Source: Natranaerofaba carboxydovora
GTDB lineage: Bacteria; Bacillota; Natranaerobiia; Natranaerobiales; Natranaerofabaceae
Direction: 5' to 3'
Assembly (NCBI RefSeq): GCF_022539405.1
Contig: NZ_CP054394.1
Coordinates: 64,501-128,500 of the forward strand
DNA: 64,000 nt
This document shows positions 1 to 64,000 of this stretch, in pieces. A model generated the notes under the pieces. It did no database searches and had not been told where the DNA came from. It saw only the letters and a list, made by a program, of their open reading frames with translations. The position numbers and the translations under genes were made by a program. Numbering within the stretch: the first letter of the stretch is position 1; every line of letters starts with the position of its first letter.

Positions 1-321
1 TATATTTTATCATGGTTAATTTTCTACTTTCCCTGGCCATTCCAACAACAAAAGGTAAATGAAAAGGATGTTATAAAAATAATTAATAATTTTAAACAAA
101 ATGGTATTGTTTTATATAGTCGCATAAGTCACCCAAAGTCTGCACCTATATATTTAAGAGAGAGATTAGAGAGAATTTTAACGTATCCTATAATGCTAAT
201 TGAAGAAGATATACAACTTATCCCAGATAAAATAGTGACTAGTGAGATCTACTACTTTAGAAGTTTAGTTAGAACAGATTTAAAACGTTATGAAAAAGCG
301 TTGAAGGATATTGATGAGTGA
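1..321 (+). pseudogene. TPR protein, 5' part, split by IS66
   Basis: An open frame enters from the left edge in frame 1 and reads about 105 residues, ending ...EKALKDIDE before a TGA supplied by the IS66 end. Joining this frame at the target duplication (310-317) to the sequence after the IS (2728 onward) gives a continuous in-frame protein: KALKDIDE-AIYLTDES. The N-terminus lies outside the window. It is the upstream half of the TPR gene that continues at 2720-4714. Its own fold is not clear from this fragment. Confidence 0.8.
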
Positions 322-352
322 GCGTCAAATAGCGCCCACCTTGAAATAAAGA

Positions 353-1909
353 TTACTTTTGGATTTTACACTCTGAAGGGATAGCATCAGACCATGGTAG
401 TAACTCATCAATAGCTTCTTGGTCTTGAAGATCAATATTAGGAAGGTTTTCAAACAGGAATTTGAGGTATTCAAATGGTTTCAAACCGTTTTCTTTGGCT
501 GTTTCTACAATACTGTAAATTGTAGCACTGGCCTTAGCACCCTTAGGAGTATTGGCAAACAACCAGTTTTTTCGACCCACTACAAAAGGCTTGATGGAAC
601 GCTCAGCTCTGTTGTTATCTAACTCTAAGCGACCATCTTCTAAAAACTTCACAAGTTTAGGCCACTGATTTAAACAGTAGTTGATAGCCTTACCAAAGGC
701 ACTTTTAGGAAGAACTTTAGGTTTTTGTTCTTTAAGCCATGCGTAGAACTCTTCTAATACCGGCAAACTACGCTCGTGCCGAATTTTGTGACGCTCTTCG
801 GGCGTTTTATCCCGAAGGTCATGTTCTATGGCAAAGAGTTGGTTGCAAAACTCCAGTCCTTTCTTAGCACTTACTTGAGCATTTTGTTGGTCTTTTGGGA
901 GCGCTTTTAATGCTTCATCAAATTTACGCCTAGCGTGAGCTAAACACCCAACAAGGCTGATATCAGATAAATCATTGTACCCTGAGTAGCCATCAACCTG
1001 TAAGAATCCTTCAAAATCAGCCAAGAACTTTCGGGGGTGCTTACTTGCCCTGGTGGTTCTGTAGTCATAAAGTATTATTGGTTCATCTTCTCGTCCGGTA
1101 CGGTAAAGCCAAAGAAATGATTTATTCTTTGCAGACCTACCATCTTCACGAAGTACCTGAAGATTGCTCTCATCAGCATGCAAAATGTCTTTTTCAACTA
1201 ATAGTTCATGTAATCTATTGTATAAAGGAGTGAGCCAGCGATTTGAGCATTCTATCATCCAGTTAGCCATAGTCTGTCTTGACAGTTTTATACCCAAACG
1301 AGATAACTGTTGTTCCTGACGATAAAGGGGCAGAGCATCTACGTATTTTTGGTTCATGATATGAGCTACGGCAGAAGAGGATGCTACACTGCCGGGTAAA
1401 ACCGGGTTAGGCATGGAAGCTGTAATTATGGAGTTCTCAGTGCCTTCCTTATCACAGCGGCGACAAGCATAAACATAGCGTACATGTTTAACTACGCTTG
1501 CCTTAGCAGGAATGATCTTTAGTTCTTTTCTCTCTTCTGTACTCATTTCATGAAGCTCGTCACCACAGCAGGAACACACCTGCTCCTCGGGGGAAAGGCG
1601 GTGCTCGATAGTCTCTTCAGGCAAACCGTCAAGCTGGTCTTCACGGTGCCCTTTACTTTTACGGCGCTTGTATGTAATTTCCTCCAGTTCGGGTTCTTTA
1701 GAATTAGAATCAGATTCTTTTTCAGCTTCGTTAAAGAACTGCAGCTGATCTGGAGGGGTGGCTTCACTAGAACTTCCAAACTGCTTTTTTTGCTTAAGAC
1801 GAAACTGTTCCTTTAGCCAGTCGTTTTGTTCTTTTAAATCAGCATTTTGGCGTTCCAGTTGGTCACATCTATTTTTTAATTGGTTAATGGTTTCTGATTT
1901 ATTTTCCAT
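353..1909 (-). CDS. tnpC: IS66 family transposase TnpC
   Basis: This is the main DDE transposase of the element, 518 aa, a normal length for TnpC. Residues 1-45 form a charged coiled coil (leucine-zipper type). A zinc ribbon with Cys at 112, 114-115, 149 and 152 follows. The catalytic domain shows HADESN (Asp246), QVDGYSGY (Asp306), and the C-terminal LDNNRAERSIKPF block that supplies the Glu. The start ATG at 1909 follows an intergenic gap containing a hairpin (1935-1962). No frameshift or internal stop is seen, so the protein is probably active. Confidence 0.95.
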   Translation of the reverse strand: MENKSETINQLKNRCDQLERQNADLKEQNDWLKEQFRLKQKKQFGSSSEATPPDQLQFFNEAEKESDSNSKEPELEEITYKRRKSKGHREDQLDGLPEETIEHRLSPEEQVCSCCGDELHEMSTEERKELKIIPAKASVVKHVRYVYACRRCDKEGTENSIITASMPNPVLPGSVASSSAVAHIMNQKYVDALPLYRQEQQLSRLGIKLSRQTMANWMIECSNRWLTPLYNRLHELLVEKDILHADESNLQVLREDGRSAKNKSFLWLYRTGREDEPIILYDYRTTRASKHPRKFLADFEGFLQVDGYSGYNDLSDISLVGCLAHARRKFDEALKALPKDQQNAQVSAKKGLEFCNQLFAIEHDLRDKTPEERHKIRHERSLPVLEEFYAWLKEQKPKVLPKSAFGKAINYCLNQWPKLVKFLEDGRLELDNNRAERSIKPFVVGRKNWLFANTPKGAKASATIYSIVETAKENGLKPFEYLKFLFENLPNIDLQDQEAIDELLPWSDAIPSECKIQK

Positions 1910-1934
1910 ATTTAATTAATTCTACTTAAATGGT

Positions 1935-1962
1935 AAAAAGCCCTTTAATATCAGGGCTTTTT
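1935..1962 (-). terminator. Hairpin between IS66 tnpB and tnpC
   Basis: A perfect 10-bp stem (AAAAAGCCCT / AGGGCTTTTT) with a short loop lies after tnpB and before tnpC on the minus strand. In either direction the stem ends in a T-run, so it is a plausible intrinsic terminator or attenuator that would lower tnpC expression relative to tnpA and tnpB. Confidence 0.65.
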
Positions 1963-1974
1963 GGAGAAAAAAAT

Positions 1975-2331
1975 TTATAATATTGTTCTTGCCTTTACTT
2001 CTTTATGGGCATCACCCTGATCAAGGGAGAGGCCATCCAACAGCCAGCGTAGCTGGCGGTAGGTTATTTTCATAGGAACAGGAGAACCTTCATCTGGCCA
2101 TTTAAACTTGCCTTCTTCTAAACGCTTATAATATAGCCAAAAACCGTTGTTTGACCAGTGGAGTATTTTTAATTTATCTTTTTTCCTGTTGCAAAAGACA
2201 AAAAGGCAGGGAGAGAAGGGATCTAAATCAAAGGATTCTTTTACAATTACTGCTAAGCCATCAATTGATTTTCTAAGATCCGTTTTGCCCCTTGCCAGGT
2301 AAACTCGTTCTATGGTAGCTTCATTTAACAT
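1975..2331 (-). CDS. tnpB: IS66 accessory protein TnpB
   Basis: This 118-aa protein is of the IS66 Orf2/TnpB type. Recognisable blocks are VYLARGKTDLRKSIDGLA near residue 10, LFVFCNRKKDKLKILHW near 43, and GFWLYYKRLEEGKFKWP. TnpB is required for IS66 transposition in studied elements, with an unknown biochemical role. Its start at 2331 overlaps the end of tnpA (2325), so the two are probably translationally coupled. Confidence 0.93.
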   Translation of the reverse strand: MLNEATIERVYLARGKTDLRKSIDGLAVIVKESFDLDPFSPCLFVFCNRKKDKLKILHWSNNGFWLYYKRLEEGKFKWPDEGSPVPMKITYRQLRWLLDGLSLDQGDAHKEVKARTIL

Positions 2332-2633
2332 AGTCCAGACAATGTATTAACTAAGTCTTTTAAAAGACTTTTATCATAGCCAGGTTTTACTTCTATTGAG
2401 GCTTTACCTACTTTTACTGTAATATTACTTTCATCTGAATAGTCTACTTCTACTGGTGACCATTTAGTTTCTTTGGAAGGAGCATCTTCTTTGTATTTTC
2501 TACACCAGTAGCGTAATCGATTGAGTTTAACACCATTAGCCTTGGCCCAATCTTTTGCTGTTTGGCCGCTGGCCCGAAATGCTGAGACTCTCTCTTTCCA
2601 CTCAGCTCTTAACTGTTCATTTGTTTTTGCCAT
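2325..2633 (-). CDS. tnpA: IS66 accessory protein TnpA
   Basis: This 102-aa protein opens with a Trp- and Arg-rich helix-turn-helix-like segment (AEWKERVSAFRASGQTAKDW, then LNRLRYWCRKY), typical of the first ORF of IS66 elements. It is the first gene of the element, about 85 bp inside the right inverted repeat. The product probably binds DNA. The length and position are standard. Confidence 0.9.
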   Translation of the reverse strand: MAKTNEQLRAEWKERVSAFRASGQTAKDWAKANGVKLNRLRYWCRKYKEDAPSKETKWSPVEVDYSDESNITVKVGKASIEVKPGYDKSLLKDLVNTLSGLC

Positions 2634-2719
2634 AAAAAATCATCCCCTTCGTGGTTATTTGGGGAAGATTATGGCATATTGTATGAAGAAAATCTAGGTG
2701 GGTACTGTTTGACGCTTAC

Positions 2720-4714
2720 ATTGATGAAGCTATCTATTTAACTGATGAATCGGAGTGGCGGTTCCCAGTTTTTTTGAATCAAAGAGGTGAGATTTTACTT
2801 CAACAAAACTATACTGAAAAAGCAATAGAATTTTTTTTAAAAGCAAAAAAAGAATTAGAAAAGTCGAATGACAAAGAAAAAAGGATACCTATGAGTGAAA
2901 TAGATCAAAACTTAGCAAGAGCATTAGGTGATGTCGATAGAACTGATGTCGCATTGACTTTATTAAATGAATGTGCAGACGTTATAAAAGGACGAGAATT
3001 AGATGAATTAATATATTACTATAATTATGCAGATATATTTTATAGAGACGGTGATTTGCCGAATGCAGAAGATAGTATCAAAAACGCTATTAAAACTTGT
3101 GATCAAGACAAAGAGGAATTCAAGCTTATTTTTGCGTTAGTTTGTCGTAAATATGCTGAAATATTAGTAGCTAAAAACGATTTTGATGCTGCTTTAAAAT
3201 ACTCAAATAAAGCAGTAAAACACCTCAGAGAATTAGTCGAAGAGGGTAAACCGGATCAAATTAAACTTGCTTTTGGATTAAGTCAGCAAGGGTTGATTTA
3301 TTATGAACTAGCTTATTATGAAGAGTACTTTAATTACGAAAAAGCACAAGAAGCCCTGAATAAATTTGAAAAAGCTTTTGAAATAATTAATTCTTTTGAT
3401 TTATCTACTTTAACTTTTACAGATAGAATGGTAATAGCAAGCTATTCATATTACAAGGGGGTTCTCTATGCAGAATTATCAAGAAAAGAGGGTTCAGAGT
3501 ATTATATCAATTGTTTTCTGAATGATTTTAAAAGAGCTATAGATATTTATTCTGAAATGGTGATTGAAGAAGCTAGTACTGCAAAGGAAATTATTGAAGA
3601 ATTAAAACTAATCTTACTAGAGCTATGGAATTTAAATAAAAACAAAGAAGTATTTTTTGATAATGTCCTAAATATCTATGAAAACATAATTTATATCTTG
3701 GAAAATCTAAAAGAAAAAAAATTACTTAAAAATGAATTAATTTTAGCAGAAACTTACAGCCAATTGGCTGTTGAATTGTCAATGCATGGTGATCCTAATC
3801 TAGGCAAAAGCTATATTGATAAAAGTGTTGAAAATTTAAAGGAAACTGATGAAAACCAAGGGTTAAGTAACCGTTTAGAGTTGGCTAAAACATTAGCAGA
3901 TCGTGCAAATATTGCTAAAGAAATAGATTTTGAGCAACATAAAAAGAAAATAATTGAAGACTATGAAGAAGCACATAATATATTTAATGAACACAGTTTA
4001 TCTGATTCCATAGATTTACTATCTAAAGCTAATGTTTTATGGGAAAAAGGGAAATTTTATGCAACTCTTTCTCTTAATAATTATAAATATGATGATGAAG
4101 CATTAAGAGATATTAATGAATCTGCAAAAATTAAAGATCGTTTGATAAAAGAAGGCATAGTTGAGAAGAAAAATATGGTGACAGATTTTTTAAATATTGG
4201 AAATATAATATTTGACCTAGGTTTTAAAAAGCGGCAAGAAAATTATCTTTATAAAGCTATAAATTATTATAAAAAAGCATTACAATATAAAAATGACATA
4301 ATTCAAAGCAAAGATAATGACCCAATTGGTTTCTCGTATATTCATGTGAAATTAGGTGAGATTCATAACCTCCTAGGAGAAGTTAATGATGCTTATAAAC
4401 AATTTAGTGAGGTGATTTCATTAAATGAAAATAAAAAAGATGAAAATGGAAGAGATAAATTACTAATAGAAGCGTATCATGGCAGAGGGTTAACTAAGTA
4501 CGAAAAACGTGACTTTAACGGTGCTCTAGGTGATTTTGAAGCTCTTATAAAAACACTTAAATTTAGTAACTGTAGTGAGTTGAAAACACAATTTTCGTCA
4601 AGTGATAAGTTTCAAAATTTGATCATAGTCATAAACGAAATTTTAGAGCGGACTTTAGAAGAAAATGTTAGACAAAAAGCAATTGAAAGTTTAAGGGAGA
4701 TTTTGGACCTTTAA
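2720..4714 (+). pseudogene. TPR-repeat protein, 3' part, split by IS66
   Basis: This is a long tetratricopeptide-type helical repeat protein. Motifs such as NYTEKAIEFFLKAKKELE, AALKYSNKAVKHLREL, YLYKAINYYKKALQYKNDI and DAYKQFSEVISLNE recur to the end. An apparent start at 2774 is a TTG inside an ongoing frame with no ribosome site. The frame is open from the target duplication at 2720 and joins the fragment at 1-317. The IS66 insertion therefore removed the gene's own 5' part, and the gene is probably inactive. TPR proteins are scaffolds; no enzymatic domain is seen. Confidence 0.85.
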
Positions 4715-5040
4715 AGATTATCCCTAAATAAAACCAAAATTTAAATTACAAGAAAAGAGATAAAAGATTTAATTGATGAACTAGAATAAAAATTAATATT
4801 ACCTGTACTATAGGTAATTTCAGCGGACACCATGAACGAGATTTTAGGAACGTCAATAAATTAAGCTCCCTGAAGGGAGCTTAATTTTTGAAGGCTTCAT
4901 TTTCATAGTCTTTTAAATCTGTGCTAAACTTTTTTCATCACTTTTTTCTCTGGATTTTTTTAATCTTTTTGCTACTGCGTACTTAATTATACTTTCTATA
5001 TTCTGTTCCATGTTAATAAGATCTATATTTAATGCATAAT
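4715..5040. other. Gene-free stretch after the TPR gene
   Basis: AT-rich DNA. It contains the hairpin terminator at 4861-4889. No convincing reading frame with a ribosome site is visible. The segment may hold the lost outer end of the IS21 remnant that follows. Confidence 0.5.
4861..4889 (+). terminator. Intrinsic terminator
   Basis: The stem TTAAGCTCCC / GGGAGCTTAA has a TGAA loop and is followed by TTTTT. It lies about 150 bp after the TPR gene stop and could end that transcript. The symmetrical A/T flanks would also allow use from the other strand. Confidence 0.75.
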
Positions 5041-5051
5041 AGAAATACCGA

Positions 5052-5115
5052 ATTGCAAAGTAGAAATCCCTGTAGTTGCAAACTAAAATTCCCTGTTATT
5101 GCAGAAAGCCATTGC
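5052..5115 (+). repeat. IS21-type internal terminal repeats (remnant)
   Basis: Two near-identical units, TTGCAAAGTAGAAATCCCTG and TTGCAAACTAAAATTCCCTG, lie in tandem about 25 bp apart, followed by a third partial TTGCAG unit. Multiple terminal binding sites of this kind are a hallmark of IS21 left ends. They precede the truncated istA, so they are the remaining left end of that element. Confidence 0.65.
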
Positions 5116-5187
5116 AGTATCCCCCCAAAACCCTTACCCTTGTAATGTGTGAGAAAACGAGGGGAGGATCAAAGGAGGATGCTAACA

Positions 5188-5623
5188 ATGGCTCAAGTAA
5201 ATTATATCAGGGAAATGTACTATGAGAAAGGCATGAGTTATGCAGAGATATCAAGAGCAACAGGTCATGATGCAAAAACAATAAAGAAGTACATTAATAA
5301 GGCAAATTTCAATACACCACCTAAACCGCCAAAAAAGTTAGGCTCAAAACTAGACCCTTACAAAGAAGAAATTGATACATGGCTTAAAGCAGACAAGCAT
5401 GAACGCAGAAAACAGCGTCATACTGCCAAAAGGATTTACAACCGGTTAAAAGACATTTATGCCGAAGAGTTTGATTGCTCTTACCGCTTAGTAGCAGCAT
5501 ATGTAAAAGAAAGAAAACTAAAGATTTACAATGGAGAAGGAGATTTTTATTTACCCCTTCAACATATACCGGGGGAAAGCCAGGTAGATTTTGGACAAGC
5601 AGACTTTTATGAAAGAGGGATTC
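5188..5623 (+). pseudogene. istA: IS21 transposase IstA, 5' fragment
   Basis: The start ATG at 5188 has AAAGGAGG at 5171-5178. The product begins with an HTH (YAEISRATGHDAKTIKKYI) and reaches the first catalytic block PGESQVDFGQADFYERG. Homology then stops abruptly and the frame runs into a different gene. About 300 residues and all of istB are missing. It is unrelated in detail to the intact IS21 at 6476-8939, so it comes from a second, older element. Confidence 0.85.
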
Positions 5624-5766
5624 GCCACATGTGGGAAGAAAACGATATAGTGTTGCTAAGTGTTTGTCGCAAAGAAAAAAATAAAACTCCCAAAAGGGAT
5701 ATAAAAGCAAAAAATAGAATGAATGATTGGATTAAACATGGGCACGAAAGACAAAAAGATCTTTAA
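5624..5766 (+). pseudogene. HigB/RelE-type toxin, 3' remnant
   Basis: In frame after the broken IstA, the sequence reads IVLLSVCRKEKNKTPKRDI and then KAKNRMNDWI. This resembles the C-terminal end of phage-derived Gp49-like (HigB) toxins, where a KKTxKTP-type basic stretch precedes the last helix. The N-terminal two thirds are absent, replaced by the IS21 fragment. An antitoxin-like gene follows 16 bp later, the usual toxin-first order of HigBA. The family assignment is by motif only. Confidence 0.6.
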
Positions 5767-5782
5767 AAGGAGGGTAAAAATT

Positions 5783-6038
5783 TTGAACTGGAAAGATCAT
5801 AAAGAAGAAATCAAGGAATTTATGCCGGAGATAACAAAAGAAATGGATATTATAGTTGAGCTCGTTGCACGCAGAAAAGAATTAGGTCTAACACAAAAAG
5901 ATTTAGAGAAAAAAACAGGGATACACCAACCAGCTATAGCCACGATAGAAACAGAAGGAGTGGCCCCGGGAAATTGATACTTTAAATAAAATTGCAAAAG
6001 CACTAGGCATGGAAATCAAACTAGAAACTAAAACATAA
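5783..6038 (+). pseudogene. HigA-type XRE antitoxin, frameshifted
   Basis: TTG start at 5783 with AAAGGAGGG just before it. The product has the antitoxin N-terminal helix (NWKDHKEEIKEFMPEI) and an XRE HTH (RKELGLTQKDLEKKTGIHQP). The frame ends early at 5977 (...GVAPGN). In the next frame the expected C-terminus continues as IDTLNKIAKALGMEIKLETK and stops at 6038. A single-base frameshift near 5970 therefore breaks the gene. With its toxin also truncated, the module is dead. Confidence 0.75.
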
Positions 6039-6475
6039 TTTAAATTTAATGAGTAACTAGTTTTTAAAAACCACCTAAAATTTATAAGGTGGTTACCCGA
6101 AGACAAAAGGTTTTGGTTTTTGATTGAAGAAAAGTATAGAGAGATTAGGAAACTCTTGCTGTCTGATTATTTTTATCAAAATTATATGTAGTGCCAGGCC
6201 ATGGGCCTGGTTTTTTACATAATCTTTTTTAAAAATTTCAGTATTTTAATAAACTGCTTTCTGTTGATAATGACTTCTTTGAATTATTTAATTATAGTTT
6301 TAATGTCTAATTTTGGGGTTAATGTTCAATATATTTTTAAATGCTGCAGTTTAAGACACGTAAATCAGATGGTGGAAAATTTAATCAGGTTTTTTTGACT
6401 CACCCTTTAAAAGTTCAATTATTTTGTCTTGCTTTTTATCAATCTTAAATATGGTAAAAGTTATTTTTACAATGG
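6039..6475. other. Gene-free stretch before the IS21 element
   Basis: It contains two hairpins: AACCACCT / AGGTGGTT (6069-6094), and CCAGGCC / GGCCTGG followed by six T (about 6192-6218), the latter a good terminator. A 65-codon frame here is hydrophobic, lacks a ribosome site and is judged spurious. It ends at the IS21 target duplication AATGG (6471-6475). Confidence 0.5.
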
Positions 6476-6596
6476 TGTAACTGATAAAATCAAATAGACA
6501 GATTTCGTTAAATAGTACTGTACAGAATATACCATAACCTTCCTCCATCTGTTAAGATGAACTGGAAATATTACTAACAGATGGAGAGGAGAGCTT

Positions 6597-8150
6597 ATGG
6601 AAGAAAGGAAAAAATGGCTTATGTATGCAGAGATTCAAAGATACAATGAAATGGGGTTAAAGGTAACCCAAATAGCTAGGAATTTGAATATTACAAGAAC
6701 CACCGTTTACAAGTACTTAGAACTTACCCCGGAGGAGGTGTTATCCCTAAACGAAGGAAACAGAAAAAAGAAATTAGATGAATATGAAGACATAATATTG
6801 GAGTGGCTAAAAAAATTCCCTGACCTTTCAGCAGCTCAGATTAAAGATTGGCTATTAGATAATTACGAATATAGGGATGCCTGTGAAAGTACCATAAGAA
6901 ATTTTGTTAGGAACTTACGAAAGACTCACAACATACCCAAAAAAGCAGCACCAAGAAGTTATGAAGCTATTGTAGACCCTCCTATGGGAAAACAGGGGCA
7001 AGTAGATTTTGGTGAAAAGAAGTTTATTGACCAGTACGGAAAAACTGTTAAGAAGTGGTTTATAGCCTTTGTCCTTTCCCATGGCCGGCATAAATACGTA
7101 GAGTGGTCGGACAAGCCCTTCACTACTGCCAGCACCATTAAAGCCCATGAAAACGCATTTAAGCACTTTGAAGGGATGCCAAAAGAGCTGGTCTATGACC
7201 AGGACAGATTGGTACTGGTAAACGAAAACTACGGCGATTTGATTCTAACTTATGAATTTGCTGCCTACCAAAAAGAAAAAGGCTTTAAAATCCACATGCT
7301 GAGAAAAGGTGACCCAGAAAGTAAAGGTAGGATAGAAAATGTGGTAGGTTTTGTGAAAGACAACTTTGCTAAACACCGTACTTTTTACAGCATAGAAAAG
7401 CTAAATGAGGATTGTCTGGCATGGCTTGAGAGGACTGGTAACGGCAAGGTAAATGAAACAACAAAAAAAATACCGGCTGAAGTACACCAGGTAGAAAAAC
7501 AGTACTTACAGCCAGTAGGAAAAAATTTCACCATAAATTGTAACTCCAGTATAACAGCCTTGATAAGAAAAAACAACACCGTACTTTACAAGTCTAACCG
7601 TTATAGTCTCCCTTTCGGGACTTATGATGGTACCACCAGATATGCACAGTTAGAAAGAGATGGTGAAATTCTCATAATTAAAGATGAAGCAGGTGAAGAA
7701 ATTACTAAACACCAAATCTGTTACGGTAAAGGTGTATTGATTAAAAATAACAATCATGAAAGAGACCGTAATAAGGGAATTAAAGAATACAAAAAAACAG
7801 TAGAAAAAATGCTGGGTGGCGGAGAAAAAGCTAAAGAATATCTTTCAAATATACACAAGGAAAAGCCCCGTCATATACGTGATCAACTGCAACTGATCAA
7901 ACAATTGATAGAAGCTCAAGATATAACAGTTATTGAAAAAGCTCTAAACTACTGTCAAAAATACAGGCTCTACAGTGCTTCATGCTTTAAAGATGCACTG
8001 TCACATTTTCAAAAAGATGAACCAACAGTAGAAGAATCATCCCCCATAAAACCTTCAAATGAAGGTTCTATTAACTTAAGAACCAGGCCACAGGTCAGGG
8101 ATTTGAAGGTATATCAAAACATTGCATTGGAGAGATACCATGAACACTGA
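6597..8150 (+). CDS. istA: IS21 family transposase IstA
   Basis: This 517-aa DDE recombinase has the usual IstA length. Residues 15-40 form an HTH (LKVTQIARNLNITRTTVYKYL). The RNase H-like integrase core starts at about 135 with GKQGQVDFGE, continues with the YDQDRLVLV region, and ends with KGDPESKGRIENVVGFVK carrying the catalytic Glu. The start is an ATG after AGGAGAG, just inside the left inverted repeat. It overlaps istB by 11 bp. Confidence 0.95.
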   Translation: MEERKKWLMYAEIQRYNEMGLKVTQIARNLNITRTTVYKYLELTPEEVLSLNEGNRKKKLDEYEDIILEWLKKFPDLSAAQIKDWLLDNYEYRDACESTIRNFVRNLRKTHNIPKKAAPRSYEAIVDPPMGKQGQVDFGEKKFIDQYGKTVKKWFIAFVLSHGRHKYVEWSDKPFTTASTIKAHENAFKHFEGMPKELVYDQDRLVLVNENYGDLILTYEFAAYQKEKGFKIHMLRKGDPESKGRIENVVGFVKDNFAKHRTFYSIEKLNEDCLAWLERTGNGKVNETTKKIPAEVHQVEKQYLQPVGKNFTINCNSSITALIRKNNTVLYKSNRYSLPFGTYDGTTRYAQLERDGEILIIKDEAGEEITKHQICYGKGVLIKNNNHERDRNKGIKEYKKTVEKMLGGGEKAKEYLSNIHKEKPRHIRDQLQLIKQLIEAQDITVIEKALNYCQKYRLYSASCFKDALSHFQKDEPTVEESSPIKPSNEGSINLRTRPQVRDLKVYQNIALERYHEH

Positions 8151-8889
8151 TGAATTAAAAACTAAGATGAAAACTCTTAAGATAGGTGAAGCTGCAGATA
8201 TCGTTGATGATCTTCTCATATCCTCAAAAGAGAAAGAGCTAACCTACAAAGAATTCTTAGAAAAGCTTGTAGACCATGAAGTAAAACGCCGGGAAGAAAA
8301 AGATTTTCAAAAAAGGCTGAAATGGGCAGCTTTTCCGGAGAAAAAATACCTGGATGATTTTGATACTAAGTTTCAAGATTCCATTAGCCAAAAAGAACTA
8401 AACCAGTTAAAAGAACTAGTGTGGCTGGATCAAGTTTATAATCTAATACTTTTAGGGCCGCCGGGCGTGGGGAAGTCGCATTTAAGCATAGGGCTTGGAC
8501 TTGAAGCTATTCACAAAGGTTACAAAGTGAGCTTTGTGCAAATGGATGATCTGATTAAATTACTAAAAACTGAGGAGATCACTAGAACATCCAGGACAAA
8601 AGTTAAGAGAATAGTATCTTCAGACCTGGTGATTATCGATGACCTCATGTTTATGGCCATGGAAAATGAAGAAGCAAACCTATTCTTTCAGTTTATCAAC
8701 AAACTGTACAACCAATCTTCTATAATTGTCACTTCTAACAAAGGCCCAAAAGATTGGGGCGATATTTTAGGAGATCAAGCTATCACAACAGCTATTCTAG
8801 ATAGAATCATGCATAGGAGTGAAGTGATTAACCTTACAGGGAAAAGTTACAGGATTCAAAACAGGGAAACCATTTTTGGAAAATCGTAG
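8140..8889 (+). CDS. istB: IS21 helper ATPase IstB
   Basis: This AAA+ ATPase, 249 aa from the ATG at 8140, assembles the IstA transpososome and selects target DNA. The Walker A is LLGPPGVGKSHL and the Walker B is DLVIIDDLMF, with the IstB pattern TSNKGPKDWG and the arginine-finger segment AILDRIMHR. The start overlaps the end of istA. A longer upstream reading from TTG 8122 is less likely, because GGAGAG sits 8 bp before the ATG. Confidence 0.93.
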   Translation: MNTDELKTKMKTLKIGEAADIVDDLLISSKEKELTYKEFLEKLVDHEVKRREEKDFQKRLKWAAFPEKKYLDDFDTKFQDSISQKELNQLKELVWLDQVYNLILLGPPGVGKSHLSIGLGLEAIHKGYKVSFVQMDDLIKLLKTEEITRTSRTKVKRIVSSDLVIIDDLMFMAMENEEANLFFQFINKLYNQSSIIVTSNKGPKDWGDILGDQAITTAILDRIMHRSEVINLTGKSYRIQNRETIFGKS

Positions 8890-9107
8890 GTGTCCAAAAC
8901 TATTTAACGAAAATTGTTCAAAACTACTTGACGGTCACAAATGGCAAATACTACAACTATTAATGCGATAATATTTAACAACATAAAAGGAAACCCAGGA
9001 CCGAATTCGACCATTCTATCCCTTCTTTAATACTCTGTAAATATAAACTTGTACTACATACATCAGATAAGTGGAAATTTATTTCAGTTATTTAATGATA
9101 AATACAA

Positions 9108-9449
9108 TTAACCACTTTGATTTTCAAGAAAACTTTTTACTGCAGTTTTAAGTTCGGGCAATTTATTTTGAACTACATCCCACACAATCACTAAATCTAT
9201 ATTTGCATAATCATGAATTAAAACATCTCTAAATCCAGCAATTTTACGCCATTCTATATGACTTTTCTTGTTTTTTACTTCATCAGGAAGCTTCTTAACG
9301 GCCTCACCAATCACTTCAAGATTTCTGATTACTGCGTCCTGAGCCATCATAAATGATATAAATTCATCAAAATTTAAATCCTTGGTATATTCTTCTATTC
9401 GATTTATAGAATCAATAATGTCGAGTAAATATGCTTCATGATCACACAT
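9108..9449 (-). CDS. hepT: HEPN toxin, HepT-like (DUF86)
   Basis: This 113-aa all-helical HEPN RNase candidate carries the R-x4-H motif as RDVLIH (Arg74, His79) followed by DY, the HepT signature. Proteins of this family cleave RNA, and their partner MNT enzymes silence them by AMPylation near the active site. It is encoded downstream of the MNT gene, and its start overlaps the MNT stop by 8 bp, so the two are co-translated. The active-site residues are present. Confidence 0.88.
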   Translation of the reverse strand: MCDHEAYLLDIIDSINRIEEYTKDLNFDEFISFMMAQDAVIRNLEVIGEAVKKLPDEVKNKKSHIEWRKIAGFRDVLIHDYANIDLVIVWDVVQNKLPELKTAVKSFLENQSG

Positions 9450-9732
9450 ATTCTACACTCTCCATAATGGTTTTATTATAAGCGGGCTTTATTGATTCTC
9501 TGGTTACTAAATCTATTTCTTTTTCAAAAGTATCTTCCAAAAAAAACTTCAAATCCATAAAATTATCAAATGTTTTGTGCCCCTCCATGAATTCTACTAT
9601 AAAATCTATATCACTTTCTTCATTTTGAGAATCTTTTACATAAGAACCAAACAATCCTATTTTTTTAACTCCGAATTTTTTTAGTTCACTCTTATTTTGT
9701 TTTAGTTTTAATAAAATTTCATCTTTTTTCAT
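9442..9732 (-). CDS. mntA: MNT-type nucleotidyltransferase antitoxin MntA
   Basis: A minimal nucleotidyltransferase of 96 aa from the ATG at 9732, which follows GAGGAGTG. An upstream in-frame TTG gives five more residues but a worse site. The motif GLFGSYVKDSQNEESDIDF is the family G-S-x10-D-x-D signature (Gly29-Ser30, Asp41, Asp43). MntA enzymes AMPylate and neutralise HepT. With hepT it makes a complete two-gene toxin-antitoxin unit between two mobile elements. Confidence 0.88.
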   Translation of the reverse strand: MKKDEILLKLKQNKSELKKFGVKKIGLFGSYVKDSQNEESDIDFIVEFMEGHKTFDNFMDLKFFLEDTFEKEIDLVTRESIKPAYNKTIMESVEYV

Positions 9733-10006
9733 TGAATCACTCCTCAAAATAAATTAAACAAATCAAATACTGTTCGCTAATTTGCAGTATATTTATTATT
9801 TACTACTTCTATATAAGTTATATTTTTCCTCTTGCCCCTACATTATAACCTTTGAAGAGAGTAATAAAATATTTTAGTGCAAAATGCTTTGGTTTTATCA
9901 AATTGAGAAAAATACAAGGGAACTAGGGAACTTTTGGGGTACCAGGCTATAAACAATAACCAAAAGTTGTTCTTTATAATTTAGATTTTACTGTAACTCT
10001 AAATTT
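9733..10006. other. AT-rich spacer upstream of mntA
   Basis: No gene is visible. The TA promoter should be here. An AT-rich region with ATATTTATTATTTACTACTT (9789-9808) is present, but no confident promoter hexamers were assigned. Confidence 0.4.
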
Positions 10007-10192
10007 TTAAAACTCAGTATTATCAATTTGTAAGGCACATGGACCGCAATATATCTTATAATCACTATCGAAATCTAATAAATCTTCGGTTAAGTCAGTT
10101 TGCCAGCACAAAGTTCCACATTTATGGCACTTAATTTGTTTTGTAGCTCTATTTGGCTTGTTTACTGGCAGACTTAAAATGTTTTCGTCGCT
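10007..10192 (-). pseudogene. Zn-ribbon tail in frame after a stop codon
   Basis: Directly after the TAA (10193-10195) of the HTH gene, the same frame stays open for 61 codons. It encodes a Zn-ribbon-like segment with CHKCGTLCW and, about 28 residues later, YCGPC, ending ...NTEF-stop at 10007. The segment has no ATG, GTG or TTG of its own. It may be the C-terminal domain of the HTH protein, cut off by a nonsense mutation. Confidence 0.5.
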
Positions 10193-10810
10193 TTATATTC
10201 TACATTTATGCTCACTATACTTTTTTACTTGATCCTGCCAAGAAACCTGACCTTTAGAATTAATGTATGTATCTAAAGCTATTTTAGGGATAATATACCT
10301 AGTATCTCTTTTAGTGTATAATACTTTTTCGTCTTTTAATAACTGGGATATTTTTGCTGTACTAATTCCTAAATATTTAGAAGCTTCTTTTTTATTTAAT
10401 ACTTCTTTTTCTTCAAGCTTTTTCTCATGTTCCTTAGTTTCAAATTTTTTTGAGTTTTCATTTTTGCTTAATGATTTTGCCATGTTTTCAGCCTTGCTTT
10501 CTCTTACTTTCTGTGTATGTCTTTTAGAATCTTCCGAAGCTACGTTTTCTTTATAGTTATTTATTCCTCCATTTTTAATCCATTCTACAAATTTGTCCCT
10601 TGGTATCTTAATTTGATTACCTATTTTAAAATGTGGGAAAAACTTGCCGTGGTAAACTCTGCACATTTCATAGACGGTATGCGTGCTAACTCTTAAAAAT
10701 TCTGCAGCTTCTTTTACTGTTAAAATGGGAGGTAAGTCAAAATATAAGTCATCATTTTCCTCTGTATAAGGTTCATCTTGAGATTCTTCTACTTCGCCAG
10801 CTAAAAACAC
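10193..10810 (-). CDS. Protein with two excisionase-like HTH domains
   Basis: 205 aa from a GTG at 10810 that follows AGGGGG. Two winged-HTH domains of the excisionase/HTH_17 type are visible: ILTVKEAAEFLRVSTHTVYE at about 29-48, and VLNKKEASKYLGISTAKISQ at about 137-156. A lysine-rich charged linker separates them. It probably binds DNA. Its stop is followed in frame by a Zn-ribbon segment (10007-10192), so the present protein may be shorter than its ancestor. Confidence 0.75.
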   Translation of the reverse strand: MFLAGEVEESQDEPYTEENDDLYFDLPPILTVKEAAEFLRVSTHTVYEMCRVYHGKFFPHFKIGNQIKIPRDKFVEWIKNGGINNYKENVASEDSKRHTQKVRESKAENMAKSLSKNENSKKFETKEHEKKLEEKEVLNKKEASKYLGISTAKISQLLKDEKVLYTKRDTRYIIPKIALDTYINSKGQVSWQDQVKKYSEHKCRI

Positions 10811-11028
10811 CCCCTGAGGTCATGAATTATTATCACGAGAGGTGATTTTTTATTTTTGAGGATCGAAGTACATAGTGATTCTCAGTATATATACCTTAAC
10901 TATACATGGTAAAAAGACTTTTGTATCGATACAGCAAAATTTTCTTTTGGGAGGTTAAAAACAGCCTAAAAATATCTACACATTTTTAGAAAAAACTAAG
11001 AAAATCTGTATTTTTTTCTGAATTTAAG
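10811..11028. other. Intergenic region between divergent genes
   Basis: AT-rich region between the HTH gene (minus) and the TnpB-like gene (plus). No further gene was found. Confidence 0.4.
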
Positions 11029-11057
11029 TTGATTATCCTGGGTAAAAACAGTATAAT
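11029..11057 (+). promoter_or_regulatory. Sigma-A type promoter of the TnpB-like gene
   Basis: TTGATT (11029-11034), 17-bp spacer, TATAAT (11052-11057). About 60 bp before the ATG. A small stem TTAGT / ACTAA lies in the leader (about 11070-11087). Confidence 0.7.
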
Positions 11058-11117
11058 ATATATAGAACATTAGTTCGCAAACACTAACCGCCATAATAAA
11101 ATTGGAGGCTACAAAAT

Positions 11118-12647
11118 ATGAAAACCACCAGGATGCTCAAACTTAAAAACATTTCCCCGCAGTTCAAGGTTCGGTTAGATAATTTAATGAGGGAATTCTG
11201 TGCAGCAAAACGCTACAGCTATAACAGGTTAATAAATGGCCTAGATCAAAACGAGACAAACAAATTACTTCAGCGGGTTTTTCGCCTAAACAAACGCTAC
11301 TCAGAAGATGCTACCCTTCAGGCAAAAACTATCATAGACAGCCAAAAAGAGCTTTTGGCTCTGTATCTAGAAGAAACCAAAGCCAAGTTAATAAAAACCC
11401 GCCGTAAAATCGAAACTTACAAAACCGGCAAAAAAACACCCCAAAAAGTTGACTTAAAAACCTGCCTAGAAGGACTAGGGTTTAGAGTAAAAAAACTAAA
11501 ACAAAAACAAACAGAACTTCAAAATCATATAGATAATCACACTATCCCACCAGCTATTTTTGGTGGCAAGAAAAACTTCCGTGCAAGAACAAAAGGCCAT
11601 ATAACAAACCAGGAATGGAAAGACCTTCGAACTAACCAGCTCTACTCCAGGGGTGACAAAACTAAAAAAGGTAACCTAAACACAAGAATAACTGAACAAA
11701 ACGATAGATTCTACCTTGAAATAGCAGACTCTCTAAACATAAAACCAAACAATAGAAGTCCGCGTATCAAAGCTGAACTAGAAATACCAGACAAATATTT
11801 TGATGAAATCTTAGACGCTACCTATCCTGACTCCAAAGGCAATTATCATCCCTACAGCATAGAAATCAAGCGAAAAGATGGAGAATACTATGTTTATCTA
11901 ACTTACGAAGAAGAAGTACCAGGGTCATGCTTAAAACCAAAACAGCCAATTAATGCTCATCTCATAGCCGGGATAGACGTAAATATTGACCGTACAGCCG
12001 TTACCATTATGACAAAACAGGGTAACTTCATAAAATCCAGGGTATTTTACTGCCACGAGATGGAGTATGTCTCATCCAACAAACGAGAAAACTTAGCAGG
12101 AGAGCACTCGAAAGAGATAATAGACTACCTACTCCACGAAAATGTAGGAGCCATAGTAACTGAAAAACTAAACTTTAGAAACGACCACGACACAAACAAA
12201 AGATACAACCGTCTAACTCATAATTTTACCAGGAAAAAACTCCTACAAGGGATTACAAGAAGGAGTCTTAGAAACGGATTTGAAGTAAAACAAATAAACC
12301 CTGCTTACAGCTCGATTATTGGCAGATTTAAATACTCTAAAAAATACGGCCTCTCAGTTCACCAGGCTGCAGCCTTGGTAATTGGCCGCAGGGGTCTAGG
12401 CTACAGTGAAAAGCTCCCGGTGGAGCTAATTCAAAAATTACAAGAACTAAAACCATATTTGCAAAATCTTATTGGATCAAAGGAAGAATCCAACAAGATA
12501 AAATATTTAAAAGATATTATCCAAAAGATAGATAACTTTAAACATTATCATCTCTGGACATTGTGGAACATGGCAAATAAGTTTTTGGAATTTAATCTGA
12601 GCGATCATAAACTAAAAAGACAGGAGGTGAAACCCCTGAGTTACTAA
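11118..12647 (+). CDS. TnpB-related RuvC protein (IS200/IS605 type)
   Basis: 509 aa. The N-terminal half is Lys/Arg-rich and helical. The C-terminal half has RuvC-I GIDVNIDRTAV (Asp287) and RuvC-II AIVTEKLNF (Glu349). At the RuvC-III position it reads GLSVHQAAALVIGRRGLGYS, where the usual Asp is not obvious. The two CxxC knuckles that lie between RuvC-II and RuvC-III in classical TnpB are absent. No TnpA transposase is adjacent. TnpB proteins are RNA-guided nucleases whose guide RNA is read from the element's 3' end, and a structured region follows this stop codon directly. Start at the ATG after TTGGAGG. Confidence 0.8.
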   Translation: MKTTRMLKLKNISPQFKVRLDNLMREFCAAKRYSYNRLINGLDQNETNKLLQRVFRLNKRYSEDATLQAKTIIDSQKELLALYLEETKAKLIKTRRKIETYKTGKKTPQKVDLKTCLEGLGFRVKKLKQKQTELQNHIDNHTIPPAIFGGKKNFRARTKGHITNQEWKDLRTNQLYSRGDKTKKGNLNTRITEQNDRFYLEIADSLNIKPNNRSPRIKAELEIPDKYFDEILDATYPDSKGNYHPYSIEIKRKDGEYYVYLTYEEEVPGSCLKPKQPINAHLIAGIDVNIDRTAVTIMTKQGNFIKSRVFYCHEMEYVSSNKRENLAGEHSKEIIDYLLHENVGAIVTEKLNFRNDHDTNKRYNRLTHNFTRKKLLQGITRRSLRNGFEVKQINPAYSSIIGRFKYSKKYGLSVHQAAALVIGRRGLGYSEKLPVELIQKLQELKPYLQNLIGSKEESNKIKYLKDIIQKIDNFKHYHLWTLWNMANKFLEFNLSDHKLKRQEVKPLSY

Positions 12648-12840
12648 AATTCTTTTACTGCGATAGGTTAATACCATGGGAAGGAAAGGCCTATCGCATC
12701 TGCCGTCCCTAACAGGGAGTCGCCGGTTTGTCTTCTACTTTAGGTAGATGAACCTATACTGGCGAAACAGAGTGAAAATCTCTGCGGTAAGTCGTCTTTT
12801 CTTGGTTCGGCGGCGGTGGTTTTAGGGCACAATGTTTAGT
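12648..12840 (+). ncRNA. Candidate omega-RNA (reRNA) after TnpB-like gene
   Basis: Immediately after the TnpB-like stop, about 190 nt fold into successive stems: GCGATAGG / CCTATCGC (12661-12697), TCCCT / AGGGA near 12710, CGCCGGT / ACTGGCG enclosing CTAC / GTAG (about 12721-12766), and CAGAG / CTCTG (about 12769-12785). It is more G+C-rich than its flanks. Guide RNAs of TnpB systems lie at this position. The identity is inferred from position and structure only. Confidence 0.55.
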
Positions 12841-12870
12841 TTTGTGCATATTTTAGTAACCAGGTATTAG

Positions 12871-13124
12871 AATGGCTTCTTAAAGGAAGATTTCCAAAAA
12901 GAACTCAATAAAATATTTAGCTCGGCAAAAGAGGCAGGAAAATCAACCATTGATATAAAGTCGGGAGATTTACACAGAAGAGCTGGAAATTATTCAGGTA
13001 ATCACAGGATGCCTGTATGCTGCGATGTCATGAGGGAAAATATGAAATCTAAGATGAAATTATAGAACAACCACCTAAAGGAAATGGTGCTTCTCTAGTT
13101 GTCCGTTATAATTTACCAAATTAA
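12871..13124 (+). pseudogene. Decayed conserved gene fragment
   Basis: A frame beginning after a stop at 12868 reads FQKELNKIFSSAKEAGKS, then IDIKSGDLHRRAGNYSGNHR and MPVCCDVMRENMKS. After one base the next frame continues DEIIEQPPKGNGASLVVRYN to a stop at 13124. The pattern (SGDLHR...NHRMPVCCDVM...PPKG.GASL..RY) matches a small conserved family often seen near restriction genes, as I recall it. The 5' end is missing and a frameshift is present. Confidence 0.6.
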
Positions 13125-13928
13125 CAGTTACTGAAAAGAGTGGTTAACTTTCTTGGTCCGCCTCCTGTTGTGAAATGCTTTGGATTTCAAGGGGGGTGGA
13201 TAGGAAATTGGTTTAATTGGAGAGAAAAGTTAAATTCTAATAAAGATATAATATGCGATGATGAACGAGGAAGAGGTTTGATAATAGCGAAAATGTTCTG
13301 TAATAATTATTTTATAATAAAAAAGGCAATAAAGCTTTTTGATTTTAAAATTTGATTTTAAAAGATAATAAAATATAACCAGCCTTGTAAAGGTTTACTT
13401 TATATAGGCTGGTTATTTTATTTTGGAGCCGTATATTATATTTTAAATAACAGTATAATGGTATAATGGTGCCGAAGGTACGTATTATGGAGAACCCACA
13501 CTGGAAAATTTTTTGATAAAGGTCTTTAAAGATTTTACTTTCATGACCTGGATCTATAGTTTGCTTAATGGTGAACAAACTCAATTTGTTCCATTAAAAG
13601 TCTAAGTTTTAATATACCTCTTTTCTACAAAATATTGATAGGACTAAACTTTGATGCAGGAGTAGAGGGAACCTCTAACCTTGCATTTGCAGCTTTTACA
13701 GCTGTTTTTAGAGTTGAAGTACATGTCAAGATTTTCTAAAAATCCAAAAGAAAGTAATATTATGATTTTATAAAGGAGTATTAAAATGAGTGACTTAAAT
13801 TACTAACATGTTTAATTTTTATTCAATGTCAAATGAATAAAAACATTTAATTTCTTACACTATTTGATGTAAATAAAGGTTTGATTTTAAGTTAGAAGTT
13901 AAGCAAATATTATTTTGAAAATTTTACT
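13125..13928. other. Degenerate intergenic DNA
   Basis: No intact gene. It includes the first terminator/att-like repeat (13373-13479). Around 13627-13739 a short open stretch reads LIGLNFDAGVEGTSNLAFAA and then stops, perhaps gene debris. A 71-codon frame at 13140-13355 lacks a ribosome site and recognisable homology. Confidence 0.45.
13373..13479. repeat. Terminator/att-like repeat, copy 1
   Basis: A hairpin ATAACCAGCC / GGCTGGTTAT is followed by a segment nearly identical to 15737-15812 (about four differences in 76 bp). It ends with AATGGTGCCGAAGGT (13465-13479), the first 15 bp of the tRNA-Leu att core, after which similarity stops. It looks like a truncated att remnant of an earlier integration. 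Confidence 0.7.
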
Positions 13929-14201
13929 TTGAAGATGAGGTGTTATATTAATTTTTTCGATAATAATTATAATATCTTTGATTTTAGGATTTTTTATATA
14001 TATCGGCTGGAGCATTCTCATGAAGAAGCTGTTTATGCAGTGGATGAAATTGAAGTTGATTGGAAAGAGCAAGCGGCATTAAAAGCTGAGGATTACTTGG
14101 ATTATTCGTCATTTTCACGAGAGGGGCTAATTGAGCAATTGGAATATGAGGGATTTACCCGTGAACAAGCTGAGTATGGTGTGGAAGCTGTTGGATATTA
14201 A
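13929..14201 (+). pseudogene. Ltp-type (superinfection-exclusion) repeat remnant
   Basis: The C-terminal 50 residues contain one helical repeat, WKEQAALKAEDYLDYSSFSR and then LIEQLEYEGFTREQAEYGV. This matches the repeat of Ltp-family surface lipoproteins (Lipoprotein_Ltp). The best-known member blocks phage DNA entry. The N-terminal part lacks a signal peptide or lipobox and appears unrelated, so this is a 5'-truncated relic and not a working gene. Confidence 0.6.
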
Positions 14202-14552
14202 ATGGTGAACTTCAAAAAACAGTATAACAAAACATATTGTGTTAAACCCATTAAATTAAAGTCTGGGCTATTATTTTCTAAGGGGTTTGATTTTTTTGAA
14301 GTTGAAATTTAAAAATCACAAGCAAAATTACACTAAAATTCACATGGTAAATCACAAGTTTTACACATTAAAAAAATGGGCAGTTCTCTTTATTAAAATT
14401 GAGAACTGTCCCATTATCATTAAGGCACATAAAATCGGAAAATGTTCAATACTATGTTAAAGGCTATTTGTTAGTCGTATTCTATTATCTCCATCAAAGC
14501 CTATTACTCTTTCATCTCCAATAATTACCTCCGTCCGGAAGTCAATTTTTTA
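14202..14552. other. Gene-free stretch with a strong hairpin
   Basis: Contains the stem GGGCAGTTCTC / GAGAACTGTCC (14379-14412), with an A-run on its left and no clear T-run on the right. It would suit termination of minus-strand transcription. No gene is seen. Confidence 0.45.
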
Positions 14553-14660
14553 GCCATAATACCAGCCTAGTAAAAATAATAAACTTTTGATAGGCTGGTT
14601 ATTTTGTTAAAAGCCATATACTTGATTATTATGTTCTATATTAATGGTGTAATGGTAGAA
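14553..14660. repeat. Terminator/att-like repeat, diverged copy 2
   Basis: A hairpin with ACCAGCCT / AGGCTGGT (about 14561-14600) leads into GCCATATA...TATTAATGGTGTAATGGTAG. This keeps the order and spacing of copies 1 and 3 but with many substitutions, and GCCGAAGG is replaced. It is interpreted as an old, degenerate relative of the att-flanking repeat. Confidence 0.5.
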
Positions 14661-14758
14661 GATTACAGGGATAATTTTCTAATAAGATTTGATTAGTTTG
14701 ACTTGAGAAGATATAATAAACATATAATGGGTTTTTAAAATTTAGGGTGGTGGTTAAA

Positions 14759-15034
14759 ATGTCTGACCTGGAAATATCTAAAAAAGAACTAAAGGATTAT
14801 AAAAAACTTACAATTATTGAAGAATTAACTCCGCTTAAAGAGTATGTAAAAATTTTGGAAAGCAAATACAAATGCAGCTTTGAAGAATTCGAGAAAAGAG
14901 TGAAAAAAGAGACCGAAAATTATGAGTTCTGGGACGTTTATATTGAATGGAAAGCCTATCATGAAAGGATAAAGGAACTCGAAAAGGAACTTGGAGCTGT
15001 CAACGATGCAGAAGATATTAAATTTACTAAATAG
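14759..15034 (+). CDS. Probable antitoxin paired with TumE-like toxin
   Basis: A 91-aa, highly charged helical protein from the ATG at 14759 (AGGGTGGTGG upstream). It starts SDLEISKKELKDYKKLTIIE and has no recognised motif. It directly precedes and overlaps by 29 bp a gene with clear TumE-family features, which is the gene order of such toxin-antitoxin pairs. The antitoxin role is inferred from context. Confidence 0.65.
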   Translation: MSDLEISKKELKDYKKLTIIEELTPLKEYVKILESKYKCSFEEFEKRVKKETENYEFWDVYIEWKAYHERIKELEKELGAVNDAEDIKFTK

Positions 15035-15347
15035 TTCCAGGATTGTGGTGAACTATGAAATTTTTGATTTTAAACAGGGGAAAAATTTTTATTTTGTAAA
15101 AGCCAGGGCAGAAATTATCGATAACTCATATCTGCACATAAAAATATTCAATTCTACAGGTGAATATTTTTATTCTTTTCATTGGCAGGATTACAATAAC
15201 GACTTAATAGTTAGATGGGACAATTCACCGCACCATGAGTATATTAAAACTTTTCCTCATCATAAACATATCGGAGGCAAAATAACAGAATCTAACGAAA
15301 TTACCTTAGGTGATATACTAAAATATATTGAAAGAGAGTTTGCTTAG
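15006..15347 (+). CDS. TumE-family (DUF6516) toxin
   Basis: 113 aa from the ATG at 15006. The C-terminal half carries YSFHWQDYNNDLIVRWDNSP and HHEYIKTFPHHKHIGG, the RWDNxPHH and FPHHKH signatures of the TumE/DUF6516 toxin family. Such proteins act as toxins in type II modules; the biochemical target is not evident here. The start lies inside the antitoxin gene, so the two genes are translationally coupled. Confidence 0.8.
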   Translation: MQKILNLLNSSRIVVNYEIFDFKQGKNFYFVKARAEIIDNSYLHIKIFNSTGEYFYSFHWQDYNNDLIVRWDNSPHHEYIKTFPHHKHIGGKITESNEITLGDILKYIEREFA

Positions 15348-15402
15348 CAGAGATTTTTGGATGCTAGGTTAAATTTGTATGAGAACCTGGAGGTATATAG
15401 CA

Positions 15403-15639
15403 ATGAGTACTACCGAATCAAAAGAGTTTTTGTTAAAAGAGTTTGAAAAGCTTGATGAAGAAGGCCAGAGAAAAATCCTTGACTATGTCAAAAGATTATC
15501 TAGTGCTAAGGGAGATACTAATAGTAAAACTCCTAAAAGCCTTAGGGGTGCATTAAGAAAATACAAAAATAAAGATCTAAGACAAAAAGAAAATGGTGCC
15601 TGGGCAAGTGCGGTGAAAGAAAAACATGAAAATAGCTGA
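15403..15639 (+). CDS. VapB-like antitoxin, orphan
   Basis: 78 aa from the ATG at 15403, which follows GGAGGT. Central residues form a helix (LLKEFEKLDEEGQRKILDYV). The tail SLRGALRKYKNKDLRQKENG then AWASAVKEKHENS matches the toxin-binding end of antitoxins paired with PIN-domain VapC toxins. The following vapC has only its first 13 codons left (15626-15667), so this antitoxin has no toxin. Confidence 0.7.
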   Translation: MSTTESKEFLLKEFEKLDEEGQRKILDYVKRLSSAKGDTNSKTPKSLRGALRKYKNKDLRQKENGAWASAVKEKHENS

Positions 15640-15667
15640 TGCAAATATTATTTTGAGATCCTTTTAG
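15626..15667 (+). pseudogene. VapC (PIN toxin) 5' stub
   Basis: An ATG overlapping the antitoxin end by 14 bp gives MKIADANIILRSF-stop. MKIADANIILR is the classic PIN-domain N-terminus with its first catalytic Asp. Homology stops after about 11 residues. The remainder was lost at a junction next to the att-like repeat. Confidence 0.65.
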
Positions 15668-15705
15668 AATCTTAATCATAAAACAGTGTTTTAGAAATTA
15701 TTAAT

Positions 15706-15797
15706 AACCAGCCTGAGTATTTATATCTAGTTTAGAATAAGCTGGTTATTTTATTTTGCAGCTGTATATTATATTTTAAATAACAGTATGATGGTAT
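15706..15797. repeat. Terminator/att-like repeat, copy 3 (left flank of attL)
   Basis: The hairpin AATAACCAGCC...GGCTGGTTATT type (here AGCTGGTTATT) is followed by the sequence shared with copy 1. It leads directly into the full att core at 15798. It may serve as a terminator for the toxin-antitoxin genes to its left. Confidence 0.65.
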
Positions 15798-15852
15798 AAT
15801 GGTGCCGAAGGTGGGATTCGAACCCACACGCCAATGGCACACGATTTTGAGT
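15798..15852. repeat. attL: tRNA-Leu 3' half duplicate
   Basis: A 55-bp stretch identical to 28934-28988, covering CCA, acceptor, T-arm, variable arm and up to the anticodon loop of tRNA-Leu(CAA), minus orientation. Sequence to its right does not complete a tRNA. It marks the left boundary of the integrative element. Confidence 0.93.
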
Positions 15853-16072
15853 TTATTCTAAAAACTTGCCGCCCGCCACCTAGCACGGAAACAGATTTAT
15901 AGGGAATACATAACTTGGCGACCTTATAACTTTATTTATCAGTTATCTATATTTTAGCGTGGTATGTATTGGTAGTCAATAGTTTGATAAAGACATAGTT
16001 TAATAGAGTTAGAAAATATAATTTATTCAATTTGAAGATACAGAAAAGTGCATTTAACCTGACTCAGTTCAA

Positions 16073-16771
16073 TTAATTGATTATATCATACATATATTTA
16101 CTTGTTGAGTTATAAGGTATATATCCTATTCTATAAGATAATAAAATGTTTATATTATTAAAAATTTTAATAAATAACTTATCTTTATTTGTAACTAAAG
16201 CTTTTATCCAAACATTCCTACTAATTAATATGCCTTTTATTTTATCTTTTCCTGACTGAACTTTTCCGTAAGCTTTGTGATTTCCATCAATAATAAAAAA
16301 CGGCAAACCACTTGGATTTAGTAAAGTAAAGTCTCCGCATATAACTGGATCCTCTTTGTTAACACATTTCATTGCATACGTTTTATCTATTTTACTTTCA
16401 TCCATAATTCTCTTTAAAAATTCTTTATCGAATTCTATATTAATCAAATCTTCTTCTATGTTAGATAGTTTTGCTTTAAAAGCTTTCTTATAATCTTCAT
16501 CATTTTTGTTGATTGTTTTTGTGTCTCTATATATAAGTTGGTTAAGCAAGTCAATATTAATTCCAATTACATAACTATCATTTCCATAAAGCTCAAATGG
16601 TAAAGAATATACTTGCTTTCCTAGCTTTGGTGTTTCCTTTCTATGGTTTTTTAATACTGCCTGATATTCTTTAATTATCTTTTTAAAATTAGGGTATTCA
16701 TATTTTAATTGTAGGTCGGCTTCAATATTTGAAGATAATAAATAATTAAAAAAATTTTGTAAGTTGTACAT
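16073..16771 (-). CDS. Unknown protein with a DGNHK motif
   Basis: 232 aa from the ATG at 16771; an upstream in-frame ATG at 16783 adds four residues. I do not recognise the family. Around residue 165 it has PSGLPFFIIDGNHKAYGKV, reminiscent of the D-G-x-H-R loop of ParB/Srx-like nucleotide-binding folds, but no other ParB feature is visible. It is separated from the upstream minus-strand gene by a terminator, so it has its own promoter. It is element cargo near attL. Confidence 0.6.
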   Translation of the reverse strand: MYNLQNFFNYLLSSNIEADLQLKYEYPNFKKIIKEYQAVLKNHRKETPKLGKQVYSLPFELYGNDSYVIGINIDLLNQLIYRDTKTINKNDEDYKKAFKAKLSNIEEDLINIEFDKEFLKRIMDESKIDKTYAMKCVNKEDPVICGDFTLLNPSGLPFFIIDGNHKAYGKVQSGKDKIKGILISRNVWIKALVTNKDKLFIKIFNNINILLSYRIGYIPYNSTSKYMYDIIN

Positions 16772-16861
16772 AATTACCCCCATAATATTTTATATATAAA
16801 TTTATATTCAGTTATTTTAAAAATTATAAATAAAATAATTCTTAAAGTTTAAATTTCTATC

Positions 16862-16890
16862 AAATAAAAAAAGGAGGCAATGCCTCCTGG
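16862..16890 (-). terminator. Intrinsic terminator
   Basis: On the minus strand AGGAGGCATTGCCTCCT is followed by seven T. It ends the transcript of the 193-aa gene (16951-17532). Confidence 0.85.
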
Positions 16891-16950
16891 TATGAATAAA
16901 ATTTAAATTTATGTTATTATCATAAAAATTCCTTAACTATTAAAATGAGA

Positions 16951-17532
16951 TCACTGCTTTTCCTCCATTAGATTTTCGATCATACGTCCTATAGGATCTG
17001 CAATTCTAAGTACGGTATGCCCATTATTACTTTCTATATTGCTACAAAATTTCAAGTATGCTTTTTGTCCAGGATCTACTAATAAAATATGATCTATAAT
17101 AGTTTCTACCCCTTCATTTTTAAATTTGTACATATTTGGTCCCACATGGCTAACATAATACCTTTTTAAATCTTGTTCAAATTCTTTGTTTAATTTAATT
17201 TCTTTTTTGGAAACAGGTGTGATATCCTTGTTTTCTAAAACACAATCTAAAGATTTATTATCTTTTATTAAATCAAATGAAATATCAAAGCCTGCTTCAG
17301 TAAGAATTTCATAAAGGGTGGAGGGACCTGTTCCAGAATAACCTGTTGCTAAGCCACATTTAATTTCCATTCTTTCTTCATCACGACTATATAAAATTAA
17401 AACTGTTTGAACTATATTATATATTTCCTCTTCTTTAATGTGAGCTTTATAAAATAAGTCGAGATGTTCTTTGTTATTTCTAAAAAAACCTATTGCATCA
17501 GAGGAGGTTCCTCCTTTAATAACTAACTCCAT
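16951..17532 (-). CDS. Unknown 193-aa protein
   Basis: The start ATG at 17532 is preceded by AGGAGG. Acidic, soluble, no signal peptide. I recognise no family. A Gly-rich stretch GLATGYSGTGPSTLYEILTE lies near residues 64-83. It stands alone between a terminator and an intergenic region on the minus strand of the element, and may be defence or regulatory cargo. No function is assigned. Confidence 0.6.
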   Translation of the reverse strand: MELVIKGGTSSDAIGFFRNNKEHLDLFYKAHIKEEEIYNIVQTVLILYSRDEERMEIKCGLATGYSGTGPSTLYEILTEAGFDISFDLIKDNKSLDCVLENKDITPVSKKEIKLNKEFEQDLKRYYVSHVGPNMYKFKNEGVETIIDHILLVDPGQKAYLKFCSNIESNNGHTVLRIADPIGRMIENLMEEKQ

Positions 17533-17769
17533 ATTGTTCCTCCTTATAAATTGAGATATTAATATTTATTTACTTATTGTAGAAATATGATAGCATTTAT
17601 TTAATAAATAAAGAGACGATCACAAAATCTTATTTTTGTTTAGTACTATAATTGGGTTGTAACTAAGTTAACAAAAATTTAATTTTTTACTATATAACTT
17701 AAATTTACAATTTTAGTTTAGTAATGTTACTTAAGTTCTTTGAAGAAGCTATAATATGATGTCTCACCA

Positions 17770-18342
17770 TACAACGTAAGGGGGAGAAGGGCGCAAGGAT
17801 ACTTGTTTGAAATACCTCCAGACTTGGCAAGTTATTTAATATCTGTAATTAGATAAAGAAAATTTATTAAATGAGAAAACAAAGCTAAAAAATGAAAAAA
17901 AGAAGAGTGAAGAGATATCTATAGAAGAATTAAGTAATCTTTTGAATAAAGTACTCGGAACACTGAAAAAGAACGGATAGTAAAGGGGCGAATAGGTCAA
18001 GGATTATTTAAAAACAAGTTACTGGCATTATAAGATAAATGTGTGATTTGTGGTTTATCCAAAATAGACTTATTGATTGGTAGTCATATTAAACCTTGGA
18101 GATATAGCAACGATGAAGAAAAATTGGATGAAGATAATGGGTTATTGATGTGTAATGTCCATGACGCCCCTTTTGATAAAGGTTATATTTCATTTGAAGA
18201 TTCAGGAAAGATTATAATTTCTTCAAAACTTAATAAAAAAGATTGTAATTTACTAGGAATAAATGAAAATATAATAATAAAATTACGGCCAGAACAAATC
18301 AAATATATTAAATGGCATCGTGAAAATATATTAAAGAGTTAA
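17770..18342 (+). pseudogene. HNH endonuclease, multiply broken
   Basis: Pieces in different frames line up as one gene: RAQGYLFEIPPDLASYLISV near 17790-17850, a charged linker to about 17980, TEKERIVKGRIGQGLFKNKL at about 17960-18020, an in-frame TAA at 18031, then CVICGLSKIDLLIGSHIKPW and LDEDNGLLMCNVHDAPFDKG. The last part is an HNH_2-type nuclease core. Several frameshifts and one nonsense codon make it inactive. The last intact frame starts at GTG 18043. It is a paralogue of the intact HNH gene next to it. Confidence 0.75.
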
Positions 18343-18392
18343 AATAGTGTAGGGGCGGAAGCTATTATGATCTAAATGAAAAGTTTTATTTT

Positions 18393-19397
18393 TTACACTT
18401 TTTCAAAACAATTAGATTTATGCCAATCCAAATACTTTTTACTCTCAGTTGGTAAATTGAAGAGCAAACTATCATTATCTTTTATGTTCATTAAATTTTT
18501 AGTTGTTTGATCTAAATTGTTCGAGACAATTATAGAGCCGTTGTCTTCAAAAGAAATAAATCCATTATCAAACAGAGCATCATGGGTCACACAAAGTAAT
18601 AACCCATTATTAATATCTAATTTTTCGTGGTTATTTGAATGTGACCAGGGTTTTATATGACTTGCAACTAATAGTCTTTCTTCATCCAGGCCACATAAGC
18701 AGCACTTTTTATATTTATTTAACAATTTTTTTCTAAATACACCTTGTTTCACCCTATTTTTAGTTATGGATTCAATCTCAGGATTGCTTATATATTCTAA
18801 CTTAGACTCTCTAACTTTTGACGTTTCTGTGTTTTCAGGCCAGGAATATATATGATTATCGTAATATAAAACTTCGAAATTGTTTTCAGTCAATAGCTTT
18901 TCTATAAAATCTTCGCTAGAAATATACGGTTCTAATTTCCATTCTCTAAACATATTATATCCCTTATGCCATATCCTTGAGTCAACGCCTTTTAAATTAG
19001 ATACTATTTCATTTTTTTTACTTAATTGAAAAGGAGGCGTAAGCTTTATAAATTTATCAAATATGACAATATTCTTATATTTTCTCTCGCCCCAAAATGC
19101 CATACTTAAATTTTCGTCAACAATTTTTTCGCAAACGTATCCAATTCCATCTATGGCTTGGTAACCATAAGTATCATTAATCCTGAATAATATTAAATCA
19201 TTGGCTTCAATATTTTCATATTGTCTTAAGTTATATTCTCCATCTTTAACTCCCCAGGCTCCTCTTTTTTTTGTTGTATTATTTAAAACCTTTTCTATAG
19301 CTATATCATCATGAGCTTTTCCGTTTACAACTGAATTATTATAGTTTTTTAAGGTTTCATTGTTTGTAACTGGGAAATAAAATACTTTGATAATAAT
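18393..19397 (-). CDS. HNH endonuclease with EVE/PUA-like N-domain
   Basis: The frame is open from 19412, and no ATG, GTG or TTG occurs before an internal ATG at 19103. AAAGGAGGG (19406-19398) sits just before ATT/ATT/ATC codons (19397-19389), so a non-AUG start giving about 334 aa is likely. Residues 1-150 read KVFYFPVTNNETLKNY, KKRGAWGVKDGEYNLRQYEN and DLILFRINDTYGYQAIDGIG, resembling EVE/PUA-like modified-base readers. The C-terminus is an HNH_2 core: CCLCGLDEERLLVASHIKPW, LDINNGLLLCVTHDALFDNG. This fits a type IV-like restriction nuclease. It lies 20 bp after the radical SAM gene. Confidence 0.78.
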   Translation of the reverse strand: MIIKVFYFPVTNNETLKNYNNSVVNGKAHDDIAIEKVLNNTTKKRGAWGVKDGEYNLRQYENIEANDLILFRINDTYGYQAIDGIGYVCEKIVDENLSMAFWGERKYKNIVIFDKFIKLTPPFQLSKKNEIVSNLKGVDSRIWHKGYNMFREWKLEPYISSEDFIEKLLTENNFEVLYYDNHIYSWPENTETSKVRESKLEYISNPEIESITKNRVKQGVFRKKLLNKYKKCCLCGLDEERLLVASHIKPWSHSNNHEKLDINNGLLLCVTHDALFDNGFISFEDNGSIIVSNNLDQTTKNLMNIKDNDSLLFNLPTESKKYLDWHKSNCFEKV

Positions 19398-19416
19398 CCC
19401 TCCTTTATGATATTAT

Positions 19417-20418
19417 CTACAGCTTTATTTTTGTCTTTCTATAGTTAGTTTTTGTATTGCTTTTTAAATCGTTTTCAATGAGACTATCATTTTCTAAGTA
19501 GTCTTTATTGTTATAAAAAAAATTTGTTTTTGAGTTTTTGTTTTTTCTTGGTGCATGTACTGGTTCTACGTAAAATTTCCCTTTGTTTTCTATATGTTCT
19601 TTCAAAATTTGTTTTAGTTTAATAGAGTTAAAGTCATTTTTGTCAAATTTAAACATCTTTTCAGCAGGTATATCTGGACATTTAATATTAAAGTGTTCAC
19701 TATGATAAAAACCAAGGACTGGATCAATATTGAAGTTTTTGTGTTTATTAGGTATTAACTTATTTAATCCTTCAATTTGGTAATAAAAGTTATTATAAGA
19801 ACCATTATTTTGTAAGGCGTAAAATTCATTTGTGTTCAGACCTTTTAAGGATAATAACATCTCGACTTTAATTTGCTTAAAACTATTTAGTAACAAAATA
19901 TCCTCTTCTTTTATTTCACGTTTTCCAATAGTAATTCCATTGGTAAATATCTTTACTTTAAACTTATCATCCGTTTTTAAAAATCTTAAGTTGTCCCTTG
20001 CTAGTTCATTATTTTCAATAATATATTTATCTAACTTATTTAAAAAATTTACTAAAAAATGAAAACGCTCTTTATTTAGTAATGGTTCTCCTCCAACTAT
20101 CTGTAACCCCTGTATTTTAAAGAGTTCTGGATCTTTTTTTGGGGGATTGATTTTTGTAATATATTCTAGATTAGCATGGAGACACTGGCTAAAATACTGT
20201 AAACATTGATCTTCGCTTAACAATTGATAACTATTATTATCATTTGACCAACAAAGTTTACAGTTTAAATTACATTTATCGAAATCTATTCTAAGTTCTC
20301 GCATACTTTTGTATAATTTATTAAATCCAAGTATACATTTTTCAGCGAATTTACAGTTAGTTTTTTTACAAAAATGGCCTGCTGAATTGAAATCATTAGG
20401 AAATTTTAACTCCTGCAT
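19417..20418 (-). CDS. Radical SAM protein
   Basis: 333 aa. The radical SAM cluster motif C-x3-C-x2-C is present as CNLNCKLCW (about residues 49-57), followed by IVGGEPLL (the GGE motif that binds SAM). Four more cysteines precede it (FCKKTNCKFAEKC), suggesting an extra metal site. The C-terminus is Asn/Lys-rich. I do not recognise the substrate class. The adjacent downstream HNH gene follows at 20 bp on the same strand, so they form an operon. The start ATG at 20418 has only a weak ribosome site. Confidence 0.85.
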   Translation of the reverse strand: MQELKFPNDFNSAGHFCKKTNCKFAEKCILGFNKLYKSMRELRIDFDKCNLNCKLCWSNDNNSYQLLSEDQCLQYFSQCLHANLEYITKINPPKKDPELFKIQGLQIVGGEPLLNKERFHFLVNFLNKLDKYIIENNELARDNLRFLKTDDKFKVKIFTNGITIGKREIKEEDILLLNSFKQIKVEMLLSLKGLNTNEFYALQNNGSYNNFYYQIEGLNKLIPNKHKNFNIDPVLGFYHSEHFNIKCPDIPAEKMFKFDKNDFNSIKLKQILKEHIENKGKFYVEPVHAPRKNKNSKTNFFYNNKDYLENDSLIENDLKSNTKTNYRKTKIKL

Positions 20419-20616
20419 TTAACCAACAACCCCTTTTATTAGCTATTTTTTTATTATAACTTACTGAGTAAAGGTAAAAAAGATAATTATATGATATAAA
20501 AAAACTCTTAGTTACAGATCAATTATGTAGTTTTGTATAGAGGATGGTATAAAAATATTTTGGACTTATAAGAAGCTTTGGATTGTAACACTTAATTAGA
20601 CAGTTTTTTTATTTTC

Positions 20617-20749
20617 TCACTAGGAGAGATTTTTGTCAGTTGTGAGGAGCTATAAATGATGAATTCCCCCAGTAGACGAAAGTTTCTCTTTATTGTGAAG
20701 AAATGGGGAGTAGCGTTTTATGTAACAAAAATTTTGCGAAATCTGGTGC
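20617..20749 (+). ncRNA. Conserved intergenic motif, copy A (candidate RNA)
   Basis: Shares ordered blocks with 22935-23083: TCACTAGGAGAGA, TTTGTCAGTT, CCCCAGTAGACGAAAGTT, GGGGAGTAGCGTTTTATGTA, CTGGTGC. CCCC and GGGG can pair as an inner stem, and TCAG with CTGG as an outer stem. No coding potential is apparent. It lies upstream of the immunity-protein genes. Function unknown. Confidence 0.5.
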
Positions 20750-20972
20750 GATTTAAGGAGGGGGTAAATGGTTCATACAATATTTCTTATTAAACTGTAT
20801 AACACAAAGGCAAAAATATATGTTTAATTAAATTTATTTTCAAACTCTTTACCTCCCCACCTTTAAACACCTGCCGATAAAATAGTCTATACAATAAAAA
20901 TATACCTCCTAATCGGAAGTATATTGAAAATTACCTAAAATATGATAAAATTTCCATTAAGGAGGGGGTGAC

Positions 20973-21278
20973 ATGAAACTTGTTATAATAACCTCAATCA
21001 TATTAACTATTCTAATGACAATTCCCACAATCTATTATGACGACATTTTTGAAAGTGATGCTGGATTTATAATGTCAACATTAACTGGGTTCATTGTTAT
21101 AACAGTAATAGTTACAATTTACCTTATTCCTACCCTAGTAGCAGAATATAGAAATCATAGAAATGTAAAAGCAATTTCAGTATTAAACCTCTTTCTAGGA
21201 TGGACTTTCATATTTTGGGTACTAGCTCTTGTTTGGGCTTTTCTAAATAACCAGGAAGAACCTGCTCAAGAAACCTAA
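20973..21278 (+). CDS. Superinfection-immunity-like membrane protein 1
   Basis: 101 aa with three hydrophobic segments. The C-terminal module reads IPTLVAEYRNHRNVKAISVL, then NLFLGWTFIFWVLALVWAFL. This is the LNLFLGWT...WVxALVWA signature of the Imm_superinfect family (T4 Imm-like), small inner-membrane proteins linked to blocking entry of further phage DNA. Good AAGGAGGGGG before the ATG. First of three tandem paralogues; the other two lack its extra N-terminal helix. Confidence 0.8.
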   Translation: MKLVIITSIILTILMTIPTIYYDDIFESDAGFIMSTLTGFIVITVIVTIYLIPTLVAEYRNHRNVKAISVLNLFLGWTFIFWVLALVWAFLNNQEEPAQET

Positions 21279-21303
21279 ACCATTTGCCTATGGAGGGGAT
21301 AAC

Positions 21304-21522
21304 ATGGAAACGATAATGTCTATTATAAGTGCATTAATTATTATAACAATTGCTGTTTTAATTTATTTTGCTCCTGCTTTTGTAGCAGAATATAGAAATC
21401 ATAAAAATGCTAGAGCAATTTCAGTATTAAATCTCTTTTTGGGATGGACATTTGTATTTTGGGTACTGGCTCTTGTTTGGGCTTTTCTCAGTAATCAGGA
21501 AGAATCAACTGAAGAAACCTAA
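21304..21522 (+). CDS. Superinfection-immunity-like membrane protein 2
   Basis: 72 aa, two transmembrane segments, ATG after TATGGAGGGGATAAC. FVAEYRNHKNARAISVLNLF and the following GWTFVFWVLALVWAFL are nearly identical to copy 1. It follows the first copy by 25 bp, in one operon. Confidence 0.8.
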   Translation: METIMSIISALIIITIAVLIYFAPAFVAEYRNHKNARAISVLNLFLGWTFVFWVLALVWAFLSNQEESTEET

Positions 21523-21550
21523 ACATTTACCTATGGAGGGGTGGTATACA

Positions 21551-21751
21551 TTGTTAGACATTATTACATCTGGATTATTTATAATATTCATTTATTTCCT
21601 TCCTACTATATTAGCAGTATCTAGAAAACACAAAAATGCTTATGCTATCTGGCTTTTAAATTTCTTCTTAGGATGGACTTTTATATTTTGGGTATTAGCT
21701 CTTGTTTGGGCTTCCCTCAATAGTCAAAAAGAATCAACAAAAGAAACTTAA
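21551..21751 (+). CDS. Superinfection-immunity-like membrane protein 3
   Basis: 66 aa from a TTG at 21551. The GGAGGGG that serves copy 2 recurs at the same spacing before this TTG, which argues against an ATG at 21532 that would put the ribosome site inside the gene. The body, AVSRKHKNAYAIWLLNFFLG followed by WTFIFWVLALVWASL, is the most diverged of the three. It ends in KESTKET like its neighbours. Confidence 0.75.
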   Translation: MLDIITSGLFIIFIYFLPTILAVSRKHKNAYAIWLLNFFLGWTFIFWVLALVWASLNSQKESTKET

Positions 21752-22378
21752 ATTATTCTCCTATCATCTTTTTTAAAATATCGCCTTATTCTATTTAAAA
21801 ATGTCATAAATTCTGCCCTGCTCGCCCAAGCGTCAGGTCTAAAATGAATAACAGAGTCTCCGTCCCTGGTAAAAACAGTAATAAGACCTAATAATTTTTA
21901 GAGATAACAGGTGAAGACCGAGAAACTGTACCTAAATGGATAAGAGCTATAACTTTTGTGACTTTGGATATAGCTTTTTGATTGCAGGTTGACTATTGAT
22001 GATTTGGTGAACCTGGCTATTGTTAGTGGCGGAGGAGAAAATATATATTTTAGTTTACTTGGGAACAACAGCTTGGCATATTTATTGGTTGTTTATACAT
22101 TGAAATGTATCTCCTATCTTTATTAAAGGATGGGAGATTTTTTATGTTTTTAGATCACCTATTAATTCATATCCTCTCACAATTAAAAGAGTTCATAAAA
22201 ATCTCTAAAAAAGCCTTTTAATAATCTATAAAGGTATAACCATAACCCTCCCTCCCCTCCGAAAATCCAATACAGCCAAATTACTAAAGCCTATTGATAC
22301 ACTCAAATTAATATATTAGAATATTTGTAGAAGTTGGCTAAAATCCAACCTTAAAATTATGCAACAAGGAGGGGTTAT
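21752..22378. other. Intergenic region with a minus-strand fragment
   Basis: On the minus strand, 21748-21897 stays open and reads FTRDGDSVIHFRPDAWASRA and then EFMTFLNRI. This resembles a gene 3' end (SLH-like F-R-P...RAEF pattern), but it has no start. A hairpin ATGTATCTCCTATC...GGATGGGAGAT lies near 22103-22138 and is followed by T-rich DNA. The rest shows nothing recognisable. Confidence 0.35.
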
Positions 22379-22762
22379 TTGGCAAATAAAGTTATTGCTT
22401 ATTTGATTACCGATGGGAAAGTGTCAAAGATTAGTTTAAACAATATGGGTAAAACAAAATACCCAGAAATGGCTGGTAAAAGTGCTTTGATTGTTTGCAT
22501 AACCTTTGAAAAGGAAGAGTCATTTCAGTTAAAAGATGTTGACATTATATCTACGATTTTTGACAATGAAGGAAGATGTGAAATTGACAAAAATCAAAAA
22601 GAAAGACTGAGGATGTTTGTTGAAGAAAATTTGCCTTTTTTTGAAGAGAAAAGTATGGGTGATGGAAATGTAAAGTATAACTATTTTAGTCCAAGACTAA
22701 ACACAAAACAGAAACAGATGCTAAAAGAAAGGATAGTAAAAGACTTTAATAAGACTTTTTAG
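22379..22762 (+). CDS. Unknown 127-aa element protein
   Basis: TTG start at 22379 with AAGGAGGGG nine bases upstream. A soluble, mixed alpha/beta composition without a recognised motif. The C-terminus is basic (KQKQMLKERIVKDFNKTF). Followed by a terminator. It lies between the immunity array and the XRE gene. No function proposed. Confidence 0.65.
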   Translation: MANKVIAYLITDGKVSKISLNNMGKTKYPEMAGKSALIVCITFEKEESFQLKDVDIISTIFDNEGRCEIDKNQKERLRMFVEENLPFFEEKSMGDGNVKYNYFSPRLNTKQKQMLKERIVKDFNKTF

Positions 22763-22812
22763 AGAAAGTTATCAGGATTGTATAAAGAGATCTTTGTTTA
22801 AACATTTTCTCC

Positions 22813-22850
22813 CGCCACCTTTAAGATTTAAGGTGTGCGGAAATTTTTTC
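22813..22850 (+). terminator. Intrinsic terminator
   Basis: Stem CCGCCACCTTTAA / TTAAGGTGTGCGG with a short loop, followed by AAATTTTTTC. About 50 bp after the 127-aa gene stop. Confidence 0.75.
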
Positions 22851-22901
22851 AACTTAGAGTTCCTATAATATGAATTATGAGAACTAAAAAGCTAACGTAG
22901 G

Positions 22902-22933
22902 ACTCCTTAAAAGAAAAGGAGTTTTTTTAATTT
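22902..22933 (+). terminator. Hairpin with T-run
   Basis: ACTCCTT / AAGGAGT-type stem followed by seven T. It lies directly before motif copy B and may end a short transcript or mark that motif's upstream border. Confidence 0.6.
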
Positions 22934-22934
22934 T

Positions 22935-23083
22935 TCACTAGGAGAGAAATTTGCCAGTTATAAAGGGGTTGTGACTGATAGTACCTTTTAGCCGCCCCCC
23001 AGTAGACGGAAGTTAACTTTTTAAATGCTAAAAAACGGGGAGTGGCATTTTATGTACACAGGAAAATTTCTGAGAACTGGTGC
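22935..23083 (+). ncRNA. Conserved intergenic motif, copy B (candidate RNA)
   Basis: Blocks as in copy A: TCACTAGGAGAGA, TTTGCCAGTT, CCCCAGTAGACGGAAGTT, GGGGAGTGGCATTTTATGTA, AACTGGTGC. Here CCAGTT and AACTGG pair perfectly (outer stem) and GCC-CCCC pairs with GGGG-GGC (inner stem). Lies about 60 bp before the XRE gene. Function unknown. Confidence 0.5.
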
Positions 23084-23145
23084 ACTTACATAGGGTGGGC
23101 GGGGCCTAATTGGCCTAGCTGAAGTATTTTCTAAGGAGGAGTAGG

Positions 23146-23469
23146 ATGAAAAAAAACATGGGAAAAAGGATTAGAATGGAAAGGGAAAGACTAAAAATGA
23201 ACAGAAAAAAATTTTCAGAGCATACAGGACTATCAGAATATTACATAGGTCAAATAGAAAGAGGAGAAAGAAAAATGAGTATAGACAGCCTGCTTAATAT
23301 ATCAAACTGTCTTCACCTTTCAGCAGATTATATTCTAAAGGGTAAAGAAAGAACAGAAGAGAAAAAACATGAAAACGAAATATACCAGCTGCTTAATAGA
23401 TGTGAAGATAAAGACTTAGAATTAATCAAAGATTTAGTAAAGCTTATTTTACCCTATCTAAAAAATTAA
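23146..23469 (+). CDS. XRE-family HTH regulator
   Basis: 107 aa. The HTH_3 domain spans residues 7-62 (RIRMERERLKMNRKKFSEHT, GLSEYYIGQIERGERKMSID). A helical charged tail probably mediates dimerisation. ATG after AAGGAGGAG. It is the only clear repressor-type regulator in the element and is likely to control excision, replication or cargo genes. A terminator hairpin follows. Confidence 0.88.
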   Translation: MKKNMGKRIRMERERLKMNRKKFSEHTGLSEYYIGQIERGERKMSIDSLLNISNCLHLSADYILKGKERTEEKKHENEIYQLLNRCEDKDLELIKDLVKLILPYLKN

Positions 23470-23471
23470 AT

Positions 23472-23506
23472 CCCCCCGCCCCCTCTTTTACGGATAAGGG
23501 GGGGCG
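23472..23506 (+). terminator. GC-rich hairpin after the XRE gene
   Basis: CGCCCCC pairs with GGGGGCG around CTTTTACGGATA. No strong T-run directly follows (AGAAAATTT), so termination is probable but not certain. Confidence 0.55.
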
Positions 23507-23835
23507 AGAAAATTTAAACTCATTACCCCTTAATTTTTAATATACAAACAAATAAAATAGCATCTTCTTTTTTAAAATTCTTTAGTATCTTCTATATTAT
23601 TATCTTACTTTAATTAACATCAATGTACGTTATTCCCTGCTTTAGGTTTGGGCAGGGATTTTTATATTGCTTTTAGTGAAGATAAACCCTGAGTTCATTA
23701 TACCTATTATTTAAATGAGATAAAAATCGGTGCGAAAAATTAATTATTTACTAAACAACTATAAGCCTGTTTCGTACATGAATTATAGGAAGCGATAAAG
23801 GATAAATAAAATTTCCCCTAAGGAGGTCTTAAGTC
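23507..23835. other. Leader region of the primase-helicase gene
   Basis: No gene is seen. It holds a weak hairpin TCCCTGC...GCAGGGA (about 23634-23659) followed by TTTTTATATT, which could act as a terminator or attenuator ahead of the primase. Confidence 0.4.
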
Positions 23836-25857
23836 ATGAAAAAATATGTAAAAGACTACTTGAATTCTGGTTATTCAATAATTCCAATAAATCCAAAGTC
23901 TAAAACTCCAATTATTGAATGGAAAGAATATCAAAACAAAAGACCATCTGAAGAGGAACTTATAAAATGGTGGAGAAAGTGGCCAAATGCTAATATAGGT
24001 ATTGTTACTGGCAAAATAAGCGGAATATTTGTACTTGATGTAGATGGAAAAGAAGGAGAAAAATCTTTAGACGGATATGAACTACCAGATACTGCAGTAG
24101 CAGAAACTGGTGGTGGAGGTAGACATTATTTCTTTGAACACCCAGGATTTATATGTAAAAACTTTACAGGCATATTACCCAATGTTGATATTAGAGGAGA
24201 TGGTGGCTATATTGTAGCACCCCCCAGCCTCCATGAAAGCGGTAATAAGTATAAATGGTTAAATAAATCTCAAATTAATAAAGCACCTGAGTGGTTATTA
24301 GAAAAACTAAACTCAGTTAGTAAAACTTACAGAAAAATAACTGCAGAAGATTTTGCTAAAGAAATCAAGGAAGGGGCAAGAAACAATGAGCTTACAAGTA
24401 TAGCTGGTTCCCTTTTAGGGCATGGTGTATCTTTGGAAGAAACTTTAACTATACTGAAGTCAATAAATCAAACAAATTGCTGCCCCCCACTTCCAGAAAA
24501 AGAAGTGGAGAAAATAGCTGAAAGCATAGCAAAAAGAGAATATGGAAATGATCATATGCCTGTAACAAAAAACAACTATAACTATGATGTTTCCAGGTTT
24601 TTTGATGGAAGTACGTTTATTCCTAAAAAAGTTGCTAATGAAATAACCACTAACTACAGTATTATTAAAGCATACGGCAAATTATACTATTATCAAGATG
24701 GAATATACAGAGAGGGCGGGGAAGAATTAATTAGAAGAAAAGTTAGAGAATTACTAGACGATAAAGCAAAAAATAACCGAGTCAATGAAGTGTTACAACA
24801 TATAAAAGACACCAGTAATCAAGTTAGTGATTTTCACCCCCACCCTGAATATATCAATGTAACAAATGGAAGACTTAACTGGCATAAAGACAATTTAGAA
24901 GAACACAATCCAGAAATATTTGAACTTATGCAGCTACCAGTTCAATACAATCCAGAAGCTGACTGTCCTAGATTTAAAGGATTTTTAAATGAAGTATTAG
25001 ATGACGAAGTTATTTCGCTAATACAAGAAATGTTTGGGCTAACCATCGCCCCAGATATTACTGAAAACGGCAGCAAAAAATTTCACAAGATGTTCATACT
25101 AACAGGCGAAGGAAGAAATGGTAAATCAGTCTTATTATCGACATTAGAAACATTACTGGGTAGAGATAACGTAAGCAATATATCACTACAGGAACTAGAA
25201 CACAATAGATTTAAAAAAGCGGACTTACTAGGTAAACTTGCAAATATATTTGGTGATATAGATAGTAAGTCACTAAACTCCACAAGTGCTATTAAAACAC
25301 TTACGGGAGGCGATACAATAGCAGGTGAAAGGAAAAATGAGCACCACTTCTACTTTAAGAATTATGCGGAGCTAATTTTCTCAGCCAATGAACTTCCAAA
25401 AGCCAATGATAAAAGCAAAGCTCTTTACAAGAGATTAATAATTGTACCATTTGAAAGAACATTTAGTGAAAACGAAGCAGATAAAAATCTTCTTAGTAAA
25501 CTTACTACAGATGAAGAACTAAGCGGAATACTAAACTGGGCTATAGAAGGCAGGAAAAGATTATTTCAAAAGGGCAGCTTTACTATTTCACACCAGGTGG
25601 AGGCTTTATTAGAAAAATATAAACAAAAAAACAATAACGCACTAGAATTCTTGAATAAATTCGTTGTAGAAGACACAGATGGAATAATAAGTAAAAGCGA
25701 TTTATACCAAAAATACCATACCTGGTGTGAAGAAAACAATATAATTCCAGAATCACAGCAAAGTTTTAATCAAACTATCAAAGAAAATTTCAATGCAAAA
25801 GAGTATAAACCTGGAAGTATTAGACTTTGGAGAGGGATAGCTATGAGTGAAATATAA
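23836..25857 (+). CDS. Prim-Pol / D5-type primase-helicase (P4 family)
   Basis: 673 aa, the replication protein of the element. Residues 1-165 form the bifunctional primase/polymerase domain (GYSIIPINPKSKTPI, VTGKISGIFVLDVDG, TGGGGRHYFF, RGDGGYIVAPPS). A PriCT-like segment follows (ITAEDFAKEIKEGARNNELT). The D5-N and SF3-type helicase regions have Walker A LTGEGRNGKS, Walker B-like LGKLANIFGDID and FSANELPKANDKSKALYKRL. The C-terminus is a DNA-binding tail. ATG after AAGGAGG. Such proteins start replication at an origin near their own gene, and repeats lie directly downstream. Confidence 0.93.
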   Translation: MKKYVKDYLNSGYSIIPINPKSKTPIIEWKEYQNKRPSEEELIKWWRKWPNANIGIVTGKISGIFVLDVDGKEGEKSLDGYELPDTAVAETGGGGRHYFFEHPGFICKNFTGILPNVDIRGDGGYIVAPPSLHESGNKYKWLNKSQINKAPEWLLEKLNSVSKTYRKITAEDFAKEIKEGARNNELTSIAGSLLGHGVSLEETLTILKSINQTNCCPPLPEKEVEKIAESIAKREYGNDHMPVTKNNYNYDVSRFFDGSTFIPKKVANEITTNYSIIKAYGKLYYYQDGIYREGGEELIRRKVRELLDDKAKNNRVNEVLQHIKDTSNQVSDFHPHPEYINVTNGRLNWHKDNLEEHNPEIFELMQLPVQYNPEADCPRFKGFLNEVLDDEVISLIQEMFGLTIAPDITENGSKKFHKMFILTGEGRNGKSVLLSTLETLLGRDNVSNISLQELEHNRFKKADLLGKLANIFGDIDSKSLNSTSAIKTLTGGDTIAGERKNEHHFYFKNYAELIFSANELPKANDKSKALYKRLIIVPFERTFSENEADKNLLSKLTTDEELSGILNWAIEGRKRLFQKGSFTISHQVEALLEKYKQKNNNALEFLNKFVVEDTDGIISKSDLYQKYHTWCEENNIIPESQQSFNQTIKENFNAKEYKPGSIRLWRGIAMSEI

Positions 25858-25861
25858 ATAC

Positions 25862-26092
25862 ACCAGGTTTTTACCAGGATTGCACCAAGTTTGTTACCAG
25901 GTTTTTGTAGTAGTTACCTATATGACTCTAGGAATACCAGGGTTTATAAAATCTTAAGTGAAAAAGTAAAAGTATAATAATATATATCATAAAAAGTTAT
26001 TATGATAAAACCCTGGTAAAGTTGGAGTTATGAAGGTGTTAAGTATAAAAAGTCTGGTACTAATCCTGGGCTAAACCTGGTATAACCCTGGG
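25862..26092. repeat. Candidate replication origin (iteron array)
   Basis: Four ACCAGG hexamers (25862, 25873, 25896, 25936) precede a roughly 70-bp A+T-rich core (about 25942-26010). At least four CCTGG(T/G) units in the opposite orientation follow (from 26012, 26065, 26076, 26087), plus TCTGGT near 26053. Inverted iteron sets around an AT-rich stretch right after an initiator gene match origin architecture. Confidence 0.65.
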
Positions 26093-26101
26093 AATAAACC
26101 T

Positions 26102-26140
26102 CCCCCCTCCACTCGAAAGTGGGCGGGGGCGGGTTTTATT
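26102..26140 (+). terminator. GC-rich terminator
   Basis: CCCCCCTCCACT / AGTGGGCGGGGG stem with a CGAA loop, then GCGGGTTTTATTT. Ends transcription coming from the primase and origin region. Confidence 0.75.
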
Positions 26141-26648
26141 TATGATCCTGAGCTTCTTCAATAATCTTATCTTCAAACTCAGAATTTAAAATTTGTTTGC
26201 AGTATTTAATTAATAATTATCTTATACATAACCAATCCAAACTATGACAAGAAAAATAAAGAATTGGATAGAGATAAATAGGTATTTCCCCCGCCTGCCA
26301 TAAAAGGATAGAGTTAGCTTAGGAGTAGGGAGTGTTGGATTAACTAAGAAGGAAAATGTGGGAAGGATTCTAGAGTTATCGCCCCCCACTTTTGCTGGCG
26401 GGTGCGAATAGGTAGTATACAAATTATGCAGGGAGTATGCCCTGTTTTTTTAGTTAAATCAAAGGTTGCCTTAGTTTATCTGCTTTTCTAAAAAAAGAAA
26501 AAATTAACAGGGATAATTTGTTGATGTATAGAATAATAATATTGGTTATTTATAAGAGTTTTAAATTGGGAGGTGATATTACAAATAGTATGATGTTAAA
26601 GCAAATATTCCATCAAGTAATACTTTACTTACATGGAGGGAAAAACAT
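26141..26648. other. Gene-free stretch in the element
   Basis: A 66-codon minus-strand frame (26222-26422) has no ribosome site and is probably spurious. A hairpin CGCCCCCCACTTTTGCTGGCG-like GC island lies near 26380-26405. The promoter for the following gene should be near 26520-26560. Confidence 0.4.
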
Positions 26649-27134
26649 ATGTCAGGAAAGAAAATTATATTATTAGTATCTGTTTTTGTAGTAATTTTCG
26701 CTGTTGCTGTTGCAGGGTTTACTGCATTTTTTATTTCAATGCAAACATCTACTCCTCAAACTCAAGGAGGATCACAAGTTAGTAATGAAAGTGATAATGA
26801 TACAGAAGTATCAGCATCTGAAAAAATAATTGGAGTTTGGCGGGGCGAAGAAGTTGATATCGAACTTTTAGAATTTTATGATGATAATAATTTTCAGTTA
26901 TATTACGAAAATGAAGAAGGAGGGGGCACTTACTTAGAAGGTAACTATTCTATGAGTGGAGATAGCAGGTTGCGTATCGAGCTTGATGATGGAAGAGTAG
27001 AAGGAAAGACAGGAGATATTGATTTAAGAAGTGTTTCAAGTCAATATACGATTGATATAAATTTAGAAGAAGATACATTAGAATTTTTAGATGAAGTTGA
27101 TTTAGCAGCAAATACAGTTTGGAAAAGAGAGTAA
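26649..27134 (+). CDS. Signal-anchored secreted protein
   Basis: 161 aa. Residues 4-30 form a hydrophobic signal anchor (IILLVSVFVVIFAVAVAGFT), followed by a Ser/Thr/Gln/Asp-rich linker. The domain beginning IIGVWRGEEVDIELLEFYDD has the beta-rich pattern of small lipocalin-like proteins (DUF5640-type). No lipobox Cys. It sits outside the membrane as an accessory gene of the element. The role is unknown. Confidence 0.65.
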   Translation: MSGKKIILLVSVFVVIFAVAVAGFTAFFISMQTSTPQTQGGSQVSNESDNDTEVSASEKIIGVWRGEEVDIELLEFYDDNNFQLYYENEEGGGTYLEGNYSMSGDSRLRIELDDGRVEGKTGDIDLRSVSSQYTIDINLEEDTLEFLDEVDLAANTVWKRE

Positions 27135-27282
27135 AGTATTAAAAGCCAATGGGGATACCTTTGTATGCTGTCCGCCCTTAATAGCGGGGGCGAATATATT
27201 TTTAAACTAAACTTATTAATTATTGTTAAATATCCCTGCAAGAGTGATGATGGGTATAAAAGAGGCTCTTTAGTTAATAAAG

Positions 27283-27375
27283 TCCACCAGGGTTATGATA
27301 TGCTCCTCCTTATGATAAACAGTTTTTCTTATTTAAACTGTCTACCACAAGGGGAGCATATCAAAATATTGGTGG
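27283..27375. repeat. Nested inverted repeat
   Basis: CCACCA + 6 nt + TGATATGCTCC on the left mirrors GGAGCATATCA + 6 nt + TGGTGG on the right, with both blocks perfect (outer 6 bp, inner 11 bp: 27296-27306 and 27353-27363). An inner stem ACAGTTT / AAACTGT sits in the loop. No coding content. It could be a small hairpin element, a regulatory RNA or a cruciform binding site. Confidence 0.7.
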
Positions 27376-27503
27376 GCTAATATTTATATTACGATTGTAG
27401 AGAACGATAATGAGAAAGTTTGAGACATTAGAATCTTATGTTTATTATATGGCTTTAATTAAACCAGCTACCACTTTGCTTTAGGTGTGGATGGGCGGGG
27501 ACT

Positions 27504-27770
27504 TCATTTAGATTTCTCCACATCTTCTATTATTTCATCCATAAGTTTAGGGGTGACAATCTGTTTCACATTATTTAATTCTCTGATCAATATATCTATG
27601 TCTTCTCCGAAAGTATTAAATAATATATATTTCATATCTTCCTGCTTGACCCTGCCAGCTTTTCCCATAGCTAACACAGACATTATTATTTCAAAAGGTT
27701 TGTAGTTGTTGTTTTGGTAATGCTTTTTTAAAGTTTTACAAATAGTTTTTATATTATAAGTTTTAGGCAT
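27504..27770 (-). CDS. Unknown 88-aa protein
   Basis: ATG at 27770 after AGGAGTG. A small, helical protein (YNIKTICKTLKKHYQNNNYK, KPFEIIMSVLAMGKAGRVKQ) of a type common next to integrases. No family is recognised. It is co-directional with the integrase and 58 bp downstream of it, so an accessory role in recombination or regulation is possible but not shown. Confidence 0.6.
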   Translation of the reverse strand: MPKTYNIKTICKTLKKHYQNNNYKPFEIIMSVLAMGKAGRVKQEDMKYILFNTFGEDIDILIRELNNVKQIVTPKLMDEIIEDVEKSK

Positions 27771-27827
27771 ATTACACTCCTCCTTTGTTAACTTAATAAA
27801 ATTTTGTGTTAAACTTTATTAATTGGG

Positions 27828-28748
27828 TTAAATATCGAGATGATTTAAAGGATTATATTTTTCGTTTTGTTCTTTTAGATTAGTCCCATAAATGTTCACA
27901 TAGTTTTTTGATATGCTAATGTCCTCGTGTCGGAGAAGACATTGCAAGGTAAAGGCATCACATCCTTGTTTTACTAAATTAATTGCAAAGGTGTGGCGAA
28001 ATCTATGGCAATTTACTGATAGATCTTTAAAATTCATAGCTTCGTTTAACCTTTTAAAGATACTTTGAGCTCCATACTTACTAAGCTGCTTATTATTTTT
28101 GTCTACAAATATAAATTCAGATACTTCACCAAAATATTGCTTACAGTAGCTTTTATAATATGCGATTTCTTTTTGAAGTTTTTGGGTGAGGGGGAGGGTC
28201 ACAGCTTTATCTCTTTTGCCGTAAATGTAAATAGTACCTTTTTCAAAATCTATATCCTCCCATTTAGCATTTCTAAACTCATTTAATCTAGCTCCAGTAC
28301 CCAACAAATAAAGTAATAAAACATAATTTCTCAGATTAGTAAAAGAGTTTCTACGTTTAATTGACCTTTTATAATAATTTAGCATTTGTCTAATGTGGTA
28401 ATCTGAAAAAGGTTTTTTCTGACTTTTAAATTTTATTGGTTTAATATCTTTAATCGGGTTATTTTTAGGGTCAATAATATCTTCTTTTTCTAAATAGTTA
28501 AAGAAAACTTTTAGGTGTTTTAGTTTTGTATTGAGGGTGGCGGGGGCGTTTTTTCTTTCTTTTTTGCAATAAGATAAAAATGATTTAATCAAATTAGGCT
28601 TAACATCTTGTACATTTAAAACTTCATTTTCCTCACAAAACTTCATAAATTCATCTAAGTACTTCCTGTAATGGTTTACCGACCACTCTGCTAGATTTTG
28701 AAGCTCCTTTTCATCTAAAAACTCATCAGCAGCAAATCTTAACAACAT
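27828..28748 (-). CDS. int: Tyrosine recombinase / integrase
   Basis: 306 aa from the ATG at 28748. A GTG twelve bases upstream sits on the ribosome site itself and is less likely. An N-terminal SAM-like core-binding domain (residues 1-100) precedes the catalytic domain. The catalytic domain has Arg in GTGARLNEFRNAKWEDID, Lys in YIYGKRDKAVTLPL, H-x-x-R in CHRFRHTFAINL, His in LLRHEDISI and the nucleophile in KNYVNIYG. It lies next to attR and tRNA-Leu, as expected for the enzyme that integrates this element. Confidence 0.93.
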   Translation of the reverse strand: MLLRFAADEFLDEKELQNLAEWSVNHYRKYLDEFMKFCEENEVLNVQDVKPNLIKSFLSYCKKERKNAPATLNTKLKHLKVFFNYLEKEDIIDPKNNPIKDIKPIKFKSQKKPFSDYHIRQMLNYYKRSIKRRNSFTNLRNYVLLLYLLGTGARLNEFRNAKWEDIDFEKGTIYIYGKRDKAVTLPLTQKLQKEIAYYKSYCKQYFGEVSEFIFVDKNNKQLSKYGAQSIFKRLNEAMNFKDLSVNCHRFRHTFAINLVKQGCDAFTLQCLLRHEDISISKNYVNIYGTNLKEQNEKYNPLNHLDI

Positions 28749-28933
28749 AAAAAAGACCACTCTCCTTTTTTAAAAATTAGGGAAGTGGTCGCCATAGTTA
28801 TGTGTCTCCCGAAAGAGTTTTTGTGGTCATTCAAAACCACATGACTCCAATTAGGGATCATTTTGTTTATGGAAGTCTATTCCTATTCGTGAACCCCTGT
28901 GTGGGCGGGGGTGAAATTATTTTAGAAATAAAA

Positions 28934-28988
28934 AATGGTGCCGAAGGTGGGATTCGAACCCACACGCCAATGGCACACGATTTTGAGT
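28934..28988. repeat. attR: within tRNA-Leu(CAA)
   Basis: The 55-bp partner of 15798-15852. It overlaps the 3' half of the intact tRNA gene, so integration keeps the tRNA functional. Confidence 0.93.
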
Positions 28989-29019
28989 CGTGCGTGTCTG
29001 CCAGTTCCACCACTTCGGC
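28936..29019 (-). tRNA. tRNA-Leu(CAA)
   Basis: Class II tRNA. Acceptor GCCGAAG / CTTCGGC, D-arm GGTGGAACTGGCAGAC, anticodon stem CACGA / TCGTG with loop CTCAAAA (anticodon CAA), a variable arm, T-arm GTGGGTTCGAATCCCAC and an encoded CCA. Target of the 13-kb element. Confidence 0.95.
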
Positions 29020-29039
29020 ACATCTTAATTGCAATATAG

Positions 29040-29068
29040 ATTATAACAGATGTGATTTAGCTTATCAA
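29040..29068 (-). promoter_or_regulatory. Promoter of tRNA-Leu(CAA)
   Basis: Minus strand TTGATA, 17-bp spacer, TATAAT. The -10 box is about 20 bp before the tRNA 5' end. It lies outside the element and so is chromosomal. Confidence 0.8.
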
Positions 29069-29093
29069 GCTCTACTCCAAAGTAAATTTAACC

Positions 29094-29873
29094 TTAAAAT
29101 TCCTCAGTTTGATCCTCCATAATTAGATCCTCTTCGCTTAAATCTTCTTCGTTCTTATTTTCTTCATCCATTTCATCCTGGGGTTTGTTTAATGCTTCAT
29201 TGGCATCTGCAAGAATTTTGTAGCCTTTGTCAACGCTTAAACTATAATTGTACATATTAAGCTTATCAAAGTTATCCTTTGCTTCTTTTATGACTTTGTT
29301 TAAAGCATTTTTGGGTGCTACCACCGGGTAATTAACTTTGTAAAAATGATCTTTTAACTCATTCAAATAAGCGTTATCAAAGGTTATGCATGACCTGCCC
29401 CAGTGGATTACATGGTGGCATTTTTCGCAGACACACAATATATCTTCAAGTATTTGTTTCTTATTTTCCCTATCAAACTCCCATTTTTCATGAGCTTGTA
29501 ATGACTCCGGTTCTTTTTTGTAGTTTCTGTTACAAAGTTGGCATGTATAATTATTTTTTTGTCTCAAATAATGTGTTATTCTACTCCACTGAACATCAGA
29601 AATTTCGCTTCTAAAATTTTGCCCCCATGCTGTCCTAGGAATGAGTTGTGGTTTTAGTGGTATGTAGTCACTATTGGGAACAGCTTCTTTCACTTGTTTG
29701 TGGCGCTCTAGCACAGGTTTCCCCCAATGATAGACAGCGGTTCCAGCGATGAGAAGGAAAACAGCTAGAAAATCATCTAAAAAGTGAAACGCAAGAAAAA
29801 AAAATAACAATAGTCCAACAAAATATGCCCTGTCCCCGGATTTTACAAAAGGGCCTTTTAAAATATCTACCAT
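29094..29873 (-). CDS. Membrane-anchored HNH-like protein
   Basis: 259 aa. Two hydrophobic segments (about residues 17-48) are followed by a cytoplasmic HNH-type zinc domain: YTCQLCNRNYKKE, then LQAHEKWEFDRENKKQILED, then LCVCEKCHHVIHWGR. The C-terminal 30 residues are almost all acidic. Proteins with this HNH pattern are annotated as nucleases, but membrane anchoring is unusual, so the substrate is unclear. It lies just outside attR, and the ATG has GAGGTGATAAGTT upstream. Confidence 0.75.
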   Translation of the reverse strand: MVDILKGPFVKSGDRAYFVGLLLFFFLAFHFLDDFLAVFLLIAGTAVYHWGKPVLERHKQVKEAVPNSDYIPLKPQLIPRTAWGQNFRSEISDVQWSRITHYLRQKNNYTCQLCNRNYKKEPESLQAHEKWEFDRENKKQILEDILCVCEKCHHVIHWGRSCITFDNAYLNELKDHFYKVNYPVVAPKNALNKVIKEAKDNFDKLNMYNYSLSVDKGYKILADANEALNKPQDEMDEENKNEEDLSEEDLIMEDQTEEF

Positions 29874-30174
29874 AACTTATCACCTCTGAAGTCTAAATTA
29901 ACAAAATGAAAAATCATAACAAATTTATGTTTATTTTTATTATAGCGCATTTAATATTATCTTTCTACATTATATGTTTGAATCCTTTTGTTTGATTCGC
30001 TTAATTTTAAGAAAAGAGAATAATAGAGTTTATAACGGCCTGGTCAAAGCTAGAAAAGATAAACTATTTTTATAAATATTTACAATCTACATATTTTATT
30101 TTAAACTTCTTCTGGTTATGGTAAGATATATTTGAGTAAGATGGAGTAAGGTAAAGGAAGAGGGGTCTAGCCTT
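29874..30174. other. Intergenic region between divergent genes
   Basis: Control region for the HNH-like gene (minus) and the sigma/anti-sigma operon (plus). AT-rich, with no gene seen. An ECF-type promoter could not be assigned confidently. Confidence 0.4.
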
Positions 30175-30786
30175 ATGAATTATCCTGGAGATGAATTGCT
30201 TGTACAGCGATGCAAAAAAGGCCAACTTGAGGCCTATGAGAAACTTATAAAAAAATATGAAAACAAGGTGTATTCACTTTGCTATAGATATTCAGGTAAC
30301 TACGATGATGCTAATGATCTTGCACAGGAGGCATTTATAAAAGTTTTTAATTCTATAGATAAGTTTAAGGGAAAATCTGCTTTTTCTACCTGGCTATACA
30401 GGGTGACAGCAAATGTATGTCTTGATGAGATGAGAAAAAAGAAAAAAACGCCAATATCTATTGATAAACCACAGGAAACGGAAGAAGGAGAAGTATATTT
30501 TAACCTACCTGATCAAAAGTATAATCCAGAAATAATTGCTGAGAAAAATGATTTGAAACAACTAGTACATAAAGGAATCTCTAAGCTACCCAAAGAGCAA
30601 AGAATCATAATTATCTTACGCGAAATGGAAGAATTAAGCTATGAAGAAATATCTGAAGTATTAGAGATTTCTATTGGTACTGTAAAATCAAGACTAAATC
30701 GTGCTAGAAAAAATCTTAAAGAAATTTTGAGCCATAATGCGGAACTTTTTCCAACAAATACACATCTAAAGAATAAGGAGGTGTGA
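30175..30786 (+). CDS. ECF RNA polymerase sigma factor
   Basis: 203 aa. Region 2 (LIKKYENKVYSLCYRYSGNY, DANDLAQEAFIKVFNSIDKF, FSTWLYRVTANVCLDEMRKK) binds the -10 element and core polymerase. Region 4 (LPKEQRIIIILREMEELSYE, VLEISIGTVKSRLNRARKNL) is the -35 HTH. Closest in pattern to SigW-like ECF factors. The anti-sigma gene starts 3 bp after its stop, so it is probably held inactive at the membrane until a signal arrives. Confidence 0.95.
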   Translation: MNYPGDELLVQRCKKGQLEAYEKLIKKYENKVYSLCYRYSGNYDDANDLAQEAFIKVFNSIDKFKGKSAFSTWLYRVTANVCLDEMRKKKKTPISIDKPQETEEGEVYFNLPDQKYNPEIIAEKNDLKQLVHKGISKLPKEQRIIIILREMEELSYEEISEVLEISIGTVKSRLNRARKNLKEILSHNAELFPTNTHLKNKEV

Positions 30787-30788
30787 TT

Positions 30789-31442
30789 ATGGACTGCAAT
30801 AAAGTATTAGATAACTTGTCGTTACTGATAGACGGACGTCTGTCTAATTTGGATGAAAAACAAATAGAAAAGCATTTGAGTAATTGTTCTGAATGTAGGG
30901 AAGAATATAACACGTTAAAGGAAGTAAGTGAACTTGTTAGTTCTTTAGGCGAAAAAACCCCTCCTGAGGGTTTCTCTGATAAAATTATAGAGCGTGTAAA
31001 ACATGATCAAGAAGCTGCAGAGAAAGATGAGGTTGTAGATGCTACAGGCGAGGTTTCAGCTAAGGATACAGTTAGTATTTATACCTTGAGAAAAGTAGCC
31101 GTAGCTGCTGTGGTATTTTTCTTTTTACTTGGAAACAGTTTCATCTGGGCTATATCAGATGGTGCAATGGCAACAGTTGAAGAAGATGAAGACGTTAATA
31201 TTAAGGTAGATATGAGGCTTGCTGGTCCAACAATCCAGGTGAGAGATGCTGGAGAGGATGTAGAGAAGTCCACTACGGAGGGTTTAACGAACGAAGTTGA
31301 AGAAGATGGTTTGCTCTCATGGATCGATGAGTATTCTTCTTTTTTAGTCTTCAATGGCATATATGTTCCGGTTGCTGCCGTGGCAATATTATTTATGAGA
31401 ATGAAGAATGATGATGTAGAAGATGAAGAGGCTGACGACTAA
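30789..31442 (+). CDS. Zinc-finger anti-sigma factor
   Basis: 217 aa from the ATG at 30789 (AAGGAGGTG upstream). The N-terminal ZAS domain has HLSNCSEC (H-x3-C-x2-C) and a conserved N-terminal Cys (MDCNKV). One transmembrane helix lies near residues 97-120 (VAVAAVVFFFLLGNSFIWAI), followed by an acidic extracytoplasmic part and a second hydrophobic stretch near the C-terminus. Cognate inhibitor of the preceding sigma factor. Confidence 0.9.
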   Translation: MDCNKVLDNLSLLIDGRLSNLDEKQIEKHLSNCSECREEYNTLKEVSELVSSLGEKTPPEGFSDKIIERVKHDQEAAEKDEVVDATGEVSAKDTVSIYTLRKVAVAAVVFFFLLGNSFIWAISDGAMATVEEDEDVNIKVDMRLAGPTIQVRDAGEDVEKSTTEGLTNEVEEDGLLSWIDEYSSFLVFNGIYVPVAAVAILFMRMKNDDVEDEEADD

Positions 31443-31486
31443 AAGCTATAAAGGCTATGATACAAAAAAATTAGGAGGATCAGAAA

Positions 31487-34210
31487 TTGAACGATAGACT
31501 AGAAAAAGAGAAATTTGTACTCATTGATGGTAACAGTTTGATGAACCGCGCTTTTTATGCCCTGCCTTTGTTAACAACAAAGCAGGGCTTTTTCACAAAT
31601 GCGGTCTATGGTTTTGTATCGATGCTTGTTAAAACCATAGAAGATGAAAAACCAAATTATCTTGCAGTCGTATTTGACAAAGCCCTACCCACTTTTAGGC
31701 ATGAAAGATACCCTGAATATAAGGGCCATAGGGAAAAGACCCCTGAAGAATTGAGGGGTCAAATTTCTTTGTTAAAAGAACTTTTAGAAGCGATGGATAT
31801 TTTCTTTTATGAGAGAGAAGGTTATGAAGCTGATGATTTGATTGGAGCAATAACCAAAGAAGTTGAAGAAGAAGAGGACAAAGAAGTTTTGATTATAAGT
31901 GGTGATAAGGATTTATTTCAGCTTCTCTCTAATTCTACTAAGCTGCTGCTAACAAGAAAAGGGATAACTGAATTTGAGCTTTATGACAAAAATAAAATCT
32001 CTGAAATGTATGACTTGGATGTAGAGCAGTTTGTAGATCTAAAAGCATTAATGGGAGATAAAAGCGATAATATCCCGGGGGTTCCTGGTATTGGAGAGAA
32101 AACAGCTTTGAAACTTTTAAAGGAGTTTAATAGCCTGGAAGAAGTAATGGAAAAAATTGATGAAATCTCAGCAAAAAAAGCGGCGAACCGCTTAAAAGAA
32201 CATTCAGATAAAGCATATTTGAGCAAAGAACTAGCAAAAATATATCGTGATGTGCCTTTGGAGTTAAACTGGGAAAAGTTAAAAAACTTCAATATTAGTT
32301 CAGATGAAGCGCTAGAACTTTTATCCGAGTGGGAGATGAAAAGTATAATAAAGCGTCTCTCGAACGAAGAAAGTGAATCAGATTTATCAAAAGAGAATCG
32401 TCAGGCAGAAAATGTATTTAATGTGGATTATAATTATATTGAAACTGACAATTGGGACTACAAAAAAGATGAACTAATTGAATGTCTCAAACACTCAGGT
32501 GAAATAGCTTTATATTATTATGACCATGATGAAGCCCCTGTTCAAAAAACAATAGATTCCGGAGAGTTTGGCCTTGGTGTAGTATTCTCGCCTTCAAAAT
32601 GCTATTTTGTAACAGAGGAAATAGTATCTGATTTTATAATAGAAGTACTTCATCCATATTTTCCAAATAAAATTGTAACTCACAGAGTTAAGAAGCTATG
32701 GCACTTGTTTTATGACGAGACAGGTGTAGACTTATCGAATATTAATGATTTAAATATTAATAATCTAAAAATAACAGATACAGAGATTTGTGGCTATATA
32801 TTAGACCCTACAGGAGCGCCCCATACACCAAAAGACCTTTCTTTTCAGTATCTTGGCTATGAACTAAAAAACAACAATGAAGGGTATCAAGGTGTAATTG
32901 AATGGGCATATTCTCTATTGGAACTAGAAAATCATTTGAGAGAAAAATTAAAAGAAGAAGATCAGCTTGATTTGTATGAGGGAATTGAGCTACCCCTAAC
33001 TTTTGTCTTGGCCAAAATGGAGCATAGAGGAATAACCGTTAATAAAGATGAATTAGATAGAATGGAAAACGAAATAGACGTTAAGGTAGAAAATTTTAAA
33101 AATAGGATTTTTGAGCTTGCAGGAGAAGAGTTTAATTTAAACTCGCCCAAGCAGCTAGGTAGAATTTTATTTGAAAAACTTAACCTACCGGTTATAAAAA
33201 AGACAAAAACCGGATATTCCACCAGTGCTCAGGTTCTTGAAACATTAGCTAATGAACACGAGATCTGTCGTTTGATTTTGGATTATAGACAACTTTATAA
33301 GTTAAAAACGACTTATTTGGTCGGGTTAAAAGATTTGATATCAAAAGAAACTGGCAAAATACATACAACCTTTAATCAAACAATAACCGTTACAGGTAGG
33401 TTAAGCAGCACAGAACCGAACTTACAGAATATACCTATAAGACTTGACGAAGGCAGGAAAATCAGAAAAGCTTTTGTTACAAGTAGTAAAAGCTATAATT
33501 TCTTGGCATGTGATTATTCCCAGATTGAACTGAGAATATTAGCTCATGTTTCACAAGATGAAAAGTTGATTGATGCTTTTCTTAAAGGGGAAGATTTTCA
33601 TACACAAACTGCTTCGCTTATCTTCAATGTACCTGCTTCAAATGTAGATAGTACCATGCGTTCTCATGCTAAGGCTGTAAACTTTGGTATAGTATATGGT
33701 ATAAGTGATTACGGTCTTTCTACCCAGCTAAATATAACTAGAAAGCAGGCAAAAAGTTATATAGACAATTATTTTTCTAGGTTTTCTGGGGTTAAAGAAT
33801 ATACAGATAGTGTAATAAAAAAAGCAAGAGAAGACGGATATGTCAAAACTCTTTATCATAGAAAGAGAAAGCTCCCAGATATATTACATAACAATTTTAA
33901 CATAAGGACTGCTGCAGAGAGAACTGCAATAAATACCCCCATTCAGGGGACGGCAGCTGACATCATAAAAAAGGCTATGGTAGAGGTAGAAGAAAAATTA
34001 AAGGACGAGGGATATTTGGATCAGGCAAAACTATTACTACAAGTGCATGATGAACTTGTCTTGGAAGTAAACAATGAAATTTTTGATGAAATTGCTTTGC
34101 TTGTAAAAGATATAATGGAGGGTGTAATTGAACTAAAAGTTCCTCTGGATGTAGATTTAAAGAGGGGGACTAACTGGTATGATATGTATGACTATGAAAT
34201 AAAAAAATAA
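31487..34210 (+). CDS. polA: DNA polymerase I
   Basis: 907 aa, TTG start after GGAGG. The order is a 5'-3' exonuclease (FVLIDGNSLMNRAFYALP, ADDLIGAITKEV, ALMGDKSDNIPGVPGIGEKT), a 3'-5' exonuclease-like domain (about 310-490) and a family A polymerase (TGRLSSTEPNLQNIPIR, DYSQIELRILAH, RSHAKAVNFGIVYGIS, QVHDELVLEV). In the exonuclease-like domain the DxE metal site appears replaced (EIALYYYDHDEAP), so proofreading is probably absent, as in Bacillus PolA. First gene of a repair block with mutM. Confidence 0.96.
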   Translation: MNDRLEKEKFVLIDGNSLMNRAFYALPLLTTKQGFFTNAVYGFVSMLVKTIEDEKPNYLAVVFDKALPTFRHERYPEYKGHREKTPEELRGQISLLKELLEAMDIFFYEREGYEADDLIGAITKEVEEEEDKEVLIISGDKDLFQLLSNSTKLLLTRKGITEFELYDKNKISEMYDLDVEQFVDLKALMGDKSDNIPGVPGIGEKTALKLLKEFNSLEEVMEKIDEISAKKAANRLKEHSDKAYLSKELAKIYRDVPLELNWEKLKNFNISSDEALELLSEWEMKSIIKRLSNEESESDLSKENRQAENVFNVDYNYIETDNWDYKKDELIECLKHSGEIALYYYDHDEAPVQKTIDSGEFGLGVVFSPSKCYFVTEEIVSDFIIEVLHPYFPNKIVTHRVKKLWHLFYDETGVDLSNINDLNINNLKITDTEICGYILDPTGAPHTPKDLSFQYLGYELKNNNEGYQGVIEWAYSLLELENHLREKLKEEDQLDLYEGIELPLTFVLAKMEHRGITVNKDELDRMENEIDVKVENFKNRIFELAGEEFNLNSPKQLGRILFEKLNLPVIKKTKTGYSTSAQVLETLANEHEICRLILDYRQLYKLKTTYLVGLKDLISKETGKIHTTFNQTITVTGRLSSTEPNLQNIPIRLDEGRKIRKAFVTSSKSYNFLACDYSQIELRILAHVSQDEKLIDAFLKGEDFHTQTASLIFNVPASNVDSTMRSHAKAVNFGIVYGISDYGLSTQLNITRKQAKSYIDNYFSRFSGVKEYTDSVIKKAREDGYVKTLYHRKRKLPDILHNNFNIRTAAERTAINTPIQGTAADIIKKAMVEVEEKLKDEGYLDQAKLLLQVHDELVLEVNNEIFDEIALLVKDIMEGVIELKVPLDVDLKRGTNWYDMYDYEIKK

Positions 34211-34234
34211 AAATAGTAAGAAGAGGGTGGTCAC

Positions 34235-35071
34235 TTGCCTGAACTTCCAGAAGTAGAAATTATAAAAAATAGTTTGGCTGAGAAAACAAAAGGAAAAAGG
34301 ATTTTGTACGTAGAAATTTATAATGAGAAAATGGTTCAGCATCCTAATAAAAATAAACTTGAAAATGAGGTACTAGGAAGGAAAATTGAATCTGTTGATA
34401 GAAGGGGAAAATATCTTATCATAAACCTTTCTGGGGAAAGATACCTGGTGCTTCATTTGAGAATGACAGGTCAAATTGTAGTTAGAGAAAAAAAGGAAAA
34501 TGATAAATATTTAAGAGCCAGATTCAAATTATCCGGAGAGCATTATATGGATTTCTGTGATAAGAGAAAATTTGCTACAATTGCTTTTTTGGACAAAAAG
34601 GAGTTAAACTCCTGGAAAAGTATCTCAGAGCTCGGACCAGAACCATTGTCAAAGGAGTTTACTTTTAATTATTTTAAGAAAAGTTTATTAAAATCTAAAC
34701 GCCCGATTAAGACCTTAATTTTAAATCAGAAGGTGATAGCAGGCCTTGGTAATATTTATGCAGATGAAGCACTGTTCAAAGGAAAAGTAAATCCATGTAA
34801 AACTTCCCGTGATTTAACAATACATGAAATGAGTGCTTTGTTTTTTGCTATAAAAATGGTCCTAAATGAAGGTATTAAGTTTAATGGAACTAGTTTTAGT
34901 GATTATATCGATGCTAACGGTCAAAGTGGAAAATATCAAGAAAAACTTAATGTTTATCAACAAAATGGCAAAGAATGTGTAGATTGTGGGGCAGAAATTA
35001 AAAAAATTAAGCTTTCTGGCAGAGGAACTTTCTTCTGTCCGAGATGTCAACCCGAAAATGAAGGCGGTTAA
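34235..35071 (+). CDS. mutM: Formamidopyrimidine-DNA glycosylase
   Basis: 278 aa. The TTG start is fixed by the mature N-terminus PELPEVEIIK, where Pro2 is the Schiff-base nucleophile and Glu3 is catalytic. Also seen are LRMTGQ, the H2TH region (QKVIAGLGNIYADEALF) and a C-terminal zinc finger (CVDCGAEIK...FFCPRCQ). It excises 8-oxoguanine and other oxidised purines. It follows polA by 24 bp. Confidence 0.96.
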   Translation: MPELPEVEIIKNSLAEKTKGKRILYVEIYNEKMVQHPNKNKLENEVLGRKIESVDRRGKYLIINLSGERYLVLHLRMTGQIVVREKKENDKYLRARFKLSGEHYMDFCDKRKFATIAFLDKKELNSWKSISELGPEPLSKEFTFNYFKKSLLKSKRPIKTLILNQKVIAGLGNIYADEALFKGKVNPCKTSRDLTIHEMSALFFAIKMVLNEGIKFNGTSFSDYIDANGQSGKYQEKLNVYQQNGKECVDCGAEIKKIKLSGRGTFFCPRCQPENEGG

Positions 35072-35161
35072 AAAAAACAGTTTTTTCTTTCTTCACTTAT
35101 TCTTTTTTCCTCCCATATATTGAAATTAGGCTAAACTATGTTTAGATGGGAGGAGAAAAGT

Positions 35162-35770
35162 ATGGGGACTTTATCATTAATAATTTTGGCTTTTGCTGTA
35201 AGTATTGATGGGTTTGCTGCGGGGCTTGCTTACGGCATCAAAAGAATAAAAATTCCTGTAAATTCATTACTGTTAATAAGCATAACATCTGCTCTTGCTA
35301 TATGGGTTTCAATGTCACTTGGAAGAATAGTTGCAGTAATTGTTACACCTAATTTGGCAGAGATTATAGGTGGAATTATACTTGTCATCTTAGGGGGTTG
35401 GTTAGTAGCACAAAATATAAATATCTTAAATTTCAAGGGTGACGATAACCCGCCAAGTAACAAACTACAAGAAATTTTGTCTGAGCCAAGTAAAGCAGAC
35501 TTTGATGGTTCTGGAGTGATCTCTGGCAAGGAAGCATTGATACTGGGTATAGCCCTTGCAATGGATGCTATGGCTGCCGGTTTTGGTGCTTCGCTTATTG
35601 GTTTTCATTCGTTGTGGACTCCTCTTTTTGTTGGGGCTTGCAAATTACTTTTGATACCTTTAGGCATAAAACTAGGCAGAGAATTGATATCAGTAATATC
35701 AAATAAAGTTATAGTATTTTTACCTGGATGTATCTTGATACTTCTTGGAATAGTTAATTTTGTAGCTTAA
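35162..35770 (+). CDS. ytaF: Sporulation membrane protein YtaF
   Basis: 202 aa, about six transmembrane segments in two related halves, each with a D-G/D-A motif (AVSIDGFAAGLAYG; ALAMDAMAAGFGA), the MntP/YtaF arrangement. The central loop DFDGSGVISGKEAL looks like an EF-hand. ATG 35162 has GGGAGGAG; the upstream ATG at 35138 lacks a site. In Bacillus it is a sporulation gene in the same polA-mutM-ytaF-coaE order. Confidence 0.9.
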   Translation: MGTLSLIILAFAVSIDGFAAGLAYGIKRIKIPVNSLLLISITSALAIWVSMSLGRIVAVIVTPNLAEIIGGIILVILGGWLVAQNINILNFKGDDNPPSNKLQEILSEPSKADFDGSGVISGKEALILGIALAMDAMAAGFGASLIGFHSLWTPLFVGACKLLLIPLGIKLGRELISVISNKVIVFLPGCILILLGIVNFVA

Positions 35771-35796
35771 ATTAAATAGAATAGAGGTTTGATAAT

Positions 35797-36393
35797 ATGC
35801 TTATTGGATTGACCGGAGGAATTGCATCAGGAAAATCGCTTGTTGCGACAATTTTGTCTGAGCTGGGAGCAAAAATAATCGATGCTGATTTGATTGCAAA
35901 ACAATTCACCTCTCCCGGCTCTACGATATTATTTGAGATTTGGGAAGAATTTGGTGACGAAGTCATGACACCAGATAAAACTTTGGACAGAGAAAAACTG
36001 GGTAATATTGTTTTCTCATCGCCTGAGAAAAAAAAGAAGCTAGAATCCATTCTTCATCCTTACATAATCACAGAGATAAAAAGAAAAGCAAATGAATTCA
36101 AAGAAACAGATCCTAACACAATTGTAGTAGTGGATGTTCCATTATTATTTGAGGTTGGCCTGGATTCTTTGTTTGATTATGTTTGGGTTGTCTGGGTGGA
36201 TGAAGAGACCCAATTAGAGCGACTAAAAATGCGCGATAATCTTGAAGAAAAAGGAGCACTTGATAGGATAAGGGCCCAAATGGATTTAGATGAGAAAGCT
36301 AAAAAAGCTGATATTGTAATTAACAATACGGGATGTCATGATGAGACTAGAAAACAAGTTGAAAAAGCTTGGAATAATTTATTCGTCAATTGA
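35797..36393 (+). CDS. coaE: Dephospho-CoA kinase
   Basis: 198 aa. P-loop LTGGIASGKS at the N-terminus, then GAKIIDADLIAKQ, LHPYI and VVDVPLLFEVGLDSLFD, all CoaE signatures. It catalyses the last step of coenzyme A synthesis (phosphorylation of the 3' hydroxyl). Normal length. Last gene of the polA-ytaF group; a promoter and tRNA-Leu follow immediately. Confidence 0.96.
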   Translation: MLIGLTGGIASGKSLVATILSELGAKIIDADLIAKQFTSPGSTILFEIWEEFGDEVMTPDKTLDREKLGNIVFSSPEKKKKLESILHPYIITEIKRKANEFKETDPNTIVVVDVPLLFEVGLDSLFDYVWVVWVDEETQLERLKMRDNLEEKGALDRIRAQMDLDEKAKKADIVINNTGCHDETRKQVEKAWNNLFVN

Positions 36394-36406
36394 CGCAATT
36401 AGTCAA

Positions 36407-36435
36407 TTGACATAGGCGAGTGTTCGGGTTATAAT
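36407..36435 (+). promoter_or_regulatory. Consensus sigma-A promoter of tRNA-Leu(GAG)
   Basis: TTGACA (36407-36412), exact 17-bp spacer, TATAAT (36430-36435), about 30 bp before the tRNA 5' end. Perfect hexamers, as expected for a stable RNA gene. Confidence 0.92.
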
Positions 36436-36464
36436 CTATATTGCTTTTGGTATATCGTTAACAT

Positions 36465-36550
36465 GCGGAAGTGGTGGAACAGGCAGACACGCAGTCTTGA
36501 GGGGGCTGTGCCTTATGGGCATGCGGGTTCGAGTCCCGCCTTCCGCACCA
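36465..36550 (+). tRNA. tRNA-Leu(GAG)
   Basis: Acceptor GCGGAAG / CTTCCGC, anticodon stem CAGTC / GGCTG with loop TTGAGGG (anticodon GAG), long variable arm, T-arm GCGGGTTCGAGTCCCGC and an encoded CCA. Confidence 0.95.
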
Positions 36551-36621
36551 TATATTTTGGTTAAGACATAAGTTACCTCGGGTGAGCTTGTGTTTTATTT
36601 TTATATGGAGGTTTTAATTTT

Positions 36622-37545
36622 ATGAAAAAAATATATAAATTAAAGATTTCTTTTTTAATAACCTTATTAGTAGTTATGACACTAGCTACTGCCTGTGTTT
36701 TAGGGGATAAAGGATTGGATAAATCTAAAGGCATATTTTATGAAGTTAGTGACGGGAATAATAAGGCGTACTTATTTGGCTCTGTACATGTGGGTTATGA
36801 GGATATGTATCCTTTAGATGATACTGTGTATGATGTTTTTGATGAATCAGAGGTTCTTGCTTTAGAAGTGGATTTGACAAATATTACAGACATTCAAATT
36901 GGGGAAAAGTTTGCACAATATGGTATGTATCATGACGGTAGGCAGATGACCGATATCGTTTCTGAGGATACCTTTGAAGAAGTTTCAAAACTAGTACAAG
37001 ATTTAGGAATTAATCCTCAAATGTTAAACCAGTTTAAGCCCTGGTATGCAGGATTGATTGTTTCTGAAATATCAGTGGAAAAAGCGGGGCTATCAGAAGA
37101 ATACGGAGTTGAAAACTATTTTATAGAAAAAGCAGAAGATGAAGATATGAAAATTATTGGGCTAGAAACGGTCTCTGATCAGATTGCACCATATACTAAG
37201 CTATCTAGCGAATCCCAGGTTTTGTACTTGGAAGAAACTTTGGATGAAGTGGACGAAGCAGAAGAGAACTTGGGGGAGTTAATTGATTTTTGGAAAAAAG
37301 GTAAAACTGATATCTTTGAAGAGAGTAGATATGAATTAATATACGAGGCTAAAACTGACTCTTTAGGGGAATACCAAAAGGCAATGATGGATGGACGTGA
37401 TAAAGAGATGGCAGGGGAGATAAGTGAGATTTTGGAAGAGGAAGATAACTATTTTTTGGTCGTAGGTTCTTTACATCTAGCTGGAGACAACAGTATAGTC
37501 TGTCAGTTAAGAGACAAAGGATATGAAGTTGAAAATGTTTATTAG
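36622..37545 (+). CDS. TraB/GumN-family lipoprotein
   Basis: 307 aa. Signal peptide with lipobox LATAC (Cys at about 25), so it is a lipoprotein on the outer face of the membrane. The TraB/TIKI fold shows YLFGSVHVGYEDMYPLDDTV, LALEVDLTN, MIGLETVSDQI-type and DRDKEMAGEI-like elements (here MMDGRDKEMAGEI) and a final VVGSLHLAGDNSIV. Members are putative metalloproteases. A terminator follows. Confidence 0.88.
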   Translation: MKKIYKLKISFLITLLVVMTLATACVLGDKGLDKSKGIFYEVSDGNNKAYLFGSVHVGYEDMYPLDDTVYDVFDESEVLALEVDLTNITDIQIGEKFAQYGMYHDGRQMTDIVSEDTFEEVSKLVQDLGINPQMLNQFKPWYAGLIVSEISVEKAGLSEEYGVENYFIEKAEDEDMKIIGLETVSDQIAPYTKLSSESQVLYLEETLDEVDEAEENLGELIDFWKKGKTDIFEESRYELIYEAKTDSLGEYQKAMMDGRDKEMAGEISEILEEEDNYFLVVGSLHLAGDNSIVCQLRDKGYEVENVY

Positions 37546-37570
37546 GAAAAAATATTGCAAAAAATAAAAT

Positions 37571-37626
37571 GAAGGACTGTCCCTCATACAATATATAGAC
37601 TTTGATGAGAGACAGTCCTTTTTTGG
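37571..37626 (+). terminator. Intrinsic terminator
   Basis: AAGGACTGTC / GACAGTCCTT stem with an inner CTCAT / ATGAG pair, followed by six T. Confidence 0.9.
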
Positions 37627-37747
37627 TTTCAAATTCAACTCACAAATACCTCTGCAAAAAATATTATAGAATGAAGAAATAAATAAAGGACTTTGGGAAT
37701 CATATTAAATGACAAATAAAATATTATTTGATTTCAGAGGTGGTCAT

Positions 37748-37996
37748 ATGTATGAAGAAGATTATGAAGTCTATAAAGCAACGACTACAAAGAAAGCGAT
37801 AATATCTCGTCTTCTTCAAGATGAATTTGAAACCATATTTGTAAATAATTCAGATTATAGTATTTTTGATACAATTAACTATTTAGAATATCTAGGTGAA
37901 ACGAAATGGAAACTAAAAGACAACGGACTGGTTTGTAAAGCTGTTAATTATCAACCAGCACTATCGGAAGTTACTGTTATTGAATTATGGCGATAG
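37748..37996 (+). CDS. Unknown 82-aa protein
   Basis: The ATG at 37748 has AGAGGTGG six bases upstream; an upstream ATG at 37709 has no site. The product starts YEEDYEVYKATTTKKAIISR and ends TVIELWR. Acidic, soluble, no family recognised. Lies between the TraB-type gene and spoVS (convergent). Confidence 0.55.
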   Translation: MYEEDYEVYKATTTKKAIISRLLQDEFETIFVNNSDYSIFDTINYLEYLGETKWKLKDNGLVCKAVNYQPALSEVTVIELWR

Positions 37997-38012
37997 CCCT
38001 GTTTATTAAGGT

Positions 38013-38276
38013 TTAACGGCTTTCAATAAATAGTTTTACTGCAGTTCTTTCTTCGCCTTCTATCTCTACATCAGTAAATCCTGGTATGAAAATTAGGTCG
38101 ATCCCGCTTGGAGCAACATATCCTCTTGCGATTGCTATAGCTTTAATTGCCTGGTTTACAGCCCCTGCACCTATGGCTTGCACTTCAACTTTCCCCTTTT
38201 CTCTCATCGATCCCGCTATAGCTCCTGCTACTGAGTTTGCATTAGACTTAGCTGAAACTTTTAATACTTCTGTCAT
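38013..38276 (-). CDS. spoVS: Stage V sporulation protein S
   Basis: 87 aa. ATG at 38276 behind AGGAGGTG. Highly conserved SpoVS sequence: EVLKVSAKSNANSVAGAIAG, then VEVQAIGAGAVNQAIKAIAI, GYVAPSGIDLIFIPGFTDVE. A small Alba-like nucleic-acid-binding protein needed for sporulation progress. A clear mark of an endospore former. Confidence 0.95.
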   Translation of the reverse strand: MTEVLKVSAKSNANSVAGAIAGSMREKGKVEVQAIGAGAVNQAIKAIAIARGYVAPSGIDLIFIPGFTDVEIEGEERTAVKLFIESR

Positions 38277-38427
38277 TAATAGCACCTCCTGATTTAGTAA
38301 CTCTAAATGTTATAATACTACATTCTACCGGTTTATGTAAAAATTCTTCATTAAATTAATTTTTCCTTTATTAAACAAAAAACTTTTAGAAAAATTTTAT
38401 TCTGGTAATTTTAGAATTATAACTAAC

Positions 38428-40629
38428 TTAGCTCATTTCTTTTTCCACAATTTCAATTTCTTCTTTGTTTAACCCATATAGATCATAAACCATTTGGTTT
38501 AACTCATTATTAGTATTCTCAATTTCTTTTTTTATGTTTTCTCGTTGGTTTTGATTTAGTGTATTACCATAAAAATTTTTATATAGGTCTATCATTTTTT
38601 GAGACTTCTCTGATATAAGTTTATTTTGTTTTTCATTAGGACAGACAAATGGTAGCGTACGTAGATATTTGATTTTTACCTGAGGGAAAGTTCTTTCTTT
38701 TTCAAGTACCTTTTGCTGGTAGATGAAATTTATATATTTCGAGTTTAACAAAGCAAGGGCGTAAAGCAGGCTAAAATCAACATTACAATTAACACTACTT
38801 TCTTCTTTCTTTATTGCCCCATGCAAACTTTTGCCAAAAAACCCTTCGAAGTCCATATAAGCAGCTCTTATTTTATCTGAAGTTTGCCTCCAGATGATTT
38901 TTTCGGGAGCTTTAAATATTGTTTCATTAAAGCGAACCCATTCTTTACCCTGTAAAATATTTTTGTACGAACTTCTAAACCATTTAGTTATATTATTGTC
39001 TAAATACCATCCTTCTGGTTTGATATTTTTTCCTATGTAAAAAGGAGTGTCATATATATCATCTTTATACTCACTAAAAAGCCTTTGCGGTAGATCGCTT
39101 TTTCCTTTGCCTGCTTTGCCGGCACCGGGTGATGCATATTGAACGCCTGCATCTTTGATTAAAAGTACATCATCGAAGGTTACACCAGTGTTTTTTATGA
39201 CATCCATTTTTTTCTTTACATCATATTTTTGACTATAATCTATATTTAAGATTAAATCAGGCAATTCTTCTCTTGGTTTAATACTGTAATCAATTATCAA
39301 TGGAATAATAGTATTATTTGCAGTTTTTTTAAGAGTCATAATACAACAGGGAAGTTCTACATTGCTAAAAATATCTTCCCCGAGGTTAACTATGTAATGT
39401 TCATACTTTAGTACCATTTCTTTTATATCTTCATATTTAGATTGGTACAAAAATGAGTTTGGAATTACAAATCCCAAATAACCAGAGTCTTTAAGCAGTG
39501 ATATAGAAAGATCGATAAAGATTTTGTAGGTATCTTTGTGCCCTCTGGTAGACTTTGGGTATCTTTTCTTGAGCCAGCTGCTTATATTATCAATGTTGGC
39601 TCCCCAGGGGGGGTTGCCAATCACTACATCGAATCCTTTTTCCCCTATATTAGAAAACTGTTTGTTCCATTCAAAGGCTTTATCCCCTGCTATTTCCTGG
39701 TCATCAACTAGAGCATCCCCGCATTTTATGTTAGCATCAAGGGTTAGAAGTTTTTCCCGGGTTGGAAGTTTTTCTCTATTATTGGCTATCTTTAACCAAA
39801 ATGTTAATTTAGTTATTTCAACTGATTCTTTGTTTACATCGACTCCATAAAGGTTATTACAGAGAATAATATCCTGATAGGCGCATGTATTAAATACACT
39901 TGAGTGATCCTTTTGCAATCGAGAGACCTGCTCATGTATCCACCTATACTCTTCTAAGAGAAAATCAAAAGTTTGAATCAAAAAGGCACCTGAGCCACAG
40001 GCTGGGTCAAGTATTTTAACCTGTTTTAACTTTTCTTCGTAATCTTTATAAAAATCAATTAGCTGCTTTCTATAATTTTCTTTTGTTTGCAAACAATCTG
40101 TCGATTCAAGTTTTAGTAGAAGCTTTTCTAAGCCAAGATCTTTTTTGATTTCATCAAGATACTTGCCAAGGGAATTTTTTACTATATATTTGGTTATGTA
40201 TACAGGAGTGTAATAAATACCGTCTTTTTTTCGCTTTGATTGCTGTTTGTCGTAATCTTTGTTTTGGATATCAGCTTTAAGCTTTTCTAGATCTGAAATA
40301 GATTGCTCAAAAATATGTCCTAATACATCAACATCAAGGTCATTTTTAAAATCATAGTTTATAAGGGTATCTATCTTATTGAAATATCGGTCTCCATCAT
40401 TTATATTTAATTTGTTCAAAGCTTCATCGGGTCTAAAAAGTTTAAAAGCGCTATTATTAAGTGCCCCTAGATCCTTGCAAAAGCTAAAAAATATTGATCT
40501 ATCTAAATATTTTTGTGCCTTCTCAAGAAGAAGAATTTCGTTGTAGTCCGGGTTATTTTCCTTGAGCTCTTCAAACAGTTTGATTCTTAAATCCCTATAT
40601 CTGTTGTAAAATTTGACAGGTATGCTCAT
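38428..40629 (-). CDS. Type IIG-like restriction-methylation protein
   Basis: 733 aa, N6-adenine methylase of the Eco57I class. Motif I is KILDPACGSGAFLIQTFDFL (about 205), then LYGVDVNKESVEITKLTFWL, motif IV DVVIGNPPWG (about 335), and the specificity half to the end (LPFVCPNEKQNKLI). It starts abruptly at VKFYNRYRDLRIKLFEEL, a segment that lies internally in full-length Type IIG enzymes after a PD-(D/E)xK nuclease. That nuclease is not found upstream. Likely truncated or a methylase-only form. No partner gene nearby. Confidence 0.82.
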   Translation of the reverse strand: MSIPVKFYNRYRDLRIKLFEELKENNPDYNEILLLEKAQKYLDRSIFFSFCKDLGALNNSAFKLFRPDEALNKLNINDGDRYFNKIDTLINYDFKNDLDVDVLGHIFEQSISDLEKLKADIQNKDYDKQQSKRKKDGIYYTPVYITKYIVKNSLGKYLDEIKKDLGLEKLLLKLESTDCLQTKENYRKQLIDFYKDYEEKLKQVKILDPACGSGAFLIQTFDFLLEEYRWIHEQVSRLQKDHSSVFNTCAYQDIILCNNLYGVDVNKESVEITKLTFWLKIANNREKLPTREKLLTLDANIKCGDALVDDQEIAGDKAFEWNKQFSNIGEKGFDVVIGNPPWGANIDNISSWLKKRYPKSTRGHKDTYKIFIDLSISLLKDSGYLGFVIPNSFLYQSKYEDIKEMVLKYEHYIVNLGEDIFSNVELPCCIMTLKKTANNTIIPLIIDYSIKPREELPDLILNIDYSQKYDVKKKMDVIKNTGVTFDDVLLIKDAGVQYASPGAGKAGKGKSDLPQRLFSEYKDDIYDTPFYIGKNIKPEGWYLDNNITKWFRSSYKNILQGKEWVRFNETIFKAPEKIIWRQTSDKIRAAYMDFEGFFGKSLHGAIKKEESSVNCNVDFSLLYALALLNSKYINFIYQQKVLEKERTFPQVKIKYLRTLPFVCPNEKQNKLISEKSQKMIDLYKNFYGNTLNQNQRENIKKEIENTNNELNQMVYDLYGLNKEEIEIVEKEMS

Positions 40630-40810
40630 ATTTGCACATTTTGCTCCTTTTTATCTACCTTTTTGGTATAGAGACAGCTAGAGACAGCTCGCGTTTGTCT
40701 CAACTTGCTATTTAGCGGTAGTTTTCTATTTTCTGCTGGTTTTAGATAATTCTATTATTATATGTCATTTTCCTCTATGTTTTTTGTAAGCTGATAAAAA
40801 AAATATTAAA

Positions 40811-40854
40811 AAAAAGCAGCAGTTTAAATCATGGGATTTTACTGCTGCTTTTAA
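40811..40854. terminator. Bidirectional terminator
   Basis: AAAAGCAGCAGT / ACTGCTGCTTTT stem with inner AAATC / GATTT, A-run left and T-run right. Ends the arsenite transporter transcript (minus). Confidence 0.85.
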
Positions 40855-40897
40855 ATATTTTTTGAGTTTTTATGTTGGAATTATAATGATTTTATGA

Positions 40898-41948
40898 TTA
40901 GGACTTTCTTTTCTTTGGGAACCAATCTTGAGTTTTTAGACATAATTGAACTAAAATCAGCATAATTGGTACTTCGATTAGCATACCCGTTACAGCTGCA
41001 AGGGTTGCCCCTGAATCTATACCAAAGATAGATATAGCCATAGCAATAGCTACTTCAAAGTGATTACTAGCAGCAATCTGGGCAGTAGGTGCAGCATCTT
41101 CATAGGTAAGACCAATTTTCTTAGAGACAAAATAACCGATCCCGAATATAGCAAATATCTGAATAGTTAATGGAATTAAAATAAACAGTACAAGCATTGG
41201 ACTAGAAAGAATGATCCCTGATTGAGGTGCTATAATTGCTACAATAGTAAATAATAAGGCCGCAGGGGATACGTAGTGGAGTTTATCTGTGAATTCTTTA
41301 AAGGCCTTTTCACCTTTTGTGTACAGCAACCTTTGCCTGGTATAATATCCTGCAACCAGGGGTATACCTACATATGCCAAGACGCCAAAGGCCACCCTGG
41401 CAATCGGGACTGGAACATCAGCTACTGGTAGCAATAAAAGGGCAAGAGGTCCGTAAAGAACCACCATTGTCAGTGAGTTGATAGCAACCATTACTACCAC
41501 GTGACCCATGTTACCTCTTGACAAGTACCCCCATACCAGAACCATGGCTGTACAAGGGGCTATCCCCAAAAGAATCATTCCTGCCATGATTTCGCCGCCT
41601 AGCTCATAACCAACAACTCCACTTAACAATACTCTGAAAAAGAACCAGGCTATAAAAGCCATTGTAAAGGGTTTTACTAACCAATTTAGAATCAGGGTAG
41701 TGGTAAGGGGTTTGACTGATTTGCCAGCCTTGATAATTTCCTTAAAGTCCGTCTGGACCATAATAGGATAGATCATTAAAAATAGTGCAATTGCTACTAT
41801 AGCAGGGTAGCCTGCTATTTCAAAAGCCTCAAAAAATGCCGCTATCTGTGGAAATGTTTCTCCAAGGATTAGTCCTAATATAATACATATACCAACCCAG
41901 ACAGTGAGATATCTTTCAAAAAAAACCTAAGCCTTTTCCTTCAGACAT
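40898..41948 (-). pseudogene. ACR3-family arsenite efflux permease, frameshifted
   Basis: The natural start is the ATG at 41948 (GGAGGATC upstream): [10 protein letters not shown], then TGA. A run of eight T (41918-41925) shifts the frame. With seven, the protein continues [19 protein letters not shown] into the long intact frame that starts at 41776 ([60 protein letters not shown]), a typical 10-TM ACR3 permease. The single-base defect may be fixed or may vary in the population. Downstream of arsR. Confidence 0.85.
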
Positions 41949-41988
41949 TTTTGATCCTCCTTCGCTAGTTATTTTTGTATTTTGAGAG

Positions 41989-42366
41989 TTAAGAGTTAAA
42001 ACACACCTTGCCGTTTTTTAAGTCATCGCAGGTATATCCTTTGTCCTTGTAACTAGATAGCCTTTTGTAATCTTCTTGACATTGTTCAAGCTTGCTAGAG
42101 GCAGAATTTAAAACTTGTTTGACAAAAGGATATTCTTTAGTCTTTTCTTCGTTTATGTTGTAATAGACATATTTGGCCGCTTTGTAATATTGAAGGATAC
42201 CTGCATTGGTCAGCTTGTTAAGATGTCTTGATACATTTGACTGGCCTATCTCCAACAAAATTTCTAGTTCACAAACACAAAGATCACCGTATTGTAGCAA
42301 ATTAAGGATACGTAAACGATTTTCATCTGACAAAGCTTTCAATATTTTCATTAAATTTGATTCCAT
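41989..42366 (-). CDS. arsR: ArsR-family arsenic-responsive repressor
   Basis: 125 aa from the ATG at 42366 (GAGGGGTGG upstream). The winged HTH contains GDLCVCELEILLEIGQSNVS, in which the C-V-C pair is the metalloid site at the start of the DNA-binding helix. Further cysteines lie in the tail (CQEDYK, YTCDDL, VCFNS). It probably represses its own operon with the ACR3 gene in the absence of arsenite. Confidence 0.93.
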   Translation of the reverse strand: MESNLMKILKALSDENRLRILNLLQYGDLCVCELEILLEIGQSNVSRHLNKLTNAGILQYYKAAKYVYYNINEEKTKEYPFVKQVLNSASSKLEQCQEDYKRLSSYKDKGYTCDDLKNGKVCFNS

Positions 42367-42382
42367 CACATACCACCCCTCG

Positions 42383-42400
42383 TATGATCGTTTGATCATA
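42383..42400. promoter_or_regulatory. ArsR operator
   Basis: Perfect palindrome TATGATCGTTTGATCATA (ATGATC-4-GATCAT type) between the arsR promoter and start codon, close to where transcription would begin. Typical location for ArsR binding. Confidence 0.75.
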
Positions 42401-42415
42401 TTGGCCTCTGATAAT

Positions 42416-42445
42416 ATATTACTACTAGTCTTAGTCTGGTGTCAA
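42416..42445 (-). promoter_or_regulatory. ars operon promoter
   Basis: Minus strand TTGACA (42445-42440), 18-bp spacer, TAATAT (42421-42416). The operator lies just downstream. Confidence 0.8.
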
Positions 42446-42645
42446 CCCCCCGTTTGAAGCTTGTTTTATTGCTCCTTTCCTAATCCTCATACAAATGACA
42501 ATTTTTGAATTGAATCCACACCAGTCTTTGTGTTTACACACTGGACATGGCTGATCTGAAGAAACTTTTTGCAACGGTTCCCTAATGAGTTATGTATGAG
42601 GGGGCAAAGGTATGTAAGCGGAGATTTTATATGAAGTTAAAAGAA

Positions 42646-42674
42646 TTGTTACTATTTCGTATGTAATTTATAAT
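42646..42674 (+). promoter_or_regulatory. Promoter of the YcxB-like gene
   Basis: TTGTTA, 17-bp spacer, TATAAT, about 30 bp before the start codon at 42705. Confidence 0.7.
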
Positions 42675-42704
42675 ATTATTGATATATTTTTAGGGGGGAG
42701 TGTA

Positions 42705-43211
42705 ATGAAAAAACATGAAGTAGAGACAGAACTTATTCTTGAAGGCAACATAACAACTAAAGAATATATAGAGTTTCGTTATTTTAATCAACGACGACTT
42801 CTTTTAAGTGTAATTGCAGCTTTTACATTATTAATATTTGTTTTATATTTATTATCAACTGCAGGCTTATTTAGAAGTTTAATGATTTCAATTTCTTGTA
42901 TGGCAGTTATGTATATTGCCATGCGGTTACTGTTTTTATATGTTCCAAAAAAGGAACTAGAGAAAGATAAACTGTTACGAGAAAAAATGCAATATGTGAT
43001 TAACAAAGATGGAATAATTCAAAAGGTTAAGGATAAGTCTCGTACTGATTTAACCTGGAAAGATCTTAGTTTTATTAAAGAACTATCAAATTCTTTTGTA
43101 ATATACTTACCAAGAAAACAGGCTTTTTTAATACCTAAAAGTTTTTTTAAGTCGAAGCAAGAAGAGGATATTTTTAGAGAAATTGTTCAAAGAAATTTAA
43201 AAATTATGTAA
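42705..43211 (+). CDS. YcxB-like membrane protein
   Basis: 168 aa. Two adjacent transmembrane helices (about residues 33-75) follow a short N-terminal part. The C-terminal cytoplasmic domain (VINKDGIIQKVKDKSRTDLT, WKDLSFIKELSNSFVIYLPR, FLIPKSFF) matches the YcxB-type domain. The function of this family is unknown. Single-gene unit with its own promoter and a terminator after it. Confidence 0.8.
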   Translation: MKKHEVETELILEGNITTKEYIEFRYFNQRRLLLSVIAAFTLLIFVLYLLSTAGLFRSLMISISCMAVMYIAMRLLFLYVPKKELEKDKLLREKMQYVINKDGIIQKVKDKSRTDLTWKDLSFIKELSNSFVIYLPRKQAFLIPKSFFKSKQEEDIFREIVQRNLKIM

Positions 43212-43266
43212 GCCACCACGTGTCTTTTGAGTAGAGGAAAGGTGATAACAATAAAACAATAAAAAA

Positions 43267-43287
43267 GAGACGGTTCTAAACCGTCTC
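43267..43287 (+). terminator. Terminator-like hairpin
   Basis: GAGACGGTT / AACCGTCTC with a CTA loop, followed by CCTCTAG and no T-run; an A-run precedes it. It may end transcripts from the tRNA-Arg side (minus strand) or from the YcxB-like gene. Confidence 0.6.
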
Positions 43288-43425
43288 CCTCTAGTATACT
43301 ATGTATTTATTTTTGTGCCATATTTGTGGCATAGTTTCACTGAAGAATATCTTCTTAACCCCTATTTTTTTACAAAAAATGCGAGCCTCAAATCGGTTTG
43401 AAGCCCACCATAATAGACTTTATCA

Positions 43426-43501
<76 letters not shown>

Positions 43502-43519
43502 ACTGGCATTTCTCTTCAT

Positions 43520-43548
43520 ATTATAACTACTCCGTATATAGTTTGCAA
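43520..43548 (-). promoter_or_regulatory. Promoter of tRNA-Arg
   Basis: Minus strand TTGCAA, 17-bp spacer, TATAAT; the -10 box is about 19 bp before the tRNA. Confidence 0.75.
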
Positions 43549-43674
43549 ATAAGACATAAGACCACTTAACTTTGGTGCTTAACTTTGCTATATCAGTCAA
43601 TGTTTTTATTATCTCACTTTTTTTGTTCGCTGGCATATTCTATAGTGAAACCAACAAAGTGGAGGTGTAATAAA

Positions 43675-44295
43675 ATGAGTTATCATAAGAAGCGCCCAAG
43701 AAAATGCGACGGATTTTTATATACAGTGAAACCAGGAGACACATTGTTCTTAATCGCTAAAAAATTTAGTGTTAGCTTAAATGATTTAATCAAAGCTAAT
43801 CCTCAGATAAAAAATCCTGATATGATTTTCCCTGGGCAGGAGATTTGTATACCTAAAGAAGAACCAGAACCGGATGAAGTGCCAGAAGTGCTGTCTGTCG
43901 AATTTTTGGATAGGAAGGGAAGGGAACTTCCTGAAAGAAGAGGTTTTGTAAAATTAGATAAAAGAACCACCGTTGTTGTAGAATTCTCTAAACCTGTAGA
44001 CGAAGTGTTCTTCCTCTTCATTCCTAAATATGAAGACAATATTGAAGAGATCGTACTTCTTGAATCCGTAGATGCTATGGGCGAAGAAGTTGTAGAATTT
44101 GAATGGGAAGTTCCTGACAAGATCAAAGGATATTTATTCGTGATTGGCTGTCAGGATGATGTATGTGGAAGATCAGAAAACTTTGGAGTAATAAGAAAGA
44201 GGAGAAGAAAAAGAAGGAGAAAAAGAGATAACCCAAGTGGATTAGAAGAAGATGTAATGGACGACTTTGATTACGAAGATGGCCTTGACTACTAA
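43675..44295 (+). CDS. LysM-domain protein (spore-coat type)
   Basis: 206 aa from the ATG at 43675 (GGAGGTG upstream). One LysM domain at residues 14-60 (FLYTVKPGDTLFLIAKKFSV, LNDLIKANPQIKNPDMIFPG) binds peptidoglycan glycans. A beta-rich domain follows (VPEVLSVEFLDRKG onward), then a very basic stretch (RKRRRKRRRKRDN) and an acidic Asp/Tyr tail. No signal peptide, as in SafA/coat-associated LysM proteins made in the mother cell. Role inferred. Confidence 0.8.
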   Translation: MSYHKKRPRKCDGFLYTVKPGDTLFLIAKKFSVSLNDLIKANPQIKNPDMIFPGQEICIPKEEPEPDEVPEVLSVEFLDRKGRELPERRGFVKLDKRTTVVVEFSKPVDEVFFLFIPKYEDNIEEIVLLESVDAMGEEVVEFEWEVPDKIKGYLFVIGCQDDVCGRSENFGVIRKRRRKRRRKRDNPSGLEEDVMDDFDYEDGLDY

Positions 44296-44342
44296 GATGA
44301 TTATTAAAAATTAGTTCAAAAATAAAGCAGTTACTTTATCCA

Positions 44343-44383
44343 AACCGCTTTTATATTAATTTTAATATAAAAGCGGTTTTTTG
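44343..44383 (+). terminator. Intrinsic terminator
   Basis: AACCGCTTTTATATTAA / TTAATATAAAAGCGGTT stem followed by TTTTT. Confidence 0.92.
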
Positions 44384-44500
44384 TTGTTTAAAATTGATAT
44401 TATTAACCTTTTTAAAAAAGGAATTTCTAAAAAAGTGCAGAATAAGTTATTTAGTCTATATTTATCTAATCAAAAACTAATATGGAAAAGGAGGAATAAG

Positions 44501-45622
44501 ATGCCGAGTAAAGTGTTAAAACCTTCGGTCATAGCTGGCCTTATTTTGGTCTTCTTATTTAGTAGTATGGGATTTGCACAAACGGGAGCAGATTTAGAGA
44601 TAAGGCTTGATGGGGAAGTATTAGATGTTGAGGCAAATGTAACAGATGGTAGAATGTATGTTGACAGCGATCAATTAGCCGATGAAACAGGCTTAGAAGT
44701 CGACGAGCAACCAGAAGTAGCACTAAGAAGTTTCTTTGAGGACAGAGGAGCTATAGTTGTTTGGGATTCAAGAGCAAGGGCAGCTAATATTTACTATAAT
44801 GTAGATGATTATAGTGCAACCGAGCTTTTGGCTGCTAGCTCTGAAACAATGCTAGCCAAAAACACATTCCAGATGAGTTCAGAAGGAGAAATAGACTTTG
44901 AATTTGACACACCTACGGAAGAGTTATCTTGGCCTCAGGACTCAGCAGGATTTAGCCTTGATGCTTCCTTTAGCTATGATCCCTTTGAGATGTACATGCA
45001 GCAAGGAATTAGTCATAACGAATTTGGTGATATCTCCTTGGAAGTTGCTTATGAAGACGGCATTTCTTATCAGAGAAGTCCGATGTTGACAGGTGACGTG
45101 TGGTTAGCTAGTGAAGACGATACTGATGAAGTTATGGAAATGATGGAGTTAGTAAACCAGATGGACCCAAGAGTTCTTATGCAGTTGGCAGAAGATTTTG
45201 GAGCAAATGTTTATTTTGGTGACTCTGAAGAGATTGATGGTGTAGAATATAAGGTTGTTAATGTAGAACTTGATGAAGGAGTAGTAGAATCTATAATTGA
45301 TGAAATGATAGAAGATGATGAACTGGCAGAAGTTCACAGAGCGATGCTAGAAAATTTAGATATTACATCTTATGATGAGTATTTGATAAACTCTGAAAAT
45401 TTAGTGGTAGATTATATAAGGGAAGATGCTGAAGTAAACTTTTCCTTTGACGGTTCTGATCTAGAAGAGATGATGGGAGCAGAGCTTGGCTTAGATGGAG
45501 ATGTTACAGGTTACTTTGGCATATCTGCCCAAAGCGAGATATTTGGTGTAGGAGATCCAATTGAGATGCCAACTTTTAGAGATGTAGTTGATGCTGAAGA
45601 TTTTGTTCATGAGGTAGAATAA
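44501..45622 (+). CDS. Secreted protein with copper-amine-oxidase-like N-domain
   Basis: 373 aa from the ATG at 44501 (AAGGAGGAA upstream; the upstream part of the frame overlaps a terminator). Signal peptide to about residue 27 (GLILVFLFSSMGFAQT). Residues 30-105 resemble the Cu_amine_oxidN1-type fold used in Firmicute surface proteins (IRLDGEVLDVEANVTDGRMY, then ALRSFFEDRGAIVVWDSRAR). The remaining 270 residues, strongly acidic, resemble DUF6612-like substrate-binding folds. Exported; function unknown. Confidence 0.75.
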   Translation: MPSKVLKPSVIAGLILVFLFSSMGFAQTGADLEIRLDGEVLDVEANVTDGRMYVDSDQLADETGLEVDEQPEVALRSFFEDRGAIVVWDSRARAANIYYNVDDYSATELLAASSETMLAKNTFQMSSEGEIDFEFDTPTEELSWPQDSAGFSLDASFSYDPFEMYMQQGISHNEFGDISLEVAYEDGISYQRSPMLTGDVWLASEDDTDEVMEMMELVNQMDPRVLMQLAEDFGANVYFGDSEEIDGVEYKVVNVELDEGVVESIIDEMIEDDELAEVHRAMLENLDITSYDEYLINSENLVVDYIREDAEVNFSFDGSDLEEMMGAELGLDGDVTGYFGISAQSEIFGVGDPIEMPTFRDVVDAEDFVHEVE

Positions 45623-45680
45623 GCAAGACTAGTAAGTTAAGTAAAAATATAAGTGAAAATTTAATAATTGTGTCAATATA

Positions 45681-45713
45681 AAGTCCTCGTTTCATAGAAC
45701 GGGGACTTTTTTT
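45681..45713 (+). terminator. Intrinsic terminator
   Basis: AAGTCCTCGTT / AACGGGGACTT stem followed by seven T. Confidence 0.88.
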
Positions 45714-45877
45714 GTCTTATTTTACCTCGACAAAGGAAAATACTAAATTTAAAAGAAAATATAATATTACTTTTAGAACTGCGTTCTAAGAGTCAAGCAT
45801 GTATACCAGTCATGCGCATTAATAAAAATAAAACTATGCAACAGTGTGTTGTAAAAATGATAGGGGGGGTAGAAACT

Positions 45878-46537
45878 ATGATTGATTCAATTAAAAATCT
45901 TTTGAATGAAAGGTTAGGCTTAAGATTAATGGTTATGCTAATCTTTATTTCCCTGGTTATATTTTCAGGAAACTTTGTAATTTCTAAGTTTTGGTTATCT
46001 GTTGCTGAAGCTGATGGCCAGAAAGAACCTTTTGGAGAAAAAGATATAGAAGCTGTCGGAGTTGAAATTGGTATGGAAAGCGAAGACATAAAAAACAATC
46101 TAGGTACTCCAAAGAGTATAGAAATGTTCAATTATCGGCTTGGGGAAGGAGAGATATGGGAGTATGAGTTTGGTGAGCTGATCCTATATTACTGGGAGGA
46201 TAATATTATTTTAAATAATATTATAGTAAACAAACCAGGGTTTGAAGGGCCAAGGGATATACAGGTAGGAGATCACAAAGATGAAGTAATTAACAGATTC
46301 TTGCAGGACGGCTCTAACTCATCAGCAAATACCAAAGATTTGCCATCTACCAAAACTTTGTATGGCGACAGTGCACATAATTCTACAGGAGGAACTATAT
46401 ATTATGATGAAGACGGTATAGTAGATAAAATTATCTATGTAAAAGCAAATTCAGGGGAATGGCCATATGCTTTAATTATTGACTTTAATGAGCAGGAAAA
46501 GGTGAATTCATTTACTATAAATGTTGAGGTGATATAA
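45878..46537 (+). CDS. Membrane-anchored extracytoplasmic protein
   Basis: 219 aa from the ATG at 45878 (AGGGGGGGTAG upstream). One N-terminal membrane anchor (residues 18-40, LMVMLIFISLVIFSGNFVIS). The outer domain has two repeats of a short pattern (GVEIGMESEDIKNNLGTPKS, DIQVGDHKDEVINRFLQDGS), similar to SmpA/OmlA-like modules, each followed by a YY or YDEDG strand. No enzymatic motif. After its stop, 46538-46725 holds apparent debris of a related frame. Confidence 0.65.
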   Translation: MIDSIKNLLNERLGLRLMVMLIFISLVIFSGNFVISKFWLSVAEADGQKEPFGEKDIEAVGVEIGMESEDIKNNLGTPKSIEMFNYRLGEGEIWEYEFGELILYYWEDNIILNNIIVNKPGFEGPRDIQVGDHKDEVINRFLQDGSNSSANTKDLPSTKTLYGDSAHNSTGGTIYYDEDGIVDKIIYVKANSGEWPYALIIDFNEQEKVNSFTINVEVI

Positions 46538-46739
46538 TATCTGACATAATTGAAAATAAGTTTACAATTGGGGTAAAAGATGGTAAAATATAAACAACAC
46601 CAAATTTTGATTCCTCAGGATTAATATCTATTCAAGGGTTTTCCCAAGATAATTTTAAAATTAAATATACAGAAAATATAGAATACTCCACCGATGTTAT
46701 TAATATATTATTCTCGTAATCAAGTATTAAACAGGTTAT

Positions 46740-46768
46740 AAGATGAGGCCACTCCTCATCTTTTTTTG
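46740..46768 (+). terminator. Intrinsic terminator
   Basis: AGATGAGG / CCTCATCT-type stem around CCACT, followed by seven T. Separates the membrane protein from the regulator gene. Confidence 0.85.
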
Positions 46769-46802
46769 TCTTCAACTCTTAGTAGGAAAGGGGAGTAGGA
46801 AT

Positions 46803-48119
46803 GTGGTGGTGCATATTACCTCCAGTTTTGAAGTTGATGTTGGTAAGCTAGAAGAGGTAAGTAAGATATTTACTTACTCAACGGGAATTAATAGTAAGGT
46901 GTTTAATTATAAAGGAGAGGTGCTTGCGGCTACCACATACAGAGATCAGATTAATTTTTGTGATTTGGTGTGGAACCAGGGAAAGGATAAAGAAGTATGT
47001 AAACATGCTTATATACATGGTGGTTTTCAAAGTGCAAAAAAAGGAGACGTATATGTATATTTTTGTCCATATGGTATGGTTAAACTTTCTGTAGCAGTCT
47101 TAAAAGGGGAGAATATGTCATATTTCCTTTGTGCAGGTCCTCTATTAGTACATCCTGTTGATGATTTGATGGTTGAAAGGGTAATAAATAGAAACAATAA
47201 GTTAAAAAATTATAGTACTTATGTTAGAAATTATCTTCAGGAAATAGACTATGTTGACAGTGACAGGATATACTGGCTGGCAAAGCTTTTGTACAATTTG
47301 GTACAGGGTTCTTGCTTTGAGGAGTCACAAAGACTAGAGAGCAGCGAAAAGCCAAAAGCTTGGGTCAATTCAAGGCTTTACCAACACGAGGAAGAGAATA
47401 TTAAAAAAGAGGGTTTTGATGATAATTTTTTAAAAAGCTTATTGTATAGAGAGAAAAAGTTGTTAGAAAAAATCGAGTTAGGTGACAAAAAAGGGGGTGA
47501 AAAGCTTGCAGATTGGCTAGTCAATAACTTTGCTTCTTCTGATGGTGATATAGAGCTTTTGAAACTAAAGGCAGTTGAACTGGTAGTTATATTATCAAGG
47601 AAGGCCATAGAGTTGGGCTGTGATATAGAATTGATTTTTGAAAAAGAGTATGTATATTTTCAAAAAATACAGAAATGTGAGGATAAAAATGAACTTTGCG
47701 GTTGCTTGAATGAGATTATAATGTTTTTCGTAAAAGAAAGTAACTTGGATTCGGGGAAAAGAAAAAGTAAGGTAATGATAACTAAAGCTATTGATTACAT
47801 TGAAAAGAACTACAAAAAAGAATTGAAACTAGAAGATGTTGCAAAGGAGGTAGGACTTAGCTCTGCTTATTTTAGCAGGATATTTAAGCAGGAGACGGGA
47901 CTCTCTTTTACCGAGTATGTTAATAGAGTTAGAGTTAAGCTTAGCAAAGAAATGCTAAAAGATTACAGCTCTCTTGCAGATGTTGCATTGAATGTAGGTT
48001 TTAGTGACCAAAGTTATTTTTGCAAAACCTTTAAGAGAATAACTGGTCTTTCACCTGGTAAGTACAAAAATGCAATTTATAGCAATTTGCCAGATGAGAT
48101 ATCTAGAGAAAGTAAATAA
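46803..48119 (+). CDS. PocR-AraC family transcription regulator
   Basis: About 438 aa from a GTG at 46803 (AAAGGGGAG upstream). An earlier ATG lies inside the terminator and is unlikely. The N-terminal PocR-type ligand domain has FCDLVWNQGKDKEVCKHAYI, VYVYFCPYGMVKLSVAVLKG and YFLCAGPLLV with several Cys that may bind metal. A helical linker follows, and the C-terminal AraC double HTH has LKLEDVAKEVGLSSAYFSRI and DVALNVGFSDQSYFCKTFKR. Directly upstream of phaE, so it may control PHA synthesis. Confidence 0.85.
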   Translation: MVVHITSSFEVDVGKLEEVSKIFTYSTGINSKVFNYKGEVLAATTYRDQINFCDLVWNQGKDKEVCKHAYIHGGFQSAKKGDVYVYFCPYGMVKLSVAVLKGENMSYFLCAGPLLVHPVDDLMVERVINRNNKLKNYSTYVRNYLQEIDYVDSDRIYWLAKLLYNLVQGSCFEESQRLESSEKPKAWVNSRLYQHEEENIKKEGFDDNFLKSLLYREKKLLEKIELGDKKGGEKLADWLVNNFASSDGDIELLKLKAVELVVILSRKAIELGCDIELIFEKEYVYFQKIQKCEDKNELCGCLNEIIMFFVKESNLDSGKRKSKVMITKAIDYIEKNYKKELKLEDVAKEVGLSSAYFSRIFKQETGLSFTEYVNRVRVKLSKEMLKDYSSLADVALNVGFSDQSYFCKTFKRITGLSPGKYKNAIYSNLPDEISRESK

Positions 48120-48237
48120 AATACAAATATATCAAAAGAAACTACAATAAAAAAAATGGTTTATCTGCTAATATCTTTAAGGGTAGGATAAACAGACCAA
48201 ATTAAATAAGTTTGGAGAAACAAGGAGGTAGATTTTA

Positions 48238-49455
48238 TTGACGAATGAGAAAAATGGAAATGAAAAAGATGTTCTTCAAGATTGGCTAAAGACTCAAGAA
48301 AAGCTTTTAGATACTTGGAAAGAAAGTGTAGCTTCTTTTCAACCTGAAAGCGTTAAAAATACTTTTGGGGAACCTTTTGAGAAAATGCTTGAAGAATGGC
48401 AAAACAATCAAGAAAAAGTCCTTGAATTATGGAAAGGAACATTCTCTGATTTTGGTCCGGATAAAATGTTTAATCCATTCGATAGTGAGATAACTAAAAA
48501 AATAAATGACTTTTATGAGAACTGGTACGAAAATTACGAAAAAATGTTTAACGACATGACGAAGATGTTTCCGTCACAGGTAGGAAAAGAAACATTTGAA
48601 AAAATGTTTCAGGGAGGAAAAGCATACTCCAATCTTTTTGACTTTTGGAACAAATATGTAAGCAATTTTGTACAAATGCCCAATTCTTCGATGCCAGAAA
48701 AATTTAGTGAAATGCCAAAAGAGTGGATGGAAGACTACAATAAAGTTTTAAGAAGTTTTTTTCAGCAAGGTTTGGGAGAGCCATTTAATGACTTTATCAA
48801 ATCTACGACTGAATTAGCTGATGCATACAAGCAAACTATGGAAAGCTTTATTGGTCCCTGGATGGAATCCTCTGATGAACTGAAAGAGAAAGCTATGGAA
48901 GCAATGAAAGGCGACAAAGAAGCCTATATGGAATTTTTAAAGGACTGGAATGAAGCTTTTCATGAATCATATGGTAGATTATTTAAAGCTCCTGGGTTTG
49001 GCCTAAGTAAAGAGCATTCAGAGAAATTATTACAAAGTATGGACGCATATATGGAGTACACAACAGCTGTAAATGAATTCTCTGCTTCTTTATACAAAGT
49101 TGGCTATGATGTTATGGATAAGATTATGAATAAAATAATGGAGCAAAAAGAAAAGGGTGAAGCTCCAGAGACATTTAAAGAGTTTTATGATATGTGGATA
49201 AGCACCAATGAAGAAGCTTTCCTTGAATTATTTAAGGAGGATAGCTTTGCCAAATTGCTAGGAAGGGTAGTAGACGCTGGAGCTACTTTTAAGAAAAAAT
49301 ATGACGAAGTCATGATAAAAGGACTTAAAGATTTACCTATTCCTACTAATGAAGAAATGGATACAGTTTATAAGAATATGTATGAGCTAAAAAAAGAAGT
49401 TAGGGAGCAGAAAAAAGAAATAGAGGAAATAAAGAAAAAGCTGGATGAAAAATAG
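48238..49455 (+). CDS. phaE: PHA synthase subunit PhaE (class III)
   Basis: 405 aa. TTG start with GGAGGTAG upstream. Trp- and acid-rich helical protein. The N-terminus has loose repeats (LKTQEKLLDTWKESVASF; WQNNQEKVLELWKGTFSDF; FYENWYENYEKMFNDM), the middle has the PhaE patterns EPFNDFIKSTTELADAYKQT and MESFIGPWMESSDE, and the C-terminus is a coiled coil (VREQKKEIEEIKKKLDEK). PhaE has no catalytic site; it activates PhaC. phaC follows after 26 bp. Confidence 0.93.
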   Translation: MTNEKNGNEKDVLQDWLKTQEKLLDTWKESVASFQPESVKNTFGEPFEKMLEEWQNNQEKVLELWKGTFSDFGPDKMFNPFDSEITKKINDFYENWYENYEKMFNDMTKMFPSQVGKETFEKMFQGGKAYSNLFDFWNKYVSNFVQMPNSSMPEKFSEMPKEWMEDYNKVLRSFFQQGLGEPFNDFIKSTTELADAYKQTMESFIGPWMESSDELKEKAMEAMKGDKEAYMEFLKDWNEAFHESYGRLFKAPGFGLSKEHSEKLLQSMDAYMEYTTAVNEFSASLYKVGYDVMDKIMNKIMEQKEKGEAPETFKEFYDMWISTNEEAFLELFKEDSFAKLLGRVVDAGATFKKKYDEVMIKGLKDLPIPTNEEMDTVYKNMYELKKEVREQKKEIEEIKKKLDEK

Positions 49456-49481
49456 TAAATAAAGTGAGGTGAATGTAATTA

Positions 49482-50750
49482 ATGTTTTTTCCGATTGACT
49501 ATAAAAAATCCATGGAAGAATTAGTGGATTTGAATAAAAAAATGATTAAAGGTACTGATATTATGCTTTCTCTTGAAAAGAAAGATGTAGATGTTGCTCC
49601 AACCCCAAAAGAACTTATCTATCAAGAAGATAAAATGAAACTATATCATTATAAGCCAATAAAAAAGGATGTAAACACCATCCCAACAGTGATTGTCTAT
49701 GCCCTTGTAAATCGCCAGTATATGATGGACCTTCAAGAAAAGAACAGTGTAATAAAAAGATGGTTAGAACTGGGATTAGATGTTTATATAGTAGACTGGG
49801 GTTATCCGGACAAATCAGATAAATATATAACAATGGAAGACTATATTTATGGTTACATGGATAATGCTATAAACAAAGTAATGGAAATAAATAATGTAGA
49901 TGAAATCAACTTACTTGGAGTTTGTCAGGGTGGAACTTTTAGTGCTATATATTCTGCGCTTTTCCCAGAAAAGATCAAAAATCTAGTTACAATGGTGGCA
50001 CCTTTTGACTTTGATACAAAAGATGGACTTTTATTTCACTGGAGTGACTACATGGATGTAGATAACTTAGTAGATGCTCATGGTGTTATTCCAGCAGATT
50101 TTATGAATTTTGGGTTTTTGATGTTAAGGCCTTTTAGTTTGACTATGGATAAATATGTTGGATTTTTAGATAATGCTGATAATCCAGAAGTGGTTAAAGA
50201 TTTTCTGAGGATGGAAAGGTGGATTTTCGATAGCCCAGATCAAGCTGGTGAAGCTTTTCGAAAATTCATCAAGGAGCTTTATCAGGAAAATAAGCTAATC
50301 AAAAATGAGCTGCAGCTTGGTGGCCGCACCGTAGATTTAAAAAATATTGATATGCCCCTTTTAAATGTTTATGCTGAAAAAGATCACCTTGTTCCACCTG
50401 CGGCAAGTAAGCCATTAAATGATGTAGTTTCTAGTAAAGACAAAGAATTAGTATCTATTAAAGGTGGTCACATAGGAATCTATGTAGGTTCAAAATCTCA
50501 AAAAGAGGTGGCGCCTAAGGTTGCCGACTGGTTAAATGAGCGTTCTACAAAAAAAACAACAAAAAAATCAAGTTCTAGCGCTAGTTCTAGTGGAAGTTCA
50601 AGTAAGGCAAAATCTACTTCAAGCAAATCCACTTCAAGTAAATCAAGTTCTAGCAGCAGTAAATCTACGAGTACAAATAGTTCTACTAGCAAAACTAGTT
50701 CAGGTAGTAAATCTTCAAGTTCCAAGAAAGGTAGTGAGGAGGAAAAGTGA
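49482..50750 (+). CDS. phaC: PHA synthase catalytic subunit PhaC (class III)
   Basis: 422 aa. Alpha/beta-hydrolase with the synthase lipase-like box GVCQGG (Cys148), Asp301 in AEKDHLVPP and His330 in KGGHIGIYVGS, which form the catalytic triad. It polymerises (R)-3-hydroxyacyl-CoA into granule polyester. The core ends near residue 353, where class III enzymes normally stop. A further ~68 residues consist almost wholly of Ser, Lys and Thr and are an unusual, disordered tail. No ribosome site is as good as that at this ATG (GAGGTG upstream). Confidence 0.94.
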   Translation: MFFPIDYKKSMEELVDLNKKMIKGTDIMLSLEKKDVDVAPTPKELIYQEDKMKLYHYKPIKKDVNTIPTVIVYALVNRQYMMDLQEKNSVIKRWLELGLDVYIVDWGYPDKSDKYITMEDYIYGYMDNAINKVMEINNVDEINLLGVCQGGTFSAIYSALFPEKIKNLVTMVAPFDFDTKDGLLFHWSDYMDVDNLVDAHGVIPADFMNFGFLMLRPFSLTMDKYVGFLDNADNPEVVKDFLRMERWIFDSPDQAGEAFRKFIKELYQENKLIKNELQLGGRTVDLKNIDMPLLNVYAEKDHLVPPAASKPLNDVVSSKDKELVSIKGGHIGIYVGSKSQKEVAPKVADWLNERSTKKTTKKSSSSASSSGSSSKAKSTSSKSTSSKSSSSSSKSTSTNSSTSKTSSGSKSSSSKKGSEEEK

Positions 50751-50837
50751 TAGTAACGTAGGGTGAGTTTGGCAGTTAAATATTTTATTAAATAAATTGA
50801 TTTTCTAAAAAAGATTTCATGAGGAGGTTAATGCAAG

Positions 50838-51620
50838 ATGGCAGTTTTAGAAAGAGTTGACTATAGTCTTCGCCCGATGCCTTTGGAGGATAAGGTGGCG
50901 ATTGTAACCGGAGGAGCAAAGGGAATTGGTGCAGCTGTCTCAGAGCAGCTTGCTACCTTAGGTGCAAAGGTGGTTGTTAACTATAATAGTAGTTTTAAAG
51001 AGGCGGAGAAGATAGTTAACAAGATGAAAAGTAAAGGAGGTCAGGTATGTTGTTTGCCAGGCAATGTAGCTGACGAAGAACACATGGAAAGAATTGCCAA
51101 ACTAACCCGAGAAAGATTTGACAAGATAGATATACTAGTAAACAATGCTGGTATCACACAGGATAACTTGATGGTTAACATGACTTCTGAAGAATGGCGA
51201 AAAGTAGTAGAAACAAACTTAAATGGTGTATTCAATAGTACCCATGCTGTACTGCCTGCAATGAAAGAGCAAAATAGTGGTTGTATAATTAATATGAGCT
51301 CAATAATCGGTCAAATGGGTGGAGTAGGCCAGGCTAATTACTCTGCTGCTAAAGCGGGAGTAATTGGCTTTACTAAAACATTAGCCCAGGAGATGGCACG
51401 CTATAATATCAGAGTGAACGCGGTATGTCCAGGATTTATAGATACTTCAATGACAGAACAAATACCAGAAAAGGTAAAAGAAAAACTCATGAAGAAAATC
51501 CCAATGGGAAGATTCGGAGAAACTCAGGAGGTAGCCAAAACTATAGCTTTTCTAATATTACATGGAACTTATATAACAGGTCAAACGATAAATGTTAACG
51601 GCGGAATGTACATGGAATAA
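50838..51620 (+). CDS. phaB: Acetoacetyl-CoA reductase PhaB-like SDR
   Basis: 260 aa. Short-chain dehydrogenase with a 16-residue N-terminal extension. Cofactor motif TGGAKGIGAA, NNAG (LVNNAGITQDN), catalytic Ser in NMSSIIGQMGG, YSAAK (Tyr/Lys), and PGFIDT. It makes (R)-3-hydroxyacyl-CoA with NADPH for PhaC. Located after phaC with AGGAGG before the ATG; a terminator ends this first PHA unit. Confidence 0.9.
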   Translation: MAVLERVDYSLRPMPLEDKVAIVTGGAKGIGAAVSEQLATLGAKVVVNYNSSFKEAEKIVNKMKSKGGQVCCLPGNVADEEHMERIAKLTRERFDKIDILVNNAGITQDNLMVNMTSEEWRKVVETNLNGVFNSTHAVLPAMKEQNSGCIINMSSIIGQMGGVGQANYSAAKAGVIGFTKTLAQEMARYNIRVNAVCPGFIDTSMTEQIPEKVKEKLMKKIPMGRFGETQEVAKTIAFLILHGTYITGQTINVNGGMYME

Positions 51621-51631
51621 AAAATATAGCG

Positions 51632-51674
51632 AAACACCTTTTCTCTATCTAAATCGAGGAAAGGTGTTTTTTTG
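51632..51674 (+). terminator. Intrinsic terminator after phaB
   Basis: AACACCTTTTCTC / GAGGAAAGGTGTT stem followed by seven T. Confidence 0.9.
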
Positions 51675-51741
51675 TCAAATCAAGTTAGATTAAAAAGATA
51701 GATAAAATATGTTATAATTTAGAAAAAGGGGTGGCAAATTA

Positions 51742-52644
51742 ATGCAGTTAAAACATATTAAAGGAAAATGCTTTTATATTCCAAACCCTGCTAATATAGG
51801 TGTTATAAAGGGCGAAACTGGTGTAATACTTGTTGATACTGGCTTAGATGACGATACAGGCAGAAAGATCATTAAAACCCTTGAAGAAAATGACTTATCT
51901 CCTTCTGCAATAATTAACACACATTCTCATGGAGATCATTATGGTGGCAATTATTTTATCAAAAACAAAACTAATGTCCCGATTTATGCCCCCTTTTTGG
52001 AAGCAGATATAATAGAAAATACCTACCTTGAGCCATATTTTTTATTTTCTGGTGCTCATCCTATAAAAGACCTTCAAAATAAATTTCTCATGGGAAAACC
52101 AACATGCATAGAAAAAGTCATAAAAGATGAAGAAGCAACGATAGATGGCGTGGAATTAAAGATTTACTTTTTGCCCGGCCATTCTCCAAACCAAATAGGT
52201 GTTAAAGTAGACGATGTTTTTTTTATTGGGGATGCTGTTTTTTCTACTGTTGCTCTAAAAAAGCACAAAATCCCTTTTTATATAGATATAGATAAGCAAA
52301 AAAACACCCTTGATTTTCTTCGTCAAGTTAATGAAAGTAATGAGTGTGATTACTTTTTGCCTGGACATGGTGAATTATCAGAAGATATTTCCCTTGAAAT
52401 AGAAGCAAATCAATCAGCAATAAATGATATTGAGAAGGACTTAATCAGTTTACTTAGTGACAAAAAATCTATTGAAGAGACGATGAAGGAGATTTTTTCG
52501 AAATATAACATCAAGGTTAAAAGTGTGTATCAGTATTTTTTAATGAAGACAGCAGTTATGGCTTATCTAAGTTATTTCCATCACCTAGGTAAGGTTAGTA
52601 CAATATTAGATGACGGGTCGTTATACTGGCAATCTTCAGACTAA
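51742..52644 (+). CDS. Metallo-beta-lactamase-fold hydrolase
   Basis: 300 aa. The zinc site is NTHSHGDHYGGN (H-x-H-x-D-H), with FLPGHSPNQIGV, FFIGDAVFS and FLPGHGELSED carrying the later His and Asp ligands, as in glyoxalase II-type hydrolases. Position between PHA genes suggests hydrolysis of a thioester or of a granule-related ester, but the substrate cannot be read from the sequence. ATG after AAAGGGGTGG. Confidence 0.88.
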   Translation: MQLKHIKGKCFYIPNPANIGVIKGETGVILVDTGLDDDTGRKIIKTLEENDLSPSAIINTHSHGDHYGGNYFIKNKTNVPIYAPFLEADIIENTYLEPYFLFSGAHPIKDLQNKFLMGKPTCIEKVIKDEEATIDGVELKIYFLPGHSPNQIGVKVDDVFFIGDAVFSTVALKKHKIPFYIDIDKQKNTLDFLRQVNESNECDYFLPGHGELSEDISLEIEANQSAINDIEKDLISLLSDKKSIEETMKEIFSKYNIKVKSVYQYFLMKTAVMAYLSYFHHLGKVSTILDDGSLYWQSSD

Positions 52645-52710
52645 ATAATCAGATGATTAGATAATAAAAATGATCTAATAAATAATTTAAGCGTGTTAGG
52701 GGGAGGAAAT

Positions 52711-53559
52711 ATGCTAGAAAATGAGTTAAGAAAAAACTGTGTTGAAGAAAAACTAGCAGACAATAGTCCAATCAACCTGTTATCAGTAACAGATGAGGCA
52801 AATATTTCTAAAAAAATGAATGTAAGCCACAAAGATATTCAAAAAAAAGCTTTAGAATCAAAGATTTTTCCAACAAGATATTTAAGAAACTATGGTACTG
52901 TTGGTTTTGATGGTCAGCTAACACTTCTTAATTCCACTGTAGGGGTAGTTGGGGCAGGGGGTCTTGGAGGGTATATTGTTGAGTTTTTAGCGAGAATGGG
53001 AATAGGTAATCTTGTTGTTATTGATGATGATACCTTTGAAGACAACAACCTGAATCGCCAACTTCTTTCGACTGAAGAGAACCTGGCAGAATATAAAACC
53101 AGTGCCGTGTCTCCCCGGGTCGATATGCTTAACAAAGGAGTGGATGTAAAAACAATAACTAACAGATTAACTGAAGATAATGGGGAAGAACTGCTTGGGG
53201 AATGTGATGTTATTGTTGATGCCCTTGATAATTTGCCATCAAGATATGCCTTAGAAGAAACTGCAAAATCAATGGGAGTGCCGATGGTACATGGCGCGAT
53301 AGGAGGATTTATTGGGCAGGTTATGACAATTTTCCCTGATGATACAGGTTTGTCGGCTATTTATCCCAAAAAAGAAGATGCTCCTGATAAGCTGATTGAG
53401 GTAAGTCTTGGTAATCCAACTGCAACTCCTCCTATGATAGCATCCTGGCAAGTGCAGGAATGTGTTAAGATTTTAACGGGGTTAGGTGAGCCTCTTAGAA
53501 ACTGTCTTCTTTACTTTGATGCATTAGAGGGTCAGGTAGAAACAATAAAAATAATTTGA
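52711..53559 (+). CDS. ThiF/MoeB/HesA-family protein
   Basis: 282 aa from the ATG at 52711 (GGGGGAGG upstream). E1-like adenylating fold: GVVGAGGLGGYIVEFLARMG (nucleotide loop), VIDDDTFEDNNLNRQLL (Arg finger region), CDVIVDALDNLPSRY and MVHGAIGGFIGQVMTIFP. The zinc CxxC pairs of MoeB/ThiF are not visible and no ThiS/MoaD partner is in the window. Its stop overlaps the upstream edge of the phaJ-like gene region, so it is co-transcribed in a PHA setting, which is unexpected. Confidence 0.85.
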   Translation: MLENELRKNCVEEKLADNSPINLLSVTDEANISKKMNVSHKDIQKKALESKIFPTRYLRNYGTVGFDGQLTLLNSTVGVVGAGGLGGYIVEFLARMGIGNLVVIDDDTFEDNNLNRQLLSTEENLAEYKTSAVSPRVDMLNKGVDVKTITNRLTEDNGEELLGECDVIVDALDNLPSRYALEETAKSMGVPMVHGAIGGFIGQVMTIFPDDTGLSAIYPKKEDAPDKLIEVSLGNPTATPPMIASWQVQECVKILTGLGEPLRNCLLYFDALEGQVETIKII

Positions 53560-53585
53560 CTGAACTTAAGAAAGGTGTGTTCATT

Positions 53586-54032
53586 ATGGTTGCTGATAGG
53601 TCTTATACATCAATTAATATTGGAGATAAAGAAAGTTTTAGTAAAACAATAAGCGAAAGTGACATATATAATTTTGCAGGAGTTACAGGGGACTTTAATC
53701 CTTTACATGTTGATAAAGAATACGCCAAAAATACCAGGTTTAATGACAGGATATCTCATGGGATGCTTTCTGCATCCCTAATATCTACGGTAATTGGAAC
53801 AAAACTACCTGGAGCAAATACAATATATTTGTCCCAGGATGTAAAATTTGTTGCGCCTGTCTATATAGGTGACACCCTTACTGCTGAAGTAGAAGTTACA
53901 GAAAAAAGAGATGATAAACAGATAATTGACCTAAAAACAGTTATATATAATCAAGAGGGTACTATAGTAGTTGATGGTACGGCGAAAGTTATGAAGATGA
54001 AAGAGAAAGTTGTAAAAATGACTAGTCAATAA
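53586..54032 (+). CDS. phaJ: MaoC-like (R)-enoyl-CoA hydratase
   Basis: 148 aa from the ATG at 53586 (AAAGGTGTG upstream). Hotdog fold with the hydratase 2 motif FAGVTGDFNPLHVDKEYAKN (Asp/His pair) and RISHGMLSASLIS. Such PhaJ enzymes convert enoyl-CoA to (R)-3-hydroxyacyl-CoA and feed PHA synthase from fatty acid oxidation. Sits between the ThiF-like gene and an SDR. Confidence 0.88.
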   Translation: MVADRSYTSINIGDKESFSKTISESDIYNFAGVTGDFNPLHVDKEYAKNTRFNDRISHGMLSASLISTVIGTKLPGANTIYLSQDVKFVAPVYIGDTLTAEVEVTEKRDDKQIIDLKTVIYNQEGTIVVDGTAKVMKMKEKVVKMTSQ

Positions 54033-54060
54033 TTACTATTTTTGGGGAGGAAAATATTAT

Positions 54061-54801
54061 ATGAAACTTAAAGATAAAGTGGCAATTATTACAGGTGGTG
54101 GAAGTGGTATTGGCAAAGAGACTGCATTATTATTCGCCAAAGAAGGAGCCAAAATTGTTATAGCAGATTATGAAGAAGAGGCTTCACGACAGACATTAAA
54201 TGAGATAGTTGATAATGGCAGCAGCGCAATTTTTGTAAAAACAGATGTGAAAGAAATTGAAGAAGTAGAAAAAATGATAGAAAAGACCTTGGAGGAATAT
54301 GGCGAGGTAGATATCCTTGTTAATAATGCCGGAATTACCAGGGATGGACTACTTAAAGACATCTCTAATGAACAGTGGAATAAAGTGCTAGAGATAAATC
54401 TTACCGGAGTTTTTAATTGTACCAAAACTGTTTCACAGGTAATGACAGAAAAGGAAAGTGGCGTGATTATTAATGTTTCCTCAGTAGTAGGGATATATGG
54501 TAATGTTGGCCAAACAAATTATGCTGCTACTAAGAGTGGTGTGATAGGTATGACTAAAACATGGGCAAAAGAGCTTGGCAAAAAAGGTGTCAGAGTAAAT
54601 GCAGTTGCTCCTGGTTTTATAAAAACAAACATGACGGCTAAAGTACCAGAAAAAATATTAAATAAGATGGAGCAAAATGTGCCCCTTGGAAGACTTGGAG
54701 AACCTATAGATGTAGCTAAAGTATATTTGTTTTTGGCATCCGATGAAGCGGATTATATCAATGGTGCAGTTATTGAAGTTACAGGAGGACTAACTTTATA
54801 A
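54061..54801 (+). CDS. FabG/PhaB-type SDR reductase
   Basis: 246 aa. TGGGSGIGKE (cofactor loop), LVNNAGITRDG, INVSSVVGIYGN, YAATKSGVIGM (Tyr-x3-Lys), VAPGFIKTNM. Same family as the reductase at 50838 but a distinct protein without its N-terminal extension. Probably a second acetoacetyl-CoA/3-ketoacyl-CoA reductase. ATG after GGGGAGG, 28 bp behind the phaJ-like gene. Confidence 0.9.
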   Translation: MKLKDKVAIITGGGSGIGKETALLFAKEGAKIVIADYEEEASRQTLNEIVDNGSSAIFVKTDVKEIEEVEKMIEKTLEEYGEVDILVNNAGITRDGLLKDISNEQWNKVLEINLTGVFNCTKTVSQVMTEKESGVIINVSSVVGIYGNVGQTNYAATKSGVIGMTKTWAKELGKKGVRVNAVAPGFIKTNMTAKVPEKILNKMEQNVPLGRLGEPIDVAKVYLFLASDEADYINGAVIEVTGGLTL

Positions 54802-54887
54802 TATTATTGGAGAAAGGTAGCTAGCAGTAATGTAATAAAATACATTTATTTACTAAAAATATAACTTCAAGAAAAGAGGTGATAGGG

Positions 54888-56048
54888 ATGATGGAGATTC
54901 TTGATCAAAAAACTTTGGAAAATTTGATCAAAAAGAGGGGGGAAGGGCCCTGTGTATCTATTTATATGCCTACTGTAAGGGCTGGTGATGTTAGTCAAAA
55001 CCCAATAATGTTCAAAAATTTAATTTCAAAAGCTGAGGAAAAGTTAAAAGACAAAAACTTACGGACACCTGAAATCAAAAAGCTATTGGAGCCTGCTGAG
55101 AAGTTAGCTGATGACAGTGTTTTTTGGAATAATCAAAGTGAGGGCCTTGTGTTATTTCTCTCTGATGAATTTTTTGAGTATTACAGGATGCCAATAAAAT
55201 TTGATGAGACTGTAGTGGTTACTGATTCCTTTCACTTAAAACCAATTATTCCTGTGCTGGTTGAAGATGAACAGTTTTATGTTCTTGCACTGAGCCAAAA
55301 AGATGCCAGACTTTTACGTGGGACCAGGGACTTTGTAGAAGAGATGGACCTTAGTGATGTAATCAAAAGATTTGAGGATAAGTTTGGGGAAGAGCTACCC
55401 GAACAATACTTACAATTTCATACAAGGGCGCCCAAAAAAGGAGAGACCAGGGCGGCAGTATATTTTGGGCACGGTGGAGATATTAGTAGTATTAAGAAGG
55501 AAAGGTTGATGCATTACTTCAGATTTTTGGATAACGAACTTTATTCCATGTTATATCATGATGGTTCTCCATTAATACTAGCGTGTGTAGACTCTTTATC
55601 ACCTCTTTATAGGGAAGCTAACAATTATCCGAATTTAATTGATGATAGGATTAAAGGCAATCCAGAAAAAATAAGCAACGGAGAACTGCATAAAAAAGCC
55701 TGGGAGATAATAAACCCTATTTTCAAACAAAAAAGAGAAAAACAAAAAAATCGCTATGATGAACTAAAGGGAACAGGAAAAACTTCAAATGAAATTAGAG
55801 AGGTGTTGCCAGCTTCCTTTCAGGGTAGAGTTGAGACACTTTTTGTTCCCTTAGGAGTTAAAGTTTGGGGCAAATATAATTTGGAAAATGATAGTTTAGA
55901 AGTTAGAGATAGTGAGCCCATGCCTAATGATGAAGATTTATTTGACCTGGCTGCTGTTGAGACTTACTTAAATAATGGAAATGTTTACGCTGTGAATAGA
56001 GATGAGATGCCCCAAAAGGATAAGATTGCAGCGATATATCGATATTAG
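54888..56048 (+). CDS. baeRF-family protein (eRF1-like)
   Basis: 386 aa from the ATG at 54888 (AGAGGTGAT upstream). The N-terminus GPCVSIYMPTVRAGDVSQNP and the C-terminal part (SFQGRVETLFVPLGVKVWG) match the bacterial archaeo-eukaryotic release-factor-like families (baeRF). The middle domain has FYVLALSQKDARLLRGTRDF, the family's conserved block. Family members are unstudied and are proposed to act on ribosomes. It follows the PHA genes by about 85 bp with its own leader. Confidence 0.78.
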   Translation: MMEILDQKTLENLIKKRGEGPCVSIYMPTVRAGDVSQNPIMFKNLISKAEEKLKDKNLRTPEIKKLLEPAEKLADDSVFWNNQSEGLVLFLSDEFFEYYRMPIKFDETVVVTDSFHLKPIIPVLVEDEQFYVLALSQKDARLLRGTRDFVEEMDLSDVIKRFEDKFGEELPEQYLQFHTRAPKKGETRAAVYFGHGGDISSIKKERLMHYFRFLDNELYSMLYHDGSPLILACVDSLSPLYREANNYPNLIDDRIKGNPEKISNGELHKKAWEIINPIFKQKREKQKNRYDELKGTGKTSNEIREVLPASFQGRVETLFVPLGVKVWGKYNLENDSLEVRDSEPMPNDEDLFDLAAVETYLNNGNVYAVNRDEMPQKDKIAAIYRY

Positions 56049-56139
56049 AAATATATAGAATTTAGACGAAAGTATGGATTTATGTAAGCCGCTGATTTAT
56101 AATACGAGATATGAATAACTAATAATGGAGGCCATTTTG

Positions 56140-57048
56140 ATGACAAATAAGACTAAGCTCATATTACTTTTGTCAGTTTTTGCTGCATTAATTCTAGCCT
56201 GGAATGTAGTAATAGAAGATAACTATCACTTACTTATATCAGAGGAAGAAGATAAAGAAAAAGAGGAAAAAAATATCGAAAAAGTTGACCCAGTAGATAA
56301 AAACGACGAAAACGAAGATGGTGAAAAAGAAGATGATGAAATAGAAGATGAACTAGACAATGAAGAAGAAAAAGACACACACAAGGATGAAGCTAAAGAA
56401 GATAAAGCAGATGAAAAGAAAGAAGAAAAAGATCAAGATGTAAGTTCATATGATTCTAAATATGAAAGAGAAGAACTTATAGAAAAACTAGAACACCATG
56501 AATCCCCCGTTGAAGGGGCTAGTATAACCAGGCGTGAAAGCCAACTGCCAGGTGCACCGCGAGAATACAGGAATGGAATACACGAAGGGGTGGACTACTA
56601 TCACGGCTTTGTTGATGTTCCAATTGAAATGGGGACCCCTGTACTTGCTTCGGCAGATGGTAAAGTTATAAGAGCAGATCATGATTATCAAGAACTTACT
56701 AAAGAAGAGCGTGAAGAGATACTAAATGAAGCTAGAGCTGCTGAGATTACACCTGAGGAGATTTTGGACAAACTAAGAGGGAAACAAGTTTGGATAGAAC
56801 ATGAAGATGGTATTGTTACAAGATACGTTCACCTTGACTCTATCCCTGAGGATATAGAAGAAGGTGTTGAGGTCTTGCAAGGTGAGCATATTGGAGGAGT
56901 AGGTAATAGTGGTACAAGCCACGGAGCAGAAGGGACAAACGGTGGAGCGCACCTTCATTATGAGATATGGATAACTGATGATTACTTTCTCGGTAAGGAT
57001 ATGGAACCGATGGAAGCGAGAAATATTTTGGTAGAAATCTTTCAATAA
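56140..57048 (+). CDS. M23 (LytM-type) peptidase, membrane-anchored
   Basis: 302 aa from the ATG at 56140 (ATGGAGGCC upstream). A signal anchor (LILLLSVFAALILAWNVVI) precedes about 80 residues of almost pure Asp/Glu/Lys/Asn linker. The C-terminal half is a LytM/M23 domain with NGIHEGVDYYHG (His and Asp ligands) and GGAHLHYEIW (H-x-H). It would cleave peptidoglycan peptide bridges or, as in SpoIIQ, act as a scaffold. Both zinc motifs look intact. Confidence 0.86.
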   Translation: MTNKTKLILLLSVFAALILAWNVVIEDNYHLLISEEEDKEKEEKNIEKVDPVDKNDENEDGEKEDDEIEDELDNEEEKDTHKDEAKEDKADEKKEEKDQDVSSYDSKYEREELIEKLEHHESPVEGASITRRESQLPGAPREYRNGIHEGVDYYHGFVDVPIEMGTPVLASADGKVIRADHDYQELTKEEREEILNEARAAEITPEEILDKLRGKQVWIEHEDGIVTRYVHLDSIPEDIEEGVEVLQGEHIGGVGNSGTSHGAEGTNGGAHLHYEIWITDDYFLGKDMEPMEARNILVEIFQ

Positions 57049-57099
57049 TATTTTTCGATAATAATGAAGAAATAATGAAAAATTGGGGACTATAAAGGT

Positions 57100-57852
57100 A
57101 TGGATTTTCATGATTACTTGGCTAAATATTACGGCGAACTGTTTAACCCGAGCAAAGACAAAATCGATCTAATAGCAAGATATTTTTCAAACATACCAGG
57201 TAATAAAGTTTTGGATATTGGTTGTGGTACAGGTGAGTATATTGAAGGTCTATTAGCTCGTGGATTTGATGTTTACGGAATTGATTTTAGCTACAAGATG
57301 GTTGATATTGCTAGATCAAAAGTAACGGGAGATAAAAAAGATTGTATAAAGGTAGGTGACATGAAACAGCCCTATCCTTTTAATTTGAACCTTTATTTTG
57401 ATGGGATATATTCTATAGGGAATACACTAGTACATTTAGATGATTTGGATCAGGTGAACGCTACTATTGGATTAGCTTATAGTAGACTAAATAAAGACGG
57501 TAAACTTCTTATTCAGATTATTAATTATGATCAGCCGGAGGTTTTGTACAAAAAATTCCCAGTACTCGAGGCTGAAGAAGGACTGGTTAAGTTTTATAGA
57601 AGCTATGAACCAGCTGATAACCCAAAAGATGTTTACAAAGTTTTATTTAAAACAAAACTAGAACTCACAGAAAAAGAAAGAAATGACAAAAAAGTTTTAG
57701 AAGATACTAATAAACTGTTAATGTTAAAAAGAGGCGAACTAGAAAATATTTTAGAAGAAGTTGGATTTAGGGATATAAAATTTTATGGTGATTTTGATTT
57801 TAATACATGGAGTAAAACTTCGAACAATACAATAGCACTAGCAACTAAGTAA
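57100..57852 (+). CDS. SAM-dependent methyltransferase
   Basis: 250 aa, class I fold: KVLDIGCGTGEYIEGLLARG (motif I), VYGIDFSYKMVDIAR (motif II) and GIYSIGNTLVHLDD. Substrate unknown; the sequence lacks the motifs of ubiquinone or rRNA methylases. ATG after a weak GGGGAC site. A terminator lies 2 bp after the stop and a group II intron starts behind it. Confidence 0.85.
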   Translation: MDFHDYLAKYYGELFNPSKDKIDLIARYFSNIPGNKVLDIGCGTGEYIEGLLARGFDVYGIDFSYKMVDIARSKVTGDKKDCIKVGDMKQPYPFNLNLYFDGIYSIGNTLVHLDDLDQVNATIGLAYSRLNKDGKLLIQIINYDQPEVLYKKFPVLEAEEGLVKFYRSYEPADNPKDVYKVLFKTKLELTEKERNDKKVLEDTNKLLMLKRGELENILEEVGFRDIKFYGDFDFNTWSKTSNNTIALATK

Positions 57853-57853
57853 A

Positions 57854-57888
57854 AACTGCCCTGTAGCAAAATAGGGCAGTTTTTACTT
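57854..57888 (+). terminator. Intrinsic terminator (group II intron insertion site)
   Basis: AAACTGCCCT / AGGGCAGTTT stem then TTTACTTTTTATT. The group II intron begins directly after it, at 57895. Confidence 0.92.
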
Positions 57889-57894
57889 TTTATT

Positions 57895-59809
57895 GTGCGC
57901 CATGCATGGCGATTAGCTAGGTGGTGCAAGTCCACTATGGGGGTTTGTAGTTACCAACCATTAGCCAAGAGCAAGGGTGCCCACCGTGAGGTGGGATCTG
58001 AAGGAAGCTTAAGGCAAAATTCCGACCCAAGGCACACGAACATCATCAGGCACAAGGTATGGGATGAGTTTGCAATACAAAACGAAGTCCAATTAACTAC
58101 ACGGACATACCAGTGTAAATGATGTGGGTACATGGAATGAAAGTTAATCGTCTTACCGTGGGAGGTCTCATGGACGTGGTAAGATGAATTTCGAGCCACG
58201 GTTGAAATAAGATTTGTCATGAGAAGTCAGCAGATACCATAGTACTTGATGAGGTCGACATCATCAAGGAAGGGTTGAACCTAGGAGGAGATCAGTAAAT
58301 GACTGTTACCAACAAAGGAGCGAAGTGCCGCCAACTTCTGACAGGCGAAAGCTGTAAAGAAGGCTCACCGCAGAAGAATAGTGCGGAACACGAAGGATAT
58401 GCGGGAGTGCACAGTCCTTTAAGGATAACTGAAAACAACATCTCCAATGCAAACTTGTCGAAGGAGAATTTGCTAGAGGAAATTTTGGATAGAGACAACA
58501 TGAATAAAGCATTCAAGAAAATAAAATCCAACAAAGGCTCTCACGGGACTGATGGGATGAAAGTAGATGAACTTCTACAATATCTCAAAGAAAACGGAGA
58601 CCACCTCAGGCAAAGAATCCTGGACGGTAAATACCGTCCTAATCCCGTCAGAAGGGTAGAGATACCCAAAGAAGATGGGAAGAAAAGAAAATTAGGCATA
58701 CCTACAGTGGTAGACAGGGTAATCCAACAAGCAATAGCCCAAGTACTATCTCCAATATATGAGGAGCAATTCTCAGATAGCAGCTATGGCTTTCGTCCTG
58801 GACGCAGTACTCACGATGCAATTAAGAAAAGTCAACAAAACATAAATGAAGGATACAAATATGTAGTAGATATGGACTTGGAGAAATACTTTGACACAGT
58901 AAACCAGAGCAAATTGATAGAAGTACTATCTAGGACAATAAAAGATGGTCGAGTAATATCTCTTATCAACAAATATCTAAGAGCAGGAGTAATGATAAAG
59001 CATAGCTTTGAAGAAACAGAAGTCGGTGTACCACAAGGCGGACCGCTTAGTCCTATTCTTAGTAATATAATGCTTCACGAACTAGACAAAGAACTTGAGA
59101 AAAGGGGGCACAGATTCGTCCGCTATGCGGACGACCTGCTAATCTTTTGCAAAAGTAAAAGAAGTGCCAGACGCACCTTGAAGAACATACTACCCTTCAT
59201 CGAAAATAAGCTATTTCTCAAAGTAAACAAAGATAAAACTGTAGTTGCCTATGTAGGAAAGGTAAGATTTCTTGGGTTTGGCTTTTACAGACATAAAGGA
59301 AAAGCCAGATTAAGAGTTCATCTTAAATCAGTTGCAAAGATGAGAACTAGAATAAAAGAACTCACATCTAGAAGTTATGGAATAAGCAACGAAGCCAGAG
59401 CAAAGAAACTTAGCCGATACATTATGGGTTGGGTTAATTACTTTAAACTAGCTGATATGAAGAACATGTTAATAAATACTGATAGATGGATGAGAAGGCG
59501 TATTCGCATGATTTACTGGAAACAATGGAAGAGAGTGAGAACAAAATTTAAAATGCTCAAATCCCTTGGAGCCAGTAAATATAAGGCATGGGAATACGCA
59601 AACACAAGAAAAGGCTACTGGAGAATCTCCAATAGCCCTGTCTTATCCAAATCCCTTGGAAATGATGTAATCAAAGGATTTGGTTTCCTATTCTTTTCGG
59701 AATATTATCGACAAGTTAAAGCGTAAACTAGGAACCGCCGTGTACCGAACGGTTTGCTCGGTGGTGTGAGAGGTCGGTAGATAAAATAATTATCTACCTC
59801 CTACTCGAT
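57895..59809 (+). mobile_element. Group II intron with maturase
   Basis: About 1.9 kb. The 5' end is GTGCGCC, the group II consensus. The 3' end carries domain V as ACCGCCG / CGGTGGT with an inner ACC-GAAC-GGT hairpin (about 59733-59765), then domain VI (TAGATAA / TTATCTA, about 59778-59797), ending CTACTCGAT. Location right after a rho-independent terminator fits bacterial class C introns, which choose terminator hairpins as targets. The 3' boundary is estimated to a few bases. Confidence 0.88.
58299..59726 (+). CDS. ltrA: Group II intron reverse transcriptase/maturase
   Basis: 475 aa, ATG after AGGAGGAGATC. RT domains: SYGFRPGRSTHDAI, VVDMDLEKYFDTVNQ, VPQGGPLSPILSNIML and FVRYADDLLIF (YADD active site). 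Maturase/X domain: SRYIMGWVNYFKLADMKNML type (here KLSRYIMGWVNYF), then a basic C-terminus. No HNH endonuclease domain at the C-terminal end, as in class C. Frame intact, so the intron may be mobile. Confidence 0.93.
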   Translation: MTVTNKGAKCRQLLTGESCKEGSPQKNSAEHEGYAGVHSPLRITENNISNANLSKENLLEEILDRDNMNKAFKKIKSNKGSHGTDGMKVDELLQYLKENGDHLRQRILDGKYRPNPVRRVEIPKEDGKKRKLGIPTVVDRVIQQAIAQVLSPIYEEQFSDSSYGFRPGRSTHDAIKKSQQNINEGYKYVVDMDLEKYFDTVNQSKLIEVLSRTIKDGRVISLINKYLRAGVMIKHSFEETEVGVPQGGPLSPILSNIMLHELDKELEKRGHRFVRYADDLLIFCKSKRSARRTLKNILPFIENKLFLKVNKDKTVVAYVGKVRFLGFGFYRHKGKARLRVHLKSVAKMRTRIKELTSRSYGISNEARAKKLSRYIMGWVNYFKLADMKNMLINTDRWMRRRIRMIYWKQWKRVRTKFKMLKSLGASKYKAWEYANTRKGYWRISNSPVLSKSLGNDVIKGFGFLFFSEYYRQVKA

Positions 59810-59816
59810 TTAGTTT

Positions 59817-59996
59817 TTATGATTTTAGGTCTTTATTTATCACCGGCCTAAAATTATCAAGCACACCGAGTGCTACGTGTGCAAGACCAAAACCTGTTAT
59901 TACAGATCCTGTCCTTCCACCAATTAATGCACCAATTCCTGTAACTGCTGCGCCTATCCCGGCTATCCAGATTCCAGTAGAAGTTTTCAGCTGCAT
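59817..59996 (-). CDS. Small Gly-rich membrane protein
   Basis: 59 aa from the ATG at 59996 (AGGAGGTG eight bases upstream). Two hydrophobic Gly-rich segments (WIAGIGAAVTGIGALIGG; ITGFGLAHVALGVL) form a glycine-zipper-like hairpin; the tail is charged. I do not recognise the family. Alone between the intron and arcC. Function not assigned. Confidence 0.6.
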   Translation of the reverse strand: MQLKTSTGIWIAGIGAAVTGIGALIGGRTGSVITGFGLAHVALGVLDNFRPVINKDLKS

Positions 59997-60123
59997 TTTC
60001 TTCACCTCCTAAGTTTTAGTGTATCGCTGGTAACCTATACTTATGATTTGATTTTAGTAGCTTTTGGATACACTAAATAGAAAATTGAATTTATATTTAA
60101 TTTTCCAAGGAGGTAATTTATAT

Positions 60124-61083
60124 ATGAAACTGGCAATTGCTCTCGGAGGAAATGCACTGATTAGAGACAAGGAAGGAAATTCTTATGGTAAGCAGCTAAA
60201 TAATATTTGGCTGGCAGTTACACAGTTGGCAGATTTGATCGATAAAGGCTACGATATAATCTTGACTCATGGTAATGGGCCGCAAGTAGGTGATCTAGTG
60301 ATGCAGAATGAAATCTCTAAAGACCGGGTCCCAGAGATGCCCCTTGATGTTTGCGTTGGAATGACGCAAGGACAGATTGGTTATATGCTTCAGCAGCAAT
60401 TAATTAACGAATTAAATAAGAGAAAAATTAAAAGAAATGTAGTTAGTCTTGTGACACAAACAGTAGTAGATAAAGATGATCCATTATTTAAAAAAGCTAC
60501 AAAGCCTATAGGCCCTTTCTTTTCAAAAAGTGAAGCTTATAAATTCATGAGAGAAAAAGGGGAGACTTTGGTTGAGGATTCTGGCAAAGGATGGCGAAAG
60601 GTTGTGCCCTCACCTGAACCAATTGACATAATTGAAAAGGAAACTATCAAAAAATTGTTTGAGCAGCTGTATATAGTAATAGCCAATGGAGGAGGAGGTA
60701 TACCGGTAATTAAAAAAAATGGTGAATATAAAGGTGTAGAAGCTGTGATTGATAAAGATCTGTCCGGAGCTTTGATAGCCGAGATTATAGGAGCGGATTT
60801 GTTCTTGGTACTAACTAATGTAGCCTCTGTATCAATCAATTATGGTAGGTCCAATGAAAGAAAATTAGACGATGTTGATGTAGAGGAATTAAAATATTTT
60901 GAGCAAAAAGGCCACTTTGGTCAGGGTAGTATGGCTCCTAAAGTGAATGCGGCTATTAATTATGTTGAAAATACGGGTAAAAAAGCGATAATCTCATCTT
61001 TAGATGATGTATATTCGGCTCTTCAAGGTAAAACAGGAACCCATGTGAGACTTAGAAAAAAGGTGCCAGAAAGAATAAGATGA
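60124..61083 (+). CDS. arcC: Carbamate kinase
   Basis: 319 aa from the ATG at 60124 (AAGGAGG upstream; an earlier frame extension has no site). Amino acid kinase fold: LAIALGGNAL, THGNGPQVGDLVMQNE, CVGMTQGQIGYML, VIANGGGGIPVI, VIDKDLSGALIAEIIGADLF, FGQGSMAPKVNAAI. It makes ATP and carbamate from carbamoyl phosphate in arginine or purine catabolism. No arcA or arcB next to it. Confidence 0.94.
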   Translation: MKLAIALGGNALIRDKEGNSYGKQLNNIWLAVTQLADLIDKGYDIILTHGNGPQVGDLVMQNEISKDRVPEMPLDVCVGMTQGQIGYMLQQQLINELNKRKIKRNVVSLVTQTVVDKDDPLFKKATKPIGPFFSKSEAYKFMREKGETLVEDSGKGWRKVVPSPEPIDIIEKETIKKLFEQLYIVIANGGGGIPVIKKNGEYKGVEAVIDKDLSGALIAEIIGADLFLVLTNVASVSINYGRSNERKLDDVDVEELKYFEQKGHFGQGSMAPKVNAAINYVENTGKKAIISSLDDVYSALQGKTGTHVRLRKKVPERIR

Positions 61084-61207
61084 TAGGAAATAAAATGATG
61101 ATTTTATAACTAAATGAATTTAATAATAACTTTTTGCTTGTGTAGCCGTCTGTATTTATAGAAAAGTGTGCCAAGTAAAATTTGAGATTTGGGGAGGCTG
61201 GCTTTTT

Positions 61208-62053
61208 ATGAAAAAGATTTTGTTAATTAGTATTATGGCTGTTTTAATACTTTTTAGTTCAGTATTTGTTTTGGGAGGATGTGAGGAAGATTTAGAAGAC
61301 AACAAAACAGAGGACGAGATAAACAATGAGAATGATGAAGAGAACGGTGAGAAAGATGAAAAAGAGAAAGGAAATGGTGCCAAAAACAAAGACAGTAAAG
61401 AAAATGGTAAAAGTGAAGGAAGTGACGAAGATAAAGAAAGTGATAGAGGAAAAATTGAATTTGAAAGTTCTGAAGAACTTGTAGAAGAAAACATGGATAG
61501 AATTATAGAGGCTCTAGAAGAGAATTGGGAAGTTAAAGGAGGAAAAGATCTTAGCTATCCTGAGGATATTGAAATAGACCCTGATGATTTTGATGAAATT
61601 TCATCTACATTTATTTCCCCTGATGAAAATTATGTAGGTTTTGTCCTGCTTGGTCCTTATCATGTTTTGACGGATAGTTCAGCTGCAGGCTTGATTGATC
61701 TAAGAACTGATGAGATAATAATAACAAACATTTTTAACTGGCAGTTAGCTATGGATGAGCCACTTTTTGATAATGAGGTTAATTATTTTGCTTATACTGT
61801 TGTTGAAGCCTCTAGTGCAGGGAGTCTTCATATTGATAGCATTAAAGAAGAAAAAAATATAAAAACAATCGATAGAGAAAAACTAGATGTGGATGAAGAA
61901 TTGATAGCTTTTGCTAATTTGGAATGGAATGACGATAATGAGCTGTTGTTTTCGACTTATGATGTCGACTATCAGTTAGATGATATTAAGAAGGAAGACA
62001 GTATGATGGAGTGGAAGTATAACCCAGAAGAAGATGAAGTCAAAAAACGTTAA
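61208..62053 (+). CDS. Acidic lipoprotein
   Basis: 281 aa from the ATG at 61208 (GGGGAGGC upstream). Signal peptide with lipobox VLGGC (Cys at about 23). Some 70 residues of Glu/Asp/Lys/Asn spacer follow, as in the M23 protein. The folded part (about 95 to end) begins FISPDENYVGFVLLGPYHVL and has strands like a TolB/WD-like fragment. Exposed on the cell surface; function unknown. Confidence 0.7.
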   Translation: MKKILLISIMAVLILFSSVFVLGGCEEDLEDNKTEDEINNENDEENGEKDEKEKGNGAKNKDSKENGKSEGSDEDKESDRGKIEFESSEELVEENMDRIIEALEENWEVKGGKDLSYPEDIEIDPDDFDEISSTFISPDENYVGFVLLGPYHVLTDSSAAGLIDLRTDEIIITNIFNWQLAMDEPLFDNEVNYFAYTVVEASSAGSLHIDSIKEEKNIKTIDREKLDVDEELIAFANLEWNDDNELLFSTYDVDYQLDDIKKEDSMMEWKYNPEEDEVKKR

Positions 62054-62107
62054 GTCTGAGACATAAAAAAGCTTATTTAGTAATAGTTTTGAAAGGAGAA
62101 AGAAACT

Positions 62108-62938
62108 TTGCAAAAAGATTCCTTGAAAGCTAAAGTTACAATATTAGAAGAAGTACTACACAGTTTGAATAATTTTGTGCTGGCTTTTTCTGGGGGAGTT
62201 GATAGTAGTTTACTAGCTGTAATGGCAAAAGAGGTACTTGGTAGGGAGAATTTTTTGGCGGTTACTGCAGCTGCACCAATCTTCCCTCAGTTTGAGATTA
62301 ATGAGGCAAAAGAATTTGCTGAAATCATTGGTATAAAACACCAATTTGTATACCCTAAAATCCTTGAAAAAGCTAGTTTTGTAGAAAATCCTCCAAATAG
62401 ATGCTACTATTGCAAAAAAGTTATTGCAGAAGAGCTGTTAAAAATTGCAGCAGAAGAGGGGTATAATCATGTTGTTGATGGCACAAATGCAGAAGATGCT
62501 GCAAGTGATTTTAGACCGGGGATAAAAGCTGCAAAAGAATTAAAAATAAAGAGCCCCCTTAAAGATGCTGGTTTTGATAAAGAAGATATTAGACAGTTAT
62601 CTAAGGAAAAAGGAATTGTCAACTGGGATAAGCCATCAAATGCCTGTCTTGCTTCTAGGGTTCCTTACGGTTCAATAATAACCAGTGAAAAATTATTAAA
62701 AATTGAAAAAGCCGAGGATGTTTTAAGAAATCTAGGTACCTTTCAGGTTAGAGTTAGGCATCATGATAATATAGCTCGGATTGAAGTTTCTAGGGAAAAC
62801 TTTGAAACAATTTTAGAAAACAGTAATAAAATAACTGTTGAATTTAAAAAATTAAACTTTAAATATGTAACACTAGACTTAGAAGGTTATAAAACAGGAA
62901 GTCTCAACACAGAGGTAAAAAATGACAGTGAAAAATGA
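62108..62938 (+). CDS. larE: LarE, sacrificial sulfur transferase
   Basis: 276 aa, TTG start (AAAGGAGAAAG upstream). PP-loop VLAFSGGVDSSLLAVMAKE, then NRCYYCKK and SNACLASRVPYG, the LarE hallmarks. LarE supplies sulfur to the nickel-pincer cofactor of lactate racemase; some LarE types use a single sacrificial Cys and others use three Cys to hold a Fe-S cluster. The CxxC plus a third Cys seen here fits the latter by motif. No larA, larB or larC lies in the window. Confidence 0.9.
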   Translation: MQKDSLKAKVTILEEVLHSLNNFVLAFSGGVDSSLLAVMAKEVLGRENFLAVTAAAPIFPQFEINEAKEFAEIIGIKHQFVYPKILEKASFVENPPNRCYYCKKVIAEELLKIAAEEGYNHVVDGTNAEDAASDFRPGIKAAKELKIKSPLKDAGFDKEDIRQLSKEKGIVNWDKPSNACLASRVPYGSIITSEKLLKIEKAEDVLRNLGTFQVRVRHHDNIARIEVSRENFETILENSNKITVEFKKLNFKYVTLDLEGYKTGSLNTEVKNDSEK

Positions 62939-63079
62939 ATTAATTAGCTCTTTTTTCAGAAGGAAATCAGATTTTTTGACAGAACTATAATATTACATCA
63001 AGATTGGATTGCTCATTATATTCTTAATATTTTTAAAAATATTATTTGAATTAAGGTTAGTTTAAGGGAGGGATCTATC

Positions 63080-63271
63080 CTGTTTAATAAGGACTCATTT
63101 TTTCAGACGGCGTTTGTTTTTGTTGATAGTATTCCTGAATCAAAGGAAAAAGGGGATAAGGAAGAACAAGATTCTAGCAAAGAGGCAGATTTTGATACTA
63201 TAGAAGAAGGGGAAGTTTTCATGGTTGTAGGTGATAAGCTATATAGATTTTCATTTGATGAGATGATCTAA
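63080..63271 (+). CDS. Small acidic protein with CTG start
   Basis: 63 codons, FNKDSFFQTAFVFVDSIPES then an acidic loop and EGEVFMVVGDKLYRFSFDEM, stop at 63271. The only start at good spacing from AAGGGAGGG is CTG (63080), with no ATG, GTG or TTG in frame. Codon pattern and amphipathic ends look real, but the evidence is modest. No family recognised. Confidence 0.5.
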   Translation: MFNKDSFFQTAFVFVDSIPESKEKGDKEEQDSSKEADFDTIEEGEVFMVVGDKLYRFSFDEMI

Positions 63272-63321
63272 TATGTGATTAGTAAGACTAGATGGAATTT
63301 GGGTAGTTTAAATTAGTTCCA

Positions 63322-63367
63322 AAAGGGTTTATCTTTTGTGCTACAGACAAAAGATAAACCCTTTTTT
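63322..63367 (+). terminator. Intrinsic terminator
   Basis: AAAGGGTTTATCTTTTGT / ACAAAAGATAAACCCTTT-type stem followed by six T. Confidence 0.9.
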
Positions 63368-63483
63368 ATAATACAGCTTCTATTTTACAGCGCGCATTTT
63401 TTTTGTTAAATTAATATTAACAAAATACAACACTGTATCCAAAATTTTAAATTAAATAGGGGATCGGGGGAGAGCTGTAGAAT

Positions 63484-64000
63484 ATGGGAATCTTAGAGTT
63501 TTTAGAAAAAAAAGATATACAATTTTCACTTCGTAGATACGGCATAGATGCACTAAGTTATATGGCCCTTGGCCTTTTTGGGACATTAATAATTGGACTT
63601 ATATTGAGAGTCATAGGTGAAAGAACAGGGATAGGGTTTTTGGAAGAAGTGGTTTGGCCGATGGCCAACGATATGATGGGGCCAGCTATAGCTGTTGCAG
63701 TTGCTTATGGTCTCAAAGCTCCGCCGCTTGTTATATTTTCATCTACTGTGTCAGGTATGGCAGGGGCAGATTTAGGAGGGCCTGCAGGTGCTTTGATTGC
63801 AGCAATTATTGGAGCAGAATTTGGTAAGCTTGTTTCTAAAGAAACAAAAGTAGATATAATTGTTACCCCGGCAGTGACAGTAATAATGGGAGTGCTGGCA
63901 GGAACCCAGATTGGACCTGGAGTTAATTGGGTAATGTTAAGATTAGGAGATTTTATTATGCTTGCGACAGAACTTCAGCCAGTACCAATGGGTATTATTT
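63484..64000 (+). CDS. PTS IIC-like membrane permease (partial)
   Basis: 172 residues to the window edge. ATG after GGGGAGAG. Multiple transmembrane segments (ALSYMALGLFGTLIIGLILR, GPAIAVAVAYGLKAPPLVIF, TPAVTVIMGVLAGTQIGPGV). The pattern with GADLGGPAGALIAAIIGAEF matches the PTS_EIIC_2-type family of putative sugar permeases, which often lack neighbouring EIIA/EIIB genes. The C-terminal half lies outside. Confidence 0.8.
   Translation, partial: MGILEFLEKKDIQFSLRRYGIDALSYMALGLFGTLIIGLILRVIGERTGIGFLEEVVWPMANDMMGPAIAVAVAYGLKAPPLVIFSSTVSGMAGADLGGPAGALIAAIIGAEFGKLVSKETKVDIIVTPAVTVIMGVLAGTQIGPGVNWVMLRLGDFIMLATELQPVPMGII

Follow-up and report, generated by a model that had tools for sequence, protein, structure and literature searches.

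A probable type IV restriction endonuclease with a predicted non-AUG start, encoded beside a divergent radical SAM gene in a tRNA-Leu integrative element of Natranaerofaba carboxydovora

The closest solved HNH domain to the one described here belongs to VcaM4I, an EVE-HNH modification-dependent endonuclease with the same domain order, in which the catalytic residues H224, D250 and D254 were mutated and tested, N241 is the moniker N, and removal of the sensor and linker leaves a toxic, non-specific nuclease (PMC7897488). For the sensor, the closest solved relative is the N-domain of McrB from Thermococcus gammatolerans (TgMcrB), a YTH domain (PUA superfamily) that senses 6mA (PMC7897488) and is fused to the GTPase of the McrBC complex whereas the sensor at our locus is fused to an HNH nuclease. 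We analyzed a stretch of 64,000 nucleotides (the window), bases 64501-128500 of the single-contig, 3.26 Mb genome of N. carboxydovora, for which an earlier note made from the letters of the DNA had pointed to a radical SAM gene followed by an HNH nuclease gene within an integrative element.

The element spans 13.2 kb (15798-28988) and carries at its two ends a perfectly matching 55-nt direct repeat (15798-15852 and 28934-28988), a copy of the tRNA-Leu 3' end. Its landmarks are:

15798-15852, unstranded: attL, the 55-nt perfect copy of the tRNA-Leu 3' end, from repeat comparison
28934-28988, unstranded: attR, the same 55 nt inside tRNA-Leu (28936-29019), from the repeat and the tRNA location
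27828-28760, minus strand: tyrosine-type integrase (PF00589, E=4.9e-32)
23836-25857, plus strand: primase/helicase (several PHROG DNA primase families, best E=5.8e-114)
23146-23469, plus strand: XRE-type regulator

With an integrase, att repeats at a tRNA gene, a primase and a regulator in about 13 kb, the element appears to be a phage-satellite-like integrative island, and the repeats together with the integrase bear out the integrative element of the earlier note. The GC content is 24-28% in its left part (16-21 kb) and 31-34% in the rest, and the radical SAM/HNH pair therefore lies in a distinct cargo block.

Several further features were observed in or near the element. Two AT-rich cargo genes lie beside attL (16073-17532, minus strand), the first with a DGNHK motif and the second matching phrog_19231. 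At 17953-18342 on the plus strand is an HNH gene broken by a stop codon, about 50% identical to the intact one in the catalytic domain and convergent with it. At 20973-21751 lies a tandem array of three paralogous genes for small membrane proteins that carry Imm_superinfect (PF14373) domains, and these superinfection-immunity-like genes are flanked by diverged direct repeats (families D8 and D12) at 20602-20724 and 22920-23056. At 13404-13479, 2.3 kb outside the element, there is a 76-nt near-copy of the sequence at attL (15737-15812). It takes in the final bases of the tRNA repeat and is apparently the trace of an older or tandem integration.

The HNH gene and its surroundings comprise the following features, all on the minus strand:

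18393-19391 (stop codon included): sensor-HNH nuclease, 332 aa from ATC, from the open frame and domain matches
18940-19391: YTH/EVE-like (PUA superfamily) sensor domain, N-terminal, borders approximate, from profile comparisons
18396-18794: HNH_2 catalytic domain, residues 200-332, from PF13391 and the VcaM4I alignment
19389-19391: ATC, the likeliest start of the HNH gene (alternative, ATT at 19392-19394), from the 7-nt spacing and the alignment of homologue starts
19399-19405: AAGGAGG, the ribosome-binding site of the HNH gene, read from the sequence

As the earlier note had stated, the HNH frame (ending at 18393) is open back to 19412; the first ATG, GTG or TTG in it is at 19103, from which only 236 aa would be made. 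After the radical SAM stop codon TAG (19419-19417), the junction continues with AAGGAGG (19405-19399) and then G ATT ATT ATC AAA; the sequence reads GTAG..ATAAAGGAGGGATTATTATCAAAGTATTT. The ribosome-binding site is 1 nt from the first ATT, 4 nt from the second and 7 nt from the ATC (19391-19389), this last being the usual spacing, and the distance from the radical SAM stop is 19 nt to the first ATT and 25 nt to the ATC. When homologues are aligned, their start codons fall at or beside this ATC or the AAA that follows it: the GTG-started protein of relative locus L070, 'MNLFYFTASN', aligns with 'IKVFYFPVTN' of the window protein, those of L071 and L053 (ATG) start one residue later than the L070 column, and the haloarchaeal homologues about two residues earlier. 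A sensor profile built without the query likewise begins to match at the residue directly after the triple isoleucine (III) of the window protein. Because the profile match begins there and the Met starts of homologues align at or beside the same place, we conclude that the true start is, by prediction, the ATC or the ATT before it, which upholds the non-AUG start behind a ribosome site proposed earlier. AUC and AUU are both listed start codons of table 11. Pipelines that allow ATG, GTG or TTG alone would start the nuclease at an internal ATG and lose most of the sensor, and since VcaM4I becomes toxic and non-specific when it lacks sensor and linker, the true start matters for cloning and expression.

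The N-terminal extension gained from this start is, judged by profile comparison, a real domain of the EVE/YTH type of the PUA superfamily, in agreement with the EVE/PUA-like domain suggested before. When the N-terminal 183 residues were used as a lone query against plasmids, only weak matches were returned (best E=0.02; haloarchaeal proteins and a Peribacillus HNH protein), which when aligned have in common the pattern WG..G..N, gD.vL.y, W along the domain; a second search of plasmids brought in more members of the family. Against a profile built from nine homologues, with the query left out, the window protein scored 40.3 bits (E=2.5e-11 within the test set) from residue 7 on, compared with 12.6 bits for the best of 2000 shuffles of the N-terminal 200 residues, and a profile of haloarchaeal proteins only gave the same picture (38.3 bits). 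When viral sequences were scanned with an alignment of the sensor, no match was returned. The best Pfam match of the haloarchaeal homologues is EVE, just below the curated cut-off, and the family profile (A11) matched the TgMcrB N-domain in the PDB (6p0f and 6p0g, E=1.7e-10; 6ut5, E=2.6e-9). Two tryptophans conserved in the sensor family align with TgMcrB and could form part of an aromatic cage. An AlphaFold model of the HNH protein from its single sequence failed (pLDDT 35), so that sequence profiles are the basis for the sensor-HNH fold.

Relatives carry the same sensor joined to other types of HNH domain or to proteins annotated as restriction endonucleases. In haloarchaea (L054, L057, L058, L060-L065) the sensor is homologous along its length and is found in sensor-HNH proteins, in sensor-restriction-endonuclease proteins and standing alone, with other nuclease types than in the window protein or none. 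One stand-alone sensor, on a Salinigranum plasmid (L059, 7967-19751), lies among QueC, FolE, QueE, two TGT-like proteins, a BREX-like ATPase and an HNH protein; this cluster resembles those for 7-deazaguanine DNA modification, and its sensor is possibly a reader for 7-deazaguanine DNA.

The HNH nuclease called in the earlier note is confirmed by a match to PF13391 (HNH_2) near the C-terminal end of the frame (E=1.3e-13). This part also matches VcaM4I (PDB 6yex) at E=3.6e-25, residues 200-331 lying on VcaM4I 179-308, and when counted along the ungapped stretch, H245, N262, D271 and D275 of the window protein fall on H224, N241, D250 and D254. The phmmer alignment with VcaM4I covers 179-308 only, the window sensor having no sequence match to the VcaM4I EVE domain (residues 1-147). 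VcaM4I reads 5mC and 5hmC; the window sensor is nearer to the YTH-type domain of archaeal McrB than to the EVE domain of that enzyme. The window protein has a sensor, a linker and a nuclease arranged as in known modification-dependent endonucleases. The scanned proteins of the element, including the radical SAM and HNH proteins, gave no match to methyltransferase families. The locus has three of the marks of a type IV EVE/YTH-HNH endonuclease, a PUA-superfamily sensor, an HNH domain with an intact active site, and no cognate methyltransferase gene. Based on the homology of the sensor, the alignment of the catalytic residues with VcaM4I and the alignment of start codons, the HNH gene probably encodes a type IV (modification-dependent) restriction endonuclease with a non-AUG start that is carried as cargo by the tRNA-Leu element, an assignment supported by sequence, domain homology, catalytic residues, att repeats and gene order and matching the type IV role thought likely before. 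A classical restriction-modification system was considered and rejected, given that no methyltransferase match was obtained in the element and that a modified-base sensor would cut self-modified DNA.

In the mechanism we propose, translation would start from the AUC (or the adjacent AUU) behind the strong ribosome-binding site, 25 nt past the radical SAM stop. On incoming DNA, the YTH/EVE-like N-domain would flip out a modified base and receive it in an aromatic pocket, after which the HNH domain, acting as a dimer, would cut nearby. Most likely the nuclease would in this way cut incoming DNA that has a modified base, as VcaM4I does; m6A as the base read is a guess from TgMcrB. The host genome has its own 5mC (C5) and N6-adenine methyltransferase families, and the sensor must for this reason be context- or base-selective. 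Because an AUC or AUU start stands behind a strong ribosome site 25 nt past the upstream stop, expression of the nuclease is probably low and may hinge on the radical SAM gene being translated, the weak start codon after the upstream stop presumably holding the level low. Both genes would be anti-phage-type cargo of the 13.2 kb satellite-like element in the tRNA-Leu gene.

The ATC may instead have arisen by decay of an ATG; the gene could then be poorly expressed or dying. It is a single base away from ATG, homologues have ATG or GTG at this place, and the broken second HNH gene adjoins on the opposite strand. However, the remaining frame is intact, all catalytic residues and the strong ribosome-binding site are retained, and AUC and AUU count among the table 11 starts, and it seems doubtful to us that mutation of an ATG to ATC has left a decaying nuclease gene from which little or no full-length protein is produced.

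The gene upstream of the type IV candidate has these features, again on the minus strand, with the motifs read from the sequence:

19417-20418: divergent radical SAM protein, 333 aa
20251-20274: CNLNCKLC cluster motif (CX3CX2C, residues 49-56), followed by W57
20083-20094: GGEP motif, residues 109-112

A radical SAM protein is present as first described, with its CNLNCKLCW and GGEP motifs, and it is divergent. It is single-copy in its genome and is absent from the 42 own-genome Radical_SAM matches at 1e-5, its score against Pfam Radical_SAM being 20.2 bits (E=7.4e-4), below the curated 29.5 bits. The best named families, in both NCBIfam and PADLOC, are bacterial viperins (NF038283, 26.2 bits against a cut-off of 180; pVip, 28.8 bits), and the likeness is confined to the cluster-to-GGEP stretch, residues 47-136. 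A viperin was rejected on the NF038283 score, and QueE of the 7-deazaguanine pathway (13.9 bits, cut-off 260.1), the N-terminal twitch radical SAM family NF033640 (16.2 bits, cut-off 170) and MoaA (score far below the cut-off) were rejected likewise. An AlphaFold model made from an alignment with distant phage radical SAM relatives had a pLDDT of 50, and its best fold matches were radical SAM enzymes, none with E<0.001, the alignment itself being one of radical SAM proteins.

Relatives of the radical SAM protein were sought in several collections. No relatives were found by tblastn against phages and plasmids or in two scans of genome contigs, viral contigs had generic twitch-type radical SAMs only, 398 genomes of the phylum gave only generic matches near 1e-4, and 113 further genomes had none beyond generic similarity. 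The collection scans were made by short peptide patterns, the genome sample was of one phylum, and the searches were run without a positive control. The second genome-contig scan used a self-written alignment of motif fragments forcing CNL[NK]C[KR]LC; scan queries A4, A5 and A7 were alignments with self-written short motif variants, which are steering devices and not evidence. We take the radical SAM protein to be a separate enzyme acting on small molecules or nucleotides, its contribution being unproven.

The earlier note had joined the two genes, from their order, into a possible modification/restriction or anti-phage pair, and had named a lack of co-occurrence in other genomes as refuting the link. 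At 15 relative loci with the sensor domain or HNH protein we looked for ORFs of radical SAM type, having both CX3CX2C and a GGE-like motif, and found a single, ordinary QueE, in a haloarchaeal 7-deazaguanine cluster; the search in other genomes gave no second example of the pair. Given the limited scope of the searches for radical SAM relatives, which were run without a positive control, co-function of the two proteins is unproven rather than excluded. A modification/restriction pair is awkward, since the modified-base sensor would target DNA that its partner had modified. What stands of the proposed pair is the HNH protein as a likely type IV restriction enzyme; the two-gene co-function is not supported by these results. 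The genes could be unrelated cargo that are neighbours by chance, the radical SAM protein having its own role or being a stray, as would fit the lack of co-occurrence at the examined loci, the variable cargo that satellites carry, and the presence in this element of superinfection-immunity-like genes and a broken HNH gene. We give this explanation a little less than an even chance, as the tight spacing and the ribosome site just past the upstream stop suggest co-translation and the relatives also keep a near upstream partner.

That partner is MazG-like. In all four bacterial relatives that have the sensor on an HNH protein, a MazG-like gene is located close upstream on the same strand, at about 15-60 nt. 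These two-gene units of a MazG-like gene and a sensor(YTH/EVE-like)-HNH gene are:

L053 (Peribacillus plasmid): 3664-4882
L070 (genome): 8625-9966
L071 (genome): 8829-10200
L077 (viral contig): 4618-6005

PF12643 is present in the MazG-like genes of L070 and L071. The L053, L070 and L077 proteins are 42-73% identical to L071, so the relatives are not four independent events. They resemble the window pair in the homologous N-terminal sensor on the HNH protein and the small gene directly upstream, but differ in that the upstream gene is MazG-like, not radical SAM, and the HNH domain is of another type. The radical SAM gene occupies the upstream slot that a MazG-like nucleotide pyrophosphohydrolase fills in relatives, a parallel in position that is suggestive only. 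Our literature search found no paper joining MazG, the EVE domain and HNH, and in a review of EVE domains, which noted a MutT neighbour of SauUSI homologues, we found nothing on MazG (PMC7641849). The pairing in four of four bacterial relatives suggests, as a testable idea, that nucleotide-pool enzymes may accompany modification-dependent nucleases.

Applied to the window pair, this parallel could make the two genes one defence unit, in which the radical SAM enzyme, replacing the MazG-like partner, would alter nucleotides or DNA, for instance by creating or removing a modified nucleotide, and the state so produced would be the one on which the sensor-HNH protein acts. The shared strand, the 25-nt gap with the HNH ribosome site directly after the radical SAM stop, and the placement of both genes within a single AT-rich cargo block are consistent with such a unit, as are the MazG-like gene in the upstream slot of L053, L070, L071 and L077 and the viperins as best family matches, albeit far below the cut-off. 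We nevertheless consider it unlikely: the pair has no second example, the four MazG-linked relatives share ancestry and have a different HNH domain, and the viperin match, at 26.2 bits against 180, spans some 85-90 generic residues. Still less likely, in our estimate, is the general form of this idea, that type IV nucleases of the sensor-HNH kind keep an upstream slot reserved for a nucleotide-acting enzyme, taken here by an orphan radical SAM protein to form a new two-gene defence coupling radical chemistry on nucleotides or DNA to modified-base-dependent cleavage. Were the radical SAM gene functionally tied to the nuclease, radical chemistry would have a new role in defence.

Three other features were observed elsewhere in the window. 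Outside the element, at 38428-40629 on the minus strand, a 733-aa protein has an N6_Mtase domain (78.5 bits) and is possibly a combined restriction-modification enzyme. A HepT-like/nucleotidyltransferase pair at 9108-9747 (minus strand) is likely a toxin-antitoxin module, and pieces of a group II intron are located at 57980-58275 (plus strand).
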